NCBI RefSeq assembly: GCF_036053395.1 | Contig: NZ_CP107942.1 | Coordinates: forward strand, 7,954,501-8,018,500 | Source of the DNA: Actinoplanes sp. NBC_00393 | Lineage (GTDB): Bacteria > Actinomycetota > Actinomycetes > Mycobacteriales > Micromonosporaceae | Reading direction: 5' to 3' | DNA: 64,000 nucleotides | Part shown: piece by piece, positions 1 to 64,000 of the stretch | Position numbering within the stretch: the first letter of the stretch is position 1 | Layout: every line of letters starts with the position of its first letter | Notes under the pieces: generated by a model | Databases searched by the model: none | What the model was told of the DNA's origin: nothing | What the model saw: the letters and a program-made list of their open reading frames with translations, nothing else | Program-made: the position numbers and the translations under genes

Positions 1-662
1 GTGAGCGCGGTGTCGCCCATCCGCAGCGCGTTGTCGAGCGCGGCGGTCAGCAGCGGCGCCAGCACCCGGCCGGGCTGCCCGACACCGGCCGACCGCAACA
101 GATCGGCGGCCTCGTTCACGAGCGTGACCATGTGGTTCGCGCCGTGCGCCAGGGCCGCGTGGTAGAGCGGCCGGGAGTCCTCGGCCACCCACTCCGGCAC
201 CCCGCCCAGGTCGGCGACCAGCCGGGTGGCGAAGGCCCGGTCCGGCGTGGTGACGCCCCAGGCGATGCCGGGCAGCCGGTCCAGGTCGGAGTCCGCGCCG
301 GTGAAGGTCATCGCGGGGTGCAGGGCCATGCCGTTCACATCGCCCAGAACGGCGAGTCCGTGAGCCCCTGAGGTGTGCGCCACGACCTGCCCGGCGCGCA
401 ACGCCCCGGTCCGGTCCAGACCGGCCACCACACTTGCGAGGGTGTCGTCCGGCACCGCGAGCAGCAGCAGGTCCTCGGCGGCCTGAGCCACCTCGTGAGC
501 AGGGAGGATGGCGGCGTCCGGCAGCAGGCGCGCGGCCCGCTCGCGGGAGGCGGCGGAAACTGCGGCGGCGGCGACCACCCGGTGCCCGGCCGAACTCAGC
601 GCCGCGCCCAGCACAGCGCCCACCCGGCCGGCGCCGATGACGCCGACAGTCGAAGCGTTCAT
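1..662 (-). CDS. DUF2520 / Rossmann-fold NAD(P)-binding protein (3' end outside window)
   Basis: The protein begins MNASTVGVIGAGRVGAVLG, a textbook N-terminal Rossmann dinucleotide-binding loop (GxGxxG variant), and continues with an acidic/hydrophobic alternating core and a helical C-terminal half (HAANHMV-like segment, here AHGANHMVTLVNEA). This is the architecture of DUF2520 proteins, which in actinobacteria are usually encoded directly before panC, though that neighbour would lie left of this window. About 220 residues are visible and the C-terminus is cut off. The ATG at 662 is chosen because the glycine-rich loop starts only six residues later. Substrate is unknown; the family resembles ketopantoate reductase or pyrroline-5-carboxylate reductase. 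The next gene to the right is divergent. Confidence 0.75.
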   Translation of the reverse strand, partial: MNASTVGVIGAGRVGAVLGAALSSAGHRVVAAAAVSAASRERAARLLPDAAILPAHEVAQAAEDLLLLAVPDDTLASVVAGLDRTGALRAGQVVAHTSGAHGLAVLGDVNGMALHPAMTFTGADSDLDRLPGIAWGVTTPDRAFATRLVADLGGVPEWVAEDSRPLYHAALAHGANHMVTLVNEAADLLRSAGVGQPGRVLAPLLTAALDNALRMGDTAL

Positions 663-817
663 CTATGGATCCAGTCCTCAGTGTCGGGGTACCGGTCGAG
701 CGCCAGTATGCGCCGGGTTGACACGTTCGTAGCAACCACGTGTGAAGAACTGCACGAGGGCGCCCTCCACCGTTCGGCCACCCACCGCCAGGCCTGAGCC
801 CGCTTTTTCTGGCTGCC

Positions 818-823
818 TACGCT
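818..823 (+). promoter_or_regulatory. TACGCT -10 element, leaderless start for the methyltransferase
   Basis: TACGCT is followed by a 6-nt spacer and then ATG at 830. This places the transcription start on or next to the start codon. Confidence 0.5.
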
Positions 824-829
824 GACGGC

Positions 830-1792
830 ATGACGGCGATCGGGTGGCGGCTGGCGATGCAGGCTGCCCTGTACGGGTCCGGCGGCTTCTTCGTACGGCC
901 GCGCAGTGGTCCCGCTGATCACTTCCGCACCAGCGTGCACGCCTCCCCGCTGTTCGCCGGCGCCCTGCTCAAGGTGATCGAGCAGCTGGACGCCGCCCTC
1001 GGCCACCCGAAGACGTTCGACCTGGTCGACGTGGGCGCCGGACGCGGCGAACTGCTCACCGCCCTGCGCAGACAGCTGCCGGACCGGGTACGCCTGACCG
1101 CCGTCGAAGTCGTGCCCCGGCCGGACGGGCTGCACCCGGAAATCCACTGGCGACGGGACATCCCGCAGTCGATCGTCGGGCTGCTGATCGCCACCGAATG
1201 GCTGGACAACGTGCCTCTCGACGTCGTGGACATCGACGAGGGCGGGGTGCTGCGCAAAGTGCTGGTGGACCGGGTCACCGGCGCCGAGACGTTCGGTGCG
1301 CCGGCCGACGCGGCCGACCTGTTCTGGCTGAGCCGCTGGTGGCCCGGCCCGGGACGGATCGAGATCGGCTGGCCACGGGACAGCGCCTGGGCCGACGCGG
1401 TCGCCTCGGTACGCCGGGGGGCCGCACTCTGCGTCGACTACGGGCACCGGCGCGACGACCGGCCGGCGTTCGGCACCCTCACCGGGTATCGGGACGGCCG
1501 GCAGGTGACCCCGGTCCCGGACGGCAGCTGCGACGTCACAGCCCACGTCGCGATGGACGCGGTGGCGATGGCCGCGGGTACGCCGTACCGGATGATCCGC
1601 CAGCGTGCGGCGTTGAAAGCGCTCGGGGTGGACGGCGCCCGGCCACCGCTCGACCTTGCCCGCACCGACCCGGCGGCCTACCTGCGTGCGCTCGCCGCGG
1701 CGGGCAGCGCCGCCGAGCTGATCGACCCGGCCGGCCTGGGCGACCACTGGTGGCTCTGGCACACCGTCGGCGTGGAAATCCCCTTCGTCTGA
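830..1792 (+). CDS. MidA/NDUFAF7-family SAM-dependent methyltransferase
   Basis: 320 residues. The SAM-binding motif VDVGAGRGELL lies near residue 65, followed by an ATEWLDNVP segment and CVDYGH, both typical of the MidA/NDUFAF7 (DUF185) family. The mitochondrial member NDUFAF7 symmetrically dimethylates an arginine of NDUFS2, the 49-kDa subunit of complex I. The gene 12 nt downstream encodes exactly that subunit (NuoD), so the likely substrate is the neighbouring protein; that is inference from family and context. Shorter than the human enzyme (about 440 residues), with a compact C-terminus. The ATG at 830 is preferred because TACGCT ends 6 nt before it, the leaderless arrangement, and there is no Shine-Dalgarno. 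Confidence 0.75.
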   Translation: MTAIGWRLAMQAALYGSGGFFVRPRSGPADHFRTSVHASPLFAGALLKVIEQLDAALGHPKTFDLVDVGAGRGELLTALRRQLPDRVRLTAVEVVPRPDGLHPEIHWRRDIPQSIVGLLIATEWLDNVPLDVVDIDEGGVLRKVLVDRVTGAETFGAPADAADLFWLSRWWPGPGRIEIGWPRDSAWADAVASVRRGAALCVDYGHRRDDRPAFGTLTGYRDGRQVTPVPDGSCDVTAHVAMDAVAMAAGTPYRMIRQRAALKALGVDGARPPLDLARTDPAAYLRALAAAGSAAELIDPAGLGDHWWLWHTVGVEIPFV

Positions 1793-1804
1793 CACCATGC
1801 TCTG

Positions 1805-2947
1805 ATGGACGCCCTGCAGGAGATGACGGTCGGCACCGGCGCCGGCCTGGACACGGCCGACATGGTGCTGAACATCGGGCCGCAACACCCCTCCACGCAC
1901 GGCGTGCTCCGGCTCAAACTCACCCTCGACGGTGAGAAGGTCGTCGACTGCGAGCCGATCGTCGGCTACATGCACCGCGGCGCGGAGAAACTCTTCGAGG
2001 TCCGCGACTACCGGCAGATCATCATGCTGGCGAACCGCCACGACTGGCTGTCGGCGTTCTCCAACGAACTGGGCGTCGTCCTCGCCGTGGAACGGCTGAT
2101 GGGCATCGAGGTGCCGGAACGCGCGGTCTGGCTGCGGATGGCCCTCGCCGAACTCAACCGCGTGCTCAACCACCTGATGTTCCTCGGCTCCTACCCGCTG
2201 GAGATCGGCGCGATCACGCCGATGTTCTACGCGTTCCGCGAGCGGGAGACGCTGCAGGCGGTCATGGAAGAGGTCTCCGGCGGCCGCATCCACTACATGT
2301 TCAACCGGGTCGGCGGCCTGAAAGAAGAGGTGCCGGCCGGGTGGACCAAGCGCGCCCGCGCCGCGGTCGCGGCGGTCCGCCGGCGGATGCCCGACCTCGA
2401 CAACATCATCCACAAGAACGACATCTTCATGGCACGCACGGTCGGAGTCGGCGTCCTGACCGCCGCCGAGGCCGCAGCCTACGGCGCCTCCGGCCCGGTG
2501 GCGCGGGCAAGCGGTCTGGATTTCGATGTACGCCGGGACGAGCCCTACCTCTTCTACGACCAGCTGGACGTCCCGGTGGTGACCCGGACGGCCGGCGACT
2601 GCCACGCCCGGTTCGAGGTGCTGCTGGAGCAGGTGCTCGTGTCCCTCGACCTGATCGAGCAGTGCCTGGACCAGGTGGACCGCATCGGCGGCCCGGTCAA
2701 CGTACGCCTGCCGAAGGTGGTGAAGGCGCCGGAAGGCCACACGTACGCGTGGACGGAGAACCCGCTCGGCGTCAACGGCTATTACCTGGTCTCCCGCGGC
2801 GAGAAGACGCCGTGGCGGCTCAAGCTGCGCACCGCGTCGTACGCGAACGTGCAGGCGCTGGCCACGCTGATCCCCGGCTGCTTGGTGCCCGACTTGATCG
2901 CCATCCTCGGCTCAATGTTCTTCGTCGTCGGCGACATCGACAAGTAG
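1805..2947 (+). CDS. nuoD: NADH-quinone oxidoreductase subunit D-like protein (orphan NuoD)
   Basis: 380 residues aligning with NuoD/NDUFS2 along its whole length: [15 protein letters not shown] (about 23-37), the quinone-site loop [10 protein letters not shown] (about 54-63), the NRHDW segment, and a C-terminus ending in GDIDK, as NuoD proteins commonly end (I/V)GDxDR. It would form part of the quinone chamber of complex I at the membrane. No other nuo gene lies in the window, so this is a second, orphan copy or a complex I-like subunit used elsewhere. Arg58 in the HRG loop corresponds to NDUFS2 Arg85 (mature bovine numbering), the residue methylated by NDUFAF7, whose homologue is encoded immediately upstream. 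The 12-nt gap implies co-transcription. Confidence 0.85.
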
Positions 2948-3145
2948 CCGTTCCCGCCTTCGACTAGCCCACCGGCTCACGCGCCCGCCCGTCTCACCCG
3001 GCCTGCCAGCCTCGCCCGGCCTGCCGGCCCGACGTGGCGCGCTGGCCTCGCCTGGCCCCGGGCTAGTTCGCCCGGCCCCGGCCCCAGCCCACTAGGTTCT
3101 CCTGGCTAGCTCGCCTGGCCCGCCGACCTCTCGTGGCCGCTGGCC
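2948..3145. repeat. Low-complexity convergent intergenic spacer
   Basis: Between the stop codons of the convergent nuoD and low-complexity membrane-protein genes lie 198 bases made largely of degenerate CTCGCCTGGCC/CCCGGCCTGCC words and repeated GCTAG(C/T)TCGCC. No gene or clear terminator hairpin was recognised. Confidence 0.5.
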
Positions 3146-5104
3146 TTACCGATGGCCACCGTAGGAGGCGAAGTCGGCCAGGGTGCCGACGTTGGTGTCG
3201 TTCGCTGACGGGCGGTGCCGACGGGCCTTGTAGTCGACCGGTTGCTCGGCCTGAGGTCGACCACCGCGGTCCTGGTCATAGCCCTGGTGTCCGTCGGCGC
3301 CGTCATAGCCGTCGTAGTCGCTGCCGTACCCGTTGGCGTCTTCGTAGTCGGCGCCGTCGTAGCCGCCGTACTGGGCGGATCCGTACTGGCCGGCACCGTC
3401 GTAGCCGTCACCGCCGCCATAACCGCCCGCCGCGCCTCCATGCCCGTTGCCGGCGCTTTCGTAGCCGCCTACCGAGCCTCCATGGCCGTTGCCGATGCCT
3501 TCGTGGCCGCTGGCGGCACCTTCGTAGCTGCTGGCGGCACCTTCGTAACCGCTGGCGGCACCTTCGTAACCGCTGGCGGCACCGAAGTCACCGTTCAGGG
3601 CTTCCGGCCGGCCGTACTGGGATCCAGGCCGCACGGCAGCGCCCCCTCGAACCGGGCCGGCTCCCGGCGGAGGCCCGGCGGCCGCGGCGCGGGGTTGGGG
3701 TACTAGGCCCGGTCCGGGCGGCGGAGCAACGGAGGCGACACCGGCCCGGGCGACCGGAGGCGGGCCAGGGACGTGGGCAGCTCCGGACATGGGGGCGTTG
3801 CCGGGAACGCGAGCCGATCCGCCGACCGGCCGCGGTCCGGGGACAGAGGCAGCACCGGCCGGCGCCGGCGGGGCCGAACGTTGCACCGAGGCCGACCCGG
3901 ACGCTCCGGGAACGGCCGCAGAGGCGCGTCCGGCCGAGGCGACCCCTGGGTTCCGGGCCGGAGAGATCGGCCGCGCCGGGCCGGGAGCCGGAACTGAGGC
4001 CCGCCCACCGGTGTTACGCCCGGGATTCGTGGGACGAACCGCAGGAGGGGCCACGAAACCAGCATCACCGTCGTAGCCAGGCCCCGCGCCGAAGCCGGCC
4101 TGCCCATCGAAGCCCGATCCCGGAGCAAATCCCGGGCCCGCAGAGCCGCCCGATCCGCTGAAACCCGGATCGGCATCAAATCCGGAGCCAGCCGCGCCCT
4201 CGAAGCTTGATCCAGCATCAAACCCGGGCCCGGCCGGGCGGTCGGAGGACCCCCTGCCGCTGAAGCCCGGCCGAGCGCCAAGCCCAGGCCCAGCCGACCC
4301 GTCGAAGCCCCGCTTAGCATCAAACTTAGGCCCAGCCGGTCCGTTGAAACCCGGTCCAACATCAAACCCAGGACCAGCCGACCCGTCGAAGCCCGGCCCG
4401 GCAGCGAGCCCGGAACCGGCCGGGCCGCTGAAGGACTCCGGGCTGTTGAAGCCAGGGCCGGCAGCGAACTCGGGACCGGCCGGGCCGCTGAAGGAACCCG
4501 GACCGTTGAAGCCGGGGCCGGCGTCGAAGCCAGGGCCGGCAGGCTGGTTGAAGCCCCCGTCGTACTCGAAGCCGCCCGAGTCGTATCCCGGCCCGGCGTC
4601 GAAGCCGGCCGCTGGATCGTAGGTGGGGCCGTAGGGAGCGCCGGCCGGGTGCCCGCCGTCGAAGTCGCCTGGGCCGGCCGCATAGCCGGGGCCGAAGCTG
4701 GACTGCGCAGCGTGACCGGCGTCGATCGGAGGGACGCCGACCTGTGCGCGGCCCCCGGGGTTGCGTGGCGGAAGCGGGGGACGCGAGGGACGCGCGCCCT
4801 CCGGGCCGCCGGTCGGGACCGGGGCCGGGGCGACAGCTGCGAACTCGGCCCGCATCTCGCGGCGGAGTGCCTCCACCTCTTCGGCGACGCGGTCCTCCAC
4901 GTCCATCCTGAGCAGCTCGGGATCGCTGCGGACCAGCAGCGACGCACCGACCAGCACGACGCTCACCGCGACCAGCAGGACCGCGAAGCGCGGCGAGCCG
5001 AGCAGCACGACAGCGGCTCCGAGTGGGGCGAGCGCCACGCCTGCCCAAACCAGGCCACGGAGCAGCCGTGCGTTGTGTCCCGCCTGCGGGTCCCGTTCCG
5101 GCAT
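3146..5104 (-). CDS. Two-TM membrane protein with long Gly/Pro-rich repetitive tail
   Basis: 652 residues, starting MPERDPQAGHNARLLRGL. Two adjacent membrane segments (about 13-57) precede a short acidic helical stretch rich in D/E/R. Some 500 residues of disordered Gly/Pro/Asp repeats follow (units such as AGPGFDAGPGFNG and, near the end, SGYEGAA). The last ~25 residues are non-repetitive and basic, ending TNVGTLADFASYGGHR, which suggests a conserved C-terminal motif on a flexible linker. Function unknown. An upstream in-frame ATG at 5152 exists, but the ATG at 5104 is preferred because TAACAT lies 8 nt before it (leaderless-type spacing). The repeats would be prone to length variation. Confidence 0.7.
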   Translation of the reverse strand: MPERDPQAGHNARLLRGLVWAGVALAPLGAAVVLLGSPRFAVLLVAVSVVLVGASLLVRSDPELLRMDVEDRVAEEVEALRREMRAEFAAVAPAPVPTGGPEGARPSRPPLPPRNPGGRAQVGVPPIDAGHAAQSSFGPGYAAGPGDFDGGHPAGAPYGPTYDPAAGFDAGPGYDSGGFEYDGGFNQPAGPGFDAGPGFNGPGSFSGPAGPEFAAGPGFNSPESFSGPAGSGLAAGPGFDGSAGPGFDVGPGFNGPAGPKFDAKRGFDGSAGPGLGARPGFSGRGSSDRPAGPGFDAGSSFEGAAGSGFDADPGFSGSGGSAGPGFAPGSGFDGQAGFGAGPGYDGDAGFVAPPAVRPTNPGRNTGGRASVPAPGPARPISPARNPGVASAGRASAAVPGASGSASVQRSAPPAPAGAASVPGPRPVGGSARVPGNAPMSGAAHVPGPPPVARAGVASVAPPPGPGLVPQPRAAAAGPPPGAGPVRGGAAVRPGSQYGRPEALNGDFGAASGYEGAASGYEGAASSYEGAASGHEGIGNGHGGSVGGYESAGNGHGGAAGGYGGGDGYDGAGQYGSAQYGGYDGADYEDANGYGSDYDGYDGADGHQGYDQDRGGRPQAEQPVDYKARRHRPSANDTNVGTLADFASYGGHR

Positions 5105-5112
5105 GGGCGCAG

Positions 5113-5118
5113 ATGTTA
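5113..5118 (-). promoter_or_regulatory. TAACAT -10 element before the low-complexity membrane protein
   Basis: On the minus strand TAACAT is followed by 8 nt and then ATG at 5104. This is consistent with a transcript that is leaderless or has a one- to two-base leader. Confidence 0.4.
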
Positions 5119-5289
5119 CCGAGAGTGCGCCCGAGACGAAACGGCCGAGCACCGGACGGGCACAGACAGCCCCGATGCTCGGCCTTTTCGGCTCACCCGC
5201 GCGGCCGCGAGCCCGGCCCGGGAAACCGCGGCCGCCAGGAGGCCCGCGGAAGTGGGGCCCCTGGGCCGGTAAGCCCGCGGACCTGGAGC

Positions 5290-5395
5290 CCAGCGGCCGG
5301 AAAGGCCGAGGGGCCGGGAAGGCCGAGGGGCCGGGAAGCCCCGGCAGCCGGGAAGCCCCCGCAGCCGGGAAGCTCCGGCAGCCGGGGAGTCGCGG
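5290..5395. repeat. 17-18 nt imperfect direct repeats in a gene-free stretch
   Basis: The 321 bases between 5105 and 5425 hold no convincing gene. They contain the divergent-side promoter near 5113 and, at about 5290-5395, imperfect tandem units of the type GGCCGGGAAGGCCGAGG and CAGCCGGGAAGCCCCCG. These can fold into many small GC hairpins and could stop transcription from the binding-protein gene ending at 5426. Confidence 0.5.
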
Positions 5396-5425
5396 CGCCC
5401 CGGATATCGCAGCAGCCGGACGGGA

Positions 5426-6427
5426 TCAGCCGGCTGCCAGTGCGCCGTCCGAGCTGAAGACCAGGCCGACCGAGATCGTGCCCTGCTTCAGGCCGGTCTT
5501 GGTCAGCGGGCCACCGGCGTCCAGCGTGCTGAAGCTGCCGGCCTGGAACGAGTACGTCTCGACGAGCCCCTGCTGGCACTTGGGCCGCTGCGGGCACTCG
5601 GCCGGGCCGCCCAGGACCGTCGCCGCCCCGGAGCACTTGGCCGCCAGATCGGAGAGGGTCTTCACGCCGTACTTGTCGGCGAACGCCTGGGTCGTGGCGA
5701 ACGCGTTCTGGTCCTGCGCCTGGCTGGGCGCGCCGAAGGCCAGGCCGGTCTTCTCACCGAGGGCCTTCAGGTTGGTGACCGTGGTGTTCAGGTCCGGCGA
5801 GGACGGGTCCTTGGCGTCCTTGCCCTCGACCTTGCCGGCCAGGAAGTACGCCAGGGTGGCCGCGTACTCCGGGACGACCTGGATGTCACCCTTCTCCAGC
5901 GCCGGCTCGTACAGCTCGCGGTTGCCGATCTGCTGCACCTTGACGGTATAGCCGGCGGCGGTCAGCGCGATGCCGTAGAGCTCGCCGAGCGTCGCGTTCT
6001 CGCTGAAGTTGGCGGCGCCGACGGTGATGTTGCCGCCCGCGCCCTTGGCGATGCCCGCGGTCAGGTTGTTGGCCGTGGCGAACTCCTCGGCGGCCGCCTT
6101 CGACGACTTGCGGTCGATGTCGACGGCCTTGTTGAGCTCGATCAGCTTGGTGGTGTCGAGCGCGGCCGAGACCTTGTCGAGCGCCGCGATGAGCTCAGGG
6201 GTGGCGGCCTTCTTGTTGATGGCCGGGATGATGTTGTCCGTGTTCTGCAGCTGCTTGTCGTCGTCGAGCACGACCAGCGCGTCACCGGCGACCGGCGCAC
6301 AGCCCTGGCCTCCGCCGGCCGCCGCCGACGGCGGCGCCTCGGTGCCGGACGAGCCAGCGTCTCCACAGCCGGTCAGAACAAGGGCCACGGCGAGAACGCC
6401 GGCAGCCCGGAAGAGATGTCTACGCAT
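5426..6427 (-). CDS. Glycine betaine/osmoprotectant ABC transporter substrate-binding lipoprotein, permuted
   Basis: 333 residues with a lipoprotein signal peptide ending LTGC (Cys21), so the protein should be anchored outside the membrane. It belongs to the OpuAC/ProX/OsmX class that captures betaine, choline or related quaternary amines. The usual first segment (ITVGAANFSENATLGE) begins only near residue 134. The segment that normally ends these proteins (LVVLDDDKQ... through ELNKAVDIDRKS) comes first, directly after the signal, and the chain ends FSSDGALAAG, where the canonical family would continue into VVLEDDK. This is a circular permutation of the domain. Two permease genes lie upstream on the same strand, and the ATPase gene is divergent beyond them. 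Confidence 0.85.
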   Translation of the reverse strand: MRRHLFRAAGVLAVALVLTGCGDAGSSGTEAPPSAAAGGGQGCAPVAGDALVVLDDDKQLQNTDNIIPAINKKAATPELIAALDKVSAALDTTKLIELNKAVDIDRKSSKAAAEEFATANNLTAGIAKGAGGNITVGAANFSENATLGELYGIALTAAGYTVKVQQIGNRELYEPALEKGDIQVVPEYAATLAYFLAGKVEGKDAKDPSSPDLNTTVTNLKALGEKTGLAFGAPSQAQDQNAFATTQAFADKYGVKTLSDLAAKCSGAATVLGGPAECPQRPKCQQGLVETYSFQAGSFSTLDAGGPLTKTGLKQGTISVGLVFSSDGALAAG

Positions 6428-6516
6428 TACTGCCGCCTTCTGTGTCCCGGCGCGGCCCGAATGGCCGTGCCGCGTGTCCGACGGGCAGCCGGAAGTGCGA
6501 CGCCCGCTGAAACCTC

Positions 6517-6545
6517 TAGCTATTCCTACTCTTCAGGTATGACAA
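6517..6545 (-). promoter_or_regulatory. Candidate promoter for the binding-protein gene
   Basis: On the minus strand TTGTCA (6545-6540) and TAGCTA (6522-6517) are separated by 17 nt in a locally AT-richer patch. Transcription would begin about 80 nt before the ATG at 6427, giving the binding protein its own promoter in addition to read-through from the permeases. Confidence 0.35.
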
Positions 6546-6568
6546 GATCATCATCTGATGCCGGAGCG

Positions 6569-7285
6569 TTACCCGGCCGGTACCGCCGCAGCCGTGGCCC
6601 GGCGTCCCCGTGGACGTAGCGCAGGGGGTGTGACCAGGCGCTGGACCACCGCGAGCAGCCCTTCGACCAGGAGTGCGAGCAACGCCACAGCAATGCCGCC
6701 GGCGACGATCTGACCGCCGCCGCCGTTGCTCATCCCGATGCCGAACCCGGCGCTGATGATCTGCCCGAGCCCGCCGCCGTTGACGAAGGCGGCCAGCGCC
6801 GCGGTCGCCACCACCTGGACCGCCGCGGTCCGCAGACCAGCCGCCAGGTAGGGAACCGCCAGCGGCAGCTCGACCTGCCGCAGCAGTTGCCCGCCGGAGA
6901 GACCCATCCCCCGCGCCGCGTCCCGGGTCTCCGGGTCCACCGACCGCAGTCCGGTGTACGCGTTGGCCAGCAGCGGCGGCACCGCGAAGACGGCGAGCGC
7001 CACCACCACCGGCGGCTTGCCGAAGCCGAGCGGGGTGAGCGGCAGGATGGTCAACAGGGCCAGGGTCGGGATCGCCAGGGTCAGGTTGGCCACGGTGATC
7101 ACCGCGCCGCCGCCGCGCCCGCGGTGCCCGAGCCAGATGCCGATCGGCCAGCCGACCAGGCAGCCGAGCAGGACCGCCCAGAAGCTGATCACCAGGTGTT
7201 CGCCGAGCCGGTCCAGCAGGCCGCCCGGGTTGGTCCAGTTCAGCGGGTCGTTGAGCCAGACGATTCCCTCCTGGAAGTAGTTCAT
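6569..7285 (-). CDS. Betaine-type ABC transporter permease (ProW/OpuBB family)
   Basis: 238 residues with about six membrane segments. The EAA-loop region reads RDAARGMGLSGGQLLRQVELPLAVPYLAAG, and the C-terminal part has GGGLGQIISAGFG, both characteristic of OpuB/ProW membrane subunits. It forms the transmembrane channel with the paralogous permease encoded 88 nt upstream (7374-8093). The start at 7285 has a purine-rich GAAGGAG about 10 nt before it. The C-terminal tail is basic and rich in Arg. Confidence 0.85.
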   Translation of the reverse strand: MNYFQEGIVWLNDPLNWTNPGGLLDRLGEHLVISFWAVLLGCLVGWPIGIWLGHRGRGGGAVITVANLTLAIPTLALLTILPLTPLGFGKPPVVVALAVFAVPPLLANAYTGLRSVDPETRDAARGMGLSGGQLLRQVELPLAVPYLAAGLRTAAVQVVATAALAAFVNGGGLGQIISAGFGIGMSNGGGGQIVAGGIAVALLALLVEGLLAVVQRLVTPPALRPRGRRATAAAVPAG

Positions 7286-7373
7286 GTGGTGCTCTTCTCC
7301 TTCGGCATGCCCTTCTGGCCCTCGCCTGCGAGGTCGTCCGTCACTCCGGCCGGGTGCCGCTCGGTGCAGGCGG

Positions 7374-8093
7374 TCATGCCAGACCCCTCGTCCACGGCGT
7401 CAGCAGCCGTCCCAGACCGGCCAGGACCAGGTCGAGGACGAGCGCCAGGCCGACGCAGAGCAGGGCCGCGGTCATGATCTGCGCCTTGTAGAAGTTGTTC
7501 CGGAAGCCGCTCAGGATCAGGTCACCGAGTCCGCCCTGACCGATCAGCGAGCCCACTGTGACCAAGGCCACCGTCGAGACCGTGGCCAGGCGCAGCCCGG
7601 TCAGGATGCCGGGGAGGGCGAGGGGCAGCTCCACCCGCCACAACCGGCCCAGCCGGCCGTATCCCATGCCCGCCGCGGCCTCGAGCACCTCGGACGGCAC
7701 CTGGGTGAGCCCGGCCAGCGCGTTGCGGACGAGCACCAGCAACGCGTACATCACCAGGGCGATCAGGACGGACGTGGTGCTGGTGGTGCCGACCACCGGG
7801 GCAAGCAGGGCGAGCAGGGCCAGCGAAGGGATCGTGTAGAGAACGCCGGAGAGTGCGAGAATCGGCGCGGTCAGCGGTCTGATCCAGTAGGCGGCGACGG
7901 CGAGCGGCAGTGCCACCACCAGGGCGATGAGGACCGTCTGTGCGGTCAGTCCGGCGTGGAAGCTGAGGGCGGCACCGAGCGCGTCGGCGTTCTCCTGGAC
8001 ATATCGCCAGGAGAACCAGGGGTTCCCCGGGCCGTCATCGGCGGGTGCGGCGACCGGCGTGAGCAGCGCCGGGCCCCACGAGAGGAAGGGCAT
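7374..8093 (-). CDS. Betaine-type ABC transporter permease (ProW/OpuBD family)
   Basis: 239 residues, about six membrane segments, with the EAA loop EAAAGMGYGRLGRLWRVELP and the conserved GGLGDLILSGF segment. It pairs with the permease encoded next on the same strand. Its ATG at 8093 is only 2 nt from the divergent GTG of the ATPase gene at 8096, so its promoter must lie inside the ATPase coding region. TAGCGT occurs there exactly 6 nt before the ATG, and no Shine-Dalgarno is seen, so a leaderless transcript is the simplest reading. Confidence 0.85.
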   Translation of the reverse strand: MPFLSWGPALLTPVAAPADDGPGNPWFSWRYVQENADALGAALSFHAGLTAQTVLIALVVALPLAVAAYWIRPLTAPILALSGVLYTIPSLALLALLAPVVGTTSTTSVLIALVMYALLVLVRNALAGLTQVPSEVLEAAAGMGYGRLGRLWRVELPLALPGILTGLRLATVSTVALVTVGSLIGQGGLGDLILSGFRNNFYKAQIMTAALLCVGLALVLDLVLAGLGRLLTPWTRGLA

Positions 8094-8095
8094 AC

Positions 8096-9061
8096 GTGGA
8101 CGCTACCGCGGCATCGATCACGTTGGAGAACGTCGGCAAGGTGTACCCGGACGGCACCGCCGCCGTCTCCGGTTTCAGCCTCGACGTACGCGCCGGCGAG
8201 CTCACCGTACTGATCGGCCCTTCCGGTTCGGGCAAGTCGACCATTCTCCGCATGATCAATCGGCTGATCGAGCCGACCAGCGGCGTGATCACCATCGACG
8301 GCCGCAACATCCTGGAGCAGGACCCGGTCGAGCTGCGCCGGCAGATCGGCTACGTGATCCAGAACGTCGGACTCTTCCCGCACCACACCGTCCGGGCGAA
8401 CGTGGGCACCGTGCCGCGCCTGCTCGGCTGGGACCGCAAGCGGATCGAGAGCCGCTCCGACGAGCTGCTCGAGATGGTCGGGCTGGACCCGGCGAAGTAC
8501 GGCAAGCGATACCCGCACGAGCTTTCCGGCGGTCAGCGACAGCGGGTCGGCGTGGCCCGGGCGCTCGCCGCGGACCCGGTGGTGCTGCTGATGGACGAGC
8601 CGTTCTCCGCGGTCGACCCGATCGTGCGGGCCCGGCTGCGGGAGGAGTTCCTGCGCCTGCAGGCGACCGTACGCAAGACGATCGTCCTGGTCACTCACGA
8701 CATCGACGAGGCGGTCCGGATGGGTGACCGGATCGCGGTCCTCGCCGAGGGCGGCCGGCTGCTGCAGTTCGCGCCGCCCGCCGAGCTGTTGAGCACCCCC
8801 GCGTCCCCCGAGGTACGCGATTTCGTCGGCGCCGACCGCGGCATCCGCCGGCTCGCTGTCACCCCGGTCCGCGAGGTGATGACCCCGTCCGACGGCTCGG
8901 GCGCGGAGGGCCTGCCCACCGTGGACTCCGGCGCCACCTTGCACGACGCCCTGGCCCTGATGCTCACCGACGCGACCGAGACCGTGCTGGTGACGAACGA
9001 CGGCCGCCCAGTGGGAACGGTGTCCCGGGCGGCCGTGTTCGAGGTGCCGGCGAAGGTCTGA
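8096..9061 (+). CDS. Betaine-type ABC transporter ATP-binding protein with CBS segment (ProV/OpuBA family)
   Basis: 321 residues. Walker A GPSGSGKST (about 42-50), Q-loop region QNVGLFPH, signature LSGGQRQRVGVARAL, Walker B VVLLMDEPFSAVD and H-loop VTHD are all present. The last ~70 residues form a single CBS-like unit (VREVMTP... VGTVSRAAVF), the module that in OpuA/ProV senses ionic strength or nucleotide. It would energise the two permeases encoded divergently. The GTG at 8096 is used because GAGGAAGGG sits 6-14 nt before it, inside the first codons of the opposite permease gene. Confidence 0.9.
   Translation: MDATAASITLENVGKVYPDGTAAVSGFSLDVRAGELTVLIGPSGSGKSTILRMINRLIEPTSGVITIDGRNILEQDPVELRRQIGYVIQNVGLFPHHTVRANVGTVPRLLGWDRKRIESRSDELLEMVGLDPAKYGKRYPHELSGGQRQRVGVARALAADPVVLLMDEPFSAVDPIVRARLREEFLRLQATVRKTIVLVTHDIDEAVRMGDRIAVLAEGGRLLQFAPPAELLSTPASPEVRDFVGADRGIRRLAVTPVREVMTPSDGSGAEGLPTVDSGATLHDALALMLTDATETVLVTNDGRPVGTVSRAAVFEVPAKV
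8100..8105 (-). promoter_or_regulatory. TAGCGT -10 element inside the divergent ATPase gene
   Basis: On the minus strand TAGCGT is followed by a 6-nt spacer and ATG at 8093. The element lies within the first codons of the plus-strand ATPase gene. Confidence 0.5.
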
Positions 9062-9064
9062 CGA

Positions 9065-9556
9065 TCACCGGGTTCCGCGCCACCCACCCAGGGAGGCGAG
9101 ACCGACGATCCAGCCGACGAACAGGCCGTACGAGGCGCCTGCGCCGGCCGCCCGGAACGCGCCGAGCAGTGAGGGGTTGGAGAGGAACAGGGTGGCGAGC
9201 AGCGCCGCGAAACCACCCGCGAAGATGTACGCGGCCCAGCCGGCGAAGAACTGGCTGATCGTGCCGCGTGCCCGGGCCAGCTGGGAGCCGGGCAGCAGGA
9301 CCAGGAAGAGGAACGTCAGGACCACGACGAGGATCGCCTTGAGGTCGCCGACGATCACGTCCCGTAGCGAGTCGTCGGTGTCGAAACTCCAGTGCGGCCA
9401 GGCGAGAAGTCGCAGCCACCAGCCACCGGCCGTCTCCGGGTCGGTGTTCTCCAGCGCCCAGTCCGAGTACCAAGGGCTGCCGAAGACGAGTACGAGTACG
9501 AGCGCGGCGAGTGTCCCTGCACCCGGCGCGGTCTTATATCGGTTACCGAGAGCCAT
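9065..9556 (-). CDS. Hypothetical four-TM membrane protein
   Basis: 163 residues with predicted membrane segments at about 13-27, 73-90, 102-123 and 138-156. The first extracytoplasmic loop is Trp-rich (DWALENTDPETAGGWWLRLLAWPHW), and the chain ends with a basic GGWRGTR tail. No catalytic motif is visible and the family was not recognised. The stop codon lies 3 nt from the stop of the convergent ATPase gene, so the two transcripts must overlap at their 3' ends. Confidence 0.6.
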   Translation of the reverse strand: MALGNRYKTAPGAGTLAALVLVLVFGSPWYSDWALENTDPETAGGWWLRLLAWPHWSFDTDDSLRDVIVGDLKAILVVVLTFLFLVLLPGSQLARARGTISQFFAGWAAYIFAGGFAALLATLFLSNPSLLGAFRAAGAGASYGLFVGWIVGLASLGGWRGTR

Positions 9557-9600
9557 GGCCCGCTATTTCCCTGCGGGCCACGACTCTCAAACGATGAGCA

Positions 9601-9882
9601 TCACTTGCTCAGATAGTCGATGAACGCGGCCCGCAGCAGGGGCTCCTGCTCGCCGAGGTCGCGGCCCTCCAGCTCGCGCCAGAGCGCGACCGCCTCGTCG
9701 ACCGTGGGCCCGATCGAGTTGGGCGCGCCGTCGAGGGCAGCCGCCTCGTCGGAGTCCGGCAGATGCTTCAGCACCGACCAGTAGAACTTGAGGTCGTGGT
9801 GGTGACGGGCCTTCGCGAAGGCCCGCTGGCGCAGCACCTCGGTGGGCAGGGCGTCCAGTTCGGCGAAGCTGGGCGTGGTCAT
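9601..9882 (-). CDS. Small conserved-looking hypothetical protein
   Basis: 93 residues, predicted soluble and mostly helical, beginning MTTPSFAELDALPTEVLRQ. It has a His-rich patch (KARHHHDLKFYWSVL) and an acidic C-terminal half ending in FIDYLSK. Function not recognised. Codon use fits the genome. TATGCT occurs 6 nt before the ATG at 9882, in the 13 nt separating it from the membrane-protein gene upstream, so it may have its own leaderless promoter. Confidence 0.6.
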   Translation of the reverse strand: MTTPSFAELDALPTEVLRQRAFAKARHHHDLKFYWSVLKHLPDSDEAAALDGAPNSIGPTVDEAVALWRELEGRDLGEQEPLLRAAFIDYLSK

Positions 9883-9888
9883 GAACGA

Positions 9889-9894
9889 AGCATA
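9889..9894 (-). promoter_or_regulatory. TATGCT -10 element, leaderless start for the 93-residue protein
   Basis: On the minus strand TATGCT is followed by a 6-nt spacer and ATG at 9882. It fits between the stop of the upstream gene (9896) and this start. Confidence 0.45.
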
Positions 9895-9895
9895 G

Positions 9896-11134
9896 TCAGC
9901 GCGCGGCGCCCCACGGGCCGTCGTCCCAACGGTCGCTGCGAGCGGGCGGCGTGGCCGGCGTGTTCCAGGTCTCCGGGAGGGTCGGCGACCACGTGGTGCC
10001 GTTGGACGCCGCAGCGTTCCACTCCTCCGGACCGGACGCGTACGGGCTGCCGTGGGTCTCCACCAGCCGCGTGATGAGCAGCCCGGCGACCATCAGGCTG
10101 GCGGCGATCGCGAAGAGTGCGATGTCCAGCTCGCGGCGTGACTCGTAGTCGAGGAAGAGGGTCAGCGCGGTCACCGCGAACAGAGTGCCGAAGATGCCGC
10201 CCCGCCGACCGTACGCACTCGTGCCGGCGAGCAGGGCCAGGCCGATGGCGATGCCGGTCCACTCCAGGCCGGTGCCCGGGACGATCGGCTCGCCGGCCTT
10301 GCCGGCCTGAGCGGCGATCAGGACGCCGGCGCCGACCGCGAAGAGTGAGGAGAGGACCAGGGCGAGCACAGCCGGTACGACAGCGGCGACGCCACGACGC
10401 CGGGCCGGGTCGGCGGTCGGGCGCATCCGGCCGACGAACCGGCGCACCGGGCCGACCGCGCCGAGCCCGCCACCCAGGACGGCCAGCAGCGCGAACCCGC
10501 CGAAGATCAGGAACGCCTGGTCGGTCGGGTCCCAGTCGCCCTGCACGTCGACCGGGGCCACCCGCAACTGGACGTAGACCACTGCGCCGAACCCGGCCGC
10601 CAGGGTGGCCGCCCAGGCCGGCACGTGCAGGCCGGCGACCAGGACAGAAACCACGATGGCGCCGGCCGCCGCGATGATCAGGGCCGGGACGAGGGCCTGG
10701 AGCAGGCCCTTGTCGCTGTTCTCCGCGTACTGCAGGGAGGCGGCCAGAGCGATCGGGCCGAGCGCCAGATTCGGTACGCCGGCCCGCAGGCTCAACCCGG
10801 CCCCGAGGGTGAGGAGCCCGATCGCCGCACCGGTGACCAGCAGCGTGTCGAGGGCCGGGCGCTGCAGCGCGCCGGAGTCCTCCCGGAACAGCAGGAAGCC
10901 GATGACGCCCGCGGCGACCAGGAGCACCACCTCCCACCCGAGGTGGATGCCGAGGCGGTCCCGCTCGTCCTCCACGACCGGCAGGGCGCCCGTGGTGACC
11001 GGCGCCCGCAGCGACTGGTCGAGAGTCGTGCCCGCGGTGTCGTCGTACTGCACCCGACGCCGGTACGCCGCTGGGTCGGTCGGGGTGTCCTCGTCGCCAC
11101 CAGGCCTGCGGAAAGTGGTCTCGTCGTAGGCCAT
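9896..11134 (-). CDS. Polytopic membrane protein resembling RbsC-type ABC permeases
   Basis: 412 residues. A ~55-residue charged cytoplasmic head (MAYDETTFRRPGG) is followed by about ten membrane segments and a Pro/Ser/Trp-rich cytoplasmic tail. The stretch GLSLRAGVPNLALGPIALAAS recalls the conserved core of the ribose/nucleoside (BPD_transp_2) permeases, but no ATPase or binding protein lies nearby, so transport function is uncertain. The ATG at 11134 is chosen because GTGAGGAGGCG lies just before it; a longer frame reaching 11353 lacks such a site. The gene sits downstream of the folate operon on the same strand. Confidence 0.65.
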   Translation of the reverse strand: MAYDETTFRRPGGDEDTPTDPAAYRRRVQYDDTAGTTLDQSLRAPVTTGALPVVEDERDRLGIHLGWEVVLLVAAGVIGFLLFREDSGALQRPALDTLLVTGAAIGLLTLGAGLSLRAGVPNLALGPIALAASLQYAENSDKGLLQALVPALIIAAAGAIVVSVLVAGLHVPAWAATLAAGFGAVVYVQLRVAPVDVQGDWDPTDQAFLIFGGFALLAVLGGGLGAVGPVRRFVGRMRPTADPARRRGVAAVVPAVLALVLSSLFAVGAGVLIAAQAGKAGEPIVPGTGLEWTGIAIGLALLAGTSAYGRRGGIFGTLFAVTALTLFLDYESRRELDIALFAIAASLMVAGLLITRLVETHGSPYASGPEEWNAAASNGTTWSPTLPETWNTPATPPARSDRWDDGPWGAAR

Positions 11135-11261
11135 GCTCCGCGCCTCCTCACGCCTCCACGAGCGGTTCGAGGCGCACGCTACTCCGGCTGTGGGCCGCCC
11201 GCCGCAAAGCATACGGATAAGAGATGGCCTCAGTTCAGAGGCTAGATGGCTTCGACAAGCT

Positions 11262-11783
11262 TCAACGTCGGCCGGTCGGACGATCGGAGTCGTCGTCCTC
11301 CCGGTCGGGCTGCTCGGGCACCCGGCAGGAGCGCTCCAGCCACAGCGCCGCACCGATCAGCAGGAGCGCGGCGACGAGCGCGCCGACCGTGGCCGGCACG
11401 TCCTCCCGGGCGGCCCGGGTCGGTTCCAGCAGCAGCCAGCCGAGCAGTCCCGCGGAGAAGCCGGCGAAGATCGCGCCGACCAGCGAGGAGGCCTTGGCCA
11501 GCGCCGCGTAGCGGGCGACGGCGAGCGGCTCGACCGGCGGCGCGCCGGGTTTGCGCTGGATGCGGGCGCTGGTGTTCTGCGCGAGCAGGCCCTCGGCGAC
11601 CGCCAGCACGGCGAGCACCAGGACCGGTGACCACGGCAGGGCGGGCAGCTGTGAATAGGTGAAGCTGAGCAGCAGCCAGCCCACCGCGGCCGCGGCCAGC
11701 GCGGCCACCACGAGCACCGAGATACTGGTCGGCCGCAGCGACGGGTCGGTCCGGCGATCTCCGCCTTGGGGGTTGGCGCTCAC
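11262..11783 (-). CDS. DUF3180 membrane protein at the end of the folate operon
   Basis: 173 residues with four membrane segments (SISVLVVAALAAAAVGWLLL, a second pair, then a C-terminal pair) and a charged tail. A four-TM DUF3180 gene following folK is a standing actinobacterial arrangement (Rv3605c after folK in Mycobacterium tuberculosis). Its biochemical role is unknown. The GTG at 11783 overlaps the TGA of folK in a GTGA junction, which indicates translational coupling and fixes the start. A longer open frame upstream is only the folK region read in another frame. Confidence 0.8.
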   Translation of the reverse strand: MSANPQGGDRRTDPSLRPTSISVLVVAALAAAAVGWLLLSFTYSQLPALPWSPVLVLAVLAVAEGLLAQNTSARIQRKPGAPPVEPLAVARYAALAKASSLVGAIFAGFSAGLLGWLLLEPTRAAREDVPATVGALVAALLLIGAALWLERSCRVPEQPDREDDDSDRPTGRR

Positions 11784-12307
11784 GCCCTCGACTCTAGCGA
11801 CAGATCCGGTCGCGGGCTCATCTCGGCGAGGTCGGTGGCGAGCTCCGGCGCGGCCAGCAGGTCGGTGAGCCGCCCGTGCCCGGGCAACTGCCCGTCCGGC
11901 TCCACGTCGAGCCACGGTCGCAGCACGAAGGCCCGCAGGTGGGCACGGGGATGCGGCAGGGTCAGCTCGGGGTCGTCACTGACCACCGGGGTGCCGTCGG
12001 CGGCCCAGACGGCGATCACGTCGACGTCGAGGGTGCGCGGGCCGAAGCGGCGCTCCGGGTCCCGGACCCGGCCTTCGGCCGATTCGCACGCACGGGCGCG
12101 CTCCAGCCAGTGCCGCGGGGTCGCGCCGGCATCGTCGACAAGGACAAGGGCATTGAGGTACGCCGGTTGCGCGCTGTCGCCCCACGGAGGCGTTTCATAA
12201 ACCGGCGAGACGCGTACGACACTCGCGTCCAGCAGTTCGACGGCCGCCCGGAGGTGCGCGAAGCGGTCGCCGAGGTTGCTGCCGAGCGACAGGACGGCAC
12301 GGGTCAC
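11780..12307 (-). CDS. folK: 2-amino-4-hydroxy-6-hydroxymethyldihydropteridine pyrophosphokinase
   Basis: 175 residues. It transfers pyrophosphate from ATP to 6-hydroxymethyl-7,8-dihydropterin in folate synthesis. The N-terminal SLGSNLGDR, the central PxYET (VYETPPWG), the RxxRWGPRxxDxD-type signature (here DPERRFGPRTLDVDVI) and LPHPRAHLRAFVLRPW are all diagnostic. GTG at 12307 overlaps the TGA of folB (GTGA), and its own TGA overlaps the DUF3180 start, so three genes in a row are coupled. Confidence 0.95.
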   Translation of the reverse strand: MTRAVLSLGSNLGDRFAHLRAAVELLDASVVRVSPVYETPPWGDSAQPAYLNALVLVDDAGATPRHWLERARACESAEGRVRDPERRFGPRTLDVDVIAVWAADGTPVVSDDPELTLPHPRAHLRAFVLRPWLDVEPDGQLPGHGRLTDLLAAPELATDLAEMSPRPDLSLESRA

Positions 12308-12666
12308 GAACGGCTCCGGCGCAGCGTGACCGCGACGTCGGCGAACTCGTGCGGGATCGGCGCCTGCGGCTTGTGCACGGTGACCTCGGCGGCGGTGACC
12401 CGCGGGTCGGTGAGGCAGACGTCCAGCAGCCGGTCGGCGAGCCGCTCCAGCAGGTTGACCGGCTCGCCGGTGAGCACCTCGACCAGCCGGCCGGCGAGTT
12501 CGCCGTAGTGCACGGTGTCGGTGATGTCGTCGGTCGCGGCGGCCCGGCCCAGGTCCAGGTCCAGGCGGACGTCCACGACGAAGTCCTGGCCCTGCTCCCG
12601 TTCGAAGTCGTAGACGCCGTGCCGGCCCCGGGCCCGCAGGCCGGTCAGGGTGATCTGTCCGCTCAT
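12304..12666 (-). CDS. folB: Dihydroneopterin aldolase
   Basis: 120 residues, the normal length. It cleaves 7,8-dihydroneopterin to 6-hydroxymethyl-dihydropterin and glycolaldehyde. The N-terminal GLRARGRHGVYDFEREQGQ, the catalytic Glu/Tyr region, NLLERLADRLLD and the VTVHKPQAPIP segment with its catalytic Lys match FolB. The gene starts 30 nt after folP with AGAGG about 7 nt before the ATG. Confidence 0.95.
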   Translation of the reverse strand: MSGQITLTGLRARGRHGVYDFEREQGQDFVVDVRLDLDLGRAAATDDITDTVHYGELAGRLVEVLTGEPVNLLERLADRLLDVCLTDPRVTAAEVTVHKPQAPIPHEFADVAVTLRRSRS

Positions 12667-12696
12667 CAGTTACCTCTTTCGCGCGGCAGCGGGTGC

Positions 12697-13578
12697 TTAG
12701 GCCGTACCGATGAATCGTGGTGATCCCGTGGCGCGCCAAACGGCGAGCGCATCGACGGTCGCGCCCACCTCGTGCACCCGGACCCCCCACGCGCCGGACG
12801 CGACCGCCAGGATCGAGGTGGCCAGAGTGGCCGCCTCGCGGCCGCCCACCGGGCGCGGCGTGCCGTCCGGACCGGCCAGCAGCCGACCCAGATAGGTCTT
12901 GCGGCTTGCCGCGAAAAGCACCGGAAAGCCCAGCTCGCGCAGGGTCTCGAGGTGGGCGCTGAGGGCCCAGTTGTGCTCGGCGGTCTTGGCGAAGCCCAGG
13001 CCGGGATCGAGGATGATCCGGCCCGGATCCACCCCGGCGGCGATCGCCTCGTCGGCGCGGGCCCGCAGTTCGTCGCGCACCTCGGCGACGACGTCCTGGT
13101 AGACGGCGAGTTTCTGCATGTCACGGGAGTGCCCGCGCCAGTGCATCAGGATCCAGGGGCAGCGCGCGGCGGCGGCGACCGCCGCCATGCCGGGATCGGC
13201 GAGCCCGCCGGAGACGTCGTTGATCACCGCGGCGCCGGCTTCCAGCGCCGCTTCGGCGACCGCGGCACGCGTGGTGTCGATACTTACCGGTACGCCCTCC
13301 GCGAACAGCCGCCGGATGACCGGGACCACCCGGCTGATCTCGGTTGCGGCGTCCACCCGCTCGGCGCCGGGCCGGGTCGACTCGCCGCCGACATCGATGA
13401 CATGGGCGCCCGCGCGGAAAAGGTCGATGCCATGTTGAACCGCGGCGTCGAGGTCGGTGTATCTCCCACCGTCAGAGAAAGAATCCGGCGTGACGTTGAG
13501 GACGCCCATCACGACCGGGTGATCCCGGCGGAGCAGTTCAGCACCTGTGAGCTGCGCGTCTGTCGGCGTGGTCGGCAC
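12697..13578 (-). CDS. folP: Dihydropteroate synthase
   Basis: 293 residues. It condenses hydroxymethyl-dihydropterin pyrophosphate with p-aminobenzoate and is the sulfonamide target. VMGVLNVTPDSFSDGGRY, the VGGESTRPGA loop, SIDTTRAAVAEAA, VINDVSGG and LDPGLGFAKT are all present. The GTG at 13578 is preferred over a TTG at 13584 because TACCCT lies exactly 6 nt before it, with no Shine-Dalgarno. It therefore heads a leaderless folP-folB-folK-DUF3180 transcript. In many actinobacteria folE lies immediately upstream; here it lies about 14.7 kb away at 28260-28835, in the same orientation. Confidence 0.95.
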   Translation of the reverse strand: MPTTPTDAQLTGAELLRRDHPVVMGVLNVTPDSFSDGGRYTDLDAAVQHGIDLFRAGAHVIDVGGESTRPGAERVDAATEISRVVPVIRRLFAEGVPVSIDTTRAAVAEAALEAGAAVINDVSGGLADPGMAAVAAAARCPWILMHWRGHSRDMQKLAVYQDVVAEVRDELRARADEAIAAGVDPGRIILDPGLGFAKTAEHNWALSAHLETLRELGFPVLFAASRKTYLGRLLAGPDGTPRPVGGREAATLATSILAVASGAWGVRVHEVGATVDALAVWRATGSPRFIGTA

Positions 13579-13584
13579 AGACAA

Positions 13585-13590
13585 AGGGTA
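13585..13590 (-). promoter_or_regulatory. TACCCT -10 element heading the folP operon
   Basis: On the minus strand TACCCT is followed by a 6-nt spacer and GTG at 13578. It decides the folP start. Confidence 0.55.
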
Positions 13591-13675
13591 CGGGGCGGCC
13601 GGCTTTAGAACACGTGTACGATGCCACGTGACTCAAATTCAACCACTCAATCACCTTGGGTAACGAAACGGGCGC

Positions 13676-13704
13676 TTGTTGCTCGCAAGTACGGGCCGTA
13701 CTCT
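13676..13704 (+). promoter_or_regulatory. Promoter of the secretion-machine operon
   Basis: TTGTTG (13676-13681) and TACTCT (13699-13704) are separated by 17 nt, a good fit to a housekeeping actinobacterial promoter, in a locally AT-richer region. Transcription would start near 13711, about 30 nt before the first ATG (13742) of the operon. Confidence 0.5.
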
Positions 13705-13741
13705 TCGGAACTGGGCATCATGAAGTGACCGAAGAGAGCAG

Positions 13742-13876
13742 ATGAGCATGGCAGTGCCCGAACGGCTCACTCGACGTGGTGAGTCAGAGGTAGCACGATA
13801 TGGGCGTTGCCGTACGGGTTCACAACTGCAGCGTGTCCGTAACCCCCATACCGGACACGGGGAGGTTTACCGATGA
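13742..13876 (+). CDS. Small 44-residue ORF coupled to the VirB2-like gene
   Basis: A 44-residue, strongly basic peptide (MSMAVPERLTRRGESEVAR... ending in HTGHGEVYR), with no membrane segment. Its TGA overlaps the next ATG as ATGA at 13873-13876, and a weak AAGAGAG precedes its ATG. Its position right behind the operon promoter and the exact overlap argue for translation. The next gene also has its own strong GGGGAGG, so the peptide is not needed for that gene's initiation. It could be a leader peptide or a small soluble component. Function unknown. Confidence 0.45.
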   Translation: MSMAVPERLTRRGESEVARYGRCRTGSQLQRVRNPHTGHGEVYR

Positions 13877-14133
13877 TCGCCACCGAGCTCGCCATCCTGG
13901 CGGCCCCAGCCGGCAGCATCAACACGGAAGGCATTGTCACCTTCTTCGCGAGCAACATTGCTCCGATCCTGCTCGCGGTCCTCGGCGTGATCTTCATCGG
14001 CCGAGCCAGTCGCGGCGAGATCTCGAAGGTGCTGACGAGTTCGGCGATCGCGATCGTGGGCCTGGCGTTCATCGCCGGCGCAGCGACGCTGTTCTTCGTG
14101 GGCGAATCGATCATCGAGCTGATCTTCAACTGA
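13873..14133 (+). CDS. VirB2/TrbC-like small two-TM protein
   Basis: 86 residues. A short N-terminal hydrophobic segment and a polar linker are followed by two membrane helices (NIAPILLAVLGVIFIGRAS and SSAIAIVGLAFIAGAATLFFV) joined by a short basic loop (RASRGEISK). This is the hairpin topology of VirB2/TrbC pilin-like subunits. Sequence similarity to true pilins is too weak to read by eye; the call rests on size, topology and position just before the VirB3/PrgI-like and VirB4-like genes. GGGGAGG lies about 7 nt before the ATG. Confidence 0.6.
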   Translation: MIATELAILAAPAGSINTEGIVTFFASNIAPILLAVLGVIFIGRASRGEISKVLTSSAIAIVGLAFIAGAATLFFVGESIIELIFN

Positions 14134-14134
14134 G

Positions 14135-14497
14135 ATGCGGCTCCGGACCGACGACGACATCTACCGGGCGCGCCTCGTCTATCTGGGCCCGCCCGGATAC
14201 ACACTGCCCGTCCACCTGCCGTACGCGCAGTACGGGATGTTCGTCGTGCTCGTGCCGCTCTTCATGTTCATCCACTACCTGATCACGCTCGACTTCGACC
14301 CCTTCCCGGCGTGGGAGATCGCCCTCGCCATGGTCACCACGTCGTACGTGTTCCGGCATGTCGACCCCGACCGCCCGGCCCGGGTCGTCATCCGCACCGC
14401 GCTCACCGACTGGCGCCGCACCCGTGAGCCCGCGGTGGAGCAACGGGATCCAAGACTTGTCGCCACTCGCATCCGGGTTCGGGAGGAGTTGGTATGA
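14135..14497 (+). CDS. PrgI/VirB3-like membrane protein
   Basis: 120 residues. A soluble N-terminal stretch (GPPGYTLPVHLPYAQYG) is followed by two close membrane helices (about 34-51 and 58-74) and a basic cytoplasmic tail (DPDRPARVVIRTALTDWRR). This is the layout of PrgI/VirB3-type proteins that sit next to the VirB4 ATPase in type IV secretion systems. It starts 1 nt after the stop of the VirB2-like gene and precedes the ATPase gene by one mini-ORF. Confidence 0.6.
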   Translation: MRLRTDDDIYRARLVYLGPPGYTLPVHLPYAQYGMFVVLVPLFMFIHYLITLDFDPFPAWEIALAMVTTSYVFRHVDPDRPARVVIRTALTDWRRTREPAVEQRDPRLVATRIRVREELV

Positions 14498-14538
14498 CCG
14501 GTTTGGCCGTCGTGCATCTCGGTGGAGTCTCCGCATGA
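14494..14538 (+). CDS. 14-residue mini-ORF bridging the PrgI-like and VirB4-like genes
   Basis: MTGLAVVHLGGVSA. Its ATG overlaps the TGA of the PrgI-like gene (ATGA, 14494-14497), and its TGA overlaps the ATG of the ATPase gene (ATGA, 14535-14538). A strong GGGAGGAG lies about 6 nt before its ATG. The arrangement looks built to hand ribosomes from one gene to the next; the peptide itself may have no function. It could also be a remnant of an earlier ATPase start, since both begin MTG. Confidence 0.4.
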   Translation: MTGLAVVHLGGVSA

Positions 14539-17500
14539 CCGGAACTCCTCCGCACGGGCATCCCCGCGCGGATGCCTCGTCCACAGGCAGGCAGAGTAAC
14601 GGTGTGCGTTCGGACAACTACTCCTCGCCTGACGACTCCGAAGAGCTCGTCACCGCGCCCGGACACGGTGGTGTGGGCGTGTTCCAGGCGCCGCAGCCGG
14701 TTCGTCCGCGGGGTTCGGCCGTCGACACCACGATGGACATCGACTCGCCCTTCCTCGACCTGTTCGGCGGGACCGCCACTCCGGTGCGTACCCCTGCTAC
14801 CCGTCCGAGTGATCTTTATGCGAAACCGGCCGAGGTGGATCCGGATCGTGGGTTCGGCTTCAACGACTCCGCGCCGGCGGTAGCGCCGCCCCCTTCCACC
14901 GCGGCCCGGCCTTCCACCGCGGCCCGGCCTTCCACCGCGGCCCGGCCTTCCTCCGCGGGCCCGGTTTCCTCGCCGCCGGCCCCTCCGGCCTCGGCGCCGC
15001 CGCCCTTCGCGCCTCCGGCTTCCCCGCCTGCTCCCTCCTCGCCGCCGTCCTCCTCGGCGGCCGCTTATTCCGCACCCTCGCCTTATTCGCCGCCCTCGCC
15101 CAACGGGCACCGGGAGGAGGCGCCGGAGGTCGCGGAGAGTTCGCCGGGGTGGAACGGGGCGCCGTTCACCCGGGCGCCGGTCGGGCCGAAGGCCGACTTC
15201 TTCCCGGAGCCGGAACCGGTTGCGCCGCCCGCGCCGGAGGTCGATCCGGAGGACGACTGGTCCGAGTTCGACGACTGGCCGATCTCGCCGCCTTCCTCCT
15301 CATCGCCGGCATCGTCTTCATCGCCGGCATCGTCGGCTTTGTCGAGGCCGCAGTCCTCGCCACCTGCTTCGCTGCCCGCCGAGCCGGTCCCGTTGTGGCA
15401 GCAGGCGGCACCGGCGCCGCTCCCGGTGCCGGTTCCGGAGCGCGCCCCGGCCGAGCGCCGGGAGAAGGCGCCCGCCAAGCGGGAGAAGAGCAAGGCGGTC
15501 AAGCGCAAGGAGCCGAAGCCGGCCAAGGCGGTCGCGCTCCGGCCGCAGAAGCTCAAGTTCAGCGATCGCGACCCGGCCATGGAGCTGGCGATCAGCGAGA
15601 TCGCCGGGCACCTCACCTTCACCCAGAGCACCGTGACAGCCTGGTACCACCTGCCCGAGGTGCGCTGGGCGTTCCGGCCCGACGCCGAGCGGGAGGCGCT
15701 GCTCAGCGCCATCTCCGAGCAGTACGCGGGCCTGGCCGGGTTCCGCCTGCACCTGCGCCGGACCACCCGCCCGTTCCCGGCCGACGAGTGGGCCCGCACG
15801 GTCGACTCGTTCACCGCCAAGCCCCTCGCGGACGTGCACGGCGCCACCTCGTGGTCCGACCACCTGGTCGCGGCGCAGCGCCACCTGCTCTCGGTGAATC
15901 ATGCGGAGGGGCAGACGTACCTGGGGGTGACCTTCGCCCGGCGCTCCCTCGGCGACACCTTCTCCGAGCGGATCCTGCGGGTCTTCGGCCGCGGCACCTC
16001 CGACGGCGAGCGGCGCAAGCTGGGCCGGACGGTCGAGCAGTTCGACGAGGTGCTGAACGCGTTCGGCATGCGGGGGCGACGCGTCACCCCGCAGGAGCTG
16101 GAGTGGCTGCTCTACCGGTCGGTGGCGCTCTGCATGGCCCCGCCCGGGCTGCTCTCGCCCGTCTCGAACGGGCACTGGGAGACCGGTGATCTACTCGCGC
16201 TGACCGAGCAGGTGGAGCGCTACCGTACGCCGTACGGGTCGACGGTCAAGCTGGTCAACCGGATGTCTGGCGAAGAACGGCACGTCGCTGTCCTCTCGGT
16301 CGGCCGGATGGAACCACTGGAGATCCCCGAGCGGCACGAGCCGTGGATGCACTTCCACGAGCGCCTGCCGTGGCCGATGGAGCTCTCCTCCCGGATCGAC
16401 ATCCTCGGCTCCGGCAGCTCGTTCAAGAACCTCGAACACCGGCTCCGGATGATCCGCTCGCAGCAGCTGGATTACGCCGAGCACGGCATCGACGCCCCGC
16501 CCGAGCTGGAACGGCTCGCCAAACGGGCGCTGGTGATCGGCGACGAGATGACCACCGGCCTGCCGGTCGAGTCGGCCCGGGCGCACGGCTGGCACCGGAT
16601 CGCGGTCGGCGGCGCCACCCGCGAGGAGTGCCTGGAGCGGGCCCGGCGGCTGATCCAGCTCTACTCCCGCGAGCTGCGGATCTCGCTGCAGCACCCGAAG
16701 GGGCAGGACCAGCTCGCCCGCGAGTTCATCCCGGGCGAGCCCATTGCCAACACCGGATATGTACGCCGGATGCCCGTGAAGCTGCTCGCCGCGGCTCTGC
16801 CCCAGGCCGCTTCCACGGTGGGTGACCGGCGCGGGGACCTGATCGGGCGGACCGCGGGGACGTGCCGCCGGCCGGTCTTCCTCGACCTGCATTTCCCGAT
16901 GGAGGTCCGGGAGCGCTCCGGTCTCGGAGTGTTCGTGGCCGAGCCCGGTGGTGGTAAATCGACGCTGATGGGTGCGCTCGGTTATCTGAACGCCCGGCGC
17001 GGCGTACAGGTGACTTTGCTCGACCCCTCCGGGCCGCTTGCTCGCCTCTGTCAGATGCCGGAGCTGCGGCCGTACAGTCGCGTTCTGAATTTGACCGGCT
17101 CCGAGCAGGGAACCCTGGCGCCGTATGCGCTGATCCCGACGCCGGTGCGCTCCGAGTTCCCGACCGGGCCGGCCGGCGACCGGGAGTACGAGATCGCCGT
17201 CTCGAACGCCCGCGCCGAACGCCGGATGCTGGTCCAGGACATCTGCTCGATGCTGGTGCCGCCGCAGGTCGCCAAGGAGGCGTCCACGGCGACGCTGCTG
17301 CGGCACGCGGTCCGCCAGGTGCCGGCCGAGGAGACGTCGACCCTCGACGACGTCGTGCGTACCCTGCAGGGCCTGGACGACGACGAGGGCAAGGAACTCG
17401 CCAACCTGCTGCTCGACACCGCCGAGATGCCGTTGGCGCTGCTCTTCTTCGGTCATCCGCCGCAGCACCTGCTCGGCGCCGACGCCGCGCTCACCGTCAT

Positions 17501-18104
17501 CACCATGGCCGGCCTGCGGCTCCCCGACCTCAAGATCGAGCGGGAGTACTGGTCGGCCGAGGAATCCCTGGCCCTGCCGATGCTGCACACCGCGCACCGG
17601 CTGGCGGTCCGCCGCTGCTACGGCGGCTCGATGTCGTCCCGCAAGATGGTCGGCCTGGACGAGGCCCACTTCATGGAAGGCTGGCGGTCCGGCCGATCGT
17701 TCCTGGTCCGGCTCGCCCGCGACTCCCGGAAATGGAACCTCGCGGCCCTGGTCGCCTCCCAGAACCCACGCGACATCCTCGGCCTCGACGTGCAGAACCT
17801 GGTCTCCACCGTCTTCGTCGGCCGCATCGCCGAAGACCAGGAGATCGCCTCCGAGGCCCTGCGGCTCCTGCGAGTGCCGGTGCACGACGGGTACGAGGCG
17901 ACGCTCGCCTCCCTCTCCCAGGTCGACACGTCGTCCCAGCACCGGCTCGGCTTCCGGGAATTCGTGATGCGGGACGTGGACGGGCGGGTCCAGAAGGTCC
18001 GGGTCGACGTCTCGTACGTCGAGGGCCTGCTGGAACACCTCGACACGACCCCGGGCACACCACCGCCCGCCGCGCTTCCTCTGCCGTCCGACCTGGAGGT
18101 GTGA
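14535..18104 (+). CDS. VirB4-like type IV secretion ATPase with disordered N-terminal extension
   Basis: 1189 residues. The first ~330 are Pro/Ser/Ala-rich and disordered, including STAARP repeated three times. From about residue 345 (AMELAISEIAGHLTFTQSTV) a VirB4/CagE-type N-domain follows, then a RecA-like ATPase: Walker A EPGGGKSTLMGAL near 803, Walker B KMVGLDEAHFM near 1038, and a C-terminal ALVASQNPRDIL segment as in VirB4/TraC. VirB4 proteins power assembly and substrate movement at the inner face of the membrane. The ATG at 14535 follows GGTGGAG by 5 nt and overlaps a mini-ORF; a longer frame starting at 14358 would run through the PrgI-like gene. Confidence 0.8.
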   Translation: MTGTPPHGHPRADASSTGRQSNGVRSDNYSSPDDSEELVTAPGHGGVGVFQAPQPVRPRGSAVDTTMDIDSPFLDLFGGTATPVRTPATRPSDLYAKPAEVDPDRGFGFNDSAPAVAPPPSTAARPSTAARPSTAARPSSAGPVSSPPAPPASAPPPFAPPASPPAPSSPPSSSAAAYSAPSPYSPPSPNGHREEAPEVAESSPGWNGAPFTRAPVGPKADFFPEPEPVAPPAPEVDPEDDWSEFDDWPISPPSSSSPASSSSPASSALSRPQSSPPASLPAEPVPLWQQAAPAPLPVPVPERAPAERREKAPAKREKSKAVKRKEPKPAKAVALRPQKLKFSDRDPAMELAISEIAGHLTFTQSTVTAWYHLPEVRWAFRPDAEREALLSAISEQYAGLAGFRLHLRRTTRPFPADEWARTVDSFTAKPLADVHGATSWSDHLVAAQRHLLSVNHAEGQTYLGVTFARRSLGDTFSERILRVFGRGTSDGERRKLGRTVEQFDEVLNAFGMRGRRVTPQELEWLLYRSVALCMAPPGLLSPVSNGHWETGDLLALTEQVERYRTPYGSTVKLVNRMSGEERHVAVLSVGRMEPLEIPERHEPWMHFHERLPWPMELSSRIDILGSGSSFKNLEHRLRMIRSQQLDYAEHGIDAPPELERLAKRALVIGDEMTTGLPVESARAHGWHRIAVGGATREECLERARRLIQLYSRELRISLQHPKGQDQLAREFIPGEPIANTGYVRRMPVKLLAAALPQAASTVGDRRGDLIGRTAGTCRRPVFLDLHFPMEVRERSGLGVFVAEPGGGKSTLMGALGYLNARRGVQVTLLDPSGPLARLCQMPELRPYSRVLNLTGSEQGTLAPYALIPTPVRSEFPTGPAGDREYEIAVSNARAERRMLVQDICSMLVPPQVAKEASTATLLRHAVRQVPAEETSTLDDVVRTLQGLDDDEGKELANLLLDTAEMPLALLFFGHPPQHLLGADAALTVITMAGLRLPDLKIEREYWSAEESLALPMLHTAHRLAVRRCYGGSMSSRKMVGLDEAHFMEGWRSGRSFLVRLARDSRKWNLAALVASQNPRDILGLDVQNLVSTVFVGRIAEDQEIASEALRLLRVPVHDGYEATLASLSQVDTSSQHRLGFREFVMRDVDGRVQKVRVDVSYVEGLLEHLDTTPGTPPPAALPLPSDLEV
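14894..14958 (+). repeat. 18-bp tandem repeat in the ATPase N-terminal region
   Basis: Three perfect copies of an 18-bp unit (TTCCACCGCGGCCCGGCC) and a partial fourth encode (STAARP)n in the disordered head of the VirB4-like protein. Confidence 0.85.
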
Positions 18105-18105
18105 G

Positions 18106-20055
18106 ATGGTGCGGCGCGGGTTGGCGTTCATCACGACCCTGGCCCTGGTCGTGGTGGCGTCGATTGCCTGGGCGGTGGCGGCGCCCTCCGACGCGTTCGC
18201 GGCACCGGCGAAGGCGCCGAACGGCGCCTGCAGCGTCGAGGAGTGGCAGCAGGACATCCAGGGCTGCGTGAAACGCCTGGCCGAGGTGGGAAGCACGCGG
18301 GCCCAGTGCCTGACGGCCCCCACACCCAGCACCCCGGACTCCGGCCTGGCCGGCTGGTTCGCCGAACGCCCGGCCTCCTCGAACAGCGGCAGCTTCCCCG
18401 GCCTCTACAGCGATTACGGGTATTCCGGGTACAGCTACACGACCTACGACCTCGAAGGCGGATGCGCGTCCACGATTGTCGACGCGGATCACAAAATCGA
18501 GAACACCATCGCCAACGGCGAGTTCATGATCGCGACCGCCGTCATCGGTGCCTCCAATGCGCTGCGCGAGCGCGCCTGGAATCCGGAAACGCTGTGGGGC
18601 TGGGCCGATCCGCTCGTCGACCAGGCGACCAAGGCGGTCTACCAGAAGGTCTTCACCGTCTTCGGTGTGGTGACCCTCGCGGTCATCGGCATCTACCTGC
18701 TGTGGCGTTCCCGGCAGGCCGAAATGGGCATGGCAACCACAACGGCCGGCTGGGCAATCCTGATCATGGTCATTGTCACGGCTATTGCTTCGTGGCCGGT
18801 GCGCTCCGCGAACATCGCCGACCAGACCCTGATCGGCACCCTGGGAGTCGTCCACGACGCCGTGGGCCCTCGCCCTGCGGAACCCAATCCTCGGTGCGTT
18901 CTCGGACCGGACGCCTGCACCGACAAGCGGCCCCCTGCGGTGCGTGCCAGCGACACCGCGACCGAGACCATGCTCTACCGAAACTGGCTCCGTGGTCTTC
19001 TCGGATCGGCCGACAGCGAGACCGCTCAGAAGTACGGTGAGGCGCTCTACAACGCTCGCTCCCTGAAGTGGGAGGAAGTCGAAAAGATCCGCACCAATCC
19101 TGCGACGCGCGACGCCACCTTGGATCGGAAGAGGGCCCAATGGGTGCGGGTCGCCGAGCAGATCAAGCAGGAGGACCCCGAGGCATACGAGTATCTCCAG
19201 GGCATCAACGGCATGGAGCGAGTCGGGGCGGGCTTCATCGCGATGCTCGCGGCATTCATGTTCGCGATGTTCGACATCACCGCCTCGCTTCTGGTTCTTC
19301 TAGGGTTCTTGATCTTCCGGTGGGCAGTGATCGCGGCACCTATTCTTGGAACAATCGGCCTGCTCCGTCCGGCCAGTTCCGGAATCCGTCGTCTTGGCAA
19401 TGCGGTGGTCGCAGCGGTCTTCAACATCGCCATATTCGGCACCGGCGCCGCCATCTACCTCTTCGCCGTCGACTTGATCATGAACACGGCGAGTCTCGCC
19501 GGCTGGTTGCAAGTCGTTCTGGTGTGGCTCTGCGGCGTGGTTGGATGGCTGCTTCTTCGCCCATACCGCCGGATCACCCAGCTCGGCGGAAAGGACAACG
19601 CAGCCGCGATCGCGTCAGCGGGCTCGTGGCACCGCCGTTTCTTCCGAGACGTGCGGGAGGCGGCCAAGCTGGAGGTGGCCGAGGGCGGTGGCACCCGGGA
19701 GCCGATGTTCGGCAAGGACGGGCGACCGATATATGTAGAGCAGCGAAACCTACGCCCGGAGGCGCGACTCGAGGACCCGGCCCACTCGGGTGCGTCGCGT
19801 AGCGCTCCCCCGGGGGAGGGTGCCTCAACCGCCGTCGCGACTCGTCCGGACGGCACCGAAACCACGCGGACCGACGCACCGGTCGCCAGTAGCGAGCAAC
19901 GGAGTCTGACCAGTTCGGCCAAAACCCGGAGCACGTCGGACTGGGCCGAGCCTGATGTAGCCGAGCGACCTGCTTCCTACGCCATCTACCGCCCGGAGAC
20001 GGGGTCGACTACGCAGGAACCGGCCAGCCCGCGGGTGCGTTCCGAGGCCAGGTGA
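18106..20055 (+). CDS. VirB6/TrbL-like polytopic membrane protein
   Basis: 649 residues. A signal peptide (cleavage probably after DAFAA) leads to a Cys-containing extracytoplasmic region (about 35-175, Tyr/Ser/Gly-rich centre). About seven membrane helices follow, in two groups around a ~110-residue soluble loop, then a ~130-residue disordered cytoplasmic tail. This is how VirB6/TrbL channel proteins of Gram-positive type IV systems are built. The gene begins 1 nt after the ATPase gene. From here to about 22.3 kb the base composition is visibly less GC-biased than the surroundings, consistent with imported or fast-evolving DNA. Confidence 0.65.
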   Translation: MVRRGLAFITTLALVVVASIAWAVAAPSDAFAAPAKAPNGACSVEEWQQDIQGCVKRLAEVGSTRAQCLTAPTPSTPDSGLAGWFAERPASSNSGSFPGLYSDYGYSGYSYTTYDLEGGCASTIVDADHKIENTIANGEFMIATAVIGASNALRERAWNPETLWGWADPLVDQATKAVYQKVFTVFGVVTLAVIGIYLLWRSRQAEMGMATTTAGWAILIMVIVTAIASWPVRSANIADQTLIGTLGVVHDAVGPRPAEPNPRCVLGPDACTDKRPPAVRASDTATETMLYRNWLRGLLGSADSETAQKYGEALYNARSLKWEEVEKIRTNPATRDATLDRKRAQWVRVAEQIKQEDPEAYEYLQGINGMERVGAGFIAMLAAFMFAMFDITASLLVLLGFLIFRWAVIAAPILGTIGLLRPASSGIRRLGNAVVAAVFNIAIFGTGAAIYLFAVDLIMNTASLAGWLQVVLVWLCGVVGWLLLRPYRRITQLGGKDNAAAIASAGSWHRRFFRDVREAAKLEVAEGGGTREPMFGKDGRPIYVEQRNLRPEARLEDPAHSGASRSAPPGEGASTAVATRPDGTETTRTDAPVASSEQRSLTSSAKTRSTSDWAEPDVAERPASYAIYRPETGSTTQEPASPRVRSEAR

Positions 20056-20061
20056 GTTGGT

Positions 20062-20604
20062 TTGGCGGGTTTCATCGAACGCAGCCTCACCGGGATTTTC
20101 CGTTCCCGGTGGGGGGTTGCCCTCGTGCTTGCCGGCATAGTGCTGGCAGTTGTGGGCATCGGGCGGCTCTTCTCCGACGGGCCGCCCACTACCGCCCTGG
20201 GCGGCGGAAGTCCCGCACCCGCGATCAGTGTGGACCCGTCCGAGGATGACAGCGTCGTTTCCACCGAGCCGCCGCCCACTCCGAAAACGCGTCCTGGTAA
20301 AGCACAACCTGAGGCAGTGGCCTACGCATTCGCCTCGGCGTGGGTCGACCACACGGACATAACCGGGAAGAAGTGGCGTGACCGCCTTCTGCCCAATGCC
20401 ACCAAGAGCCTCGCAGATCAACTCCGCGGCGTGGATCCCTCCGGAGTGCCGGCGGAACGGGTGATCGGCCGACCTAACCTCGTAGCGGTCAACGACTCCA
20501 TGGTCAACGCGATCGTCACCATGGACTCCGGCAAACTCACCCTCCGGCTGGTGGCGCCGGACGGGCTCTGGCTCGTCGACGGCATCGACTGGGAAGCAGC
20601 GTGA
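20062..20604 (+). CDS. VirB8-like bitopic membrane protein
   Basis: 180 residues. A short cytoplasmic head, one membrane helix (WGVALVLAGIVLAVVGIG) and a Pro-rich linker lead to a ~100-residue domain (QPEAVAYAFASAWVDHTDI to LWLVDGIDWEAA) that reads like an NTF2-type alpha/beta cone, the fold of VirB8/TcpC. VirB8 proteins bridge ATPase and channel. The only in-frame start that keeps the basic N-terminus is the TTG at 20062; a nearby GTG at 20052 is out of frame. Its TGA overlaps the next GTG (GTGA). Confidence 0.55.
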   Translation: MAGFIERSLTGIFRSRWGVALVLAGIVLAVVGIGRLFSDGPPTTALGGGSPAPAISVDPSEDDSVVSTEPPPTPKTRPGKAQPEAVAYAFASAWVDHTDITGKKWRDRLLPNATKSLADQLRGVDPSGVPAERVIGRPNLVAVNDSMVNAIVTMDSGKLTLRLVAPDGLWLVDGIDWEAA

Positions 20605-21716
20605 GATTCCCACGACCGCGCAAGGTCGTCCTACTGATCGCCCTGGTTGTGACACTTGCACTGCTCTGCTGTGGCGGCAGCCTGACAGTCCTGTTGCTCG
20701 GTGGAATCAGCGACGACAACCAAAGCGACTTGAATGCCTCGCTGGGCTGCGGCAAGGGCGGGCCAGTCGATCCCGATTCGAAGCTACCGCGACTCCGCCC
20801 CTACGGTGACGCACAGATCCGCAACGCCGCGGTAATCATCAACGTCGGAGCGGACCTGCAGATGCCGCCCCGCGCCTGGGTGATCGCCGTGGCGACGGCA
20901 ATGCAGGAGTCTCGTCTGGTCAATCTCGGTCACCTGGGCGCTCGCAACGACCACGACTCGCAGGGGCTGTTCCAGCAGCGGCCGAGTTCCGGTTGGGGTA
21001 CGCCGGAACAGGTCCGGGACCCGGTCTACGCCAGCACCAAGTTCTACGAGAAGCTGAAGACCGTCGAGGGCTGGCAGACGATGCCGCTGACCCGTGCCGC
21101 TCAGGCGGTGCAGATCAGCGCCTATCCGGATGCGTATGCCAAACACGAACCGCTGGCGACGCAGATCGTCAACCAGTTGGCCGACGGCGCGGCGGCTGCG
21201 GTCGGTGATTCGGTTTCCATGGTTTGTGCGGCATCCGGGCAGATCGCCGCCTCCGGTTGGACCATTCCGCTACGGGCAGGCGTAGGTTCCGGCTTCCGCA
21301 CCGCCGCGCGCCCTAATCATCAGGGCGTCGACCTGAGTATCGGCAAGTACACCCCGATCGGTGCGGTGGCCAGCGGCGTCGTATCGCTCGTGAAGTGTGA
21401 TGAGGACTTCAAGGGCCGGAAGAGCTGCAATGTGGACGGCTATCCGGGCAAGGGCGGATGTGGCTGGATGGTCGAGATCCAGCATGCCGGCAACGTGATG
21501 ACACGATACTGTCACCTGGTGCAACGGCCCTTCGTTCGAGAGAACCAGCAGGTGGCTGCCGGTGACATCATTGGACGGGTCGGCTCCAGCGGTAACTCGT
21601 CCGGCCCGCACCTGCATTTCGAGGTCCACATGAACAATGACCGTTCGAGCGCTGGCGCGGTGGACCCGGTGCAATTCATGCGCGATCAGGGTGCGCCTTT
21701 GGGTGGTGAAGGATGA
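20601..21716 (+). CDS. VirB1-like bifunctional cell-wall hydrolase: lytic transglycosylase plus M23 endopeptidase
   Basis: 371 residues. One N-terminal membrane anchor (about 9-33). A lysozyme-like domain (AVATAMQESRLVNLGHLG, with the presumed catalytic Glu in MQES, and GLFQQRPSSGWGT) spans about 80-200. A LytM/M23 zinc peptidase follows (NHQGVDLS and the HLHFEVH metal ligands) at about 220-365. Such double hydrolases open peptidoglycan for secretion apparatus and take the VirB1 role in Gram-positive conjugation systems. The GTG at 20601 overlaps the preceding TGA, and the last codons overlap the next ATG (ATGA), so expression is tightly coupled. Confidence 0.85.
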   Translation: MRFPRPRKVVLLIALVVTLALLCCGGSLTVLLLGGISDDNQSDLNASLGCGKGGPVDPDSKLPRLRPYGDAQIRNAAVIINVGADLQMPPRAWVIAVATAMQESRLVNLGHLGARNDHDSQGLFQQRPSSGWGTPEQVRDPVYASTKFYEKLKTVEGWQTMPLTRAAQAVQISAYPDAYAKHEPLATQIVNQLADGAAAAVGDSVSMVCAASGQIAASGWTIPLRAGVGSGFRTAARPNHQGVDLSIGKYTPIGAVASGVVSLVKCDEDFKGRKSCNVDGYPGKGGCGWMVEIQHAGNVMTRYCHLVQRPFVRENQQVAAGDIIGRVGSSGNSSGPHLHFEVHMNNDRSSAGAVDPVQFMRDQGAPLGGEG

Positions 21717-22315
21717 CGAGCGGCCCGTCATCGAGTTCCTCGTCCCACCCGAACTGGACGTCAGACGCACCGCGTCCGGTTGTGCCGACGCCTGCGACCA
21801 TGGGCGGCAATCTTCGCGGTCGCCGGGTGATCATCGGTCTACCTGGACACGGGTGGCGAGCCGATCTTCGTGCGGACGAGAAGGTCGTTCAAGGAAGTCG
21901 CACCTACGTGCCAGTGATCCCCGAGTCGGAGTGGTACCGCGCCGAGGCAGAACAGGTCGAGGTATTCGCTCCACTCGTCCCCGTCGAACGTGTCTGGGTC
22001 GAGGAATTCGGAATGGCGGGGCTCACCCTGCACGATGCAGAGACATCGCGGCTGGTGTCACTGGATGAGCCGCCTCGGCGATCCCCTCTTCCGGCTCTCG
22101 ATGCCAGTCATCTGACCGGCCGACGAGTGGTGGAGATTCCTCAAGACGGCGGCTCGGAAAAACGCGACCTGAGAGCGGTCACCGAGATTCACACGAGCGA
22201 AGACGGCCACGTCTGTGCCCGCGTATGCACAGAGCTGGATTGGTATCGATGGCAGTGGACCGGCCGTTCGCCTCGCACCGCTGAAGTGCCGGTCAATCGC
22301 CTCTGGGTCGAATAA
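21713..22315 (+). CDS. Hypothetical protein with two tandem copies of a ~65-residue domain
   Basis: 200 residues, soluble, with a Ser/Pro-rich head of ~30 residues. Two copies of one domain follow. Copy 1 starts LRGRRVIIGLPGHG and ends VPVERVWVE; copy 2 starts LTGRRVVEIPQDGG and ends VPVNRLWVE. Both contain a WYR motif (EWYRAEA, DWYRWQW) in the middle. The predicted fold is all-beta. No known family was recognised. It is the last gene of the secretion operon, coupled to the hydrolase by an ATGA overlap, and its stop abuts the stop of the convergent gene with no gap. It may be an adaptor or an accessory binding protein. Confidence 0.7.
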   Translation: MTSGPSSSSSSHPNWTSDAPRPVVPTPATMGGNLRGRRVIIGLPGHGWRADLRADEKVVQGSRTYVPVIPESEWYRAEAEQVEVFAPLVPVERVWVEEFGMAGLTLHDAETSRLVSLDEPPRRSPLPALDASHLTGRRVVEIPQDGGSEKRDLRAVTEIHTSEDGHVCARVCTELDWYRWQWTGRSPRTAEVPVNRLWVE

Positions 22316-22858
22316 TCAGATCTGGGTCGCGCCGCACACCCGCCACCCATCCTGATCAACAACGGCAAACTGCCAGGAGCTGCTGTCACGGCCTGCCTGG
22401 CTGGCGACCGTTCGGGTGAGATCGACGCTCACAGTCCCGGTTGATCCGGCGGTTTGCACCTCAAGGCTGGACCAAGATGTCGAAATCCCCACAGAGAACT
22501 CCTGCTCTCGACTGACCGTGTCGTCACGGTACTGAGAAAGCTGGGCGAAATCGCCGCCGGCCTCGCATTGATAGAGCTTCGCTTCATTGTCGTCCCTGGC
22601 GACAAGGTAGGCGCCGAGAAAGCTGTCCACCACCGCGTCGGGCTCTGTGCGATTGATTTCGGTGGCTTCGTCGTAGAGGGCTATGAAGAGGCCCACGCCG
22701 CCCAGGCATAGCAGGGCCATGATGCCTGCGCCCAAGGCCAGCGCCAGCCGTGCGCGCCGGGACTGCAACCGGCCGGATCGGCGGGGTGGCTTCGGCGTCA
22801 CCATGGGGGTGGCCGGCGTCGACGGCTCGGCCGAGGTGTCGGGCTCACGCGGCTGCAT
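22316..22858 (-). CDS. Bitopic membrane protein with NTF2-like extracytoplasmic domain
   Basis: 180 residues. A Pro/Thr-rich basic cytoplasmic head of ~35 residues and one membrane helix (ALALGAGIMALLCLGGVGLFIAL) lead to a ~115-residue domain starting EPDAVVDSFLGAYLVARDD and ending FAVVDQDGWRVCGATQI. It has a Cys pair (YQCEAGG and VCGA) and resembles the DUF4878/NTF2 group; the protein at 61183-61998 has the same build. The ATG at 22858 follows TACTGT by 7 nt (leaderless type). Another possible start (GTG, 22864) lies too close to that element. Function unknown; it follows the candidate immunity gene. Confidence 0.6.
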   Translation of the reverse strand: MQPREPDTSAEPSTPATPMVTPKPPRRSGRLQSRRARLALALGAGIMALLCLGGVGLFIALYDEATEINRTEPDAVVDSFLGAYLVARDDNEAKLYQCEAGGDFAQLSQYRDDTVSREQEFSVGISTSWSSLEVQTAGSTGTVSVDLTRTVASQAGRDSSSWQFAVVDQDGWRVCGATQI

Positions 22859-22865
22859 ACCCACG

Positions 22866-22871
22866 ACAGTA
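22866..22871 (-). promoter_or_regulatory. TACTGT -10 element, leaderless start
   Basis: On the minus strand TACTGT is followed by a 7-nt spacer and ATG at 22858. Confidence 0.45.
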
Positions 22872-22885
22872 ATCGTCCACTGCGG

Positions 22886-23170
22886 TCACCCCTCTCCCGC
22901 GACCCGGAACTCTGATGACGAACCCCAGAAGGCGTTCACCTCTTCCAGGACCGGACGCACCAGGGCCACGGCCTCCGCCGATAGCGGAGTGCCGTCGTCC
23001 CAGCGCAGGGTGGCCGGCAGGTAGAACACGTCGCCGCCTACGCCACGCTCGACGCCCAGGGTGAGGACCCGGCCGTCCAGTTCGAACTGCACGGCGGTGC
23101 GGCCGTGGCTGCGCAGGATGGCCCCGGAGTCGTGCTGGGCTTCCTGGCTTCGCAGCTCATGCACGGGCAC
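22886..23170 (-). CDS. Candidate immunity protein for the adjacent toxin
   Basis: 94 residues, soluble: a beta-rich N-terminal half (GRTAVQFELDGRVLTLGVERG) and the segment LPATLRWDDGTPLSAEAVALVRPVLEEV, with a helical C-terminus. It is encoded 9 nt after the stop of the toxin gene on the same strand with AGGAG before its GTG, the usual place and size for a polymorphic-toxin immunity protein. The pattern (beta segments, a W-x-D/P turn, a C-terminal helix) is reminiscent of small single-domain immunity families such as Imm74, but this was not confirmed. Confidence 0.55.
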   Translation of the reverse strand: MPVHELRSQEAQHDSGAILRSHGRTAVQFELDGRVLTLGVERGVGGDVFYLPATLRWDDGTPLSAEAVALVRPVLEEVNAFWGSSSEFRVAGEG

Positions 23171-23179
23171 GTCAGGCTC

Positions 23180-24172
23180 CTATACCGGATCGATGACGTT
23201 GATGCTGGTCACGTTCGGGTTGTTCTGCAAGGCCGGGAGTTCCCGGTTGAGCCAGATGCTGCGGTTGCTGGGGGCGTGCGTCCAGGCCGTGACCTCGCCG
23301 ACCGCGTTCTCGGCGTACCGTTCCGACAATCGGCCCCAGATCTTGTCGGCGTGTTCCTTGGTGACCGGCGACCCGGCCTCGTACAGCGCTCGGGCGTCGA
23401 ACCGATTGCCGCCGGGGGTCTGTTCCAGGGTGAGCGAGAGGACGCCGTCGGTGTTGGCCTCGGCGTAGGCCCGCATACGCGTACCGTCGTAGGCAGCTCC
23501 GGAGTAGAACGTGGCGCCGTCGAGCGGGCTGCGTACATCGGCTCTTTCGACCTCGCGCATCAGCCGGTGGAAGTCGGAGTTCTGGCCGAAGTGCCTGGCC
23601 AGCCGGCCGGCGCTCTGCGCCGCGGCGTGGCTGCCGGCGGTGCGCAGCAGGTCGGCGGCGCGGGCGAAGGTCTGCGCCACCTCGCCTTCGATCACCTGCA
23701 GCGACCGGTGGATGATCTCGCGGCAGGCGAGGCGGCTCGCGGCGACGAAGACCGGGATCTCGGCGAGGGTGGCGCCGGCGGTGACGAAGGAGGTGGCCAC
23801 CGCCTGCCCGACCTGGAACGCCAGGATGGTGAGCTGGGCGAGGAACGCCGTCTTGAGGGCGACGGTCACGCCGGCCATGGCGATCAGGCCGGCACCGATC
23901 AGCTCTACCGCGGTGGCGGCATCGGCCAGGTGGCGGCCGGGACCCTCGGGGCCGTTCCACCACTGTTCGAAGGCTTCGACGGAGGCGCCTTCGTTCTCCA
24001 TCCAGACGCGGCGGGCCGCGGCGTCGGCCTCCGCCGCGTGGATCCGCAACCGCCCGCCGTGCTCGATCCAGGCCCGGCCGTCGGCGTAGAGGCGGTCCTC
24101 GTCGGCTTGCGGCCAGGTGAGGCCGACCCAGCCGAGCGGCTCGGTCAGTTCGGCGGGCAGTTCGATGGTCAT
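23180..24172 (-). CDS. Type VII-secreted toxin: CpnT-like N-domain plus CD38-like NADase/ADP-ribosyl-cyclase domain
   Basis: 330 residues. Residues 1-180 match the helical WXG100-like/channel domain seen in CpnT-type effectors (GWVGLTWPQADEDRLYADG..., two hydrophobic helices at about 90-148). Residues 215-330 look like an ADP-ribosyl-cyclase domain. TLEQT (Glu250) matches CD38 TLEDT (Glu146). KIWGRLSERYAENA (Trp279, Ser283) matches FWKTVSRRFAEAA (Trp189, Ser193). RELPALQ (Glu311) matches SVEVHNLQ (catalytic Glu226), and Tyr223 takes the place of Trp125. Such domains destroy or cyclise NAD. ATGA overlap with the WXG gene; candidate immunity gene 9 nt downstream. The enzyme call is inference from motif alignment by eye. 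Confidence 0.65.
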   Translation of the reverse strand: MTIELPAELTEPLGWVGLTWPQADEDRLYADGRAWIEHGGRLRIHAAEADAAARRVWMENEGASVEAFEQWWNGPEGPGRHLADAATAVELIGAGLIAMAGVTVALKTAFLAQLTILAFQVGQAVATSFVTAGATLAEIPVFVAASRLACREIIHRSLQVIEGEVAQTFARAADLLRTAGSHAAAQSAGRLARHFGQNSDFHRLMREVERADVRSPLDGATFYSGAAYDGTRMRAYAEANTDGVLSLTLEQTPGGNRFDARALYEAGSPVTKEHADKIWGRLSERYAENAVGEVTAWTHAPSNRSIWLNRELPALQNNPNVTSINVIDPV

Positions 24173-24552
24173 GGCCCGGAAACCAGCCCGGAAGCGGAGA
24201 GACCGGAAGCCAGCCCGGAAGCGGAGAGACCGGAAGCCAGGCCGGCAGCGGAGAGGGCCGACGCCGATTCGGCGTCGGTGTCGGCGAGAGCACGAGCCTG
24301 AACGGCCAGGTTGAGCGCCGCATCACCCATCTGCTGGACGTACGAGCCGAGCGCACCCAACGCATGCCCCAGCACCGACTGATAGGCCACCGCGAACGCG
24401 GAGCCACTCTCGTCGTCCCCCCACGGAGTCGCCGCCCCGTGCACGGTGGACTCCAGGACGGCCACGTCGTCGGCCATGCGCTGCGCGATGCCGGCGAGCA
24501 CCCCTCCGGCCGCGGCGATGGAATCCGGATCCAGCTGAAGCCGTACTCCCAT
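24169..24552 (-). CDS. WXG100-like type VII secretion protein with repetitive tail
   Basis: 127 residues. A helical hairpin with WGDDESGSAFAVAY at the turn is the DDE variant of the WXG motif, found in ESX proteins that partner CpnT-like toxins. The last ~35 residues consist of a 9-residue repeat (LSASGLASG type). Probably co-secreted with the toxin whose ATG overlaps its TGA. The ATG at 24552 is chosen because GGGGAGG lies 6 nt before it; the longer open frame upstream has no such site. Confidence 0.75.
   Translation of the reverse strand: MGVRLQLDPDSIAAAGGVLAGIAQRMADDVAVLESTVHGAATPWGDDESGSAFAVAYQSVLGHALGALGSYVQQMGDAALNLAVQARALADTDAESASALSAAGLASGLSASGLASGLSASGLVSGP
24177..24257 (-). repeat. 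27-bp tandem repeat, three copies
   Basis: Three near-identical 27-bp units (24177-24203, 24204-24230, 24231-24257) encode the 9-residue repeats at the C-terminus of the WXG100-like protein, right before the toxin start. Confidence 0.8.
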
Positions 24553-24699
24553 TTCGGCCTCCCCTCGACCGCGAATACCACTGATGCACGCTCCGGGTTC
24601 AAAGCAACACGGTGCGGCGCGAAAGTGGCATCGGGGACGCAACGCGGCGCATGCGCGGGTCTGGGATAAGTTTTATTCCGCGGACAGGAGGTGGTGGCA

Positions 24700-27303
24700 G
24701 TGGCGGATTCGACTCTGCGGGTCCGGCAGGCCGCTGCTTTGCACCGGCAGGCGGCGGCGACGGTGGACGCGGCCGCTGCCGCGCTGGAGGCGTACGCCCC
24801 GGCCGTTGTCGACCCCCGGGAGCAGCACCGGCTTGCCGAGCGGTTGCGGACAGCGGCCGACCGGCTGGCGCCCGGCTGGCTGGGCGCCACGTTGGACGCG
24901 CTGTCGCCGACCGCACCGCTCGGTGATGGTGGGGGCACGCCGCAATTCGTCCGGCTGGGGGTCGCTCAGCCGTTGGACGACGTCCGGTTTCCAGCGGTCG
25001 TGCCATTGCTCGGCGCGGGTCACCTGACCGTTGACGCGACCGCCACCGATCCGCGCGTGTTCGGTTTGCTGCGCTCGCTGCTGCTGCGCCTGCTGGCTGC
25101 CTCCCCGGCCGGGTCCCTGCTGGTCCGCACCGTTGACGGCATCGGCGGCGGCGCGGTGTTCGCCCCGTTCGAGGAGCTGGCCGACGCCGGGCTGATGGCG
25201 CCACCGGCGACCGATCGGCAGGGCCTTCGCGACGTGCTCTCCGAGGCGGAGAAGTGGCTGCGCCCGGTGCGCGGCGGCGCCACCCGGCGCAACCGGCGGG
25301 ACCGGATGATGCTGGTCGTGATCGCCAGCCTGCCGGAGCTGACCGAGGGCGAGGAGTTGCGCCGGATCGCGGCGCTGGCGCAGCAGGGACCGGATTCCGG
25401 GCTGCATCTGATCGTGGCCGGCTGGCCGCCTCCGCCGCTGACCGCGGAGACCACGCAGGCGCCGCTGCCGCGGACCACCGCGATCTCGGTGCGCAACCCG
25501 TTCGCGATCATCGGGGATCCGCCGGGCGGCACGTTCGGCTCGACGCCCGAGGCGCTGTGGCTGAACGCCCCGGTCTTCCTGGACGAGGATCCGCCGCCAC
25601 ACCTGATCGACGCGGTCTGCCACGAGCTCGCCGCGGACACCGCGGAGGCCTCCCGAGTCACACTCGCCGACCTGCTGCCCGAGGCCGCCGACGAGATGTG
25701 GGGCGGTGACGCGGCGGCCGGGGTGGAGACCGTGGTGGGCCATCACGGAGATGTGCCGCTGGTGCTGCGGTTCAACGACCTGACCCCGCACTGGATGGTG
25801 GGTGGCCGCTCCGGCGCCGGTAAGACCGCCTTCCTGATCAACGTGCTCTACGGCCTGGGCACCCGGTACGGGCCGGACCAGCTCGCCCTCTACCTGCTCG
25901 ACTTCAAGGAGGGCGTGTCCTTCGCGGAGTTCGTGCCGACCCGGCGGGACCGCACCTGGCTGCCGCACGCCCGCGCGGTCGGCGTCGAGTCCGACCGGGA
26001 GTACGGGCTGGCCGTCCTGCGCGAGCTAGACGCCGAGATGGGCCGCCGCTCGATGGCGTACAAGCGGGCCGGGGTGTCGCGCTTCGCGGATCTGCGGGCG
26101 GTCGTCGCCGAGGAGGGCCGGGGGACACCGCTGCCGCGGATCCTCTGCGTGATCGACGAGTTCCAGGTGCTGCTGGCCGGAAACGACCCGACCGCTGCCG
26201 ACGCGGTGGCACTGCTCGAGTCATTGGCGCGCAAGGGCCGGTCGTACGGGATTCATCTGGTCCTGGCCAGCCAGACCGTGCTCGGCGTGGAAGCGCTCTA
26301 CGCCAAGCGGGACTCGATCTTCGGTCAGTTCCCGGTCCGGATCGCACTGCCGGGCGGTGGGGACGTGCTGGAGCCCACCAACGACGCCGCCGCGGGCCTG
26401 CCGATGGGCAGCGCGGTGGTGAACACCGCCGGCGGGCTGGGTGGCCCGCGCGGCGCCACCCGCGGTCACGAACGGGTGGTGCGCTTTCCCGACCCGCACG
26501 CTGACCAGCCGCTCCTCAGCGACCTGCGGCATCGGCTGTGGGGCGCCCGCGACCCGGAGGCGGTGCCGCCCCGGGTCTTCGCCGGGTACGCCCATCAGCA
26601 CCTCGCCGACGACCCCACCTACCGCGCCGCGCTGGCCGGCCGGCTGGGTCGCCCCGCGGCCCTGGTCGGCCGGGTGATCGACGTCAGCCTGTCGACGGCC
26701 ACCTTCCCCCTGGACTCCTCCCCGGGACGGCACCTGGCCATCCTGGGCTCCCTGCCGACCGGCGCCGAGGTCCTGGACGCCGCGGCCCGCAGTGTCGCCG
26801 CCGCGCACGCTCCGCGTACCGCTCGGTTCGTGATCGCGTCGCTGGTCGCTGAGGGTGACGCCGTGGCCGCCGAGTTGGCCGCCGAGTTGGCCGCCGAGCT
26901 CGCCCACCGGCAGGAGGTGGTGGTGGTCGACGCCGCCGGCCTCGCCGCCGAGCTGGATGCGGAACGCCCCGGCTACCGGGTGATCTTCGGGATGGACGCC
27001 GCTCCGCCGGGCAGCCTGACCGGCCTGCGGCAGCTGCTGCGGGACGGTCCGAGCCGCGGCGCCCACCTGCTGTCCTGGTGGCGCGGGGTGCGCCGGTTCG
27101 GCGAGGAGACCGGGGGCAGCATGGGCCGCGAGGACGTGGCCGGCCTGCTCTTCCTGAACGTGCCGCAGCAGGACGTCTCGCTGATGCTCGGCCGGGCGGT
27201 CGACTGGCATCCCCGGGAGAACCGGGCGCTGTTGCACGATCGCCAGGCCGACCGCACGGTGACGGTGGTTCCGTTCGTCCATCCAGAAAGTGACGTGCCG
27301 TGA
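24700..27303 (+). CDS. FtsK/SpoIIIE-family ATPase with one intact and one degenerate motor domain
   Basis: 867 residues, no membrane helix. A helical N-terminus precedes an ATPase domain with Walker A GGRSGAGKTAF (near 368), LLDFKEGVSFAEF, Walker B ILCVIDEFQVLL (near 483) and LVLASQT. A second domain near 680 retains the fold signature GRHLAILGSLPTGAEV but its P-loop lacks the GK(S/T). This is the family that contains EccC of type VII secretion, although EccC proteins carry membrane helices. It probably serves the divergent WXG/toxin genes. GTG at 24700 is used because AGGAGG lies 8 nt before it. It heads a three-gene operon. Confidence 0.75.
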   Translation: MADSTLRVRQAAALHRQAAATVDAAAAALEAYAPAVVDPREQHRLAERLRTAADRLAPGWLGATLDALSPTAPLGDGGGTPQFVRLGVAQPLDDVRFPAVVPLLGAGHLTVDATATDPRVFGLLRSLLLRLLAASPAGSLLVRTVDGIGGGAVFAPFEELADAGLMAPPATDRQGLRDVLSEAEKWLRPVRGGATRRNRRDRMMLVVIASLPELTEGEELRRIAALAQQGPDSGLHLIVAGWPPPPLTAETTQAPLPRTTAISVRNPFAIIGDPPGGTFGSTPEALWLNAPVFLDEDPPPHLIDAVCHELAADTAEASRVTLADLLPEAADEMWGGDAAAGVETVVGHHGDVPLVLRFNDLTPHWMVGGRSGAGKTAFLINVLYGLGTRYGPDQLALYLLDFKEGVSFAEFVPTRRDRTWLPHARAVGVESDREYGLAVLRELDAEMGRRSMAYKRAGVSRFADLRAVVAEEGRGTPLPRILCVIDEFQVLLAGNDPTAADAVALLESLARKGRSYGIHLVLASQTVLGVEALYAKRDSIFGQFPVRIALPGGGDVLEPTNDAAAGLPMGSAVVNTAGGLGGPRGATRGHERVVRFPDPHADQPLLSDLRHRLWGARDPEAVPPRVFAGYAHQHLADDPTYRAALAGRLGRPAALVGRVIDVSLSTATFPLDSSPGRHLAILGSLPTGAEVLDAAARSVAAAHAPRTARFVIASLVAEGDAVAAELAAELAAELAHRQEVVVVDAAGLAAELDAERPGYRVIFGMDAAPPGSLTGLRQLLRDGPSRGAHLLSWWRGVRRFGEETGGSMGREDVAGLLFLNVPQQDVSLMLGRAVDWHPRENRALLHDRQADRTVTVVPFVHPESDVP

Positions 27304-27977
27304 CGGATCAGGCGGAGCAGCACGGCGTGGTCCCGGCCCAGGCGGGGCCGCCGCCGGACGACCCGTGGGCGGATTACCTGGCCGCGGCCCGGGATCTGGA
27401 TGCGGTGCGCCGGGCCGCGAGCTCGGCGCAGGGCGAGCATGCCGCGACGGTCGCGGCCGCACGGCAGGAACTTTCGGCGGTACGCGCGCGGCTCGCACCG
27501 CAACGAGCGAGGTTGGTGCGCGACTTCGGCGTACCGGAAATCGATCTGACGCCGCAGCCGACCGACCAGGCCGAGGCGATGGAAAGGGTGGCCGGTGGGC
27601 CGGCCGCGGTGCTGGCTGCGCTGCGTGCGGCCCGGACCACCGCGGACGCCGCGGACAACGCCTTCGTCGGCCCGGCGCCGCTGGGCCCGGAACGGCCGTG
27701 GCTGCGCAATGTGCTGATCTACGGACCGTTCGCGGCCGTGGTGCTGCTGATCCAAATCGTGCTGTTCCTGATCACCGATTCACCGCCGGACTACGCCCTG
27801 CTGTGCGGGCTCAGCATGCCGCTGCTGGCGTTCGGGCTGGGCTGGGCCACGATCGGCTTCGTGTACGGCGACGAGGGCCGCAAAGCCGACCGCACCCCGC
27901 TCGCCGGCGTGATCGTCTGCCTGGTCCCGGTACTGCTGACCTGTATGGGTCAGGGCCTCAAGTTCTTCTTCAGCTGA
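27300..27977 (+). CDS. Coiled-coil membrane protein of the FtsK-like operon
   Basis: 225 residues. A helical, probably coiled-coil region (about 22-75, Ala/Arg/Glu-rich) and a second helix pair are followed by three membrane helices (about 142-160, 163-184, 199-218) and a short cytoplasmic end, KFFFS. No family recognised. The GTG overlaps the TGA of the ATPase gene (GTGA), so the two are made together. It may anchor the soluble ATPase to the membrane, replacing the membrane helices that EccC normally carries. Confidence 0.65.
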   Translation: MTDQAEQHGVVPAQAGPPPDDPWADYLAAARDLDAVRRAASSAQGEHAATVAAARQELSAVRARLAPQRARLVRDFGVPEIDLTPQPTDQAEAMERVAGGPAAVLAALRAARTTADAADNAFVGPAPLGPERPWLRNVLIYGPFAAVVLLIQIVLFLITDSPPDYALLCGLSMPLLAFGLGWATIGFVYGDEGRKADRTPLAGVIVCLVPVLLTCMGQGLKFFFS

Positions 27978-27987
27978 AAGGGCTGCG

Positions 27988-28248
27988 ATGGCGAGCGTCG
28001 AGGAAGTCAAGGTCAACGTGGCCGCGTCGGTGGCCGGCGCCGAGCGGGCGGTGGTCGGCATCCAGGCCGTCGCCGATCAGCTGGACCAGTCTCTGGCGCT
28101 GCTGCGGCTGACCGCGGTGGGCTCGTTCCACCCGGCCACGGCCGCCGCCATCGCGAGCCTGGAGCAGGCCCGCGGACGGCTGGACGAGGCGACTCAGCTG
28201 ACCCGGGCCGCGATGGACTCGGCCAACCAGTTCCGCAGCCTTATCTAG
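27988..28248 (+). CDS. Small helical-hairpin protein, ESX-like
   Basis: 86 residues, two helices with the turn TAVGSFHPATAAAI, beginning MASVEEVKVNVAASVAGAERAV. It has the size and hairpin plan of ESX/WXG100 substrates but no WXG motif; SFHP occupies the turn. It ends the FtsK-like operon, 10 nt after the membrane-protein gene. It may be a secreted partner or a structural adaptor. Its stop lies 11 nt from the stop of the convergent folE, the right edge of the island. Confidence 0.65.
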   Translation: MASVEEVKVNVAASVAGAERAVVGIQAVADQLDQSLALLRLTAVGSFHPATAAAIASLEQARGRLDEATQLTRAAMDSANQFRSLI

Positions 28249-28259
28249 AGGGTCCGGTC

Positions 28260-28835
28260 CTACCTGGCGTTTATCAAGGCCATCACTTCGGCGCGGACCT
28301 TGCCGTCGGTCTGGAAACCGCCGCGCACCGCCGAAGTGACCGTGCGCGCGCCGGCCTTGCGGATGCCACGCATCTCCATGCAGAGGTGCTCGCACTCCAG
28401 CACCACGATCGCACCGCGCGCCCCGAGCTGCGCCATCAGCAGGTCAGCGATCTGCGAGGTGAGGCGTTCCTGCACCTGCGGCCGGCGGGCATAGACCTCC
28501 ACGAGCCGGGCCAGCTTGGACAGCCCGGTGATCCGCCCGTCGGTGCCGGGGATGTAGCCGATGTGCGCGACACCCTTGAACGGCAGCAGGTGGTGCTCAC
28601 ACATGCTCTGCACCGAGATGTCGCGGACCAGCACGAGTTCTTCGTGGTCCGCCTCGAAGCTGGTGGTGAGCACGGTCGCCGGGTCCACCCGCAGGCCGGC
28701 GAAGAGCTCGGCATAGGCGCGGGCCACCCGGGCCGGGGTGCGCTGAAGCCCGTCACGATCCGGGTCCTCACCGACTGCGATGAGAATCTCCCGGACCGCC
28801 TTCTCGATCCGCCCGAGGTCGACGGCCTGCTCCAC
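28260..28835 (-). CDS. folE: GTP cyclohydrolase I
   Basis: 191 residues from the GTG at 28835. It converts GTP to 7,8-dihydroneopterin triphosphate, the first step of folate synthesis. Zinc ligands are visible in [10 protein letters not shown] and [26 protein letters not shown] and RPQVQERLT follow the family. The start is uncertain. The frame stays open for 23 further codons up to the ftsH stop ([23 protein letters not shown]) and looks like protein, yet holds no ATG, GTG or TTG, and the GTG has no good Shine-Dalgarno. It lies 72 nt after ftsH. folP, its usual neighbour, is displaced by the island. Confidence 0.93.
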
Positions 28836-28907
28836 CGGCGTACCGGTGAGCTTGCCGTCGACCAGACGGGCGGCGAGGTAATCGAGTTCGTCCTGCGTGC
28901 TGATCTG

Positions 28908-30932
28908 TTACTGCCCTTCCGAACCGTTCGGGTTCGGTCCGACCGCGATCTGTCCGTCCGCCTCGGCCTGCGCCTTCAGCTTCTCCCGCTCGGCGGGGGT
29001 GAGCACCGGCGGAGCCTCCGACGGGAGCCGCTTGCCGAAGCCGTTGAACGGCGACATCGGCGGACGCTTCGCCACCCGGGCGCAGATCCGGTTCATGTCT
29101 TCCTGAGTGATGGTTTCCTTCTCCATCAACTCAAGCACCATGTTGTCGAGCACGTCGCGGTATTCGACCAGGATCTCCCAGGCCTCGTCGTGGGCGAGCT
29201 CGATGAGCGCCCGCACCTCGGCGTCGATGTCCGCGGCGACCGCGTCCGAGTACGACTTCTCGTGCCCCATGCTGCGGCCCATGAACGGCTCGTCGCCGGT
29301 GCTGCCGTACTTCACGGCGCCCAGCTTGGAGCTCATGCCGTACTGCGTGACCATGGCCTTGGCCAGGCCGGTCGCCTTCTCGATGTCGTTGCCGGCGCCG
29401 GTGGTCGGCTCGTGGAAGACGAGCTCCTCCGCGGCCCGGCCACCCAGCGCGTACGCCAGCGTGTCGATCATCTCGGCCCGGGTCTGGGTGTACTTGTCCT
29501 CGGTCGGCAGAACCAGCGTGTGACCCAGCGAGCGGCCACGCGGCAGGATCGTCACCTTGTGCACCGGGGCGGAGTGCGGCAACGCGTACGCCACCAGGGC
29601 GTGCCCACCCTCGTGGTACGCGGTGATCTTCTTTTCCTTGTCGCTCATCGCCCGGGTGCGGCGCTCGGGGCCCGCGATGACCCGGTCGATCGCCTCTTCG
29701 AGGAACTCGTTGGAGATCGCCCGCTTCTCGTTACGGGCGGTCAGCAGCGCGGCCTCGTTGATCACGTTGGCCAGGTCGGCGCCGGAGAAACCGGGCGTGC
29801 GGCGGGCCACCGAGTCGAGGTCGACGTCCGGCGTGAACGGCTTGCCCTTGGCGTGCACCCGCAGGATGGCCTTGCGACCCTCCATGTCCGGGTTGTCCAC
29901 CGGGATCTGCCGGTCGAAACGGCCCGGGCGCAGTAGCGCCGGGTCGAGGATGTCGGGCCGGTTGGTGGCCGCGATCAGGATGACGCCGCCCTTGGTGTCG
30001 AAGCCGTCCATCTCGACGAGCAGCTGGTTGAGCGTCTGCTCGCGCTCGTCGTGACCGCCGCCCATGCCGGCGCCGCGGTGGCGGCCGACGGCGTCGATCT
30101 CGTCGACGAAGACGATCGCCGGAGCGTTCGACTTGGCCTGCTCGAAGAGGTCACGGACCCGGCTGGCGCCGACACCGACGAACATCTCGACGAAGTCGGA
30201 ACCGGAGATCGAGTAGAACGGCACCCCGGCCTCGCCGGCCACAGCACGGGCGAGGAGCGTCTTACCTGTACCCGGCGAGCCGAAGAGCAGCACGCCCTTC
30301 GGGATCTTCGCGCCGAGTGCCTGGTACTTCGCCGGGTTCTGCAGGAAGTCCTTGATCTCGTGCAGCTCCTGGACCGCCTCGTCGGCGCCCGCCACGTCGG
30401 CGAACGTCGTCTTCGGCGTGTCCTTGGTGATCATCTTCGCTTTGGACTTGCCGAAGTTGAGCACCCGCGAGCCGCCACCCTGCATCTGCGACATGAACAG
30501 CAGCAGCAGGATCACGAGGATCGCGATCGGCAGCAGGTTGATCAGCAGACTGAGCAGGATGTTGTCGCCGGAGACCGTGGCGTTGACCGTCCCGGTGATA
30601 CGGCCGGCCGACTTGGCTTCGTTGATCTGGTTCCAGATCTCGTCGCCGACCTCGTACGGATACTGGGTCTCGATCTTGTCGGTCGACTTGCCGTTGAACC
30701 GCTCCTGCTGCGCGAGATCGATCTGGAGCGTCTGCTCCTTGTCCTTCTGGACGACCTTCTCGATGCCGGGCTGGTTCAGACGCTCAAGGGCGACCGAAGT
30801 ATCTACCCGCTGGTAACTGGGACCACTGGTGAAGAATGAGCTCAGCGCCACTACGCCGATGATCACCAGAATGATCCAGACCACCGGGCGGCGGAAGAAA
30901 CGCGTACGTTCCATACTGTTGTCGGGCGCCAA
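28908..30932 (-). CDS. ftsH: ATP-dependent zinc metalloprotease FtsH
   Basis: 674 residues. Membrane helix near the N-terminus ([18 protein letters not shown]), an extracytoplasmic domain, a second helix ([19 protein letters not shown]), AAA domain with Walker A GSPGTGKT, Walker [30 protein letters not shown], and the protease site [11 protein letters not shown]. It degrades misfolded membrane and regulatory proteins. The TTG at 30932 follows AGGAGGG by about 10 nt and is preferred; an ATG six codons later (30914) is the alternative. It sits in the usual hpt-ftsH-folE order. Confidence 0.95.
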
Positions 30933-31109
30933 GCGCCCGGACCCTCCTGATCGGCGTCCTGGTCACCTCAACGTCGCCGCCCCGGGTGGTCGGACACCGT
31001 CGGCGGCCCCTCCGGCGCTACGCCATTGGTCACTCGACCGTACACCGTAGGTACCGATTGCGAACCCGTGAGGCGGCAGGGCGAACACCCCGTACCCGGC
31101 GTCAAGTCG

Positions 31110-31134
31110 GGGCGGTTCAGGTGCAAAACCGCCC
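31110..31134 (-). terminator. Hairpin between hpt and ftsH
   Basis: GGGCGGTT and AACCGCCC (31110-31117 and 31127-31134) form an 8-bp stem with a 9-nt loop, 38 nt past the hpt stop. No U-run follows, so it may be a weak terminator or RNA-stability element. The surrounding 239-base gap also holds AT-richer stretches suitable for an ftsH promoter. Confidence 0.4.
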
Positions 31135-31171
31135 ATAACGACCAATACTGAGAACACGCTGAGAAAGCGGT

Positions 31172-31747
31172 TCAGCTACGGGCGTAGACCTCGGGCTTCA
31201 GAACCCCCACGTACGGCAACTCCCGGTAACGCTCCGAGAAGTCCAGGCCGTAGCCGACCACGAACTCGTTCGGGATGTCGAAGCCCACGTACCGCACCGG
31301 GACCTGCACCTTCACCGCGTCCGGCTTGCGGAACAGCGCCACCACCTCGACGCTCGCCGGGGAACGCGACTCCAGGTACTTCATCAGCCAGGAGAGGGTG
31401 AGACCGGAGTCCACGATGTCCTCGACGACCAGCACGTGCCGGCCGCTGATGTCGCGGTCCAGGTCCTTCAGGATGCGGACCACGCCCGAGGAGGTCGTGC
31501 CCTGCCCGTACGAGGACACGGCCATGAACTCCATCTCGGTGGACGGACCGTGCCGCCCGAGCGCACGGGCGAAATCGGCCATGAACATGACCGCGCCCTT
31601 CAGCACACAGACCAGCAGAATCCCGTCGACTGCCTCGGTGTGGTCGGCGGAGACCTGCTTCGCGAGCTCGTCGATCTTGTCCCGGATCTGTTGCTCCGAG
31701 ATGATCACGTGGTCGATGTCGGCGTCGTACCAAGAGCCATCAGCCAT
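31172..31747 (-). CDS. hpt: Hypoxanthine-guanine phosphoribosyltransferase
   Basis: 191 residues. It salvages hypoxanthine and guanine using PRPP. The PRPP-binding loop HVLVVEDIVDSGLTLSWL, the LVCVLKGAVMFMADF segment and VGFDIPNEFVVGYGLDF are diagnostic. It starts 65 nt after tilS. On the minus strand TAACCT occurs about 21 nt before its ATG (31774-31769), so it may have a promoter of its own with a short leader. Confidence 0.95.
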   Translation of the reverse strand: MADGSWYDADIDHVIISEQQIRDKIDELAKQVSADHTEAVDGILLVCVLKGAVMFMADFARALGRHGPSTEMEFMAVSSYGQGTTSSGVVRILKDLDRDISGRHVLVVEDIVDSGLTLSWLMKYLESRSPASVEVVALFRKPDAVKVQVPVRYVGFDIPNEFVVGYGLDFSERYRELPYVGVLKPEVYARS

Positions 31748-31812
31748 GGACCTAAGCCTGCCCCATCGAGGTTACCGTTGGTCGAACGGGGCCGGTTTCC
31801 GATCCGGATGCC

Positions 31813-32778
31813 TCACTTGATATGGGTCGGAACCACCCGAACGAGGTCGCCCGAGCGGCGTGCCACCTCGATCCCACCGGGCAGATGCACCGCGCCCTGC
31901 CCGTGCCAGCCGGTCACCAGAGCCTCCAGCGCGACCACGTGCCGGTGTGCCAGCGCGCCGCCCGGCGCACCCAGCTCGCGGGCCCAGCGGTGCAGCACCC
32001 GGCTGCGGATCGCCGGTAGTTGACCGGCGAGAACGGACACCGCCAGCCCGGTCCCGGACCGGGCCTGCTCCAAAGCCGTGGCCGACAGCGAGTCCAGTGC
32101 GGCGGTGTCGGCGGCCGCCAGCGACGCGGTCCGGGCCAGGTTGCCGACCACCGCCGGGCCGAGCGCGCCGACCAGGGCCGGCAGCGCGGAGGCCCGGACG
32201 CGGGACCTCGCGTACGCCGGGTCGGTGTTGTGCGGGTCCTCCCAGGGCGCCAGCCCGAGCGCCGCGCACGCCTTGCGCGTGTCGGAGCGGGCGACCTCGA
32301 GCAGCGGGCGGCGGAACACCCCGCGCTGAGCCGGCATCCCGGCCAGCCCGCGCGGACCGGCGCCCCGGGCCAGCGCCAGCAGCACCGTCTCGGCCTGGTC
32401 GTCCCGGGTATGTCCGAGCAGCACCGCGGTGGCGCCGAGCTCAGCGGCCGCGTTGTCCAGCGCCGCGTAACGGGCCGTGCGGGCCGCCGCCTCCGGGCCG
32501 CCGGGCAGGCCGGCCACCGAGACCGTCTCGATCCGCACCGGGTCGAAGCCGGCGTCACGCGCCCAGGCGGCGACCGACCGGGCGCGCCGGTCCGAACCCT
32601 CCTGCAGCCCGTGGTCGACCGTGATCAGGCCGACCTGCGAGCCGATGAACCGCGCCGCCGCTGCCAGCGCCAGCGAATCCGCCCCGCCGGAGCAGGCGAC
32701 CAGCACCAGACCGTCGCCGGGCAGCGCGCGGCGCACCGCCGTGCGGATCGCCGCCACCGGGGGCGGGATCCGGGCCAT
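31813..32778 (-). CDS. tilS: tRNA(Ile)-lysidine synthetase
   Basis: 321 residues. It attaches lysine to C34 of the AUA-reading isoleucine tRNA. The PP-loop SGGADSLALAAAA near residue 30, VDHGLQEGSDRRA, LLGHTRDDQAETVLLALARG and the RPLLEV segment are present. The C-terminal tRNA-binding domain is compact, as in other actinobacterial enzymes. The ATG at 32778 shares one base with the TGA of the zinc-protease gene (TGATG), so the two are coupled; a longer open frame upstream is spurious. Confidence 0.93.
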   Translation of the reverse strand: MARIPPPVAAIRTAVRRALPGDGLVLVACSGGADSLALAAAARFIGSQVGLITVDHGLQEGSDRRARSVAAWARDAGFDPVRIETVSVAGLPGGPEAAARTARYAALDNAAAELGATAVLLGHTRDDQAETVLLALARGAGPRGLAGMPAQRGVFRRPLLEVARSDTRKACAALGLAPWEDPHNTDPAYARSRVRASALPALVGALGPAVVGNLARTASLAAADTAALDSLSATALEQARSGTGLAVSVLAGQLPAIRSRVLHRWARELGAPGGALAHRHVVALEALVTGWHGQGAVHLPGGIEVARRSGDLVRVVPTHIK

Positions 32779-33818
32779 CAGCCGTGAACCCGGGCGACCC
32801 ACGCGTCCGGGTCGCCCAGCTCCTCCAACCGGGGCAGCGTCAGCGGCGACGTGAAGATCTTGTTGAAGCCGGTCATCCCGACCCGCTCCACGACGCCGTG
32901 CACGAATTTGCGGCCCTCCGCGTACTGCCGCATCTTGACCTCGACGCCGAGCAGGCGGCGAATCGCCTTCTCCAGCGGGTTGCCGCTCTCGCGGCGGCGG
33001 TTGAACTTGGCCCGGATCGACTCCACCGAGGGGATCACCTCGGGACCGACGCCGTCCATCACGAACTCGGCGTGCCCCTCGAGCAGCGTCATCAGGGCGG
33101 TCAGCCGGTCGAGCACCGCTTTCTGACCGGGGGTCTGCACGATGTCCAGCACGGACAGGCGGCTCTCCGGGTCGCGGACCGCGTCGGAGAGGGTGGCCAC
33201 ACCGCGGCGCAGCCGCTCCAAAACGTGCTCGCCGCCCTGCGAGGCGTCGACGAACGCCTGCACCTCGCCCAGGAAGTAGCCACGCATCCACGGCACCGCG
33301 GTGAACTGGGTCCGGTGGGTCACCTCGTGCAGGCACACCCAGAGCCGGAAGTCCCGGGAGTCTGCGTTGATCTTGCGCTCGACCTCGACGATGTTCGGCG
33401 CGTTCAGCAGCAGCTGGCCGGGGTCGCCGGAGAACACCTCATACTGCCCGAGGACGCGACCGGAGAGATAGGCCAGGATGCTGCCGGCCTGCACGCCGGT
33501 CACCCGGGACCCGATCGCCTCGGCCAGCGGGCCCGGCGGCTTGTCCCCGGAGAGCCGGGTGACCAGCGGGCCGATCACCTGCTGCAGACCGGCGATGTTC
33601 ACCTTCGCCCAGTCGCGGCGGTCGACCACCCGTACCGGCGGCACCTCCACCTGCGAGGTCAGCCCCGTGTACGCCGCCACGTGCCCGGCCGCCTCGTCAG
33701 TGAGGCTCCGCAGCTCGGACACCACCTGAGTGGCCTCCTCGAAGGAGACCGCGGGGCCGGATTTGGAGAGGGCGCCCGCGGTGGCGGCGGCCAAATCCCA
33801 GTCAACGAACTGCGCCAT
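32778..33818 (-). CDS. Zinc-dependent metalloprotease-like protein (DUF2342 family)
   Basis: 346 residues. The HEVTH zinc motif (VCLHEVTHRTQF) sits near residue 155 with downstream HAEFVMDGV contributing a likely third ligand region. MAQFVDWDLAAATAGAL and VNIAGLQQVIGPL are typical of this actinobacterial family (sometimes named F420-biosynthesis associated), always found next to tilS. Substrate unknown. The ATG at 33818 is chosen because TACGGT lies 7 nt before it and the region upstream reads as spacer. It heads the tilS transcript. Confidence 0.8.
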   Translation of the reverse strand: MAQFVDWDLAAATAGALSKSGPAVSFEEATQVVSELRSLTDEAAGHVAAYTGLTSQVEVPPVRVVDRRDWAKVNIAGLQQVIGPLVTRLSGDKPPGPLAEAIGSRVTGVQAGSILAYLSGRVLGQYEVFSGDPGQLLLNAPNIVEVERKINADSRDFRLWVCLHEVTHRTQFTAVPWMRGYFLGEVQAFVDASQGGEHVLERLRRGVATLSDAVRDPESRLSVLDIVQTPGQKAVLDRLTALMTLLEGHAEFVMDGVGPEVIPSVESIRAKFNRRRESGNPLEKAIRRLLGVEVKMRQYAEGRKFVHGVVERVGMTGFNKIFTSPLTLPRLEELGDPDAWVARVHG

Positions 33819-33825
33819 GCAGCCC

Positions 33826-33831
33826 ACCGTA
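33826..33831 (-). promoter_or_regulatory. TACGGT -10 element, leaderless start
   Basis: On the minus strand TACGGT is followed by a 7-nt spacer and ATG at 33818. Confidence 0.5.
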
Positions 33832-33871
33832 CCCGCGCGGCTCCACTCCGCACTCAGGTGAAACCCCCAGA

Positions 33872-36649
33872 TCAACAGCCGCACTGCACGAGCCGGGCCG
33901 CCACCTTGTCCAGCGCCGACCGGGCGGTCACCGCGTTCGCCCCGCCCTTCGCCATGATCGCGAAGGCCAGCACCCGGCCGTCCTTGGTGATCAGGACCCC
34001 GGCCAGGGTGTTGACCCCGCTCAGCGTCCCGGTCTTGGCCCGGACGATGCCCTGCGCGCTCTGGTTCGGGCTCGGCGTGACGAATCTGGTCCGCATCGTG
34101 CCCGACCAGCCGGCCACCGGCAGGCCGTTGAACATGTTGCTCAGGGCGGCCTGCTCACCGCCGGCGGCCAGGGACAGCGTCTGCACCAGCAGGTCGGGGC
34201 TGATGTTGTTGCGGGTGGAGAGCCCGCTGGCGTCGTACAGATCGGCTTCGTCAGCCGGCAGGCCCAGCTCGGTGAGCTTCGCGGACATCGCCCCGGCCGC
34301 CCCGGCGAAGCTGGCCGGCTGGCCGGCGGCCAGCGCCACCTGCCGCCCGATCGCCTCGGCCAGCACGTTGTCGCTCATCTGCAGCATCCACTCGACCACC
34401 TGCACCAGCGGCGGCGATTCCACCATCCCGAGCTCGGTCCCGGCCGCCAGGCCTGCTCCGGCTTCCAGGCTTGCTCCAGCCGATGGCGTGACTCCGGCCG
34501 CGGCTGCCGGCGCCTTGCCCCGGCCCACCGCGGTCACCCCGAGGAACTTCGCGAACGCCTTCCCGGCCGCCAGCGCCGGATCCGCGAACCGCGGATCGCC
34601 CCCGAAATCGTTGTGCACCGGCTGAACCCGGCCACCGTTGGTCATCAGCGCCTGGATCCGCGCCACCTGCCCGGCCCCGATGTCACCGCTCCCCCAGCCG
34701 GGCGCGGTCTCCGGCCCGCTGAACAGCGACGTATCCACCAGCACCTTCGTCGGCTTGGTCCCACCGAGCGCCTTCTTCACCTGCTCAGCCAGCTTGTCCA
34801 GCCGCGCCGCGCCGGGAAAGAGCCGCTTCGCGTTGACCCCCAGCGTCACGTCCCCGCCGCCGATGATCACCACCTCGCCGGGGTTCGCCCCCGCCACCAC
34901 CCGCGTCTGGAACCGGTAGGCCGGCCCCCGAGCCGCCAGCGCGGTCGCCGCGGTCAGCACCTTCGTGGTCGACGCCGGCGTGACCATCCGGTCGGCGTTG
35001 CGCTGGTAGAGCACCGTCTCCGAAGCCACATCCAGCACCGACACATGCACGGTCGACCCCAGCGCGGCCGCACCCACCAGCGGATCCAGCGCCGCTTTCA
35101 CCGCCGCCGTGTCCGGCGTGACCCCGGCTGCCTCCGCCGCGACCAGCACCGGCGTCGGACTCGGCTCCGGCGTGATCGGCACCGAGGTGGGCGCGGTGGT
35201 CGGGGTAGCCCCGAGCCACTCATCAACCGGCCCCGGCCGCACCACGAGACCGACAGCCGCCACCAACGCAAGCAGCATCAGCACCGCAAGAGCAGAAACC
35301 AATTTGGTACGAGATCTGCGGGGTCCCGCCTCTTCCCGGCGATCTCCGCCGCTGGTCCCGGCCCCAGCGCCGCCGCCGGGCTGAATCACGGTGCCGGCTG
35401 AGCCGCCCCCACCTGCCTGCTGCAGCATGCCCGCGCCGGCCGCCCCAGCCGACTGGTGAAGCGTGCCCGCCCCGGCCGACTGATGCTGCCCGCCTGCCCC
35501 AGCCGACTGATGCCGCGCGCCGGCCCCGGCGGACTGATTAACCGTGCCCGCGCCGGCCGCCCCGGCGGACTGATGAACCGCGCCCGCGCCCGCCGCCCCG
35601 GCGGACTGGTGCAGCGTGCCGGCTCCGGTGCCCGGTTGCGGGGCGCTGGGCGGCACCGACGCCCGCCCGGCGCCTCCTGCGGCATCCGGGCCGCCCACCA
35701 GGCCTTGATCACTTACCGGACGGATGCTCGGGGCTACCGAACCCGCCCGCCCGGCAGCGCTCGGTGCCTGCGGCGCACCGGCCACCGGACCGAGCACCTG
35801 TGTCTGCTCACCCGGCCCACCGGACGCCCGCGGCGGCTCCCCGGCAGCCTTCGGCGCCGCGCTCGCCGCTGCCCGATTGCCCACCGGGCCGAGCACTTCG
35901 GTCTGCTCCCCGGGCCCGCTCGAACCCTGCGCCTGATTCCGCTCCCGCGCGGCGCCCTGTCCAGCGACCGGCCCGGCAGAAGCTTGCGCCCAGTGCGGAC
36001 CGCTCGTGGCGCTCCGACCCGGCACGCCCAGCACCTGAGTCTGATCCGCCGAGCCGCCGGTCGCTGCGGCCGCCGTGTTGAGCGCCTGCGTCTGCTCCGC
36101 CGGCGTGTGGGCCTGCGTCTGCTCCGCCGGCGTGTGGGCCTGCGTCTGCTCCGCCGGCGTGTGGGTGCGCTCCGCCGGGTTGCCCCCGCTCGCAACCCGG
36201 CCCTGCCCACCCCCTGGCTGGTTGATCATCTGGGGCTGACCAGCAGGACTTCCCGGCGCGCTGAAAGCCTGCGTCTGGTCCGGGTCGGCGGGCCCCGGCG
36301 GCGCCGCCGGGGCGTTCCACGGCCCGACCGGCTGGGGACCGCTCGGCGGGTATCCGCTCGCCGCCGGAGCGCCGACCGCAACCGAAGCAGACCCGGCCGC
36401 CTGCGCACCGGAAAAGGGCGCGCGTTCCTCCTGCTGCCAGGGAAAAGGCTGCCGCTCCGGGGCAGGCGTAGGCGGCGGGGAACCCGGCGGCTGCTCTCCC
36501 GGCGCCGGGATCGCGGCACGGCCCGGAGTGTGCGGTTGCGACGAAGGTCCCCCGCTGCGATCCGACGACCGACTAGCGCCGTCCGGCCCGTTTTGCGAAC
36601 CCGACACGCCGGTATTGTCCGGACCGTTATGTGAATCTTGCCTCGTCAC
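33872..36649 (-). CDS. dacB: D-Ala-D-Ala carboxypeptidase/endopeptidase (PBP4, S13) with long cytoplasmic tail
   Basis: 925 residues. About 440 residues of Gly/Ala/Pro/Gln-rich disordered sequence end in a basic stretch and a membrane helix (SALAVLMLLALVAAVGLVV), so the tail is cytoplasmic. The extracytoplasmic S13 domain has TPASTTKVL (SxxK, near 558), MSDNVLAE (SxN, near 760) and RAKTGTLSG (KTG, near 870). It trims peptidoglycan stem peptides. The tail carries seven [DE]QT[QE] motifs, three inside perfect 9-residue repeats. The GTG at 36649 is used because GAGGAGG lies 5 nt before it; an ATG at 36706 is the alternative. Divergent from ppa. Confidence 0.88.
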   Translation of the reverse strand: MTRQDSHNGPDNTGVSGSQNGPDGASRSSDRSGGPSSQPHTPGRAAIPAPGEQPPGSPPPTPAPERQPFPWQQEERAPFSGAQAAGSASVAVGAPAASGYPPSGPQPVGPWNAPAAPPGPADPDQTQAFSAPGSPAGQPQMINQPGGGQGRVASGGNPAERTHTPAEQTQAHTPAEQTQAHTPAEQTQALNTAAAATGGSADQTQVLGVPGRSATSGPHWAQASAGPVAGQGAARERNQAQGSSGPGEQTEVLGPVGNRAAASAAPKAAGEPPRASGGPGEQTQVLGPVAGAPQAPSAAGRAGSVAPSIRPVSDQGLVGGPDAAGGAGRASVPPSAPQPGTGAGTLHQSAGAAGAGAVHQSAGAAGAGTVNQSAGAGARHQSAGAGGQHQSAGAGTLHQSAGAAGAGMLQQAGGGGSAGTVIQPGGGAGAGTSGGDRREEAGPRRSRTKLVSALAVLMLLALVAAVGLVVRPGPVDEWLGATPTTAPTSVPITPEPSPTPVLVAAEAAGVTPDTAAVKAALDPLVGAAALGSTVHVSVLDVASETVLYQRNADRMVTPASTTKVLTAATALAARGPAYRFQTRVVAGANPGEVVIIGGGDVTLGVNAKRLFPGAARLDKLAEQVKKALGGTKPTKVLVDTSLFSGPETAPGWGSGDIGAGQVARIQALMTNGGRVQPVHNDFGGDPRFADPALAAGKAFAKFLGVTAVGRGKAPAAAAGVTPSAGASLEAGAGLAAGTELGMVESPPLVQVVEWMLQMSDNVLAEAIGRQVALAAGQPASFAGAAGAMSAKLTELGLPADEADLYDASGLSTRNNISPDLLVQTLSLAAGGEQAALSNMFNGLPVAGWSGTMRTRFVTPSPNQSAQGIVRAKTGTLSGVNTLAGVLITKDGRVLAFAIMAKGGANAVTARSALDKVAARLVQCGC
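36084..36164 (-). repeat. 27-bp perfect tandem repeat, three copies, in dacB
   Basis: Three identical 27-bp units encode (AHTPAEQTQ)3 in the cytoplasmic tail of the PBP4 protein. Further degenerate repeats (HQSAGAAGAG type) lie at about 35430-35620. Confidence 0.85.
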
Positions 36650-36799
36650 ACGCCCCTCCTCGCCCGTGGCGTCAGACTTAGGGGAGACTAGCGACATCCG
36701 GCACACCGTTGCGCGCGGATCCTGCGGGCCTCTCCATGCCCCGCTTCCCTGCCCGGCGGACCGGTCTATTCAAGCGGGCAAGCAAAAGGGGAGCGAATA

Positions 36800-37303
36800 A
36801 TGGATTTCGACGTTCTGGTTGAGATCCCCAAGGGGCAGCGCAACAAGTACGAGGTCGACCACAAGACCGGTCGCATCCGGTTGGACCGGACCCTCTTCAC
36901 CGCGACTCAGTATCCGGCGGACTACGGATACATCGAGGGCACCCTGGGCCAGGACGGTGACCCGCTGGACGCCCTGGTGCTGATCCAGGAGCCGACCTTC
37001 CCTGGTTGCCTGGTCCGGGCCCGCGCGATCGGCATGTACCGGATGACCGACGAGAAGGGCCGCGACGACAAGGTCCTCTGCGTGCCCTACGAGGACCCGC
37101 GGCAGGAGCACCTGCGCGACATCCACCACCTGGGCGAGTTCGACCGGATGGAGATCCAGCACTTCTTCACGGTCTACAAGGACCTGGAGCCGGGCAAGTC
37201 CGTCGAGGGCGCGACCTGGGTCGGCCGGATCGAGGCGGAGAACGAGATCCGCGCTTCCTTCAAGCGTGCCGAGGCCGCCGAGGCCGAGGGCGAAGAGCAC
37301 TGA
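36800..37303 (+). CDS. ppa: Inorganic pyrophosphatase
   Basis: 167 residues, the normal length for the family I enzyme. It hydrolyses pyrophosphate in the cytoplasm. The metal-binding signature [28 protein letters not shown] and the C-terminal [15 protein letters not shown] are present. AAAGGGGAG precedes the ATG by about 7 nt. It is divergent from dacB, as in many actinobacteria, and is followed by a strong hairpin terminator. Confidence 0.96.
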
Positions 37304-37328
37304 CCGCACGCTCCCGCCGTACCGCTGA

Positions 37329-37368
37329 CGACCGCACCTGCGGGGCCCACGCCTCGCAGGTGCGGTCG
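37329..37368. terminator. Bidirectional terminator between ppa and eccD
   Basis: A perfect 14-bp stem (CGACCGCACCTGCG with its complement) around a 12-nt loop, followed by TTT, lies between the convergent ppa and eccD stops. It can end transcripts from both sides. Confidence 0.85.
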
Positions 37369-37474
37369 TTTGGCGTCCTTTCCGTTCCGTTGCTCCGGAT
37401 CCACCCCTCCCGTCCCGCAAGAACCGACAAACCGGGCAGGGCAAAGCTGGACGCCAAGTGAAGGCGCGGGTGCC

Positions 37475-38842
37475 TCAGGACAGGCCGGAGACCGCGGTGA
37501 ACAGGCCGGTGACCGCGCACGCCACCGGAATCACCGCGATCACGGCCAGGGCATCCACGATGTCCGCGGCCCGGCCGATGTAGGGCGAGGGCGGGCGTTC
37601 CGCGTACGTCGCTCCGGCAACCACCGTGAGCAGCGCGACCAGGACCGATCCGGCAATGACCACGGGCAGCATGCCCGTACCGATCAGGTCGGCTGTCAGC
37701 AGATCAGCGCCGAGCGCCGCCACCCCGGCGAGCCCACCGGCCAGCAGCGGAACGCGCTGCCGCCGGGCGACGAACAGACGCGTCCGCAGCAACAGCGCGA
37801 CCGCGCTGACCGCGATCAGGACCCGGGCCGAAAGCGTGCCGGCGGCGGCCAGCACGGCGAAGGCCCCGGCCGCCAGGACGGCTTGGCCGAGCAGCATGCC
37901 GGCGAGCAATTCCTCGGTACGCGTGACAGCCGCAAAAACCGCCGTGCGATCAAGGTGTTCCCGTTCCCCGGTGGGCGGAACGACCGCAGGCCGGGGTGTC
38001 CGCCCCAGCCGAACCGCCAGCAGCGGCAGCAGGCCGATCGCACAGACCACCACCGACAGGAGCACCGCGGCCGCACCGGCGGCAGACGTGATCAGCCCGG
38101 CCACCGCGGTCAACGCCCCGAGCAGTCCGGCCGTCACCCCGGCGGTGAAGATCCGGATCCCCGCCGCGACCCCTATCCCACCGAACGCCGCGAAGAGCAG
38201 CACCGCGGCCGACCCGGCGAGCAACTCGGGACCGCCTAGCCAGGGAACCGGCGTCAGGATGCCGGCCTCGTCGTCCGAGGTCACCAGGAGGGCGCCCCCG
38301 GCGAAGGCATAGGGCAGCGCGTATCCACCGAGGACGACACCGGCGCGCGCGTCCGCGTACGCCCGGGAAGCCGTCGTCGCAGCCAGCGTGAGCAGCGTGG
38401 CCACGCCGAGCCCGGCCCAGCCCGCGCCGCCGGACAGGACCGCGAGCAGGCCGAGAGTGAGCGGCACGGCGGCGGCCACCAGGGTCGCCGTCCGGGTGTC
38501 CACCGGCGCCCAGACCCCACCGCGGCGCCGGGCGCCCTCGGCGATCGCCTCGACCACGTCGTCGTACTCGAGTTCGGGCCACTCCTCGCGAGCCGGGACC
38601 AGATGAAGCACTTCGCCATCGCGTACGCCCTGCGGGTGCAGACCCTGCCCAGTGCTCAGAGTGACGCCATCTGCCCGCCGCAGCACCCAGCCGCCGTGCT
38701 TCTCGCCCTCGTCGGCGAGACCGGCGCCGGCCTGTTTGAGCAGCTCAGGGAGAAGGTCGGCGAGAGGAACGTATTCCGGGAGCGCGACGTCGAGGCGGCG
38801 CTGTGGCGCACTGATCGTAACGCGGGCCAGACCGACGCTCAC
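37475..38842 (-). CDS. eccD: Type VII secretion integral membrane protein EccD
   Basis: 455 residues. An N-terminal ubiquitin-like domain of about 80 residues (VSVGLARVTISAPQRRLDVAL..., LHPQGVRDGEVLHLVPA) and a charged linker are followed by eleven or so membrane helices (about 110-450). This is the EccD layout of the ESX channel. The GTG at 38842 is preferred because AGAGGAAGG lies 5 nt before it; a GTG at 38863 overlaps that site. It is divergent from eccC. eccB and eccE, normally part of the core, are absent from the window. Confidence 0.88.
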   Translation of the reverse strand: MSVGLARVTISAPQRRLDVALPEYVPLADLLPELLKQAGAGLADEGEKHGGWVLRRADGVTLSTGQGLHPQGVRDGEVLHLVPAREEWPELEYDDVVEAIAEGARRRGGVWAPVDTRTATLVAAAVPLTLGLLAVLSGGAGWAGLGVATLLTLAATTASRAYADARAGVVLGGYALPYAFAGGALLVTSDDEAGILTPVPWLGGPELLAGSAAVLLFAAFGGIGVAAGIRIFTAGVTAGLLGALTAVAGLITSAAGAAAVLLSVVVCAIGLLPLLAVRLGRTPRPAVVPPTGEREHLDRTAVFAAVTRTEELLAGMLLGQAVLAAGAFAVLAAAGTLSARVLIAVSAVALLLRTRLFVARRQRVPLLAGGLAGVAALGADLLTADLIGTGMLPVVIAGSVLVALLTVVAGATYAERPPSPYIGRAADIVDALAVIAVIPVACAVTGLFTAVSGLS

Positions 38843-38994
38843 CGGAATCCTTCCTCTGTCCACAGGGGCCGACGAGAGTTATCCACATCGACGAACTTGA
38901 GGCTGCGGGACCGGCCGAACTTTACCTAGCATGGGCCGGTCGTGATGCCCCGTAATCACTCGGGGTACGGAACGCTACCGTCCGAGGGGGAGCC

Positions 38995-41900
38995 GTGGGC
39001 ACCGTGACGATCAAGCGGTCCGCTCGCCGGCCGGCTCCGGAGATCCCGGGCGGTGAGCTGCCGGTCGATCCGCCGCCGGAGATCCCGGAGCAGGTGTCCG
39101 GCCGCTGGCAGCAGTGGCTGATGGCGCTGCCGATGCTGGGCGGCACGCTGGCCATGGCGATGATGATGGGCCAGGGCCGCTCCGGGCCGTATGCGTATGT
39201 GATCGGCGGCCTGTTCGGCATCTCCTCGCTGGCCATGCTGACCACGTCGTTCGGGGCGGCCGGCGGGCCGCGCAAGGCCGAGATGATCGCCGCCCGCCGG
39301 GAGTATCTGCGGCATCTCTCCGGTCTGCGCCGCCGGGTCCGGGACACCGCGCAGCGGCAGCGGGCCGGCCTGCTCTATCGCCATCCCGATCCGCAGCGGT
39401 TGTGGTCCACGGTGGGCAGTCATCGGGTGTGGGAGCGGCGGCCGGCCGATCCGGATTTCGGGGTGGTGCGGGTCGGGCTGGGCCCACAGACGCTGGCCAC
39501 TCCGTTGCTGCCACCGGTGACCCGGCCGCTGGACGAGTTGGAGCCGATGACCGCCGGGGCGTTGCGGCGCTTTCTCGACGCGTACTCGGTGGTGCCCGAC
39601 CTGCCGGTCGCGATGTCGCTGCGTGGCTTCGCACGGGTTTTCATCCGCGGGACGGACGCCGGCGCTCGCGCGCTGGTCCGGGCGGTGCTGACCCAGCTGG
39701 CGGTCTTCCACCCACCCGGCGACCTGCTGATCGCGGTGTGCGCAGGGCCGGAGCACCGTGCGGACTGGGAGTGGGTGAAATGGCTGCCGCACGGTCGCCA
39801 TCCCAGCCGGACCGACGCCCTCGGTCCGGTGCGCCTGGTGGCCGGCACCGTCGCCGGGGTGGAGGCGCTGCTCGACGACGTCCTCGCCGGACGGCCCCGG
39901 TTCCACCCCGGCGAGGAGGGCGAAACGGTCCCGCATCTGGTGATCGTGCGTGACGGCGTGGAGCCGACCGGTCTGCAGGATTCGTTGGCCGGGGTGACCG
40001 TGCTGGATCTCGACGCCGCACCACCGCGCCTGCTGGACCGGTCGATGCTGGTCCTCGCGGTGCACGACGACGGATCGCTGCTGACGTCCACGATGGATCT
40101 GCAGGCCGAGGCCGGCCGGGCGGACGGTTTGTCGGAGGCGGAGGCTGAAGCGGTCGCCCGCCGACTCGCCCCGTTGCGCCTGGCCACGGCACCCGACCCG
40201 GGCGGCTCGCCGACCGCCGTCGAGACCGGCCTGGCCGAGCTGCTCGGCATCGCGGATCCGGAGAGTTTCACGGTGTCCGCCGCCCGGCGTGCCCGGCCGC
40301 ACCGGGAGCGGCTGCGGGTGCCGATCGGCGTGAACGCCGACGGCCTGCCGGTCGAGCTGGACCTGAAGGAGTCGGCTCAGGACGGGATGGGCCCGCACGG
40401 GCTGCTCATCGGCGCGACCGGCTCCGGCAAGTCGGAACTATTGCGTACGCTCGTGCTCGCCCTGGCCACCACCCACTCGTCCGAGACGCTGAACTTCGTC
40501 CTGATCGACTTCAAGGGCGGCGCCACGTTCGCGTCGATGGACCGGCTGCCGCACACCGCCGCCCTGATCACCAACCTGGAGGACGCGCTCCCGCTGGTCG
40601 ACCGGATGGCCGACGCGATCGACGGCGAGCTGATCCGGCGGCAGGAATTGCTGCGCCGGGCCGGGAACTTTGCCGGGCTGCGCGACTACGAGCAGGCCCG
40701 GGAGCGTGGGGCCGCGCTTCCGCCACTGCCGTCGCTGCTGGTGATCTGTGACGAGTTCTCCGAGCTGCTGCAGAAGAAGCCGGAGTTCATCGAGCTGTTC
40801 CTGCAGATCGGCCGGTTGGGACGGTCGCTCGGCGTGCACCTGCTGCTGGCCAGTCAGCGGCTGGAGGACGGCCGGTTGCGCGGGCTGGACACCCACCTGT
40901 CGTACCGGATCGGCCTGCGGACCTTCTCCGCGCTGGAGTCCCGTGCGGTGCTCGGCGTCCCGGATGCGTACGAGTTGCCGCGTTCCCCGGGACACGGCTA
41001 CCTCAAGTCCGGCACCGAGCCGCTGAGCCGGTTCAAGGTCGCCTACGCCTCCGGGCCGGTACGCCGAGGCGGTGGGCGCGGACGTGCGGCGGGCGACGCG
41101 GACGGGCCACGCGTGCTCCCGTGGACCACCCAGCATGTGGCCGCGCCGGAGCCGGTCGCGCAGGCGGAACCCCCGTCCGGGGAGACGCTGATCAGCGTGC
41201 TGGTGGACCGGCTCGCCGGGCAGGGACCGCCGGCACATCAGGTGTGGTTGCCGCCGCTGGAACGGTCCGCGGCACTCGACGACCTGCTCGGTCCGGTCGT
41301 CACCGATCCGCGGCGTGGCCTGACCGTCGCCAACCCGGCGCTGCACGGACGGCTGCAGGTGCCGGTCGCGCTCGTCGACAAACCGCGCGAGCAGCTGCGG
41401 GACGTGATGTGGCTGCAACTGGCCGGTTCGGCCGGGCACGTCGCGGTGGTCGGCGGGACGTTGAGTGGCAAGTCCACTGTGCTGCGGACGCTCATCTGCG
41501 GGCTCGCGTTGACCCACACGCCGGCCGAGGTGCAGGTGTACTGCCTCGACTTCGGTGGTGGCGGGCTCGGCACGGTGCGGGACCTGCCACACGTCGGTGG
41601 GGTGTTCGGGCGGTTGGACGCGGAGGGCGTACGGCGGACGGTCGGCGAGATGGTGACCTTGCTCGCCGAGCGGGAGCAGCGGTTCGCCGAGCTCGGTGTC
41701 GACTCGATGGCGGGCTACCGGCAGCGGCGGGGCGCCGATCCGTTCGGCGACGTCTTCCTGGTGGTGGACGGCTGGGCGACACTCCGCAACGACTACGAGG
41801 AGCTGGAACCGGTCCTCACCGACCTGGCCACCCGCGGCCTGTCGTACGGGATCCACCTCGCCGCCGCCACCTCCCGCTGGATGGACTTCCGCCCGGCGGT

Positions 41901-42933
41901 CCGGGACCTCTTCGGTTCCCGGATCGAACTGCGCCTCGGCGACCCGGCCGACTCGATCATCAACCGGCGGGCCGCGCTGGCCGTGCCGGAGCAGCGACCC
42001 GGCCGCGGCGTGCTGGAGAACCCGGCCGATCGCAGTCGCGGACTCCACCTGCTCACGGTCCGGCCCGAGGTGGCAGTGCTCGGTGACACGGCGGGGCTGG
42101 TCAAGGCGGTGGCGACAGCCTGGAACGGCCCGGAGGCACCCGCGGTGCGGTTGTTGCCGGCGTCCGTCCCGTACCCCGGCTCCGGCACTGACCACGGCAG
42201 CGGCCTGCGCATCCCGATCGGCATCGCGGAGTCCGATCTGCAGCCCGTGACCATCGACTTCGCGACAGACCCGCACTTCCTGCTCTTCGGCGACGCCGAG
42301 TGCGGCAAATCGTCGTTCCTGCGGGCCCTCGCCACCTCGGTGACCCGGCGCTTCGCGCCGGAGCAGGCCCGGGTCATCCTGGTCGACTACCGGCGCAGCC
42401 TGATGGACCTGCCCGCGACCGAACACCGCATCGGGTACGGCATACAGGCCCAGCAGACACAGGACCTGATGCAGTCCGTGGCCGGATACATGCAACGCCG
42501 TCTGCCCGGTCCCGAGGTGACCGCCCAGCAGCTGCGGGACCGCTCCTGGTGGACCGGCCCCGAGCTGTTCGTCCTCGTCGACGACTACGACCTGGTGGTG
42601 GCCGGACCGGCGAACCCGCTGACGCCCCTGCTGGAGTACCTGCCGCAGGCCCGCGACATCGGACTGCACCTGGTCCTCACCCGCCGGGCCGGCGGCGCGG
42701 GCCGGGCCCTGTACGAGCCGGTGATCCAACGCCTGCGCGAGCTCTCCGCGCCGGGTCTGGTGATGTCCGGCCCACCCGAGGAGGGTGCATTACTCGGCAC
42801 CGTCCGTCCGGCGGCGCTACCTGCGGGACGTGGCCGCCTGGTCACCCGCCGTGAGGGAACCCGCCTGATACAGCTGACACATCTGCCACCCTTTCGTGAT
42901 TCGGCTAAAGGAACAGACTCGGAGTGCGATTAG
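38995..42933 (+). CDS. eccC: Type VII secretion ATPase EccC (fused EccCa-EccCb)
   Basis: 1312 residues. Two N-terminal membrane helices (about 38-52 and 63-83) precede three FtsK-type ATPase domains. Their P-loops are GATGSGKSE (near 473), GGTLSGKST (near 821) and GDAECGKSS (near 1099), all with the Lys-Ser/Thr intact. The first domain has LLVICDEFSELL as Walker B; the second and third have FLVVDGWATL and LFVLVDDYDLV, where the catalytic Glu is replaced, as is usual for EccC. It recognises WXG100 substrates and powers export. GAGGGGGAG precedes the GTG start. Confidence 0.93.
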   Translation: MGTVTIKRSARRPAPEIPGGELPVDPPPEIPEQVSGRWQQWLMALPMLGGTLAMAMMMGQGRSGPYAYVIGGLFGISSLAMLTTSFGAAGGPRKAEMIAARREYLRHLSGLRRRVRDTAQRQRAGLLYRHPDPQRLWSTVGSHRVWERRPADPDFGVVRVGLGPQTLATPLLPPVTRPLDELEPMTAGALRRFLDAYSVVPDLPVAMSLRGFARVFIRGTDAGARALVRAVLTQLAVFHPPGDLLIAVCAGPEHRADWEWVKWLPHGRHPSRTDALGPVRLVAGTVAGVEALLDDVLAGRPRFHPGEEGETVPHLVIVRDGVEPTGLQDSLAGVTVLDLDAAPPRLLDRSMLVLAVHDDGSLLTSTMDLQAEAGRADGLSEAEAEAVARRLAPLRLATAPDPGGSPTAVETGLAELLGIADPESFTVSAARRARPHRERLRVPIGVNADGLPVELDLKESAQDGMGPHGLLIGATGSGKSELLRTLVLALATTHSSETLNFVLIDFKGGATFASMDRLPHTAALITNLEDALPLVDRMADAIDGELIRRQELLRRAGNFAGLRDYEQARERGAALPPLPSLLVICDEFSELLQKKPEFIELFLQIGRLGRSLGVHLLLASQRLEDGRLRGLDTHLSYRIGLRTFSALESRAVLGVPDAYELPRSPGHGYLKSGTEPLSRFKVAYASGPVRRGGGRGRAAGDADGPRVLPWTTQHVAAPEPVAQAEPPSGETLISVLVDRLAGQGPPAHQVWLPPLERSAALDDLLGPVVTDPRRGLTVANPALHGRLQVPVALVDKPREQLRDVMWLQLAGSAGHVAVVGGTLSGKSTVLRTLICGLALTHTPAEVQVYCLDFGGGGLGTVRDLPHVGGVFGRLDAEGVRRTVGEMVTLLAEREQRFAELGVDSMAGYRQRRGADPFGDVFLVVDGWATLRNDYEELEPVLTDLATRGLSYGIHLAAATSRWMDFRPAVRDLFGSRIELRLGDPADSIINRRAALAVPEQRPGRGVLENPADRSRGLHLLTVRPEVAVLGDTAGLVKAVATAWNGPEAPAVRLLPASVPYPGSGTDHGSGLRIPIGIAESDLQPVTIDFATDPHFLLFGDAECGKSSFLRALATSVTRRFAPEQARVILVDYRRSLMDLPATEHRIGYGIQAQQTQDLMQSVAGYMQRRLPGPEVTAQQLRDRSWWTGPELFVLVDDYDLVVAGPANPLTPLLEYLPQARDIGLHLVLTRRAGGAGRALYEPVIQRLRELSAPGLVMSGPPEEGALLGTVRPAALPAGRGRLVTRREGTRLIQLTHLPPFRDSAKGTDSECD

Positions 42934-43107
42934 CGACGACGGACCGCAGCGACACGCCACCCATGGGGAGTAATCTCCCTCCATCGACTGAACCTTGACC
43001 GTGGCCGGGGCCACAGCGCCCGGCGCCAGCCGACCGACCGTCTCAGAATGGCGACGCCGACTCGTGAGTGATGTGAGCGAACTCTTCCGGCCGCACGGTG
43101 GTGGCCG

Positions 43108-44406
43108 GTGCTGAGCCTGCCCTCGTCCCGGTCACGCTGGGGCGCGGCCGCCCTGGCCGGACTGTTCGCGATCACTACCCCCGCCACCGCAGCCGTCGCC
43201 GCGCCCGCACCGACGCAGGTCGGGCCGCTGGCCGAGCCGGTCGTGGCCGATCCGGACTGGGCCCGGGCCGAACAGTGGCACCTGCAGGCGCTGAACCTGG
43301 CCGGCGCGTGGACGTACGCGGACGGCACCGGCGTGACGGTCGCGGTCCTGGACTCCGGGGTCGACGCCCACCACGTCGACCTGGAAGGCCAGGTGCTGCC
43401 CGGCCTCGACCTGGTGGACAACGAGGGCGACGGCGCGACCGACCCGGTCGGCCACGGCACCACGGTGTCGGCCATCATCGCCGGCCGGTCGGACGACAAC
43501 GCCGGCGTCGTGGGCATCGCCCCCAAGGCCAAGATTCTTCCGGTACGCGTTCTGGACGCGGAGAACCGCTACGACGACGCCCTGGTCGTGGCGAAAGGGG
43601 TGCGCTGGGCGGTCGACCACGGCGCCAAGGTGCTGAACCTGTCGCTCGGCGGCAGCGGCTCCAGCGCCGCTCTGGCCGCGGCTCTGGACTACGCGTTCGC
43701 CAAGGACGTGGTGGTGATCGCCTGCACCGGCAACGCCACCGCCTCGACCACCCCCGAGTCCGCCGGGGTCTGGTACCCGGCACGCGAACCCGGCGTGGTC
43801 GCGGTGACCGGCATGGAGCGTGAGGGCGGCAAGCTGTGGTCCGGCTCGATCACCGGCAAGGAAACCGTGATCACCGCGCCGGCCACCCACCTGCTCGGCG
43901 CCCGGCCGGACGGCTACTGGAAGGTGCAGGGCACGAGCTTCGCCGCGCCGATGGTGGCCGGCACCGCGGCGCTGATCCGCTCCCGCTGGCCGGACATGCC
44001 GGCCGCCGAGGTGATCAACCGGCTGATCCGGACGGCCAAGGACCAGGGCGCTCCGGGCCGCGACGCCGAGTTCGGATTCGGCATGGTGGACCCGGTCGGC
44101 GCGCTCACCGCCGACGTGCCGATCGTGCTCACCAACCCGCTGGACAACACGCCGCCCCCCGGAGTGGCCGGTTTCGGCAGCGCGCCCGCCGCGGGCGGCC
44201 AGGCGCAGTCAGCTCCGGAGTCTTCCGGTCAGCCAGACGCGGCCAAGCCGGCGCCTGGTTCGAACGCGGGCGGCGGCGCCATCCCGGCCGCCGCACCGAT
44301 CCAGTCGGAGACGAGCCACGCCCGCTGGATCGCAGTCCTGCTGTTCCTGATCTCCGCCGCCGCCGCAGCGATAACAATCCGCCGCTTCGCCCGCGCCACC
44401 ACCTGA
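43108..44406 (+). CDS. mycP: Type VII secretion-associated serine protease (mycosin)
   Basis: 432 residues. Signal peptide (AALAGLFAITTPATAAVA) and a subtilisin domain with VAVLDSGVD (Asp, near 82), VGHGTTVSAI (His, near 116), CTGNATA (oxyanion Asn) and GTSFAAPMVAGTAAL (Ser, near 277). A Pro/Ala/Gly-rich stalk and a C-terminal membrane helix (WIAVLLFLISAAAAAITI) keep it at the outer face of the membrane. Mycosins stabilise and process the ESX machine. It starts 174 nt after eccC on the same strand. An alternative GTG lies 9 nt upstream (43099). Confidence 0.92.
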   Translation: MLSLPSSRSRWGAAALAGLFAITTPATAAVAAPAPTQVGPLAEPVVADPDWARAEQWHLQALNLAGAWTYADGTGVTVAVLDSGVDAHHVDLEGQVLPGLDLVDNEGDGATDPVGHGTTVSAIIAGRSDDNAGVVGIAPKAKILPVRVLDAENRYDDALVVAKGVRWAVDHGAKVLNLSLGGSGSSAALAAALDYAFAKDVVVIACTGNATASTTPESAGVWYPAREPGVVAVTGMEREGGKLWSGSITGKETVITAPATHLLGARPDGYWKVQGTSFAAPMVAGTAALIRSRWPDMPAAEVINRLIRTAKDQGAPGRDAEFGFGMVDPVGALTADVPIVLTNPLDNTPPPGVAGFGSAPAAGGQAQSAPESSGQPDAAKPAPGSNAGGGAIPAAAPIQSETSHARWIAVLLFLISAAAAAITIRRFARATT

Positions 44407-44539
44407 AGCCCGCACCAGCTGAAAGTCGCTGGAACTCGCCGCCGACTGGAGCGCGCCGACAGGTTTGAGCGGAGCAGGCGCTCCGCCTGAAAGCGCCCAC
44501 CGCCCACTCCCAGAGCAACCAGCCGGGCCGCGCCGGGCG

Positions 44540-44680
44540 TGCGGCTGGGCCGGGTATGAGCTGGGCTGGGCGTGAGCTGGGCTGGGCTGGACCGCGGGGT
44601 TGGGCTGGGCTGGAAGGGGCGCCGGGCCCACAGGCCAAGCCCGGCTCGGCGGCGGCTGGGCCGGGCTACCCGGACTCAAG
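44540..44680. repeat. GGGCTGGGC-type low-complexity spacer
   Basis: The 279-base gap between the convergent mycP and marP genes is filled with degenerate GGGCTGGGCTGG words. No gene was recognised in it. Confidence 0.5.
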
Positions 44681-44685
44681 CTTGA

Positions 44686-45864
44686 TCAGGCGCACTCGCC
44701 GGTGCGGACGCCCTTCGTGCTCTGGCGGCCGGCCTTGGCCACGCCGGCTGCCTCGTCCGCGGTGAGGGCGAAGCCGACATTCTCATCGTCCGCCGCGGCC
44801 GCGAAGATCACGCCGAGGACCGCGCCGCTCGGGTCGATCAGTGGGCCGCCTGAGTTTCCGCTGCGGACGCGGGACTTGATCGTGTAGATCTCCCGGGTCA
44901 CGTCGCTCGCGTCGTAGATGTCCGGCCCGGTGATCCGGCTGACGTCACGAACGCGGGCGGACTGCGCGTTGTACGGCCCGTCCTGTGGATAGCCGAGCAC
45001 GATCGCGTTCGCCCCGGTCGCGGCCTCCTTGCCGGCGAACGGCATGATCGGCGCCTTCAGGCCGGGCACATACAGAACGGCCAGGTCGCGCTTCGGGTCG
45101 TACACCACGACGGTGCCTTCGAGCTGGCCGCGGGACGTTTCCACCAGCACTTCGCGGGTTCCGGCGACCACGTGCGCGTTGGTCATCACGCGCTCCTGGG
45201 CGTACACGAATCCGGTTCCCTCGATCCGCCGGGAGCAGCTCGGCGCCGCGCCCAGGACCTTCAGCACCGAACGCTTCGACGTCTGCACGACCTCGGAGTT
45301 CTTCAGCCGGGGGTCGGGCTCGGCGACTTCTTTGGCCTGAGTACGCGCGAGCCCGCCGAAAACGTCCGGGAAGCCGCTGGTGTCCAGCGTGTCGCGCAGC
45401 GCCGAGGAGAGCGTCTGCGCCTCCTCCGGCATCAGCCCGTTGATCCCGCCGAGGATCGCGCTGCTGCGGAACTCCCGGTTGACCGCCGGGAACGGCGTGG
45501 AGCCGAGCGGAACCGCGACCAGCCACGCGGCGAGCAGCAGGGCGACCACCGAGATGACCGCGCCACCGGCGTCGTCCACGTGCTGCAGCGGTTTGCTGTC
45601 GATGCCGCGCCGCAGGTTGGTGCCGAGCCAGCCGGCCAGCGTCTGCCCGAGCACGGCCAGGGTGAGGATGACCGCGAGGGCCACCACGAGCCGGACGGTG
45701 CCGTCCGCGAACTGTTTCGCGAGCAGCGGGCCGAGCTGAAGACCGATGAGTACGCCACTGAAGAACCCGCCCAGCGAGAGCGCACCGATGACGAAGCCCT
45801 GGCGGTAGCCACTGACCGCGAAGAGCAGCATCAGCACGATCAGGAAGACATCGACCACAGGCAC
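44686..45864 (-). CDS. marP: MarP-type membrane serine protease (CvpA-like membrane domain plus trypsin-like domain)
   Basis: 392 residues. Four membrane helices of CvpA type (about 1-130: VVDVFLIVLMLLFAVSGYRQG, FFSGVLIG, VVALAVILTLAVL, VISVVALLLAAWLVAV) are followed by a chymotrypsin-fold protease with NAHVV (His), KRDLAVLYV (Asp) and RSGNSGGPL (Ser). Cys residues (PSCSRRI and C-terminal GECA) could form the known disulfide. Rv3671c (MarP) maintains pH homeostasis in acid in Mycobacterium tuberculosis. Gene order MarP-NUDIX-thioredoxin-nth is the same here. The GTG at 45864 follows TACGCT by 6 nt. Confidence 0.9.
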   Translation of the reverse strand: MPVVDVFLIVLMLLFAVSGYRQGFVIGALSLGGFFSGVLIGLQLGPLLAKQFADGTVRLVVALAVILTLAVLGQTLAGWLGTNLRRGIDSKPLQHVDDAGGAVISVVALLLAAWLVAVPLGSTPFPAVNREFRSSAILGGINGLMPEEAQTLSSALRDTLDTSGFPDVFGGLARTQAKEVAEPDPRLKNSEVVQTSKRSVLKVLGAAPSCSRRIEGTGFVYAQERVMTNAHVVAGTREVLVETSRGQLEGTVVVYDPKRDLAVLYVPGLKAPIMPFAGKEAATGANAIVLGYPQDGPYNAQSARVRDVSRITGPDIYDASDVTREIYTIKSRVRSGNSGGPLIDPSGAVLGVIFAAAADDENVGFALTADEAAGVAKAGRQSTKGVRTGECA

Positions 45865-45870
45865 TCACTT

Positions 45871-45876
45871 AGCGTA
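45871..45876 (-). promoter_or_regulatory. TACGCT -10 element, leaderless start for marP
   Basis: On the minus strand TACGCT is followed by a 6-nt spacer and GTG at 45864. Confidence 0.5.
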
Positions 45877-45891
45877 GAAGTCAGGCGCACG

Positions 45892-46620
45892 TCACGGCAC
45901 CACCTCATCGGGCGCTCCGCCACGCGCCGCGGGTACCGGTGCCGCGGCGTCCGGCAGCTCGACGATGCGGCCCGGCTCCCACGGCTGCGTCCAGCCGGCC
46001 ATGTCCAGCAGAACCGAGATCACCCCCGCCGTGAAACCCCAGACGAGCAGCCCCCGGACCTGGAAGGCAGGCCCGACCCAGCCGCTCGGATGTCGCACCC
46101 GGATACGGTTCGCGGGGTCGGCCAGTTCACTGATCGGCAGGCGGGCGACATGCGCCACCTCGGCGGGCTGCCGCGGGCGGACCGGGTGCGGGCTCCGCCA
46201 CCAGGCCAGCACCGGGGTGACCACGAAACTGCTCACCGGGATCCACAGGTCCGGCAGCAGGGCCAGCACGTCCGCGCTCGACTTGTCGAGGCCGACCTCC
46301 TCATCCGCCTCGCGCAACGCGGTGGCAGCGGCGTCGGCGTCCTCCGGATCGGTCGCGCCGCCGGGGAACGCGGGCTGCCCGGCGTGGTTGCGCATGGTCG
46401 CGGCCCGCTGCAGCACCAGCAGGTCCGGTCCGCCCGGGGTGTCAGCGGCCGGCTCGCTCTCGCCGAGCAGCACCAGCACGGCGCTGTGGCGCCCACCGCC
46501 GCCGGCCGGCTGGCGCAGCGTGGTGAAGTCCTCGGTACGGCACTGCCCGACCCGGGTCAGCAGCGGCTCGAACCAGGACGGCAGGTCGTCCGGCCGGTGG
46601 AGGATCTGTCCCTGACTCAT
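45892..46620 (-). CDS. NUDIX hydrolase, CoA pyrophosphatase-like
   Basis: 242 residues. A complete Nudix box (GGATDPEDADAAATALREAD continuing EEVGL) lies near 86-110, preceded by HAGQPAFPGG as in the NudL/CoAse subgroup that splits coenzyme A or its esters into phosphopantetheine and 3',5'-ADP. It is the counterpart of Rv3672c, between marP and the thioredoxin gene. GGAGGTGG precedes the ATG. Confidence 0.85.
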   Translation of the reverse strand: MSQGQILHRPDDLPSWFEPLLTRVGQCRTEDFTTLRQPAGGGGRHSAVLVLLGESEPAADTPGGPDLLVLQRAATMRNHAGQPAFPGGATDPEDADAAATALREADEEVGLDKSSADVLALLPDLWIPVSSFVVTPVLAWWRSPHPVRPRQPAEVAHVARLPISELADPANRIRVRHPSGWVGPAFQVRGLLVWGFTAGVISVLLDMAGWTQPWEPGRIVELPDAAAPVPAARGGAPDEVVP

Positions 46621-46693
46621 CGCGCCACCTCCGCTGCGCTCCGGCGTCGCGACGAGTTGAGAACCGAGCCCATGGATTCGCTCGCAAGCTCGC

Positions 46694-47254
46694 TCATCGT
46701 GTCACCGTCACGCCGAAGTGCTCCCGTACCTTTTCGATCAGCTCGTCGACATCCAGCGCGCGCCGGTGCACGTAGACCCCGCCGTCGGTGTCGACGAAAA
46801 CGGTGGCCGGCAGACCGGCCTGCTTGACCGCCATCGCGAGCTTGCCGTCCGGGTCGACGAGGGTCGGCATGCTGATGCCGTTGTCGGTGGCGAACGAGGC
46901 GGCCGCTTCCCGCCGGTCCTGGCTGTCCACGCCGATCACGGTGAGCTTTCCGGCGGCGCGGTCCGCGAGGCCCTGCATGACCGGCAGCTCGTCCCGGCAC
47001 GGCCCACACCAGGACGCCCAGATGTTGATCACAGCGGGGCGCGGCAGGCTGCTGAGCGCGATCTCCTGACCGCCGGTGAAGCACGACAGGGTCAGCTCCG
47101 GCAGCTCACTCGCGACGGCCGGTGCGCTTGCGGGCGCGGGGCACTCGCCGAACGGCGACGGGGTTGGCGGTTTGTCCGGTTCCGCGGATGCAGTGCACGC
47201 CGAGAGCAGCAGCAGGGCGGCCGCAACCGCCAGTCCCCCGCGGAACCGGCTCAC
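46694..47254 (-). CDS. TlpA-like thioredoxin-fold lipoprotein
   Basis: 186 residues. Lipoprotein signal ending LLSAC (Cys20) and a thioredoxin fold with the redox motif [13 protein letters not shown] near 88-100. [14 protein letters not shown] and [13 protein letters not shown] (cis-Pro) are also present. It should act outside the membrane in thiol-disulfide exchange. It matches Rv3673c in position. The GTG at 47254 overlaps the nth TGA (GTGA). Confidence 0.88.
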
Positions 47255-48177
47255 AGTTCCCCCGGCCCCTCAGCGGCCGGTTCCTCGCCAGCGGAAGCGG
47301 CCGGTTCCTCACGAGCGAGAGCGGCCGGTTCCTCGCCAGCGAGAGCGGCCGGTTCCTCACCAGCGGAAGCGGCCGGTTCCTCCGGCGCGAGCACCGCAGA
47401 CAGCGGGACCAGGTCCGGGTCGACGCCGGCGGCCGCGGCCAGATCACGGGCCCGCGGGCCTTTGAGGAGTTTCGCCGCGGCAGCCGCCTCGGTCGGCCCG
47501 GTCCCGTACGAAGGGCACATGGTGGCCAGCGTGCAGGCGCCGCAGGCCGGCTTACGGGCGTGGCACACCCGCCGGCCATGGAAGATCACCCGGTGCGACA
47601 GCATGGTCCAGTCACGCTTCTCGACCAGATCCGCGACCAGGAACTCGATCTTCACCTCGTCCTGCTCGTCGACCCAGCCGAACCGGTTGGTGAGCCGCTT
47701 GAAGTGGGTGTCCACGGTGATGCCGGGGACGTCGAACGCGTTGCCGAGGATGACGTTGGCGGTCTTGCGGCCGATGCCGGGCAGCTTCACCAGCTGCTCC
47801 AGTTTGTTCGGCAGCTCCCCGCCGTACTGCTCGACCAGCGCCTGACCGAGCTTGATCAGCGAGTTGGTCTTGGCCCGGAAGAAGCCGGTCGGCCGGAGCA
47901 GCTGCTCCATCTCGGCCCGGTCGGCCGCGGCGTAGTCGGCGGCCGTCCGGTACTGCTGGAAGAGTTTCGGCGTGACCTGGTTGACCCGGACGTCGGTGGT
48001 CTGCGCCGACAGGATGGTCGCGACGGCCAGCTCGAGCGGATTGGTGAAGTCGAGCTCGCAGTGCGCGTCCGGATGGGTTTCGGTCAGCACCCGGCTCATC
48101 CGGCGGGCGCGGCGCTTACGACCGAGCTCCGTCTCCCGCGCGAAGCGGGATGCGGACGCTGCGCGGGGTCGAGTCAC
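47251..48177 (-). CDS. nth: Endonuclease III with repetitive C-terminal tail
   Basis: 308 residues. DNA glycosylase/AP lyase for oxidised pyrimidines. Helix-hairpin-helix [12 protein letters not shown] with its catalytic Lys, catalytic Asp in VDTHFKRL, and the iron-sulfur cluster ligands C-x6-C-x2-C-x5-C ([17 protein letters not shown]). The normal fold ends near residue 235. It is followed by ~70 residues of Ala/Glu/Pro-rich sequence, including 8-residue tandem repeats. The GTG at 48177 is preferred because TACTCT lies 6 nt before it; an in-frame GTG at 48216 overlapping the capA stop is the alternative. Confidence 0.92.
47273..47383 (-). repeat. 24-bp tandem repeat in the nth 3' end
   Basis: Four near-perfect 24-bp units and a partial fifth encode the Glu/Pro/Ala octapeptide repeat of the endonuclease III tail. 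Confidence 0.85.
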
Positions 48178-48183
48178 CGGTAA

Positions 48184-48189
48184 AGAGTA
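48184..48189 (-). promoter_or_regulatory. TACTCT -10 element, leaderless start for nth
   Basis: On the minus strand TACTCT is followed by a 6-nt spacer and GTG at 48177. Confidence 0.5.
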
Positions 48190-48212
48190 CGTCGAACGCT
48201 CCACAACGTCGG

Positions 48213-49394
48213 TCACGCCGACGGCTTGATCGTCCCGTCGTCACCAATCGTGGCGGCGGTGTCGTCGAAGTCCTCGGCGGAGAGCTCCGCGACCATCTTC
48301 CGGCCGCGCTCGTTCTTGCTGTCCCGGATCGGTACGCCGTTGTCGTTCAGGTAGGTCGACAGGAACTTCCCACCCGTGTACTCCCCGTCCTTGGTCAGCG
48401 AGACGTGCAGGATCCCGGAATACTTGAGCACCCCGTCCCGCGACAGCGTCCGCCCACCACCGGCGAAGTTGCCCAGGCTGTACGCGATCAACTTGCCCTG
48501 GTAGAACTCCATCCCGCGCAACACGTGCGGCCCGTGCCCGACGACCAGGTCGGCCCCGGCGTCGACGACGGTGTGGCTGAACTTGATCGGATCGCCCCGG
48601 TTCTCACCGAAGAAGTACTCGTTGCCCGGCTTCACGTGCGTCTTGTCCGAGCCCTCGGCGCCCATGTGCACCTGCACGACGACGAGGTCGGCCTGCGACT
48701 TCGCCTCCTCGACCACGGCCGCGGCCGCATCCAGGTCGTTCAGGGGGTTGGCTCCGGCGTACGACGAAAAGCCGACAACCGCGACCTTGATGCCCCGCAC
48801 GTCCACCACGGTGATCTGATCCTCGGCCCCGGTGTGCTCGAGCCCGGCGCCCTCGAGCGCCTCCACCGTGTTGCGGTAGCCCTGCGTACCGAAATCCTTG
48901 GAGTGATTGTTGGCCGTGTTGAGCAGCTGGAACCCGGCCTCCTTGAGGTGCCCGGCGTAGGACGGCGGCGACCGGAAGGCGAAGCAGTTGGGCCGCGGCG
49001 GCGACCCGCACTTGGAGGTGCCGGTGTCCCCGGTGAGCGGCTGCTCCAGGTTGCCCATCACCAGGTCGGAGGCGAGTCCCTTGCGGACCGAGTCGAAGAA
49101 TCCGTCGCCGCCGTTCGCCGGGAGCTTGTTGGGCGCGCTGCCCATGATGATGTCGCCGGTCGCGGAGAGCGTGATCGAATCGACCTCGGCGGACTCCTCG
49201 ACCGGCGCATCCTGGGAGGCGACCGGGGCGCTCGAGGTCGGCGGCGCGGACCAGCGCGGATTTTCTTCGTCGTCCCGCTGCGCCAGCGCGATTCCCCCCA
49301 AACCGGCCCCAACCAGGGCGGCAAGGGCGATGGTGACGGTGAGGACGGGCCGACCGAAAAGGCTCCGACGGTGGGACGGGGGGTGCGGATTCAT
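48213..49394 (-). CDS. CapA-family (PgsA-like) metallophosphatase-fold membrane protein
   Basis: 393 residues. One N-terminal membrane anchor ([22 protein letters not shown]), a Pro/Ser linker, then the CapA fold with [44 protein letters not shown] and [11 protein letters not shown], matching the metal-ligand segments of the superfamily. Relatives take part in poly-gamma-glutamate or capsule assembly, but no capB/capC is nearby, so the substrate is open. TATCGT lies 8 nt before the ATG. Confidence 0.82.
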
Positions 49395-49402
49395 CGACCG
49401 GG

Positions 49403-49408
49403 ACGATA
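49403..49408 (-). promoter_or_regulatory. TATCGT -10 element before the CapA-like gene
   Basis: On the minus strand TATCGT is followed by 8 nt and ATG at 49394, giving a leaderless or nearly leaderless transcript. Confidence 0.4.
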
Positions 49409-49600
49409 CCGTCGGTCCGCAAGCGGGATCGACCGACGAAAGGCCTGTCCTGATATGCCCGGACCGCCGAATTGTTACTGGCGGTCATGGCAATTCTGGT
49501 TACCATCCAGTATCTGGATCAAGGGGTGGCCGCCCGTTTCCCGCCCGCATGCGCCTAGACTGATCGAGCGCAGACGTTGCGCGTTTTCGGAGGTGCGGCG

Positions 49601-50278
49601 ATGGATGAGGTACTGGCTCGCAGCGGGATCTTCCAGGGTGTCGACCCGGAAGCCGCCGAGGCGCTCGCCAAGGAGATGGACACTATCGAAGTCCGTAAGG
49701 GCGACGTGGTCTTCAACGAGGGCGAGGCCGGCGACAGCCTGTACATCGTGCTCTCCGGCAAGATCAAACTCGGTCGCCGGGCTGCGGATGGACGACAGAA
49801 TCTCGTCTCCATCATGGGTCCGTCGGACATGCTCGGTGAGCTCTCCCTCTTCGACCCCGGTCCGCGTACGGCGACCGCGACCGCGGTCACGGACAGTCGC
49901 CTGGCCCGGCTGAAGAAGTCGTCGCTGCGGCCCTGGCTGAACAATCGGCCGGAGATCGCGGAGCAGCTGCTCCGGGTGCTGGCCCGCCGTCTGCGGCGGA
50001 CCAACGACGCCCTGGCCGACCTGATCTTCACCGACGTGCCCGGCCGGGTCGCGAAGAACCTGCTGCAGATGGCCGGCCGCTTCGGCACTCGGGACGGCGG
50101 TGTTCTGCGGGTCACCCACGACCTGACGCAGGAGGAGCTGGCCCAGCTCGTCGGCGCCTCGCGCGAGACGGTGAACAAGGCGCTCGCCGACTTCGCCTCG
50201 CGCGCCTGGCTGCGGCTCGACGGCAAGAGCGTGATCATCCTGGACCCGGAGCGGCTGGCTCGCCGCGCGCGGGTCTAG
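49601..50278 (+). CDS. crp: CRP/FNR-family transcription regulator
   Basis: 225 residues. The cyclic-nucleotide-binding domain (about 1-115) has [15 protein letters not shown] and the phosphate-binding cassette [17 protein letters not shown]. The winged helix near 165-205 has [20 protein letters not shown] as recognition helix-turn-helix. It corresponds in position to Rv3676 (Crp) of mycobacteria, between nth and the MBL/RidA genes. The ATG at 49601 follows GGAGGTG by 5 nt. TAGACT at 49556-49561 could be its -10 element. A large class III nucleotidyl cyclase is encoded nearby. Confidence 0.92.
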
Positions 50279-50291
50279 CACAACGCGCTTA

Positions 50292-50321
50292 TAAGGGGCC
50301 GTCCGGCTGGGCGGCCCCTTA
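50292..50321 (+). terminator. Hairpin terminator after crp
   Basis: TAAGGGGCCG and CGGCCCCTTA form a 10-bp stem with a 10-nt loop, 14 nt past the crp stop. Confidence 0.75.
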
Positions 50322-50440
50322 ATCGTGCCCGTTCCACCTGATAGTGGGACCGGGCCGCCGCACCCGAATCCGTGTCGCACCCGCACGGATCCTCGTTACG
50401 GAGGTGGCCGAGAGGCACCGAGGCGTGACGAGGAAGGGGC

Positions 50441-51847
50441 ATGGCAAAAGGTGGCACAGGCATGACCGTGCTCGACACTGCGCTAGACCCCCGCGATCCC
50501 GCCTACCTGGAGGGACGCAGCTCCACCCTGCAACTTCTCGCCGAACTCGAGGCCGTGCTCGACCAGGCGCGCGCCGGCGGCGGCGAGAAGTGGGTGACGC
50601 GGCATCACGCCCGTGGCAAGCTGCTCCCCCGCGAGCGGATCGAGATGCTGCTGGACCAGGACGGCCCGTTCCTGGAGCTGTCGCCGGCCGCGGCCCGTGG
50701 CTCCGAGTACCCGGTGGGCGCGAGCGTGGTCACCGGCGTCGGCGTGGTCGAGGGCGTCGAGTGTGTGGTGATCGCGAATGACCCGACGGTGGACGGGGGC
50801 GCGGTCAACCCGTACACGGCTGACAAGATCCGCCGGGCCGCGCGGATCGCGTCGGTCAACCGCCTGCCCCTGGTGAACCTGGTGGAGTCGGCGGGCGGCG
50901 GAACGCCGGCCGGCGGCATCGCCCGCGAGCTGAGCCGGCTCACCGCCGACCGGGTGCCGACCGTCTGCGTGATCTTCGGGCTGACGACCGGGGACGCGGC
51001 CTACCTGCCGGCTCTCTCCGATTACACGATCATGGTGCGCGGGCACGCCAAGGTGCTCACCATCCACCCGCAGCCGGTACGCGGGACGGCCAACGGGCAC
51101 TCCGGCGTCGACGTACGGGCAACTCCCGTGGTTCCGGCCGGGCCGGGTGGGCCCGCCGACCAGCTCGCCGAGGACGAGCGGGACGGTCTGCGGCTGGCCC
51201 GGCAGTGCGTACGCCGCCTCAACTGGCGCAAACACGGACCGCCGCCGCGTACGCCGGACCCCGCCGCCCCCCGCTACGACGCCGACGACCTGCTGACCCT
51301 GGCCGCCCTGGACCCGGCTGGTTTCGAGCCGCGCGAGGTGCTCGCCCGGATCCTCGACGACAGCGACTTCGACGAGTTCAAACCCGGCTCGGCCACGGTG
51401 GTGGCCGGCTGGGGTGAGCTGCACGGCTACCCGATCGGGGTGCTCGCCACCCCGGGCAGCCCGTGCTCGGCCGCCGAGGCGCAGAAGGCGGTGCACTTCC
51501 TGCACCTGGCCAACGCGACCGCCACCCCGCTGCTGTTCCTGCAGCACCACGGCACGGCCGGCGAGCAGGAACCCGACGCCCGGCACGACGCGCCGCTGGT
51601 GCACGCGGTGGCCAAATCGGCGGTGCCGCACCTGGTCCTCACGATCGGCGCCACCGACGCGGAGCGCCCGGTGGACCGCAGCGACGAACCCCGCTTTCAG
51701 TTCAGCTGGCCCACCAAGGGGCCGGCCCCGGCCGACGACGGCGTCATCGACCCCCGCGACACCCGTACGGTCCTCGGCCTCTGCCTCTCCGCGGTGCACA
51801 GCGCGGCCGTGGAAGGTGCCGGACACGTGGGTGTGTTCCGACCCTGA
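50441..51847 (+). CDS. Acyl-CoA carboxylase carboxyltransferase-like subunit, altered active site
   Basis: 468 residues against roughly 520-540 in functional beta subunits. N-terminal ARGKLLPRERIEMLLDQDG, IANDPTVDGGAVNPYTADK, SDYTIMVRGHAKVL and the C-terminal DDGVIDPRDTRTVLGLCLSA follow the family. The first oxyanion-hole region reads TTGDAAYLPA where active enzymes have AGGAYVPA. The second, including the MGGEQAA segment, is missing altogether: RFQFSWPTKG runs directly into DDGVIDPRDTR. Probably paired with the biotin-carrying subunit encoded 11 nt downstream. Substrate and activity unknown. GAGGAAGGGG precedes the ATG; an ATG at 50462 with AAAGGTGG is an alternative. Confidence 0.8.
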   Translation: MAKGGTGMTVLDTALDPRDPAYLEGRSSTLQLLAELEAVLDQARAGGGEKWVTRHHARGKLLPRERIEMLLDQDGPFLELSPAAARGSEYPVGASVVTGVGVVEGVECVVIANDPTVDGGAVNPYTADKIRRAARIASVNRLPLVNLVESAGGGTPAGGIARELSRLTADRVPTVCVIFGLTTGDAAYLPALSDYTIMVRGHAKVLTIHPQPVRGTANGHSGVDVRATPVVPAGPGGPADQLAEDERDGLRLARQCVRRLNWRKHGPPPRTPDPAAPRYDADDLLTLAALDPAGFEPREVLARILDDSDFDEFKPGSATVVAGWGELHGYPIGVLATPGSPCSAAEAQKAVHFLHLANATATPLLFLQHHGTAGEQEPDARHDAPLVHAVAKSAVPHLVLTIGATDAERPVDRSDEPRFQFSWPTKGPAPADDGVIDPRDTRTVLGLCLSAVHSAAVEGAGHVGVFRP

Positions 51848-51858
51848 AAGGTAGACCA

Positions 51859-53862
51859 GTGATCCGACGACTTCTGGTGGCCGACCGAGGTGAGGTCGCC
51901 CGCCGGGTGTTCGCCACCTGCCGACTGGTCGGGATCGAGACGGTCGCCGTCTACTCCGACGTCGATGCGAACGCACCGCACGTCATCGAGGCCGACTACG
52001 CGGTCCACCTGCCGGGCAACACCCCGTCGGCCACCTACCAGCGGACCGAGGCCCTGATCGCGGCGGCACAGCGGGCCGGGGCGAACGCCCTGCACCCGGG
52101 CATCGGCGCGCTCGCCGAGGACCCGGACTTCGCCACCGCGGTGCTCGACGCCGGGATGATCTGGGTCGGGGCGCCGCCGGCCACGCTGCGTACGCTCAGC
52201 GTCAAGACCGACGTGAAGAAGCTGGTCGCCGAGGCCCAGGTGCCGGTGCTGCCGAGCTTCAGCGACCCGGACCAGGTGCCCGGATTCCCCGTGCTGATCA
52301 AGCCGGCCACCGGGACCGGCGGCGCCGGGATGCGCGTCGTCCGGGACGCGAACACGCTGGCCGAGGCGGTGGCCTCGACGCGCCGTGAGGTCGGCGGTGA
52401 CGTGTTCTGCGAGCCGTACGTGAACAACGTCCGGCACATCGAGGTGCCGATCCTGGCCGACGCGCAGGGTTCGGTGGTCCCGTTCGGTGAGCGGGAGTGC
52501 TCGGTGCAGCGCCGCTACCAGAAGATCGTCGAGGAGACCCCGTCGCCGGCGGTCGACCCGGCGCTGCGGGAGGACCTGTGCCGGGCGGCGATCGTCGCGG
52601 TCCGGGCGCTCGGCTACGTGGGCGCCGGCGCGGTCGAGTTCCTGCTCGACGTGAAGGGTGACTTCTGGTTCCTCGAGCTCACGCCCACCCTGCAGGCCGA
52701 CCACGCGGTCACCGAGTGCGTCTCCGGCTACGACATGGTTCGGCTCCAGCTGCTGGTGGCCGAGGGTGGCAGCCTGCCGATGCCGGGACCGCCGCCGATC
52801 CGGGGGCACGCCATCGAGGTGCGCGTCTGCGCGGAGGACCCGGCGTACGCCTGGCTGCCCGCCGCCGGCACCCTGCACCGGTTCGCCGTGCCCGACGTGG
52901 CCGGCTCGTTCCGCCCGCTGCCGCAGCCCGGCCTGCGCCTGGACGCCGGGGTCGCGGACGGTTCGGCGATCGGCATGCACTACGACCCGATGCTGGCGAA
53001 GCTGATCGCCTGGGCGCCGAGCCGCCAGGAGGCCGCCCGGATGCTGGCGTCCGCGCTGGCCCGGGCGCAGGTGCACGGCGTGGTGTCCAATCGGGACCTG
53101 CTGGTCCGGGTGCTGCGCCACCACTCGTTCCGCTCCGGCGACATCGACACCGGCTTCCTGGACCGGCATCCCGAGGTCTTCGCGCCGTTGCTCTCCTCAG
53201 TCGACGCGGTACGCCTCTCCTGCCTGGCCGCCGCCCTCGCCGGTGCTGCCGCCCGGCGCGCCACGGCCCCGGTCCTCGGTTCGCTCCCGTCCGGCTGGCG
53301 CAACGTCCCGTCCGGCTCACAGACTGCGGTCTACGACGGCCCCACCGGCCCGGTCGAGGTCGGCTACCGGATGAACCGGCACGGCGACCTGGCCGGCTGG
53401 TGGGTCCGCGCGGTCGACCCCGAGGAGCTCGACCTGGCCGGCCTCGGTCAGCCGCCGATGGACGAGCATCCGCCGATCGTCGTGGTCCAGGCGAGCGCCG
53501 AGCGGGTGGTCCTCAACGTGCAGGGCATCCGTTTGACCGTTCTGGTACACCGGGTCGGCGACGTCTCCTACGTGGACAGTCCGGAAGGGTCGGTCGCGCT
53601 GCGTGAGATCTCGCGCTTCCCGCTGCCGGCGCCCGAGACCGCTGAGAGCTCGCTGATCGCCCCGCTGCCGGGCGCCGTCCGCCGCGTCCTGGTGGTGCCG
53701 GGCCAGCGCGTCCGGGCCGGCGAACTCCTGCTCACCCTGGAAGCGATGAAACTCGAACACCCGGTCCACGCGCCCTCCGCCGGGGTCGTGGCCTCCCTGC
53801 CGGTCCACCCCGGCGCCGAGGTCGACACCGGCGAACTCCTGGCCGTCCTCGACCCCGAGTAA
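51859..53862 (+). CDS. Biotin carboxylase/BCCP-like subunit with substituted catalytic residues
   Basis: 667 residues: biotin carboxylase fold (1-445), linker, C-terminal biotinyl domain with LEAMKLEHPV (biotin-accepting Lys631 intact). In the carboxylase, RRYQKIVEETPSP is normal. The motif that in Escherichia coli AccC reads EMNTRIQVEH is here ELTPTLQADH, so Asn290, Arg292 and Glu296 equivalents are Thr275, Thr277 and Asp281. The Gly-rich loop is GTGGAGMRV, lacking the usual basic residue. The chain may have lost or changed its chemistry. GTG at 51859 follows AAAGGTAG. It probably forms a complex with the preceding carboxyltransferase-like protein. Confidence 0.82.
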   Translation: MIRRLLVADRGEVARRVFATCRLVGIETVAVYSDVDANAPHVIEADYAVHLPGNTPSATYQRTEALIAAAQRAGANALHPGIGALAEDPDFATAVLDAGMIWVGAPPATLRTLSVKTDVKKLVAEAQVPVLPSFSDPDQVPGFPVLIKPATGTGGAGMRVVRDANTLAEAVASTRREVGGDVFCEPYVNNVRHIEVPILADAQGSVVPFGERECSVQRRYQKIVEETPSPAVDPALREDLCRAAIVAVRALGYVGAGAVEFLLDVKGDFWFLELTPTLQADHAVTECVSGYDMVRLQLLVAEGGSLPMPGPPPIRGHAIEVRVCAEDPAYAWLPAAGTLHRFAVPDVAGSFRPLPQPGLRLDAGVADGSAIGMHYDPMLAKLIAWAPSRQEAARMLASALARAQVHGVVSNRDLLVRVLRHHSFRSGDIDTGFLDRHPEVFAPLLSSVDAVRLSCLAAALAGAAARRATAPVLGSLPSGWRNVPSGSQTAVYDGPTGPVEVGYRMNRHGDLAGWWVRAVDPEELDLAGLGQPPMDEHPPIVVVQASAERVVLNVQGIRLTVLVHRVGDVSYVDSPEGSVALREISRFPLPAPETAESSLIAPLPGAVRRVLVVPGQRVRAGELLLTLEAMKLEHPVHAPSAGVVASLPVHPGAEVDTGELLAVLDPE

Positions 53863-53927
53863 CAACGGCTTTCCGGTCACGCTCCCCTCGGGTTCACTCA
53901 CCTTTTCCGGTACGCGTGACCGGTCCC

Positions 53928-54015
53928 GCCGAACTACGCCGTTCCGCCGCACCGCGCGACCACGAGCCACTCCGGGCCTCCAACGCGACCGCCGGGCTTG
54001 AGCAGCGGGTCCAGC
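53928..54015 (+). repeat. Left arm of an 88-bp inverted repeat flanking the minisatellite
   Basis: This arm matches the reverse complement of 54731-54818. The first 30 bases agree at 29 positions and the last ~30 at all but a few, with a small misaligned stretch in the middle. It ends where the 63-bp repeats begin. Confidence 0.85.
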
Positions 54016-54640
54016 CGCCCGCCAGGCACCCAACCGCCACGCTGATACCTGCCTGCCCGACGGCCCGCGCCCACCAGCCGCCCACCAGGCACCCAACCGC
54101 CATGCTGATACCTGCCTGCCCGACGGCCCGCGCCCACCAGCCGCCCGCCAGACACCCAACCGCCACGCTGATACCTGCCTGCCCGACGGCCCGCATCCAC
54201 CAGCCGCCGGCCAGGCACCCAACCGCAGGCCCATTACCTGCCTGCCCGGCGGCTCGCGCCCACCAGCCGCCCGCCAGGCACCCAACCGCCACGCTGATAC
54301 CTACCTGCCCGACGGCCCGCGCCCACCAGCCGCCCGCCAGACACCCAACCGCCACGCTGATACCTACCTGCCCGACGGCCCGCGCCCACCAGCCGCCCGC
54401 CAGACACCCAACCGCCACGCTGATACCTGCCTGCCCGACGGCCCGCATCCACCAGCCGCCGGCCAGGCACCCAACCGCAGGCCCATTACCTGCCTGCCCG
54501 GCGGCTCGCGCCCACCAGCCGCCCGCCAGGCACCCAACCGCCACGCTGATACCTACCTGCCCGACGGCCCGCATCCACCAGCCGCCCCCCACACACCCAA
54601 CGGCAGGCCTATTACCTGCCTGTCGGGCGGCTCGCCCTGG
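54011..54640 (+). repeat. Minisatellite: ten 63-bp tandem units with higher-order pattern
   Basis: Ten units of exactly 63 bp fall into two types. Type A contains CCGCCACGCTGATACCTGCC-like sequence; type B contains CCGCAGGCCCATTACCTGCC. The order is A A A B A A A B A B. The A unit before each B ends CGCATCCA, not CGCGCCCA, so the array is built of larger blocks. Because 63 is a multiple of three, reading frames stay open on both strands and mimic genes. Neither translation looks like a protein, and no start with a ribosome site was found. The array occupies the 1026-base gap between the convergent biotin-carboxylase-like and kinase genes; nothing else was recognised in that gap except the flanking inverted repeat and a palindrome. 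Confidence 0.92.
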
Positions 54641-54641
54641 T

Positions 54642-54655
54642 CCACAGGCCTGTGG
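54642..54655. repeat. 14-bp perfect palindrome after the minisatellite
   Basis: CCACAGGCCTGTGG lies 1 nt after the last 63-bp unit. It could be a protein-binding site or a hairpin tip. Confidence 0.5.
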
Positions 54656-54730
54656 CCGGGCCGGCAGCGTTCGATTCGCCGGCCGACATCCAGGGCCGTT
54701 TCGCGGCGTCGTAAGCGGCGCTCGAGGTTA

Positions 54731-54818
54731 GCTGGACCCGCTGCTCAGGCCCGGCGGCCGCGCTGGGGCCTGGAGTGGGCTGGCGGCCGCGCGGTGCGGC
54801 GGGACGGCGTAGTTCGGC
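54731..54818 (-). repeat. Right arm of the 88-bp inverted repeat
   Basis: Inverted partner of 53928-54015. The two arms face each other across about 715 bases that contain the repeat array. Confidence 0.85.
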
Positions 54819-54888
54819 AGGGCGGCGCAAACCCGTACCGAAATGTGGCCGGAACCGGACAACGGCGCAAGACCACCGGATCTTGCTC

Positions 54889-55884
54889 TCAGCTGAACCA
54901 GCGGCTGAAGAAACCCTTGCGGGCGCCCGGATTGTGCACAGTCGGGGTGTCGTCCTCGCGGGTCGGCGTGTTCGGCACGATCGGGCGCGGCCGCGGCGGC
55001 TGGTAGCTCGGCGTGCTGGCCGAGCGGTAGACCGTCGGCGGAGGCTGCGGGGTGTTCGGGTCGAGCTGCAGGTTGTTGAGCAGGTCGCGCAGCTGCTCCG
55101 CGGTGGGCCGGGAGCCGGGGTCGTTGGCCATGCCGTAGCGCAGGATGTCGGTCAGGGCGCGCGGCACACCGGGCAGGTCCGGGATCGGCTGGTGGAAGAG
55201 GTCCATCAGGGTGATCAGACTCGGACTGCGGTCGGTCTGCCAGCGCGGCGGGCGGCCGCTCATCACCGCGTAGAGGCTGGCGCAGAGGGCGTAGACGTCG
55301 CAGGCGCCGGACGGGCTGTCGTGCCGGAACATCTCCGGCGGCGCGTAGGCCGGGGTGAGTACCTCGAGGGTGACCGACGAGTCGCGCATCTCGCCGAGGA
55401 CGGCCAGGCCGAAGTCGGCGAGCACGGCCGGGTTGAAGTGCGAGTACAGGATGTTCGCCGGCTTCACGTCACGGTGCAGCACGCCGTTGGCGTGCGAGTG
55501 CACCAGCGCGTCCGCGATCTTGATGCCGACGTCGCGGGCCTCGACCGGGTTGAGCGGGGAGACACGCATGCGATCGAGGTACGACCCGTCGCAGAGCTCC
55601 ATGATCAGGTACGGATGCTGGTCGACCGTGACGCCGACGTCGAAGAGGTCGACGACGTGCGGGTGCGACGACATCCGGCCGGCCGCGCGCGCTTCGCGGA
55701 GGAAGCGTGCCTGGTCGCGGGCGTTGTCCAGGGTCCGGTTCTCCATCTTGATGGCGACTTCCCGCCCGACGGAGTCCTGAGTGGCGCGGTACACGGTGGC
55801 ATAGCCCCCACGTGCCATGACCGACAAGCCGGACATGCCTGGCACGTACGGTACGGGCAGGGCGCCAGGCGGAGTCTCCGTCAC
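54889..55884 (-). CDS. Serine/threonine protein kinase, soluble
   Basis: 331 residues. Kinase domain at about 18-280: Gly loop ARGGYATVYRA, VAIKM (catalytic Lys), HRDVKPANIL (catalytic loop), ADFGLAVL (DFG), TPAYAPPEMF (APE). A Pro/Thr-rich tail ending in KGFFSRWFS follows. No membrane helix or sensor domain, unlike PknB. The tail ends with an amphipathic stretch that could touch the membrane. The GTG at 55884 follows TATTTT by 7 nt, a leaderless-type start. It lies between the cyclase gene (same strand) and the minisatellite. Confidence 0.88.
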   Translation of the reverse strand: MTETPPGALPVPYVPGMSGLSVMARGGYATVYRATQDSVGREVAIKMENRTLDNARDQARFLREARAAGRMSSHPHVVDLFDVGVTVDQHPYLIMELCDGSYLDRMRVSPLNPVEARDVGIKIADALVHSHANGVLHRDVKPANILYSHFNPAVLADFGLAVLGEMRDSSVTLEVLTPAYAPPEMFRHDSPSGACDVYALCASLYAVMSGRPPRWQTDRSPSLITLMDLFHQPIPDLPGVPRALTDILRYGMANDPGSRPTAEQLRDLLNNLQLDPNTPQPPPTVYRSASTPSYQPPRPRPIVPNTPTREDDTPTVHNPGARKGFFSRWFS

Positions 55885-55891
55885 GCTAAAG

Positions 55892-55897
55892 AAAATA
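55892..55897 (-). promoter_or_regulatory. TATTTT -10 element, leaderless start for the kinase
   Basis: On the minus strand TATTTT is followed by a 7-nt spacer and GTG at 55884. Confidence 0.45.
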
Positions 55898-55915
55898 CGC
55901 CAGCCGGATCAAAGA

Positions 55916-58900
55916 TCATCCGGGCACGTCAGACGCGTAGGCGACAGTTCCCGCCGCAGCCGGTTCTACCCCCGTCAAGGCGAGCGTATCGCGTAGTTCC
56001 TCCGCTGTTGCCCGCTCGCTCGCCTGCTCGGTCGCGTACGCCAATCGCACCGCCTCCTCGGAAGCCAGCCGCGCCTCGGCGCACCGATCGGCCGCGGCCA
56101 GCACCCGGGCCCGCACCATCGCCGCGATCACGCCGCTGCGGACGTCCTCGGCCGGCACCTCACGAGCCCGCTCCACCCAGGTCAGCGCCGAATCCACCCG
56201 GCCGTCGGCGAGCAGGGCCGACGCGTACGCCGCCAGCGCGTGCCGCCGCGAGAAGAGCAGCGACGGAGTGGAGGTGTCACTGGCGATCGGCGCGAGCAGC
56301 CCGATCGCGGTCGCCGCGTCCCCGGCCCGGTTGCGCGCCTCGGCCAGCAGCACCCGCGGCCCCACCTGCGCGGGCGCCAGCGGGTTGTGCGGCTCGACCG
56401 CGGTCATCACCCGGCGCGCGTCGGCCTCGGCCGTGGCCAGGTCACCCCGCTGCAGGGCGACGAAGCCGTGCAGCGTGCCGGCCATGCCGAGCAGCAGCGG
56501 ATGGCCGGTGCGGTCCGCGTAGATCAGCGCGTCGTTCAGCAGATCGGCGGCGTGCTCCAACTCGTTCAGGCTCCGCGCGATGGCGCCGCGGACGACCATG
56601 GCCAGTCCCCGGCCCCAATCGTCGGAGAGCTCGTTGAACTCGCGGAACGCCCGGCGGGCCTGGCTGTCGGCCACCCCCAGATCACCGAGTTCGGCGGACG
56701 CGTACGCCTCCACCACCCGCAGGGTGCCGACCGCCCAGCCCTCGCCGACCCGGTCACCGAAGGGCAGGAAGATCCGGGCCAGCCGGCGGGACTCCTGCAA
56801 CCGGCCGGCGAGCAGCCGGGCAAAGGCCGTGGTGCCGCGCAGCCAGGACCGGCCCACCGGGTCGCCCAGCTCGGCGAAGAGACGGGCGGCCCGGCCCAGC
56901 ACCGCGTCGGTGCCGGCGAAATCGCCCCGGGTGGTGGTCACCCAGGCCAGGTTCTGCAACGCCCAGGCCTGCCCGTGCCGGTCGCCCGCGGCCAGGGTGA
57001 CCTGGTACGCCGCCGCGAACCGGCTGCTCGCCTGGCTGAGCTTGCCGGCCAGGAAGTCGGCCATGCCGAGTCGGCGCATCGCGTTGGCCCGCTCCGGCAG
57101 CAGCTGCGCCTCGGTGGCCACCTCCAGGGCCTCCTGCCAGGCAGCAACGGCCCGGCCGGTGTCGCCGAGCGCCTCGTACGCCCGGCCGACCAGGATCATG
57201 CTCTCGGCCCGGCACACCGGATCGTCCTCGGCAGCGGTGGTGATCTTCTCGCCGTACGCCAGCGCCTCCTCACCCCGGCCCAGGCGCAGCAGCGCACGGG
57301 CGTGCACGAGCTGGTCGGGAAGGGGCAGGCCGTCCTTGGTGAGGGTGGCGGCGCGTTCCGCGTACTCGATGGCGGCGGCCGGCTCGATGTTGGCCAGCGC
57401 CCGCCGGGCCATCCGGCCGAGCGCCGCGACGCCCAGCGGCGCCACCTCGCGGGCCGCGGCGTCCGGGCGCAACCGGACCGCGTCGGCCAGCTCGACCGCG
57501 CACTCGACGTGGGTGGCGATGAAGGCGTCGCGTTCGTTGTCGGTCAGGCCCAGCCGGCCGACCGCCTCGGTTGCCCAGCTCGCCAGATAGGCGTGCCGCT
57601 CGGCGAGGTCGGCCTTGCCGATGCCGGCGTAGGCGGCCTCGCGCATCAGCGGCGTGCTGAACTGGTAGCCGCCGCGCGACCGGTGCAGCATGCGCCGTTG
57701 CAGCAGCTCGTCGACGGCGCGTTCCAGTTCCACCATCGGCACCGCGCCGGGCAGCATGTCGGTGGCGGCCCGGCGTTCCTGAAGGGCCTCGAGCACCCCG
57801 CTCGGCACGGTCGTCCCGGCCACCGACGCGTCCCGCAGCACGGCCCGCGGTTCCGCCGGCAGGGCGTCGATACGCGCTGCCAGAACTGCCGCGAGATCCC
57901 GGGAGAGCAGCTGACTGCCGAGCGAGCCGGCGGCCAGCTGCCAGCGGCCGATCGCGTTGGCGCCGACCGCCGGGGTGAGGGCACCCCGCTCCATCAGCAG
58001 GGTGACCATCTCGGCCAGGTAGAACGGGTTGCCCTGGGCGGTCGCGAGCAGCCGGTCGCTGTCGGCCTGCGGCAGCTTGCCGCCGTTCAGGTAGGACGTG
58101 AGCAGGCGGGACGCGTCGGCGCCCCGCAGCGGCGGCAGGGTGTGCACCTCGGCGTCGGCCAGCCGGGTCATCGCCCCCGCGGTACGCACCAGCTCGGGCC
58201 GGCCCAGCAGCAGCACCACGACCGCACCGTCCAGCAGCGAGAGTGTGCTGCCCAGCGCGTCCATCGTGGTGGCCGTGGCGTCGTGCAGGTCGTCGACGAT
58301 GACCACCAGCGGCGTCTCGGCGGCGAGCGCGCTGAGCAGGTCGGCCACCGCGACCGAAATGGCGTCGGCGTCGACCCGTTTGGCGCTCGGTGGCCAGTCG
58401 GCGGGCGCGGCCGGGCCGACCTGGTTGCCCTTGGCCTCGCCGTACCCCAATAGCACCAGCAGCCGGTCAGTGTCCAACTGGGCGCCCAGCCTGCCGGCCA
58501 GCTTGCGCAGCCGCTCCTCGACGACCGAGCGGCCCATCGTGGCGACCACGTCCTTGGGCAGGCCGGCGGCCTTGCGGACCAGGTCGGCGAGGGGCGCGTA
58601 GCGGCGGCGCTCGCCGAACGCGCGGCAGCGGACGCGCAGCACCCGGGCGCCGTGACCGTTGTAATCGAGGGCGAGCCGCTTCACCTCGCCCGCGAAGCGG
58701 GACTTGCCTATCCCGGCCTCCGCGGTCATCACCATGATCCGCGGGGTGCCGGAGTCGATCGCCTCGGCGAGCCGGCCGGAGACCCGGCCGAGCTCGGTCT
58801 CCCGGCCCACGAACGGCGCCTCGTCACCCAGGCCGGACCGGGTGCCCGGCGCGTCGTGCAGGCCGAGCAACTCGTACGTCGGGACCGGCTCCCGCTTCCC

Positions 58901-59500
58901 CTTGAGCCGCAACGGCCGCAACTGCCGCCAGGACGCGACGTGCCGGGTGCCGGCGCTGGTCCGCTCGCCAGCGTAGACCCCGCCCACCGCGGCGGCGTCG
59001 GCCAGCCGGGCCGCGGTGTTCACCGTGTCGCCGATGACGGTGTATTCGATGCCGGCCTGCATGCCGGCGACCACCTCACCGGTGTTCAGCCCGACGCGCA
59101 GCCCGAGCGGCGCGCCACCACCACGCTCGTCGTCCAGCACCCGGCGGACCGCGCGCTGCATGCTCAGGGCGGCCCGGACCGCCCGCTCGGCGTCGTCCTC
59201 GTGCGCCACCGGCGCCCCGAAGACCGCCATGATCCCGTCACCGGTCAGCTTGTCGACGTGCCCACCGAACGTCTTCACCGCGCCGGCCAGCGCGGCCAGC
59301 ACCCGGTCGGTCACCGCGCCGACCCGCTCCGGGTCGAGGTCCTCCGACCAGGAGGTGAAGTCCGACAGGTCGCCGAAGAGCACGGTGACGATGCGGCGCT
59401 CTGCCGCGGGCAACGAGGCCGCGGCGGGCAGGGCAGCACCACAGTGATGGCAGAAACGGGCGCCGGGAACGGCGACGGTTCCGCACACGGGGCAGGTCAC
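55916..59500 (-). CDS. Zinc-ribbon, class III nucleotidyl cyclase, AAA ATPase and TPR multidomain protein
   Basis: 1194 residues. N-terminal zinc ribbon (CPVCG...CHHCG, about 3-25). Class III cyclase (about 40-215) with both metal Asp (FGDLSDFTSW, KLTGDGIMAVFG) and the transition-state motif IGDTVNTAARL, so it looks active. A LuxR/MalT-like ATPase follows (AEAGIGKSRFAGEV near 260; LVVIVDDLHDA Walker B), and then ~650 residues of TPR-type helices. It probably makes cAMP under control of a bound ligand or partner. The GTG at 59500 overlaps the TGA of the MBL gene (GTGA). CRP is encoded within 10 kb. Confidence 0.88.
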   Translation of the reverse strand: MTCPVCGTVAVPGARFCHHCGAALPAAASLPAAERRIVTVLFGDLSDFTSWSEDLDPERVGAVTDRVLAALAGAVKTFGGHVDKLTGDGIMAVFGAPVAHEDDAERAVRAALSMQRAVRRVLDDERGGGAPLGLRVGLNTGEVVAGMQAGIEYTVIGDTVNTAARLADAAAVGGVYAGERTSAGTRHVASWRQLRPLRLKGKREPVPTYELLGLHDAPGTRSGLGDEAPFVGRETELGRVSGRLAEAIDSGTPRIMVMTAEAGIGKSRFAGEVKRLALDYNGHGARVLRVRCRAFGERRRYAPLADLVRKAAGLPKDVVATMGRSVVEERLRKLAGRLGAQLDTDRLLVLLGYGEAKGNQVGPAAPADWPPSAKRVDADAISVAVADLLSALAAETPLVVIVDDLHDATATTMDALGSTLSLLDGAVVVLLLGRPELVRTAGAMTRLADAEVHTLPPLRGADASRLLTSYLNGGKLPQADSDRLLATAQGNPFYLAEMVTLLMERGALTPAVGANAIGRWQLAAGSLGSQLLSRDLAAVLAARIDALPAEPRAVLRDASVAGTTVPSGVLEALQERRAATDMLPGAVPMVELERAVDELLQRRMLHRSRGGYQFSTPLMREAAYAGIGKADLAERHAYLASWATEAVGRLGLTDNERDAFIATHVECAVELADAVRLRPDAAAREVAPLGVAALGRMARRALANIEPAAAIEYAERAATLTKDGLPLPDQLVHARALLRLGRGEEALAYGEKITTAAEDDPVCRAESMILVGRAYEALGDTGRAVAAWQEALEVATEAQLLPERANAMRRLGMADFLAGKLSQASSRFAAAYQVTLAAGDRHGQAWALQNLAWVTTTRGDFAGTDAVLGRAARLFAELGDPVGRSWLRGTTAFARLLAGRLQESRRLARIFLPFGDRVGEGWAVGTLRVVEAYASAELGDLGVADSQARRAFREFNELSDDWGRGLAMVVRGAIARSLNELEHAADLLNDALIYADRTGHPLLLGMAGTLHGFVALQRGDLATAEADARRVMTAVEPHNPLAPAQVGPRVLLAEARNRAGDAATAIGLLAPIASDTSTPSLLFSRRHALAAYASALLADGRVDSALTWVERAREVPAEDVRSGVIAAMVRARVLAAADRCAEARLASEEAVRLAYATEQASERATAEELRDTLALTGVEPAAAGTVAYASDVPG

Positions 59501-60300
59501 GGCCGGTCCAACCGGTCTGTCCGGCTCAGGTATTCCAACTGCGCGGCGGCAGACCACTCGGCGGCGAAACGCACTCCCGGATCGATGTCCGGATAGACCA
59601 GATCAACCACTGCCGCCGGGGTCGTCGCACCGGCCGCCATCGCGGCCTCCACCTGCGCGAGGCGCTCCCGGCGATGATCCAGATAGAAGTGGGCACGCTC
59701 GGCCGTGTCGCTTCGGGCCGGCCCGTGGCCAGGCAACATCAACACCTCGGGGTACGCGCTGAGCAGTCGCAAACTACTCAGGTACGCCCCGAGGTCACCG
59801 TCCGGCCGGGCCACCACCGTGGTCCCGCGCCCGAGAATCGTGTCACCGGTGAACATCGCGCGGTCGTTCCCACACTCGACGAGAAAACACACCGAATCAC
59901 TTGTGTGCCCCGGAGTGTCCATCACCTGTATTTCGAGTCCGTTCCCGCCGAGTCGCTCGTTCGGGTCCAACGGCTCACCGTTCCGGCAGTGGGCCGGGTC
60001 CGCGGCGAGCACGGCGGTCCCGCCGAGCAACTCGGAGAGCCGTTCGGCGCCCTCGACGTGATCATGGTGACCGTGTGTCACAAGAATGAACTGGAACGGT
60101 CCGAACTCAGCGATCCGCCGCAGGTGCCCCTCGTCCAGCGGACCGGGGTCGATCACCGTGGCGAAGTCGGCGCCGGGCGCACGCAGAATCCACGTGTTGG
60201 TGCCGTCCAGCGTCATCGGACCCGGGTTGGGCGCTCGCAGCAGCGTCACCCAACCCGGTAGCCGGTCGACCCCCGCCGACTCGGGCTCAGCACCCCCCAT
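59497..60300 (-). CDS. Metallo-beta-lactamase-fold hydrolase
   Basis: 267 residues. Metal-binding THGHHDHVEGAERL near 80, DTPGHTSDSVCF, TGDTILGRGTTVV and LPGHGPAR complete the MBL ligand set; the C-terminal helical domain (HRRERLAQVEAAMAAG) matches the LACTB2/Rv3677c-like group. Position beside RidA and crp agrees with Rv3677c. The ATG at 60300 follows TACGAT by 7 nt; a longer frame starting at 60369 lacks supporting signals. Confidence 0.88.
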   Translation of the reverse strand: MGGAEPESAGVDRLPGWVTLLRAPNPGPMTLDGTNTWILRAPGADFATVIDPGPLDEGHLRRIAEFGPFQFILVTHGHHDHVEGAERLSELLGGTAVLAADPAHCRNGEPLDPNERLGGNGLEIQVMDTPGHTSDSVCFLVECGNDRAMFTGDTILGRGTTVVARPDGDLGAYLSSLRLLSAYPEVLMLPGHGPARSDTAERAHFYLDHRRERLAQVEAAMAAGATTPAAVVDLVYPDIDPGVRFAAEWSAAAQLEYLSRTDRLDRP

Positions 60301-60307
60301 GACCCGA

Positions 60308-60313
60308 ATCGTA
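60308..60313 (-). promoter_or_regulatory. TACGAT -10 element, leaderless start for the MBL gene
   Basis: On the minus strand TACGAT is followed by a 7-nt spacer and ATG at 60300. Confidence 0.5.
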
Positions 60314-60394
60314 CGTCGCACCACGCCGATGGCCGAGACACGATGTCCGATGCGGTCACCTTCGGTCACCGAAAGCGGCCGAATCCCCCCAAGA

Positions 60395-60889
60395 TCAGGC
60401 CACTTCGGCGATGACTTCGACCTCGACCGGTGCTCCGAGCGGCAGTTCGCTCACGCCGACCGCGCTGCGAGCGTGCCGCCCCTGCTCACCGAGCACGTCG
60501 CCGAACAGGTTGGAGGCCCCGTTGATGACGGCCGGCTGTCCGGTGAAGCCCGGCGCGGACGCCACGAAGCCGGTCAGCTTGACGATCTTGACGAGCCGGC
60601 CCAGGCCGACCAGCGACTCGATCGCGGCGAGCGCGTTCAGGCCGCAGATCCGGGCGAGCTCGGTCGCCTCCTCCGGGGTGACCTCGGCGCCGACCTTGCC
60701 GGCCTTCGGCAGCTTGCCGTCGACCAGCGGCAGTTGGCCCGACACGTACACGTAGTTGCCGGACTGCACGGCGGGCACGTAGGCCGCCAGCGGCGGCACC
60801 ACCTTCGGCAGCGTCAGGCCCATTTCGGCGAGCTTGGCGTACGCGTCCACGCCGCCCTCACCGGCCACCGGCGGCGGCGTGGTCGTCAT
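60395..60889 (-). CDS. RidA-family protein
   Basis: 164 residues. YjgF/RidA fold with AYVPAVQSGNYVYVSGQLPL, ATELARICGLNALAAIES, and the C-terminal RSAVGVSELPLGAPVEVEVIAEV. The usual catalytic Arg region reads HARSAVGVSELP. Family members hydrolyse reactive enamine/imine intermediates. It is about 30 residues longer than typical because of an N-terminal extension. The ATG at 60889 overlaps the TGA of the DUF4177 gene (ATGA). Counterpart of Rv3678c. Confidence 0.85.
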   Translation of the reverse strand: MTTTPPPVAGEGGVDAYAKLAEMGLTLPKVVPPLAAYVPAVQSGNYVYVSGQLPLVDGKLPKAGKVGAEVTPEEATELARICGLNALAAIESLVGLGRLVKIVKLTGFVASAPGFTGQPAVINGASNLFGDVLGEQGRHARSAVGVSELPLGAPVEVEVIAEVA

Positions 60890-61041
60890 GACTTGGGCCG
60901 CTTCAGGTAGGCGACCAGCTGCTCCGGGTTCGGGCCGGGCACGACCTGGACCAGCTCCCAGCCGTCCTCGCCCCAGTTGTCGAGGATCTGCTTGGTCGCG
61001 TGGACCAGCAGGGGCACCGTCACGTACTCCCACTTCTGCAT
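60886..61041 (-). CDS. DUF4177 small protein
   Basis: 51 residues: MQKWEYVTVPLLVHATKQIL, then DNWGEDGWELVQVVPG, ending AYLKRPKS. The WEY...WELV pattern defines DUF4177. Function unknown; in mycobacteria a gene of this family (Rv3678A) occupies the same place next to ridA. Its TGA overlaps the RidA ATG. AGGAAG lies about 12 nt before the start. Confidence 0.85.
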   Translation of the reverse strand: MQKWEYVTVPLLVHATKQILDNWGEDGWELVQVVPGPNPEQLVAYLKRPKS

Positions 61042-61182
61042 GGCGTGGACTACTTCCTATCGGTATCAGTCGGGTACCGGCACAGCTTAGGACCCGGTGG
61101 ATCAGGTGGTTGGCTAGGCTGAGCGGGAATGCCTACCGAGAGCACGCATGCCATCACTGAGAGACACCGCACGGAGGGTGCC

Positions 61183-61998
61183 ATGACGCAGCACGCAGGT
61201 GGCGAGGGGTCCGGCCCACCCGAGCTGCCGGTCGCCGGCGGGCCACCACCGCCGCTCGTGCCGCACCACGGCCCGGATGCCGCGGGGGCGTCCGGACCAC
61301 TCCACGAGGACACCGCCGAGCACCCCACCCTCTTCCCACCGCCGGATCCCACCCAGGTGATCTCGCACGCGCCGCCGGAGGGCTGGCATCAGCCGCCGCC
61401 GGCCGGGCCGTGGCACGCCCAGCACGAGAAACCCGGTGAGTGGCGGCACCAGCCACCCGAGCACCTGGCCTTCGAGCACTCGCCGCCGGCCGAGGTCGGG
61501 CCGGAGCCGATCTGGGTGGGCCCGCCGACCGGGCACGCCGGGCTGCCGGGCGACCCGCGACGGCGTTCGACTGTCTTTCTCTCCCTGGCGTTCGCGGCCA
61601 CCCTGGTGCTCTGCGGCGGCGGCGCGGTCTCGGCGTACTTTCTGTTCCGCGACGCCGACAATCCGGGCTCGCCGGACCCGACGACCGCGGTCAACCGGTT
61701 CCTGACGGCCGTCTACACGCAACAGGACGCCACCGCCGCCGAGGATCTGGTGTGCCGTAAGTCTCGGGACACCACCCGGCTCGCCCAGCGGGTCGACCAG
61801 ATCAGCAGCTACGCGGAGAGCTACCAGGGCGCCGTCTTCCGGTGGGACGACCCCACCGTGGCCAGCAACGACGACGATCAGGCCACCGTCGGGGTACGGG
61901 TCGTGATGTCGACCGAGGACGAGAAGTCCGCCGCGCAGGACCTGGAATTCACCGTGATCCGCAAGTCCGGCTGGCTGGTCTGCGAGGTCTCCGGCTGA
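61183..61998 (+). CDS. Pro-rich bitopic membrane protein with NTF2-like domain
   Basis: 271 residues. About 145 residues of Pro/His/Gly-rich cytoplasmic head, one membrane helix ([21 protein letters not shown]), then a ~110-residue extracytoplasmic domain ([19 protein letters not shown] to [12 protein letters not shown]) of the same type as the protein at 22316-22858 (TAVNRFL/DAVVDSFL start, W-x-VC end). Function unknown. GGAGGGTG precedes the ATG by 4 nt. It is divergent from the DUF4177/RidA genes. Confidence 0.7.
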
Positions 61999-62008
61999 CC
62001 GGGCGCTC

Positions 62009-62014
62009 TACCGT
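62009..62014 (+). promoter_or_regulatory. TACCGT -10 element, leaderless start for the first ArsA-like gene
   Basis: TACCGT is followed by a 7-nt spacer and ATG at 62022. Confidence 0.5.
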
Positions 62015-62021
62015 TGAGGGC

Positions 62022-62972
62022 ATGGGCGAAAACCGGAACTGGCCGGAGCGGCTGCATGTGGTGACCGGCAAGGGCGGAACGGGCAAGACGAGCGTGGCCG
62101 CCGCCCTGGCCCTCGGTCTGGCCGCGGGTGGGCGGCGCACGCTGCTCGTCGAGGTGGAGGGCCGGCAGGGCATCGCTCAGCTGTTCGGTCTCGACCCGCT
62201 GCCGTACGCGGAGAAGCGGATCGCCACCACGACCGGCGGCGGTGAGGTCCGCGCCCTGGCCGTGGACCCCGAGGAGGCCCTCCTCGAGTACCTGGACATG
62301 TTCTACAAGCTGGGCGCGGCCGGCCGCGCGCTGCGCAAGGTCGGCGCCATCGACTTCGCCACCACGATCGCCCCGGGCCTGCGCGACGTGCTGCTCACCG
62401 GCAAGGTCAAGGAGGCGACCACCCGGTCCCGCGACGGCCGCCGGATGTACGACGCGGTGGTGCTCGACGCCCCGCCGACCGGCCGGGTCGGCCGCTTCCT
62501 GAACGTCACCGAGGAGACCGCCCGGCTGGTCAAGGTCGGTCCGATCAAGACGCAGAGCGAGAGCGTGGCGGCCCTGCTGCGCTCGCCGATGACCGCGGTG
62601 CACGTGGTCACCCTGCTCGAGGAGATGCCGGTCCAGGAGAGCCTGGACGCGATCGCCGAGCTCAGCGCCCTGCACATTCCGGTCGGCCGGGTCATCGTGA
62701 ACGGCGCCCGTCCGGCCCTGCTGCCGGCCGGGAAGGTGACCAAGGCGGAGATCAAGCGGGGTCTGACCGCGGCCGGGCTGCCCGCGTCGGCGGGCACCGT
62801 GAGCCAACTCGCATCCGAGGCACAGGCCCACCTCACCCGGCGGGAGCTGGAGGAGTCGCTGCGGATGGAGTTGGCCGAGCTGGGACGGCCGATGATCGAG
62901 CTGCCGCAGCTGCCGGACGGCGTGGACCTCGCCGGCCTGGAACTGTTCGCAGCCCGTCTGATGCGGGCTTGA
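62022..62972 (+). CDS. ArsA/Get3-like ATPase (Rv3679-type)
   Basis: 316 residues. P-loop VVTGKGGTGKTSVA at about 13-26 (deviant Walker A with signature Lys), LLVEVEGRQGIAQLFG, and switch II VVLDAPPTGRVGRFL. Helix-rich insert in the middle. These ATPases pair with the next gene product; in Mycobacterium tuberculosis the homologues Rv3679 and Rv3680 form a heteromeric Get3-like complex. Possible roles are membrane-protein handling or stress tolerance. No arsenic genes are nearby. Confidence 0.88.
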   Translation: MGENRNWPERLHVVTGKGGTGKTSVAAALALGLAAGGRRTLLVEVEGRQGIAQLFGLDPLPYAEKRIATTTGGGEVRALAVDPEEALLEYLDMFYKLGAAGRALRKVGAIDFATTIAPGLRDVLLTGKVKEATTRSRDGRRMYDAVVLDAPPTGRVGRFLNVTEETARLVKVGPIKTQSESVAALLRSPMTAVHVVTLLEEMPVQESLDAIAELSALHIPVGRVIVNGARPALLPAGKVTKAEIKRGLTAAGLPASAGTVSQLASEAQAHLTRRELEESLRMELAELGRPMIELPQLPDGVDLAGLELFAARLMRA

Positions 62973-62979
62973 TCCCTCG

Positions 62980-62985
62980 TACTCT
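62980..62985 (+). promoter_or_regulatory. TACTCT -10 element, leaderless start for the second ArsA-like gene
   Basis: TACTCT is followed by a 6-nt spacer and GTG at 62992. Confidence 0.45.
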
Positions 62986-62991
62986 GGAGTA

Positions 62992-64000
62992 GTGGCTGAT
63001 TTGACCGCACCGCGCCTCGACGTCGACGCGCTCCTCGCCGACCCGGCAATCCGCATCGTGGTGTGCTGCGGCTCCGGTGGGGTCGGCAAGACCACCACCG
63101 CCGCGGCGCTCGGACTGCGCGCCGCCGAAGTGCACGGACGCCGGACGGTCGTGCTCACCATCGACCCCGCCCGGCGGCTCGCCCAGTCCATGGGCCTGAC
63201 CGAGCTGGACAACACTCCCCGGCAGGTCAAGGGCATCGACGCGACCGCCAGCGGTGGCGAGCTGCACGCCATGATGCTGGACATGAAGCGCACCTTCGAC
63301 GAGGTGGTGGAGCAGCACACCAAGCCGGAGCGCGCCGCGGAGATCTTCGCGAACCCGTTCTACCAGGCCATGAGCTCGACCTTCGCCGGCACGCAGGAGT
63401 ACATGGCGATGGAGAAGCTGGGCCAGCTGCGGGCCGGCGACGAGTGGGACCTGATCGTGGTCGACACCCCGCCGTCGCGTTCCGCGCTCGACTTCCTGGA
63501 CGCGCCGGCCCGGCTCTCCCGGTTTCTCGACGGCCGGATGCTGCGGATGCTGCTGGCGCCCGCGCGGACCGGTGGGCGCAGCATGTTCAGCCTGGTCACC
63601 GCGTCGTTCGGGCTCTTCTCCCGGGCGGTGCAGAAGATCCTGGGCGCGCAGCTGCTCACTGACCTGTCCGGTTTCGTCGCCGCCCTGGACTCGATGTTCG
63701 GCGGTTTCCGGCAGCGCGCCGACCAGACGTACCGGATCCTGCAGGACCCGCAGACCGCGTTCCTGCTGGTCGCGGTGCCCGAGCGGGACGCGGTGCGGGA
63801 GGCGGCGTACTTCGCGGAGCGCCTGGTGGCCGAGCGGATGCCGCTGAGCGGCCTGGTGCTCAACCGGATGCATCAGACCGAGCCCTCCGGCCTGACGGCC
63901 GAGGAGAGCGAGGCAGCCGCCGAGCGACTGGAGGCCGACGCCGACCAGCGGTCGACCGCCGATGTGCTGCGCATTCACGCGGCACTGCTGCGGCAGACCG
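62992..64000 (+). CDS. ArsA/Get3-like ATPase, second subunit (3' end outside window)
   Basis: At least 336 residues; the frame runs off the window. P-loop VVCCGSGGVGKTTTAAALGL near 22-42, VVLTIDPARRLAQSMG (switch I region), and DLIVVDTPPSRSALDFLDAP (switch II). It is the Rv3680-type partner of the preceding gene, 19 nt away. The GTG at 62992 is preferred because TACTCT lies 6 nt upstream and the frame begins here. Confidence 0.88.
   Translation, partial: MADLTAPRLDVDALLADPAIRIVVCCGSGGVGKTTTAAALGLRAAEVHGRRTVVLTIDPARRLAQSMGLTELDNTPRQVKGIDATASGGELHAMMLDMKRTFDEVVEQHTKPERAAEIFANPFYQAMSSTFAGTQEYMAMEKLGQLRAGDEWDLIVVDTPPSRSALDFLDAPARLSRFLDGRMLRMLLAPARTGGRSMFSLVTASFGLFSRAVQKILGAQLLTDLSGFVAALDSMFGGFRQRADQTYRILQDPQTAFLLVAVPERDAVREAAYFAERLVAERMPLSGLVLNRMHQTEPSGLTAEESEAAAERLEADADQRSTADVLRIHAALLRQT

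Follow-up and report, generated by a model that had tools for sequence, protein, structure and literature searches.

Most type IV secretion systems (T4SSs) carry a coupling ATPase, and FtsK-like translocases transfer DNA in actinomycetes. Two described systems may serve as precedents for chromosomal co-option, the T4SS of Patescibacteria and CmdABCDEF of Streptomyces. According to the accessible part of the source, the VirB4 clade of Patescibacteria is chromosomal, runs through the lineage and descends from MPF-FATA systems; a relaxase is mostly absent from it, and it is thought to have been co-opted (PMC12102498). The accessible part of the Streptomyces report states that deletion of cmdABCDEF (SCO4126-4131) causes defects in branching, septation and chromosome segregation, and that transfer of an SLP2-derived plasmid was unaffected, with data not shown (PMC2782261). 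For Micromonosporaceae, our search of open-licence literature, in the portions of text available, found only a lone virB4, MiLup08_42651 of Micromonospora lupini, described as a single T4SS gene among unknown genes with related genes in two other Micromonospora (PMC4182475); the available text of a paper on ICEs of Actinobacteria (PMC3218068) makes no mention of the module described here.

The window, by which we mean the whole stretch of 64,000 nucleotides of Actinoplanes DNA that was analysed, carries the following features from folP to folE.

12697-13584, minus strand: folP, divergent left neighbour (Pterin_bind, 6e-86)
13873-14133, plus strand: gene A, 86 aa, small membrane protein at the VirB2 position with two predicted transmembrane helices
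14135-14497, plus strand: gene B, 120 aa, membrane protein at the PrgI/TcpE (VirB3) position
14535-18104, plus strand: gene C, 1189 aa, VirB4/TcpF-type ATPase, start ATG at 14535
18106-20055, plus strand: gene D, 649 aa, VirB6-like polytopic membrane protein
20062-20604, plus strand: gene E, 180 aa, protein at the VirB8/TcpC position
20601-21716, plus strand: gene F, 371 aa, VirB1-like wall hydrolase, an SLT-like domain followed by an M23 metallopeptidase
21713-22315, plus strand: gene G, 200 aa, soluble, apparently two repeats
22316-22864, minus strand: h, convergent neighbour of G, a one-helix protein near the Rv0361 family
24691-27303, plus strand: k, 870 aa, soluble FtsK/EccC-like ATPase
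28260-28835, minus strand: folE, 5.9 kb past the right end of A-G (GTP_cyclohydroI, 1e-75)

The start of gene C was chosen by eye, and searches with C began at the in-frame GTG at 14604. The seven tightly spaced plus-strand ORFs A-G of the first-pass annotation are borne out, and their arrangement is not due to chance, because the same full order recurs at 74 of the 75 named loci with enough sequence. That annotation was wrong to let folE adjoin the cluster and to have the cluster alone divide folP from folE: other genes, k among them, fill the 5.9 kb between, and 6 of 20 family loci lack folP within the 16–20 kb around the module.

Profile searches with each protein confirmed the VirB4 and VirB1-like identities of C and F directly and the VirB6-like identity of D through its relatives. 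Genes A, B and E gave no credible direct match to Pfam or NCBIfam, so that the labels VirB2, PrgI/VirB3 and VirB8 were assigned by gene position, protein size and helix prediction. Gene C matches Pfam AAA_10 (E 7e-24) and NCBIfam TcpF (E 3.4e-21, 75 bits, far under the model cut-off), and a profile of C with its relatives picks up a solved VirB4 structure, PDB 4ag5, at 2e-15. The GGGKST and DEAH motifs are unchanged in all 18 sequences of alignment A1, which covers 18 of the family's 21 VirB4s, leaving the Walker motifs intact. In five comparisons within the Actinoplanes group, omega was 0.022–0.048 for the VirB4 core and 0.156–0.213 for folP; purifying selection on the VirB4 core is thus stronger than on folP. 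Gene D, which has six hydrophobic segments, matches the CD3337/EF1877 mobilome membrane family weakly by itself (0.0085), and in its wider alignment 7 of 15 sequences match that family, the best at 2.7e-28. Gene F matches Pfam Peptidase_M23 at 2e-23, and its residues E103, H240, D244, H337 and H339 are invariant in 13 of 13 family members.

Gene A, for which Pfam offers no family match, was found by tblastn at all 20 family loci. Gene B has a conserved core with DD and LGP, and 2 of its 12 relatives touch TcpE at 0.008, although the window's own protein does not match. Gene E consists of a single N-terminal helix and a presumed extracytoplasmic domain; none of 13 relatives matched the VirB8 or TcpC families, and a PDB search found nothing convincing. 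The TcpF match of C and the CD3337/EF1877 matches among relatives of D, with the marginal TcpE contacts of two relatives of B, liken the locus to the Tcp/Tn916-type (MPF-FATA) apparatus of Firmicutes, a class name that we presume for A-F from its relatives; unlike that apparatus, the A-F locus is chromosomal and family-wide and has no recognised coupling protein or relaxase.

The closest match to the cluster is a six-gene module of actinobacterial linear plasmids. Three plasmids, two from Streptomyces (L085, L088) and one from Nonomuraea (L086), were compared gene by gene, and A-F match their modules one to one and in the same order, A weakly. C matches the three plasmid VirB4s with E values of 7e-175 to 2e-155 (35–37% identity over more than 840 aligned positions), D matches at 1e-69 to 4e-52, E at 6e-24 to 2e-19, and the B profile finds the second plasmid gene at 8e-14 to 6e-10. 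The A profile finds the first gene at 4e-6, 5e-4 and 0.08 in the 38-protein set, the last value not standing out from background. By blastp, residues 72–196 of F are 52–57% identical to two plasmid NlpC/P60 proteins, and residues 11–193 are 36% identical to the third. Six more linear plasmid records have a similar layout by annotation; in all, 9 of 333 matching plasmid records were examined, plus SLP2. Bearers of the module include pSM17C of Streptomyces sp. SM17, plasmids of Streptomyces sp. NEAU-S7GS2 and sp. FR-008 (pSSFR2), and linear plasmids of Nonomuraea, Pseudonocardia and Rhodococcus aetherivorans. In a VirB4 tree, the 21 family VirB4s sampled all group in a single clade (SH-aLRT 100) that sits beside the nine linear-plasmid VirB4s (joining branch 85); this quick, midpoint-rooted tree has flagged long branches and gives no direction of descent.

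The plasmid modules also differ from the chromosomal one. The three plasmid VirB4s compared do not have the proline-rich N-terminal extension of about 300 aa found in C, and the three plasmids have no gene G. Eight records give the plasmid wall hydrolase as NlpC/P60 or C40 and the Rhodococcus one as a DD-metalloendopeptidase by annotation, whereas F combines SLT-like and M23 domains. An FtsK or T4SS DNA-transfer gene is annotated nearby in 7 of the 9 plasmid records.

VirB4 occurs in 57 of the 61 Micromonosporaceae genomes sampled, and all but one of the 57 have just one match; the four genomes that lack it include both of genus g24. Across the family, folP lies beside the module at 80 of 80 named loci and at 14 of 20 in a broader family sample. 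At the three listed of the six loci that lack folP, no ORF outside A-F is common to two or more others. D-G are missing from 6 of the 80 named loci; in five the contig runs on for no more than 733 bases past B, and in Micromonospora acroterricola (L192) they are missing although 7463 bases remain. The M. lupini strain carries the module (L164), presumably at the locus of MiLup08_42651. In the accessible part of that report neither the remaining genes of the machine, nor the kinship with plasmids, nor the conservation across the family is recognised (PMC4182475), and the module as described here goes beyond its lone virB4. In a phylum-wide protein search over 296 genomes at least 7 had matches; two of these belong to the family, and the five outside it have 31–35% identity. 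Occurrence outside the family may be under-counted, at most five candidates per genome having been scored. A search with alignment A1 outside the family matched 4 of 12 genomes and none of the 7 presumed Streptomyces. Five pattern matches in viral contigs included no relative of the module.

The patchy distribution and varying site of a conjugative element are thus not what we found. The description of the cluster as inserted, in the sense of an intrusion into the Actinoplanes genome, does not hold, the family sequences forming one clade: A-F is not a recent insertion in that genome, because VirB4 is present in nearly the whole family, folP adjacency is widespread and gene order is kept. The view of an orphan T4SS-like machine unlike a conjugative element, in turn, is supported.

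Gene G, whose two-repeat appearance was judged by eye, is present at 16 of the 20 sampled family loci and has no plasmid counterpart among the 38 proteins compared; by this comparison it would be an addition to the module in the Micromonosporaceae lineage. The product of h falls just below the cut-off of Rv0361_Cterm (33.9 bits; cut-off 37), and h adjoins G even at loci where G stands apart from F; its membership of the machine is uncertain. We also considered a structured 5' leader of A (about 13735-13865) and rejected it. Across 15 loci from Actinoplanes and neighbouring genera there were 28 pairs, 6 with compensatory changes; however, the covariation term was only -0.36, a 24-sequence cross-genus alignment had no consensus pairs, and Rfam had no match. 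Run over 29 sources, the leader model recovered the window and two Winogradskya loci, together with a weak Catenuloplanes match before A (0.017), and its match in L167 was at chance level (0.9) and not ahead of A.

The lack of a relaxase and of VirD4 noted in the first-pass annotation extends to the whole 11.43-Mb Actinoplanes genome for the families searched, T4SS-DNA_transf (PF02534), Relaxase (PF03432) and TrwC (PF08751), each with 0 matches; the Nonomuraea coupling protein does find an FtsK there at a weak 1e-6, and with k downstream of the module a coupling function elsewhere is conceivable. The SM17 coupling protein as query found nothing in 16 family genomes, in a run without a positive control, and the Nonomuraea FtsK found no close relatives, with matches of 28–30% in 4 of the 16 (plasmid control 6e-58). 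A weak match to an SLP2-type ATPase at 216526-217590 (30%, 2.9e-7, one TGA inside) suggests that the genome may hold another, distant system besides A-F. A rival reading is a hidden conjugation system, in which k or another FtsK/TraB-type ATPase does the coupling and the machine still transfers DNA. The DNA-transfer or FtsK/SpoIIIE proteins annotated on the plasmids speak for it, as does k itself, an FtsK-class ATPase 2.4 kb downstream and within the folP-folE interval, which matches FtsK_SpoIIIE (2e-18) and weakly TraG-D_C (0.0037) and follows the module in at least 63 of 80 named loci (10-kb loci). However, the best NCBIfam match of k is EccCa (4e-25), no helix is predicted in it, its neighbours include WXG100-type genes, and it scarcely resembles the plasmid coupling proteins (best E 0.013). 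Both sampled g24 genomes, with VirB4 absent, have k at 53–55% identity, genome G027 has VirB4 and a k match of only 33%, and at loci where the module lies elsewhere the closest k-like gene is at least 25 kb away. Its distribution does not track VirB4, which argues that this ATPase, overlooked in the earlier reading, is a neighbour and not the coupling protein. We consider hidden conjugation improbable.

Somewhat less improbable, and still unlikely in our judgement, is a module that acts like CmdABCDEF, as a membrane complex with a VirB4-like ATPase that mycelial actinomycetes need for proper chromosome segregation and sporulation septation; it would perhaps move DNA or protein within the hypha and not outward. 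The Streptomyces deletion phenotypes and the unaffected plasmid transfer fit such a role (PMC2782261, accessible part). The cmd cluster, like A-F, is chromosomal and conserved and encodes a VirB4-like ATPase with membrane proteins, and presumed Streptomyces cmd-type loci encode the ATPase along with a large membrane protein, a further protein occupying the CmdE position. The E profile weakly matches the ORF at that position in 5 of 6 loci (8e-6, 1e-4, 6e-4, 8e-4 and 0.018), but three other ORFs of cmd loci score 0.001–0.017 with it, so some of these matches do not stand out from background. Profile similarity is not significant past the P-loop, E weakly excepted: with shallow profiles of little power, C against CmdB gave 7%, in the P-loop region only, C against CmdC and D against CmdD 0.2% each, B against CmdC 0.3% and E against CmdE 36%. 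Orthology of A-F with cmdABCDEF, to which these comparisons lent no support, was set aside, and the VirB1-like hydrolase F suggests a channel that crosses the wall. The thought that A-F is left over from a linear plasmid or ICE that integrated and is now decaying deserves very little credence: homology to the plasmid modules and a cluster G+C of 67.7%, against 71.0% for the window, would suit it, but the module genes have no internal stops in the window sequence, their omega is at most 0.24 wherever computable, occurrence is wide with order preserved, and the motif residues of C and F are invariant. The constraint data contradict it.

We therefore favour, as the probable reading, a domesticated, non-conjugative export core that is conjugation-type in origin. 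Homology, collinearity, wide occurrence, constraint and conserved motifs are established for A-F; from them we infer channel assembly, export, a protein cargo, and roles for the extension and G. A-F would form the core channel of a T4SS of the monoderm (MPF-FATA-like) type; this core shares ancestry with the linear-plasmid module and presumably became fixed in the chromosome ahead of the divergence of most sampled Micromonosporaceae. Opening the wall would fall to F, the membrane-wall channel would be built from A, B, D and E, and VirB4 would drive assembly and export by ATP. The cargo is probably a host-encoded protein or peptide and not a processed DNA strand, because a plasmid-type coupling ATPase and the tested relaxases were not found. 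We suggest only tentatively that VirB4 recruits cargo through its lineage-specific proline-rich extension, possibly with G. Equally speculative is a housekeeping T4SS free of a coupling protein, in which a disordered proline-rich arm of VirB4 and G would select and export host proteins or peptides in the mycelial or spore life of nearly all Micromonosporaceae.

The system is genetically simple, with one operon, usually one copy and culturable strains. It resembles the Patescibacteria T4SS in being chromosomal, lineage-wide and thought co-opted, with no relaxase of the searched families (there relaxases are mostly absent); unlike A-F, for which none is recognised, that system often has a coupling-protein homologue with its VirB4 (PMC12102498, accessible part). 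The parallel would lie in more easily grown cells. If the export reading is correct, most of an antibiotic-producing, spore-forming family would have made a core cell machine out of a conjugation-type channel, and such a machine, apparently without a coupling ATPase, would put ideas of a minimal secretion-competent T4SS to the test.

The seven plus-strand genes of the module (A to G) span positions 13873–22315, with spacing that ranges from gaps of at most 37 bases to overlaps of 4, and none of them contains an internal stop; the start of gene C was placed by eye at ATG 14535. The surroundings are as follows.

Left of module, minus strand: folP, folB and folK
22316–22864, minus strand: h, right of module
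23180–24172, minus strand: i, a WXG100_2-domain gene
24169–24552, minus strand: small ORF, WXG100-looking by eye
24691–27303, plus strand: k, with l and m beyond
Beyond l and m, minus strand: folE and ftsH

The first-pass annotation set the cluster between folP and folE; the latter gene lies 5.9 kb away, with h to m intervening. The 5' leader of gene A (13735–13865) can form several stems, one immediately upstream of the ribosome-binding site; the fold is kept in Actinoplanes and near genera with weak covariation, and the leader matched no Rfam family.

Gene C encodes a VirB4 ATPase, matching AAA_10 at 7e-24 and TcpF at 3.4e-21, with GGGKST and DEAH motifs that are invariant in 18 family members and a proline-rich N-terminal arm that carries a short conserved stretch close to its start. 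A single-sequence search of the PDB with C gave no match; a profile built from C and its plasmid and other relatives matched the solved VirB4 4ag5 at 2e-15. The wall hydrolase F combines an M23 domain with a first domain that we take to be SLT-like, a label drawn from plasmid counterparts; residues E103, H240, D244, H337 and H339, presumably catalytic, are invariant in 13/13 members. By way of its relatives D is classed as VirB6-like. Direct family searches gave no credible match for A, B, E or G, and the predicted helices number two in A and one each in B and E. G (21713–22315) matches no known family and appears by eye to hold two repeats (GRRV...DLRA...WYR...WVE).

Of 61 genomes sampled from the GTDB family Micromonosporaceae, 57 have a VirB4 gene (54 of the 57 of good quality), with full-length matches 76–98% identical across the ATPase part; one family genome has a second match at 29%. 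It was not found in G005 (69% complete), G038 (780 contigs) or the two genomes of genus g24 (G023 and G054). Genus g24 may have lost the T4SS, since neither genome has a VirB4 match and G023 retains the order k, l, folE, ftsH with no folP found within its 20-kb stretch (L089). A scan with B as query gave 226 loci, and the best 80, a sample biased toward those closest by B, are by title from Actinoplanes, Micromonospora and allied genera plus one Micromonosporaceae MAG. All of these 80 have folB and folP at the left in unchanged orientation, and 74 have A–G then h in order; five others end at a contig edge, and one (L192) lacks such an explanation. On that Micromonospora acroterricola contig, folP is followed by A, B and sequence that matches C, with D–G absent from the remaining 7.5 kb, either by deletion or by assembly fault. 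When 20 loci were sampled more broadly across the family, A–D and F were present in every one, E in 19 and G in 16, and folP adjoined the module in 14; the other six group together in the VirB4 tree as a single supported clade. A comparison of ORFs of 90 aa or longer across the six folP-less loci showed, in the three loci listed, that those common to at least two others all lay within the A–F stretch, on either strand.

Omega was calculated with a Nei-Gojobori style script in five comparisons with Actinoplanes-group relatives, and was 0.022–0.048 for the VirB4 core versus 0.156–0.213 for folP, and 0.032–0.081 for B; whole C gave 0.059–0.139 because its N-terminal arm is variable, and for D to G synonymous sites were close to saturation. 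These values and the absent internal stops are characteristic of a functioning core gene and not of a decaying mobile element.

A tblastn search of 72,556 plasmids with C found 333 matching records, each below 60% identity and with less than 80% of the query covered; among the 20 matches listed, the alignments start at residue 300–328. We opened nine records (the eight top matches and one further Rhodococcus record), all linear; their annotation runs, with variations, from a small gene and one of ~120 aa through VirB4 and a large gene of membrane-protein size to a smaller gene and finally a wall hydrolase; the Nonomuraea plasmid has an additional small gene and pRVR2 a 97-aa gene at the E position. 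In three of the nine, tested gene by gene with family profiles (E-values from a set of 38 proteins), counterparts were matched for C (7e-175 to 2e-155), D (1e-69 to 4e-52), E (6e-24 to 2e-19), B (8e-14 to 6e-10) and A (4e-6, 5e-4 and 0.08, the last not distinct from background). By blastp the first domain of F is 52–57% identical to its counterpart in two of these plasmids and 36% in the third, and G has no counterpart among the 38 proteins. PLSDB types all nine opened records, of the 333 with a VirB4 match, as non-mobilizable; the six-gene module may represent a T4SS subtype, carried by linear plasmids of actinobacteria, that is overlooked in mobility typing.

Seven of the nine plasmid records have an FtsK/SpoIIIE or T4SS DNA-transfer gene annotated near the module; in pSSFR2 an unnamed gene occupies the position, and the annotation of the Pseudonocardia stretch showed no such gene. 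The window's closed genome gave no match to PF02534, PF03432 or PF08751, controls for which rang in known genomes. With the coupling protein of Streptomyces sp. SM17 pSM17C as query, a search run without a positive control, 16 family genomes gave no match; the Nonomuraea FtsK, which recovered a plasmid relative at 6e-58 as control, found matches just 28–30% identical (1e-8 to 8e-6) in four of 16, the window's genome included. Classical DNA transfer by the module is thus unlikely, since a coupling protein was not recognised. We considered k, a soluble, EccC-like FtsK ATPase with matches of some kind in all 16 genomes tested (several in 15), for that role and rejected it: k is matched at 55% and 53% in the VirB4-less G023 and G054 and at only 33% in G027, which has VirB4, and the nearest k-like gene is at least 25 kb off in the six genomes that carry the module at another site. 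From this distribution and distance we regard k as belonging to a neighbouring WXG100-associated set; a functional link with the module is possible, since k follows it in 63 of the best 80 named loci (cut at 10 kb). Positions 24691–28248, which hold k together with two small genes, m and l (the latter with membrane helices predicted), beside WXG100-like genes, look like a reduced T7SS-like set. A long ORF at 38995–42933 contains an EccC-type match to k (genome 7994884–7995360), so the window may hold an additional ESX/T7SS locus.

A chromosomal VirB4-like cluster studied in actinomycetes is Streptomyces cmdABCDEF, whose deletion, according to an excerpt of PMC2782261, disturbs sporulation and chromosome segregation and is reported to leave plasmid transfer unaffected. 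With the SLP2 ATPase, itself unmatched by the VirB4 profile, as query, cmd-like loci were found in 7/7 genomes of one presumed Streptomyces genus. The family profiles, which are shallow, did not match the CmdB, CmdC and CmdD counterparts, and the E profile matched cmd-type loci weakly, where other ORFs score 0.001–0.017 with it; we therefore treat cmd as an analogy to the module, short of demonstrated family membership. Contig 1 of the window's genome has a weak match to the SLP2-type ATPase at 216526–217590 (30%, 2.9e-7) with one TGA inside.

The first-pass observation of a T4SS-like gene set largely stands, and its description as "inserted" does not. T4SSs that lack a coupling protein are on record: PMC12102498, on Patescibacteria, cites Ptl and the VirB system of Brucella. 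As judged from its genes, the module is probably a domesticated T4SS core, common to most of the family and, in an open-licence literature search, apparently undescribed as such; the A–F parts list predicts an ATP-driven channel across membrane and wall, in which substrate choice would perhaps have been taken over by two lineage-specific parts, the VirB4 N-terminal arm and protein G.
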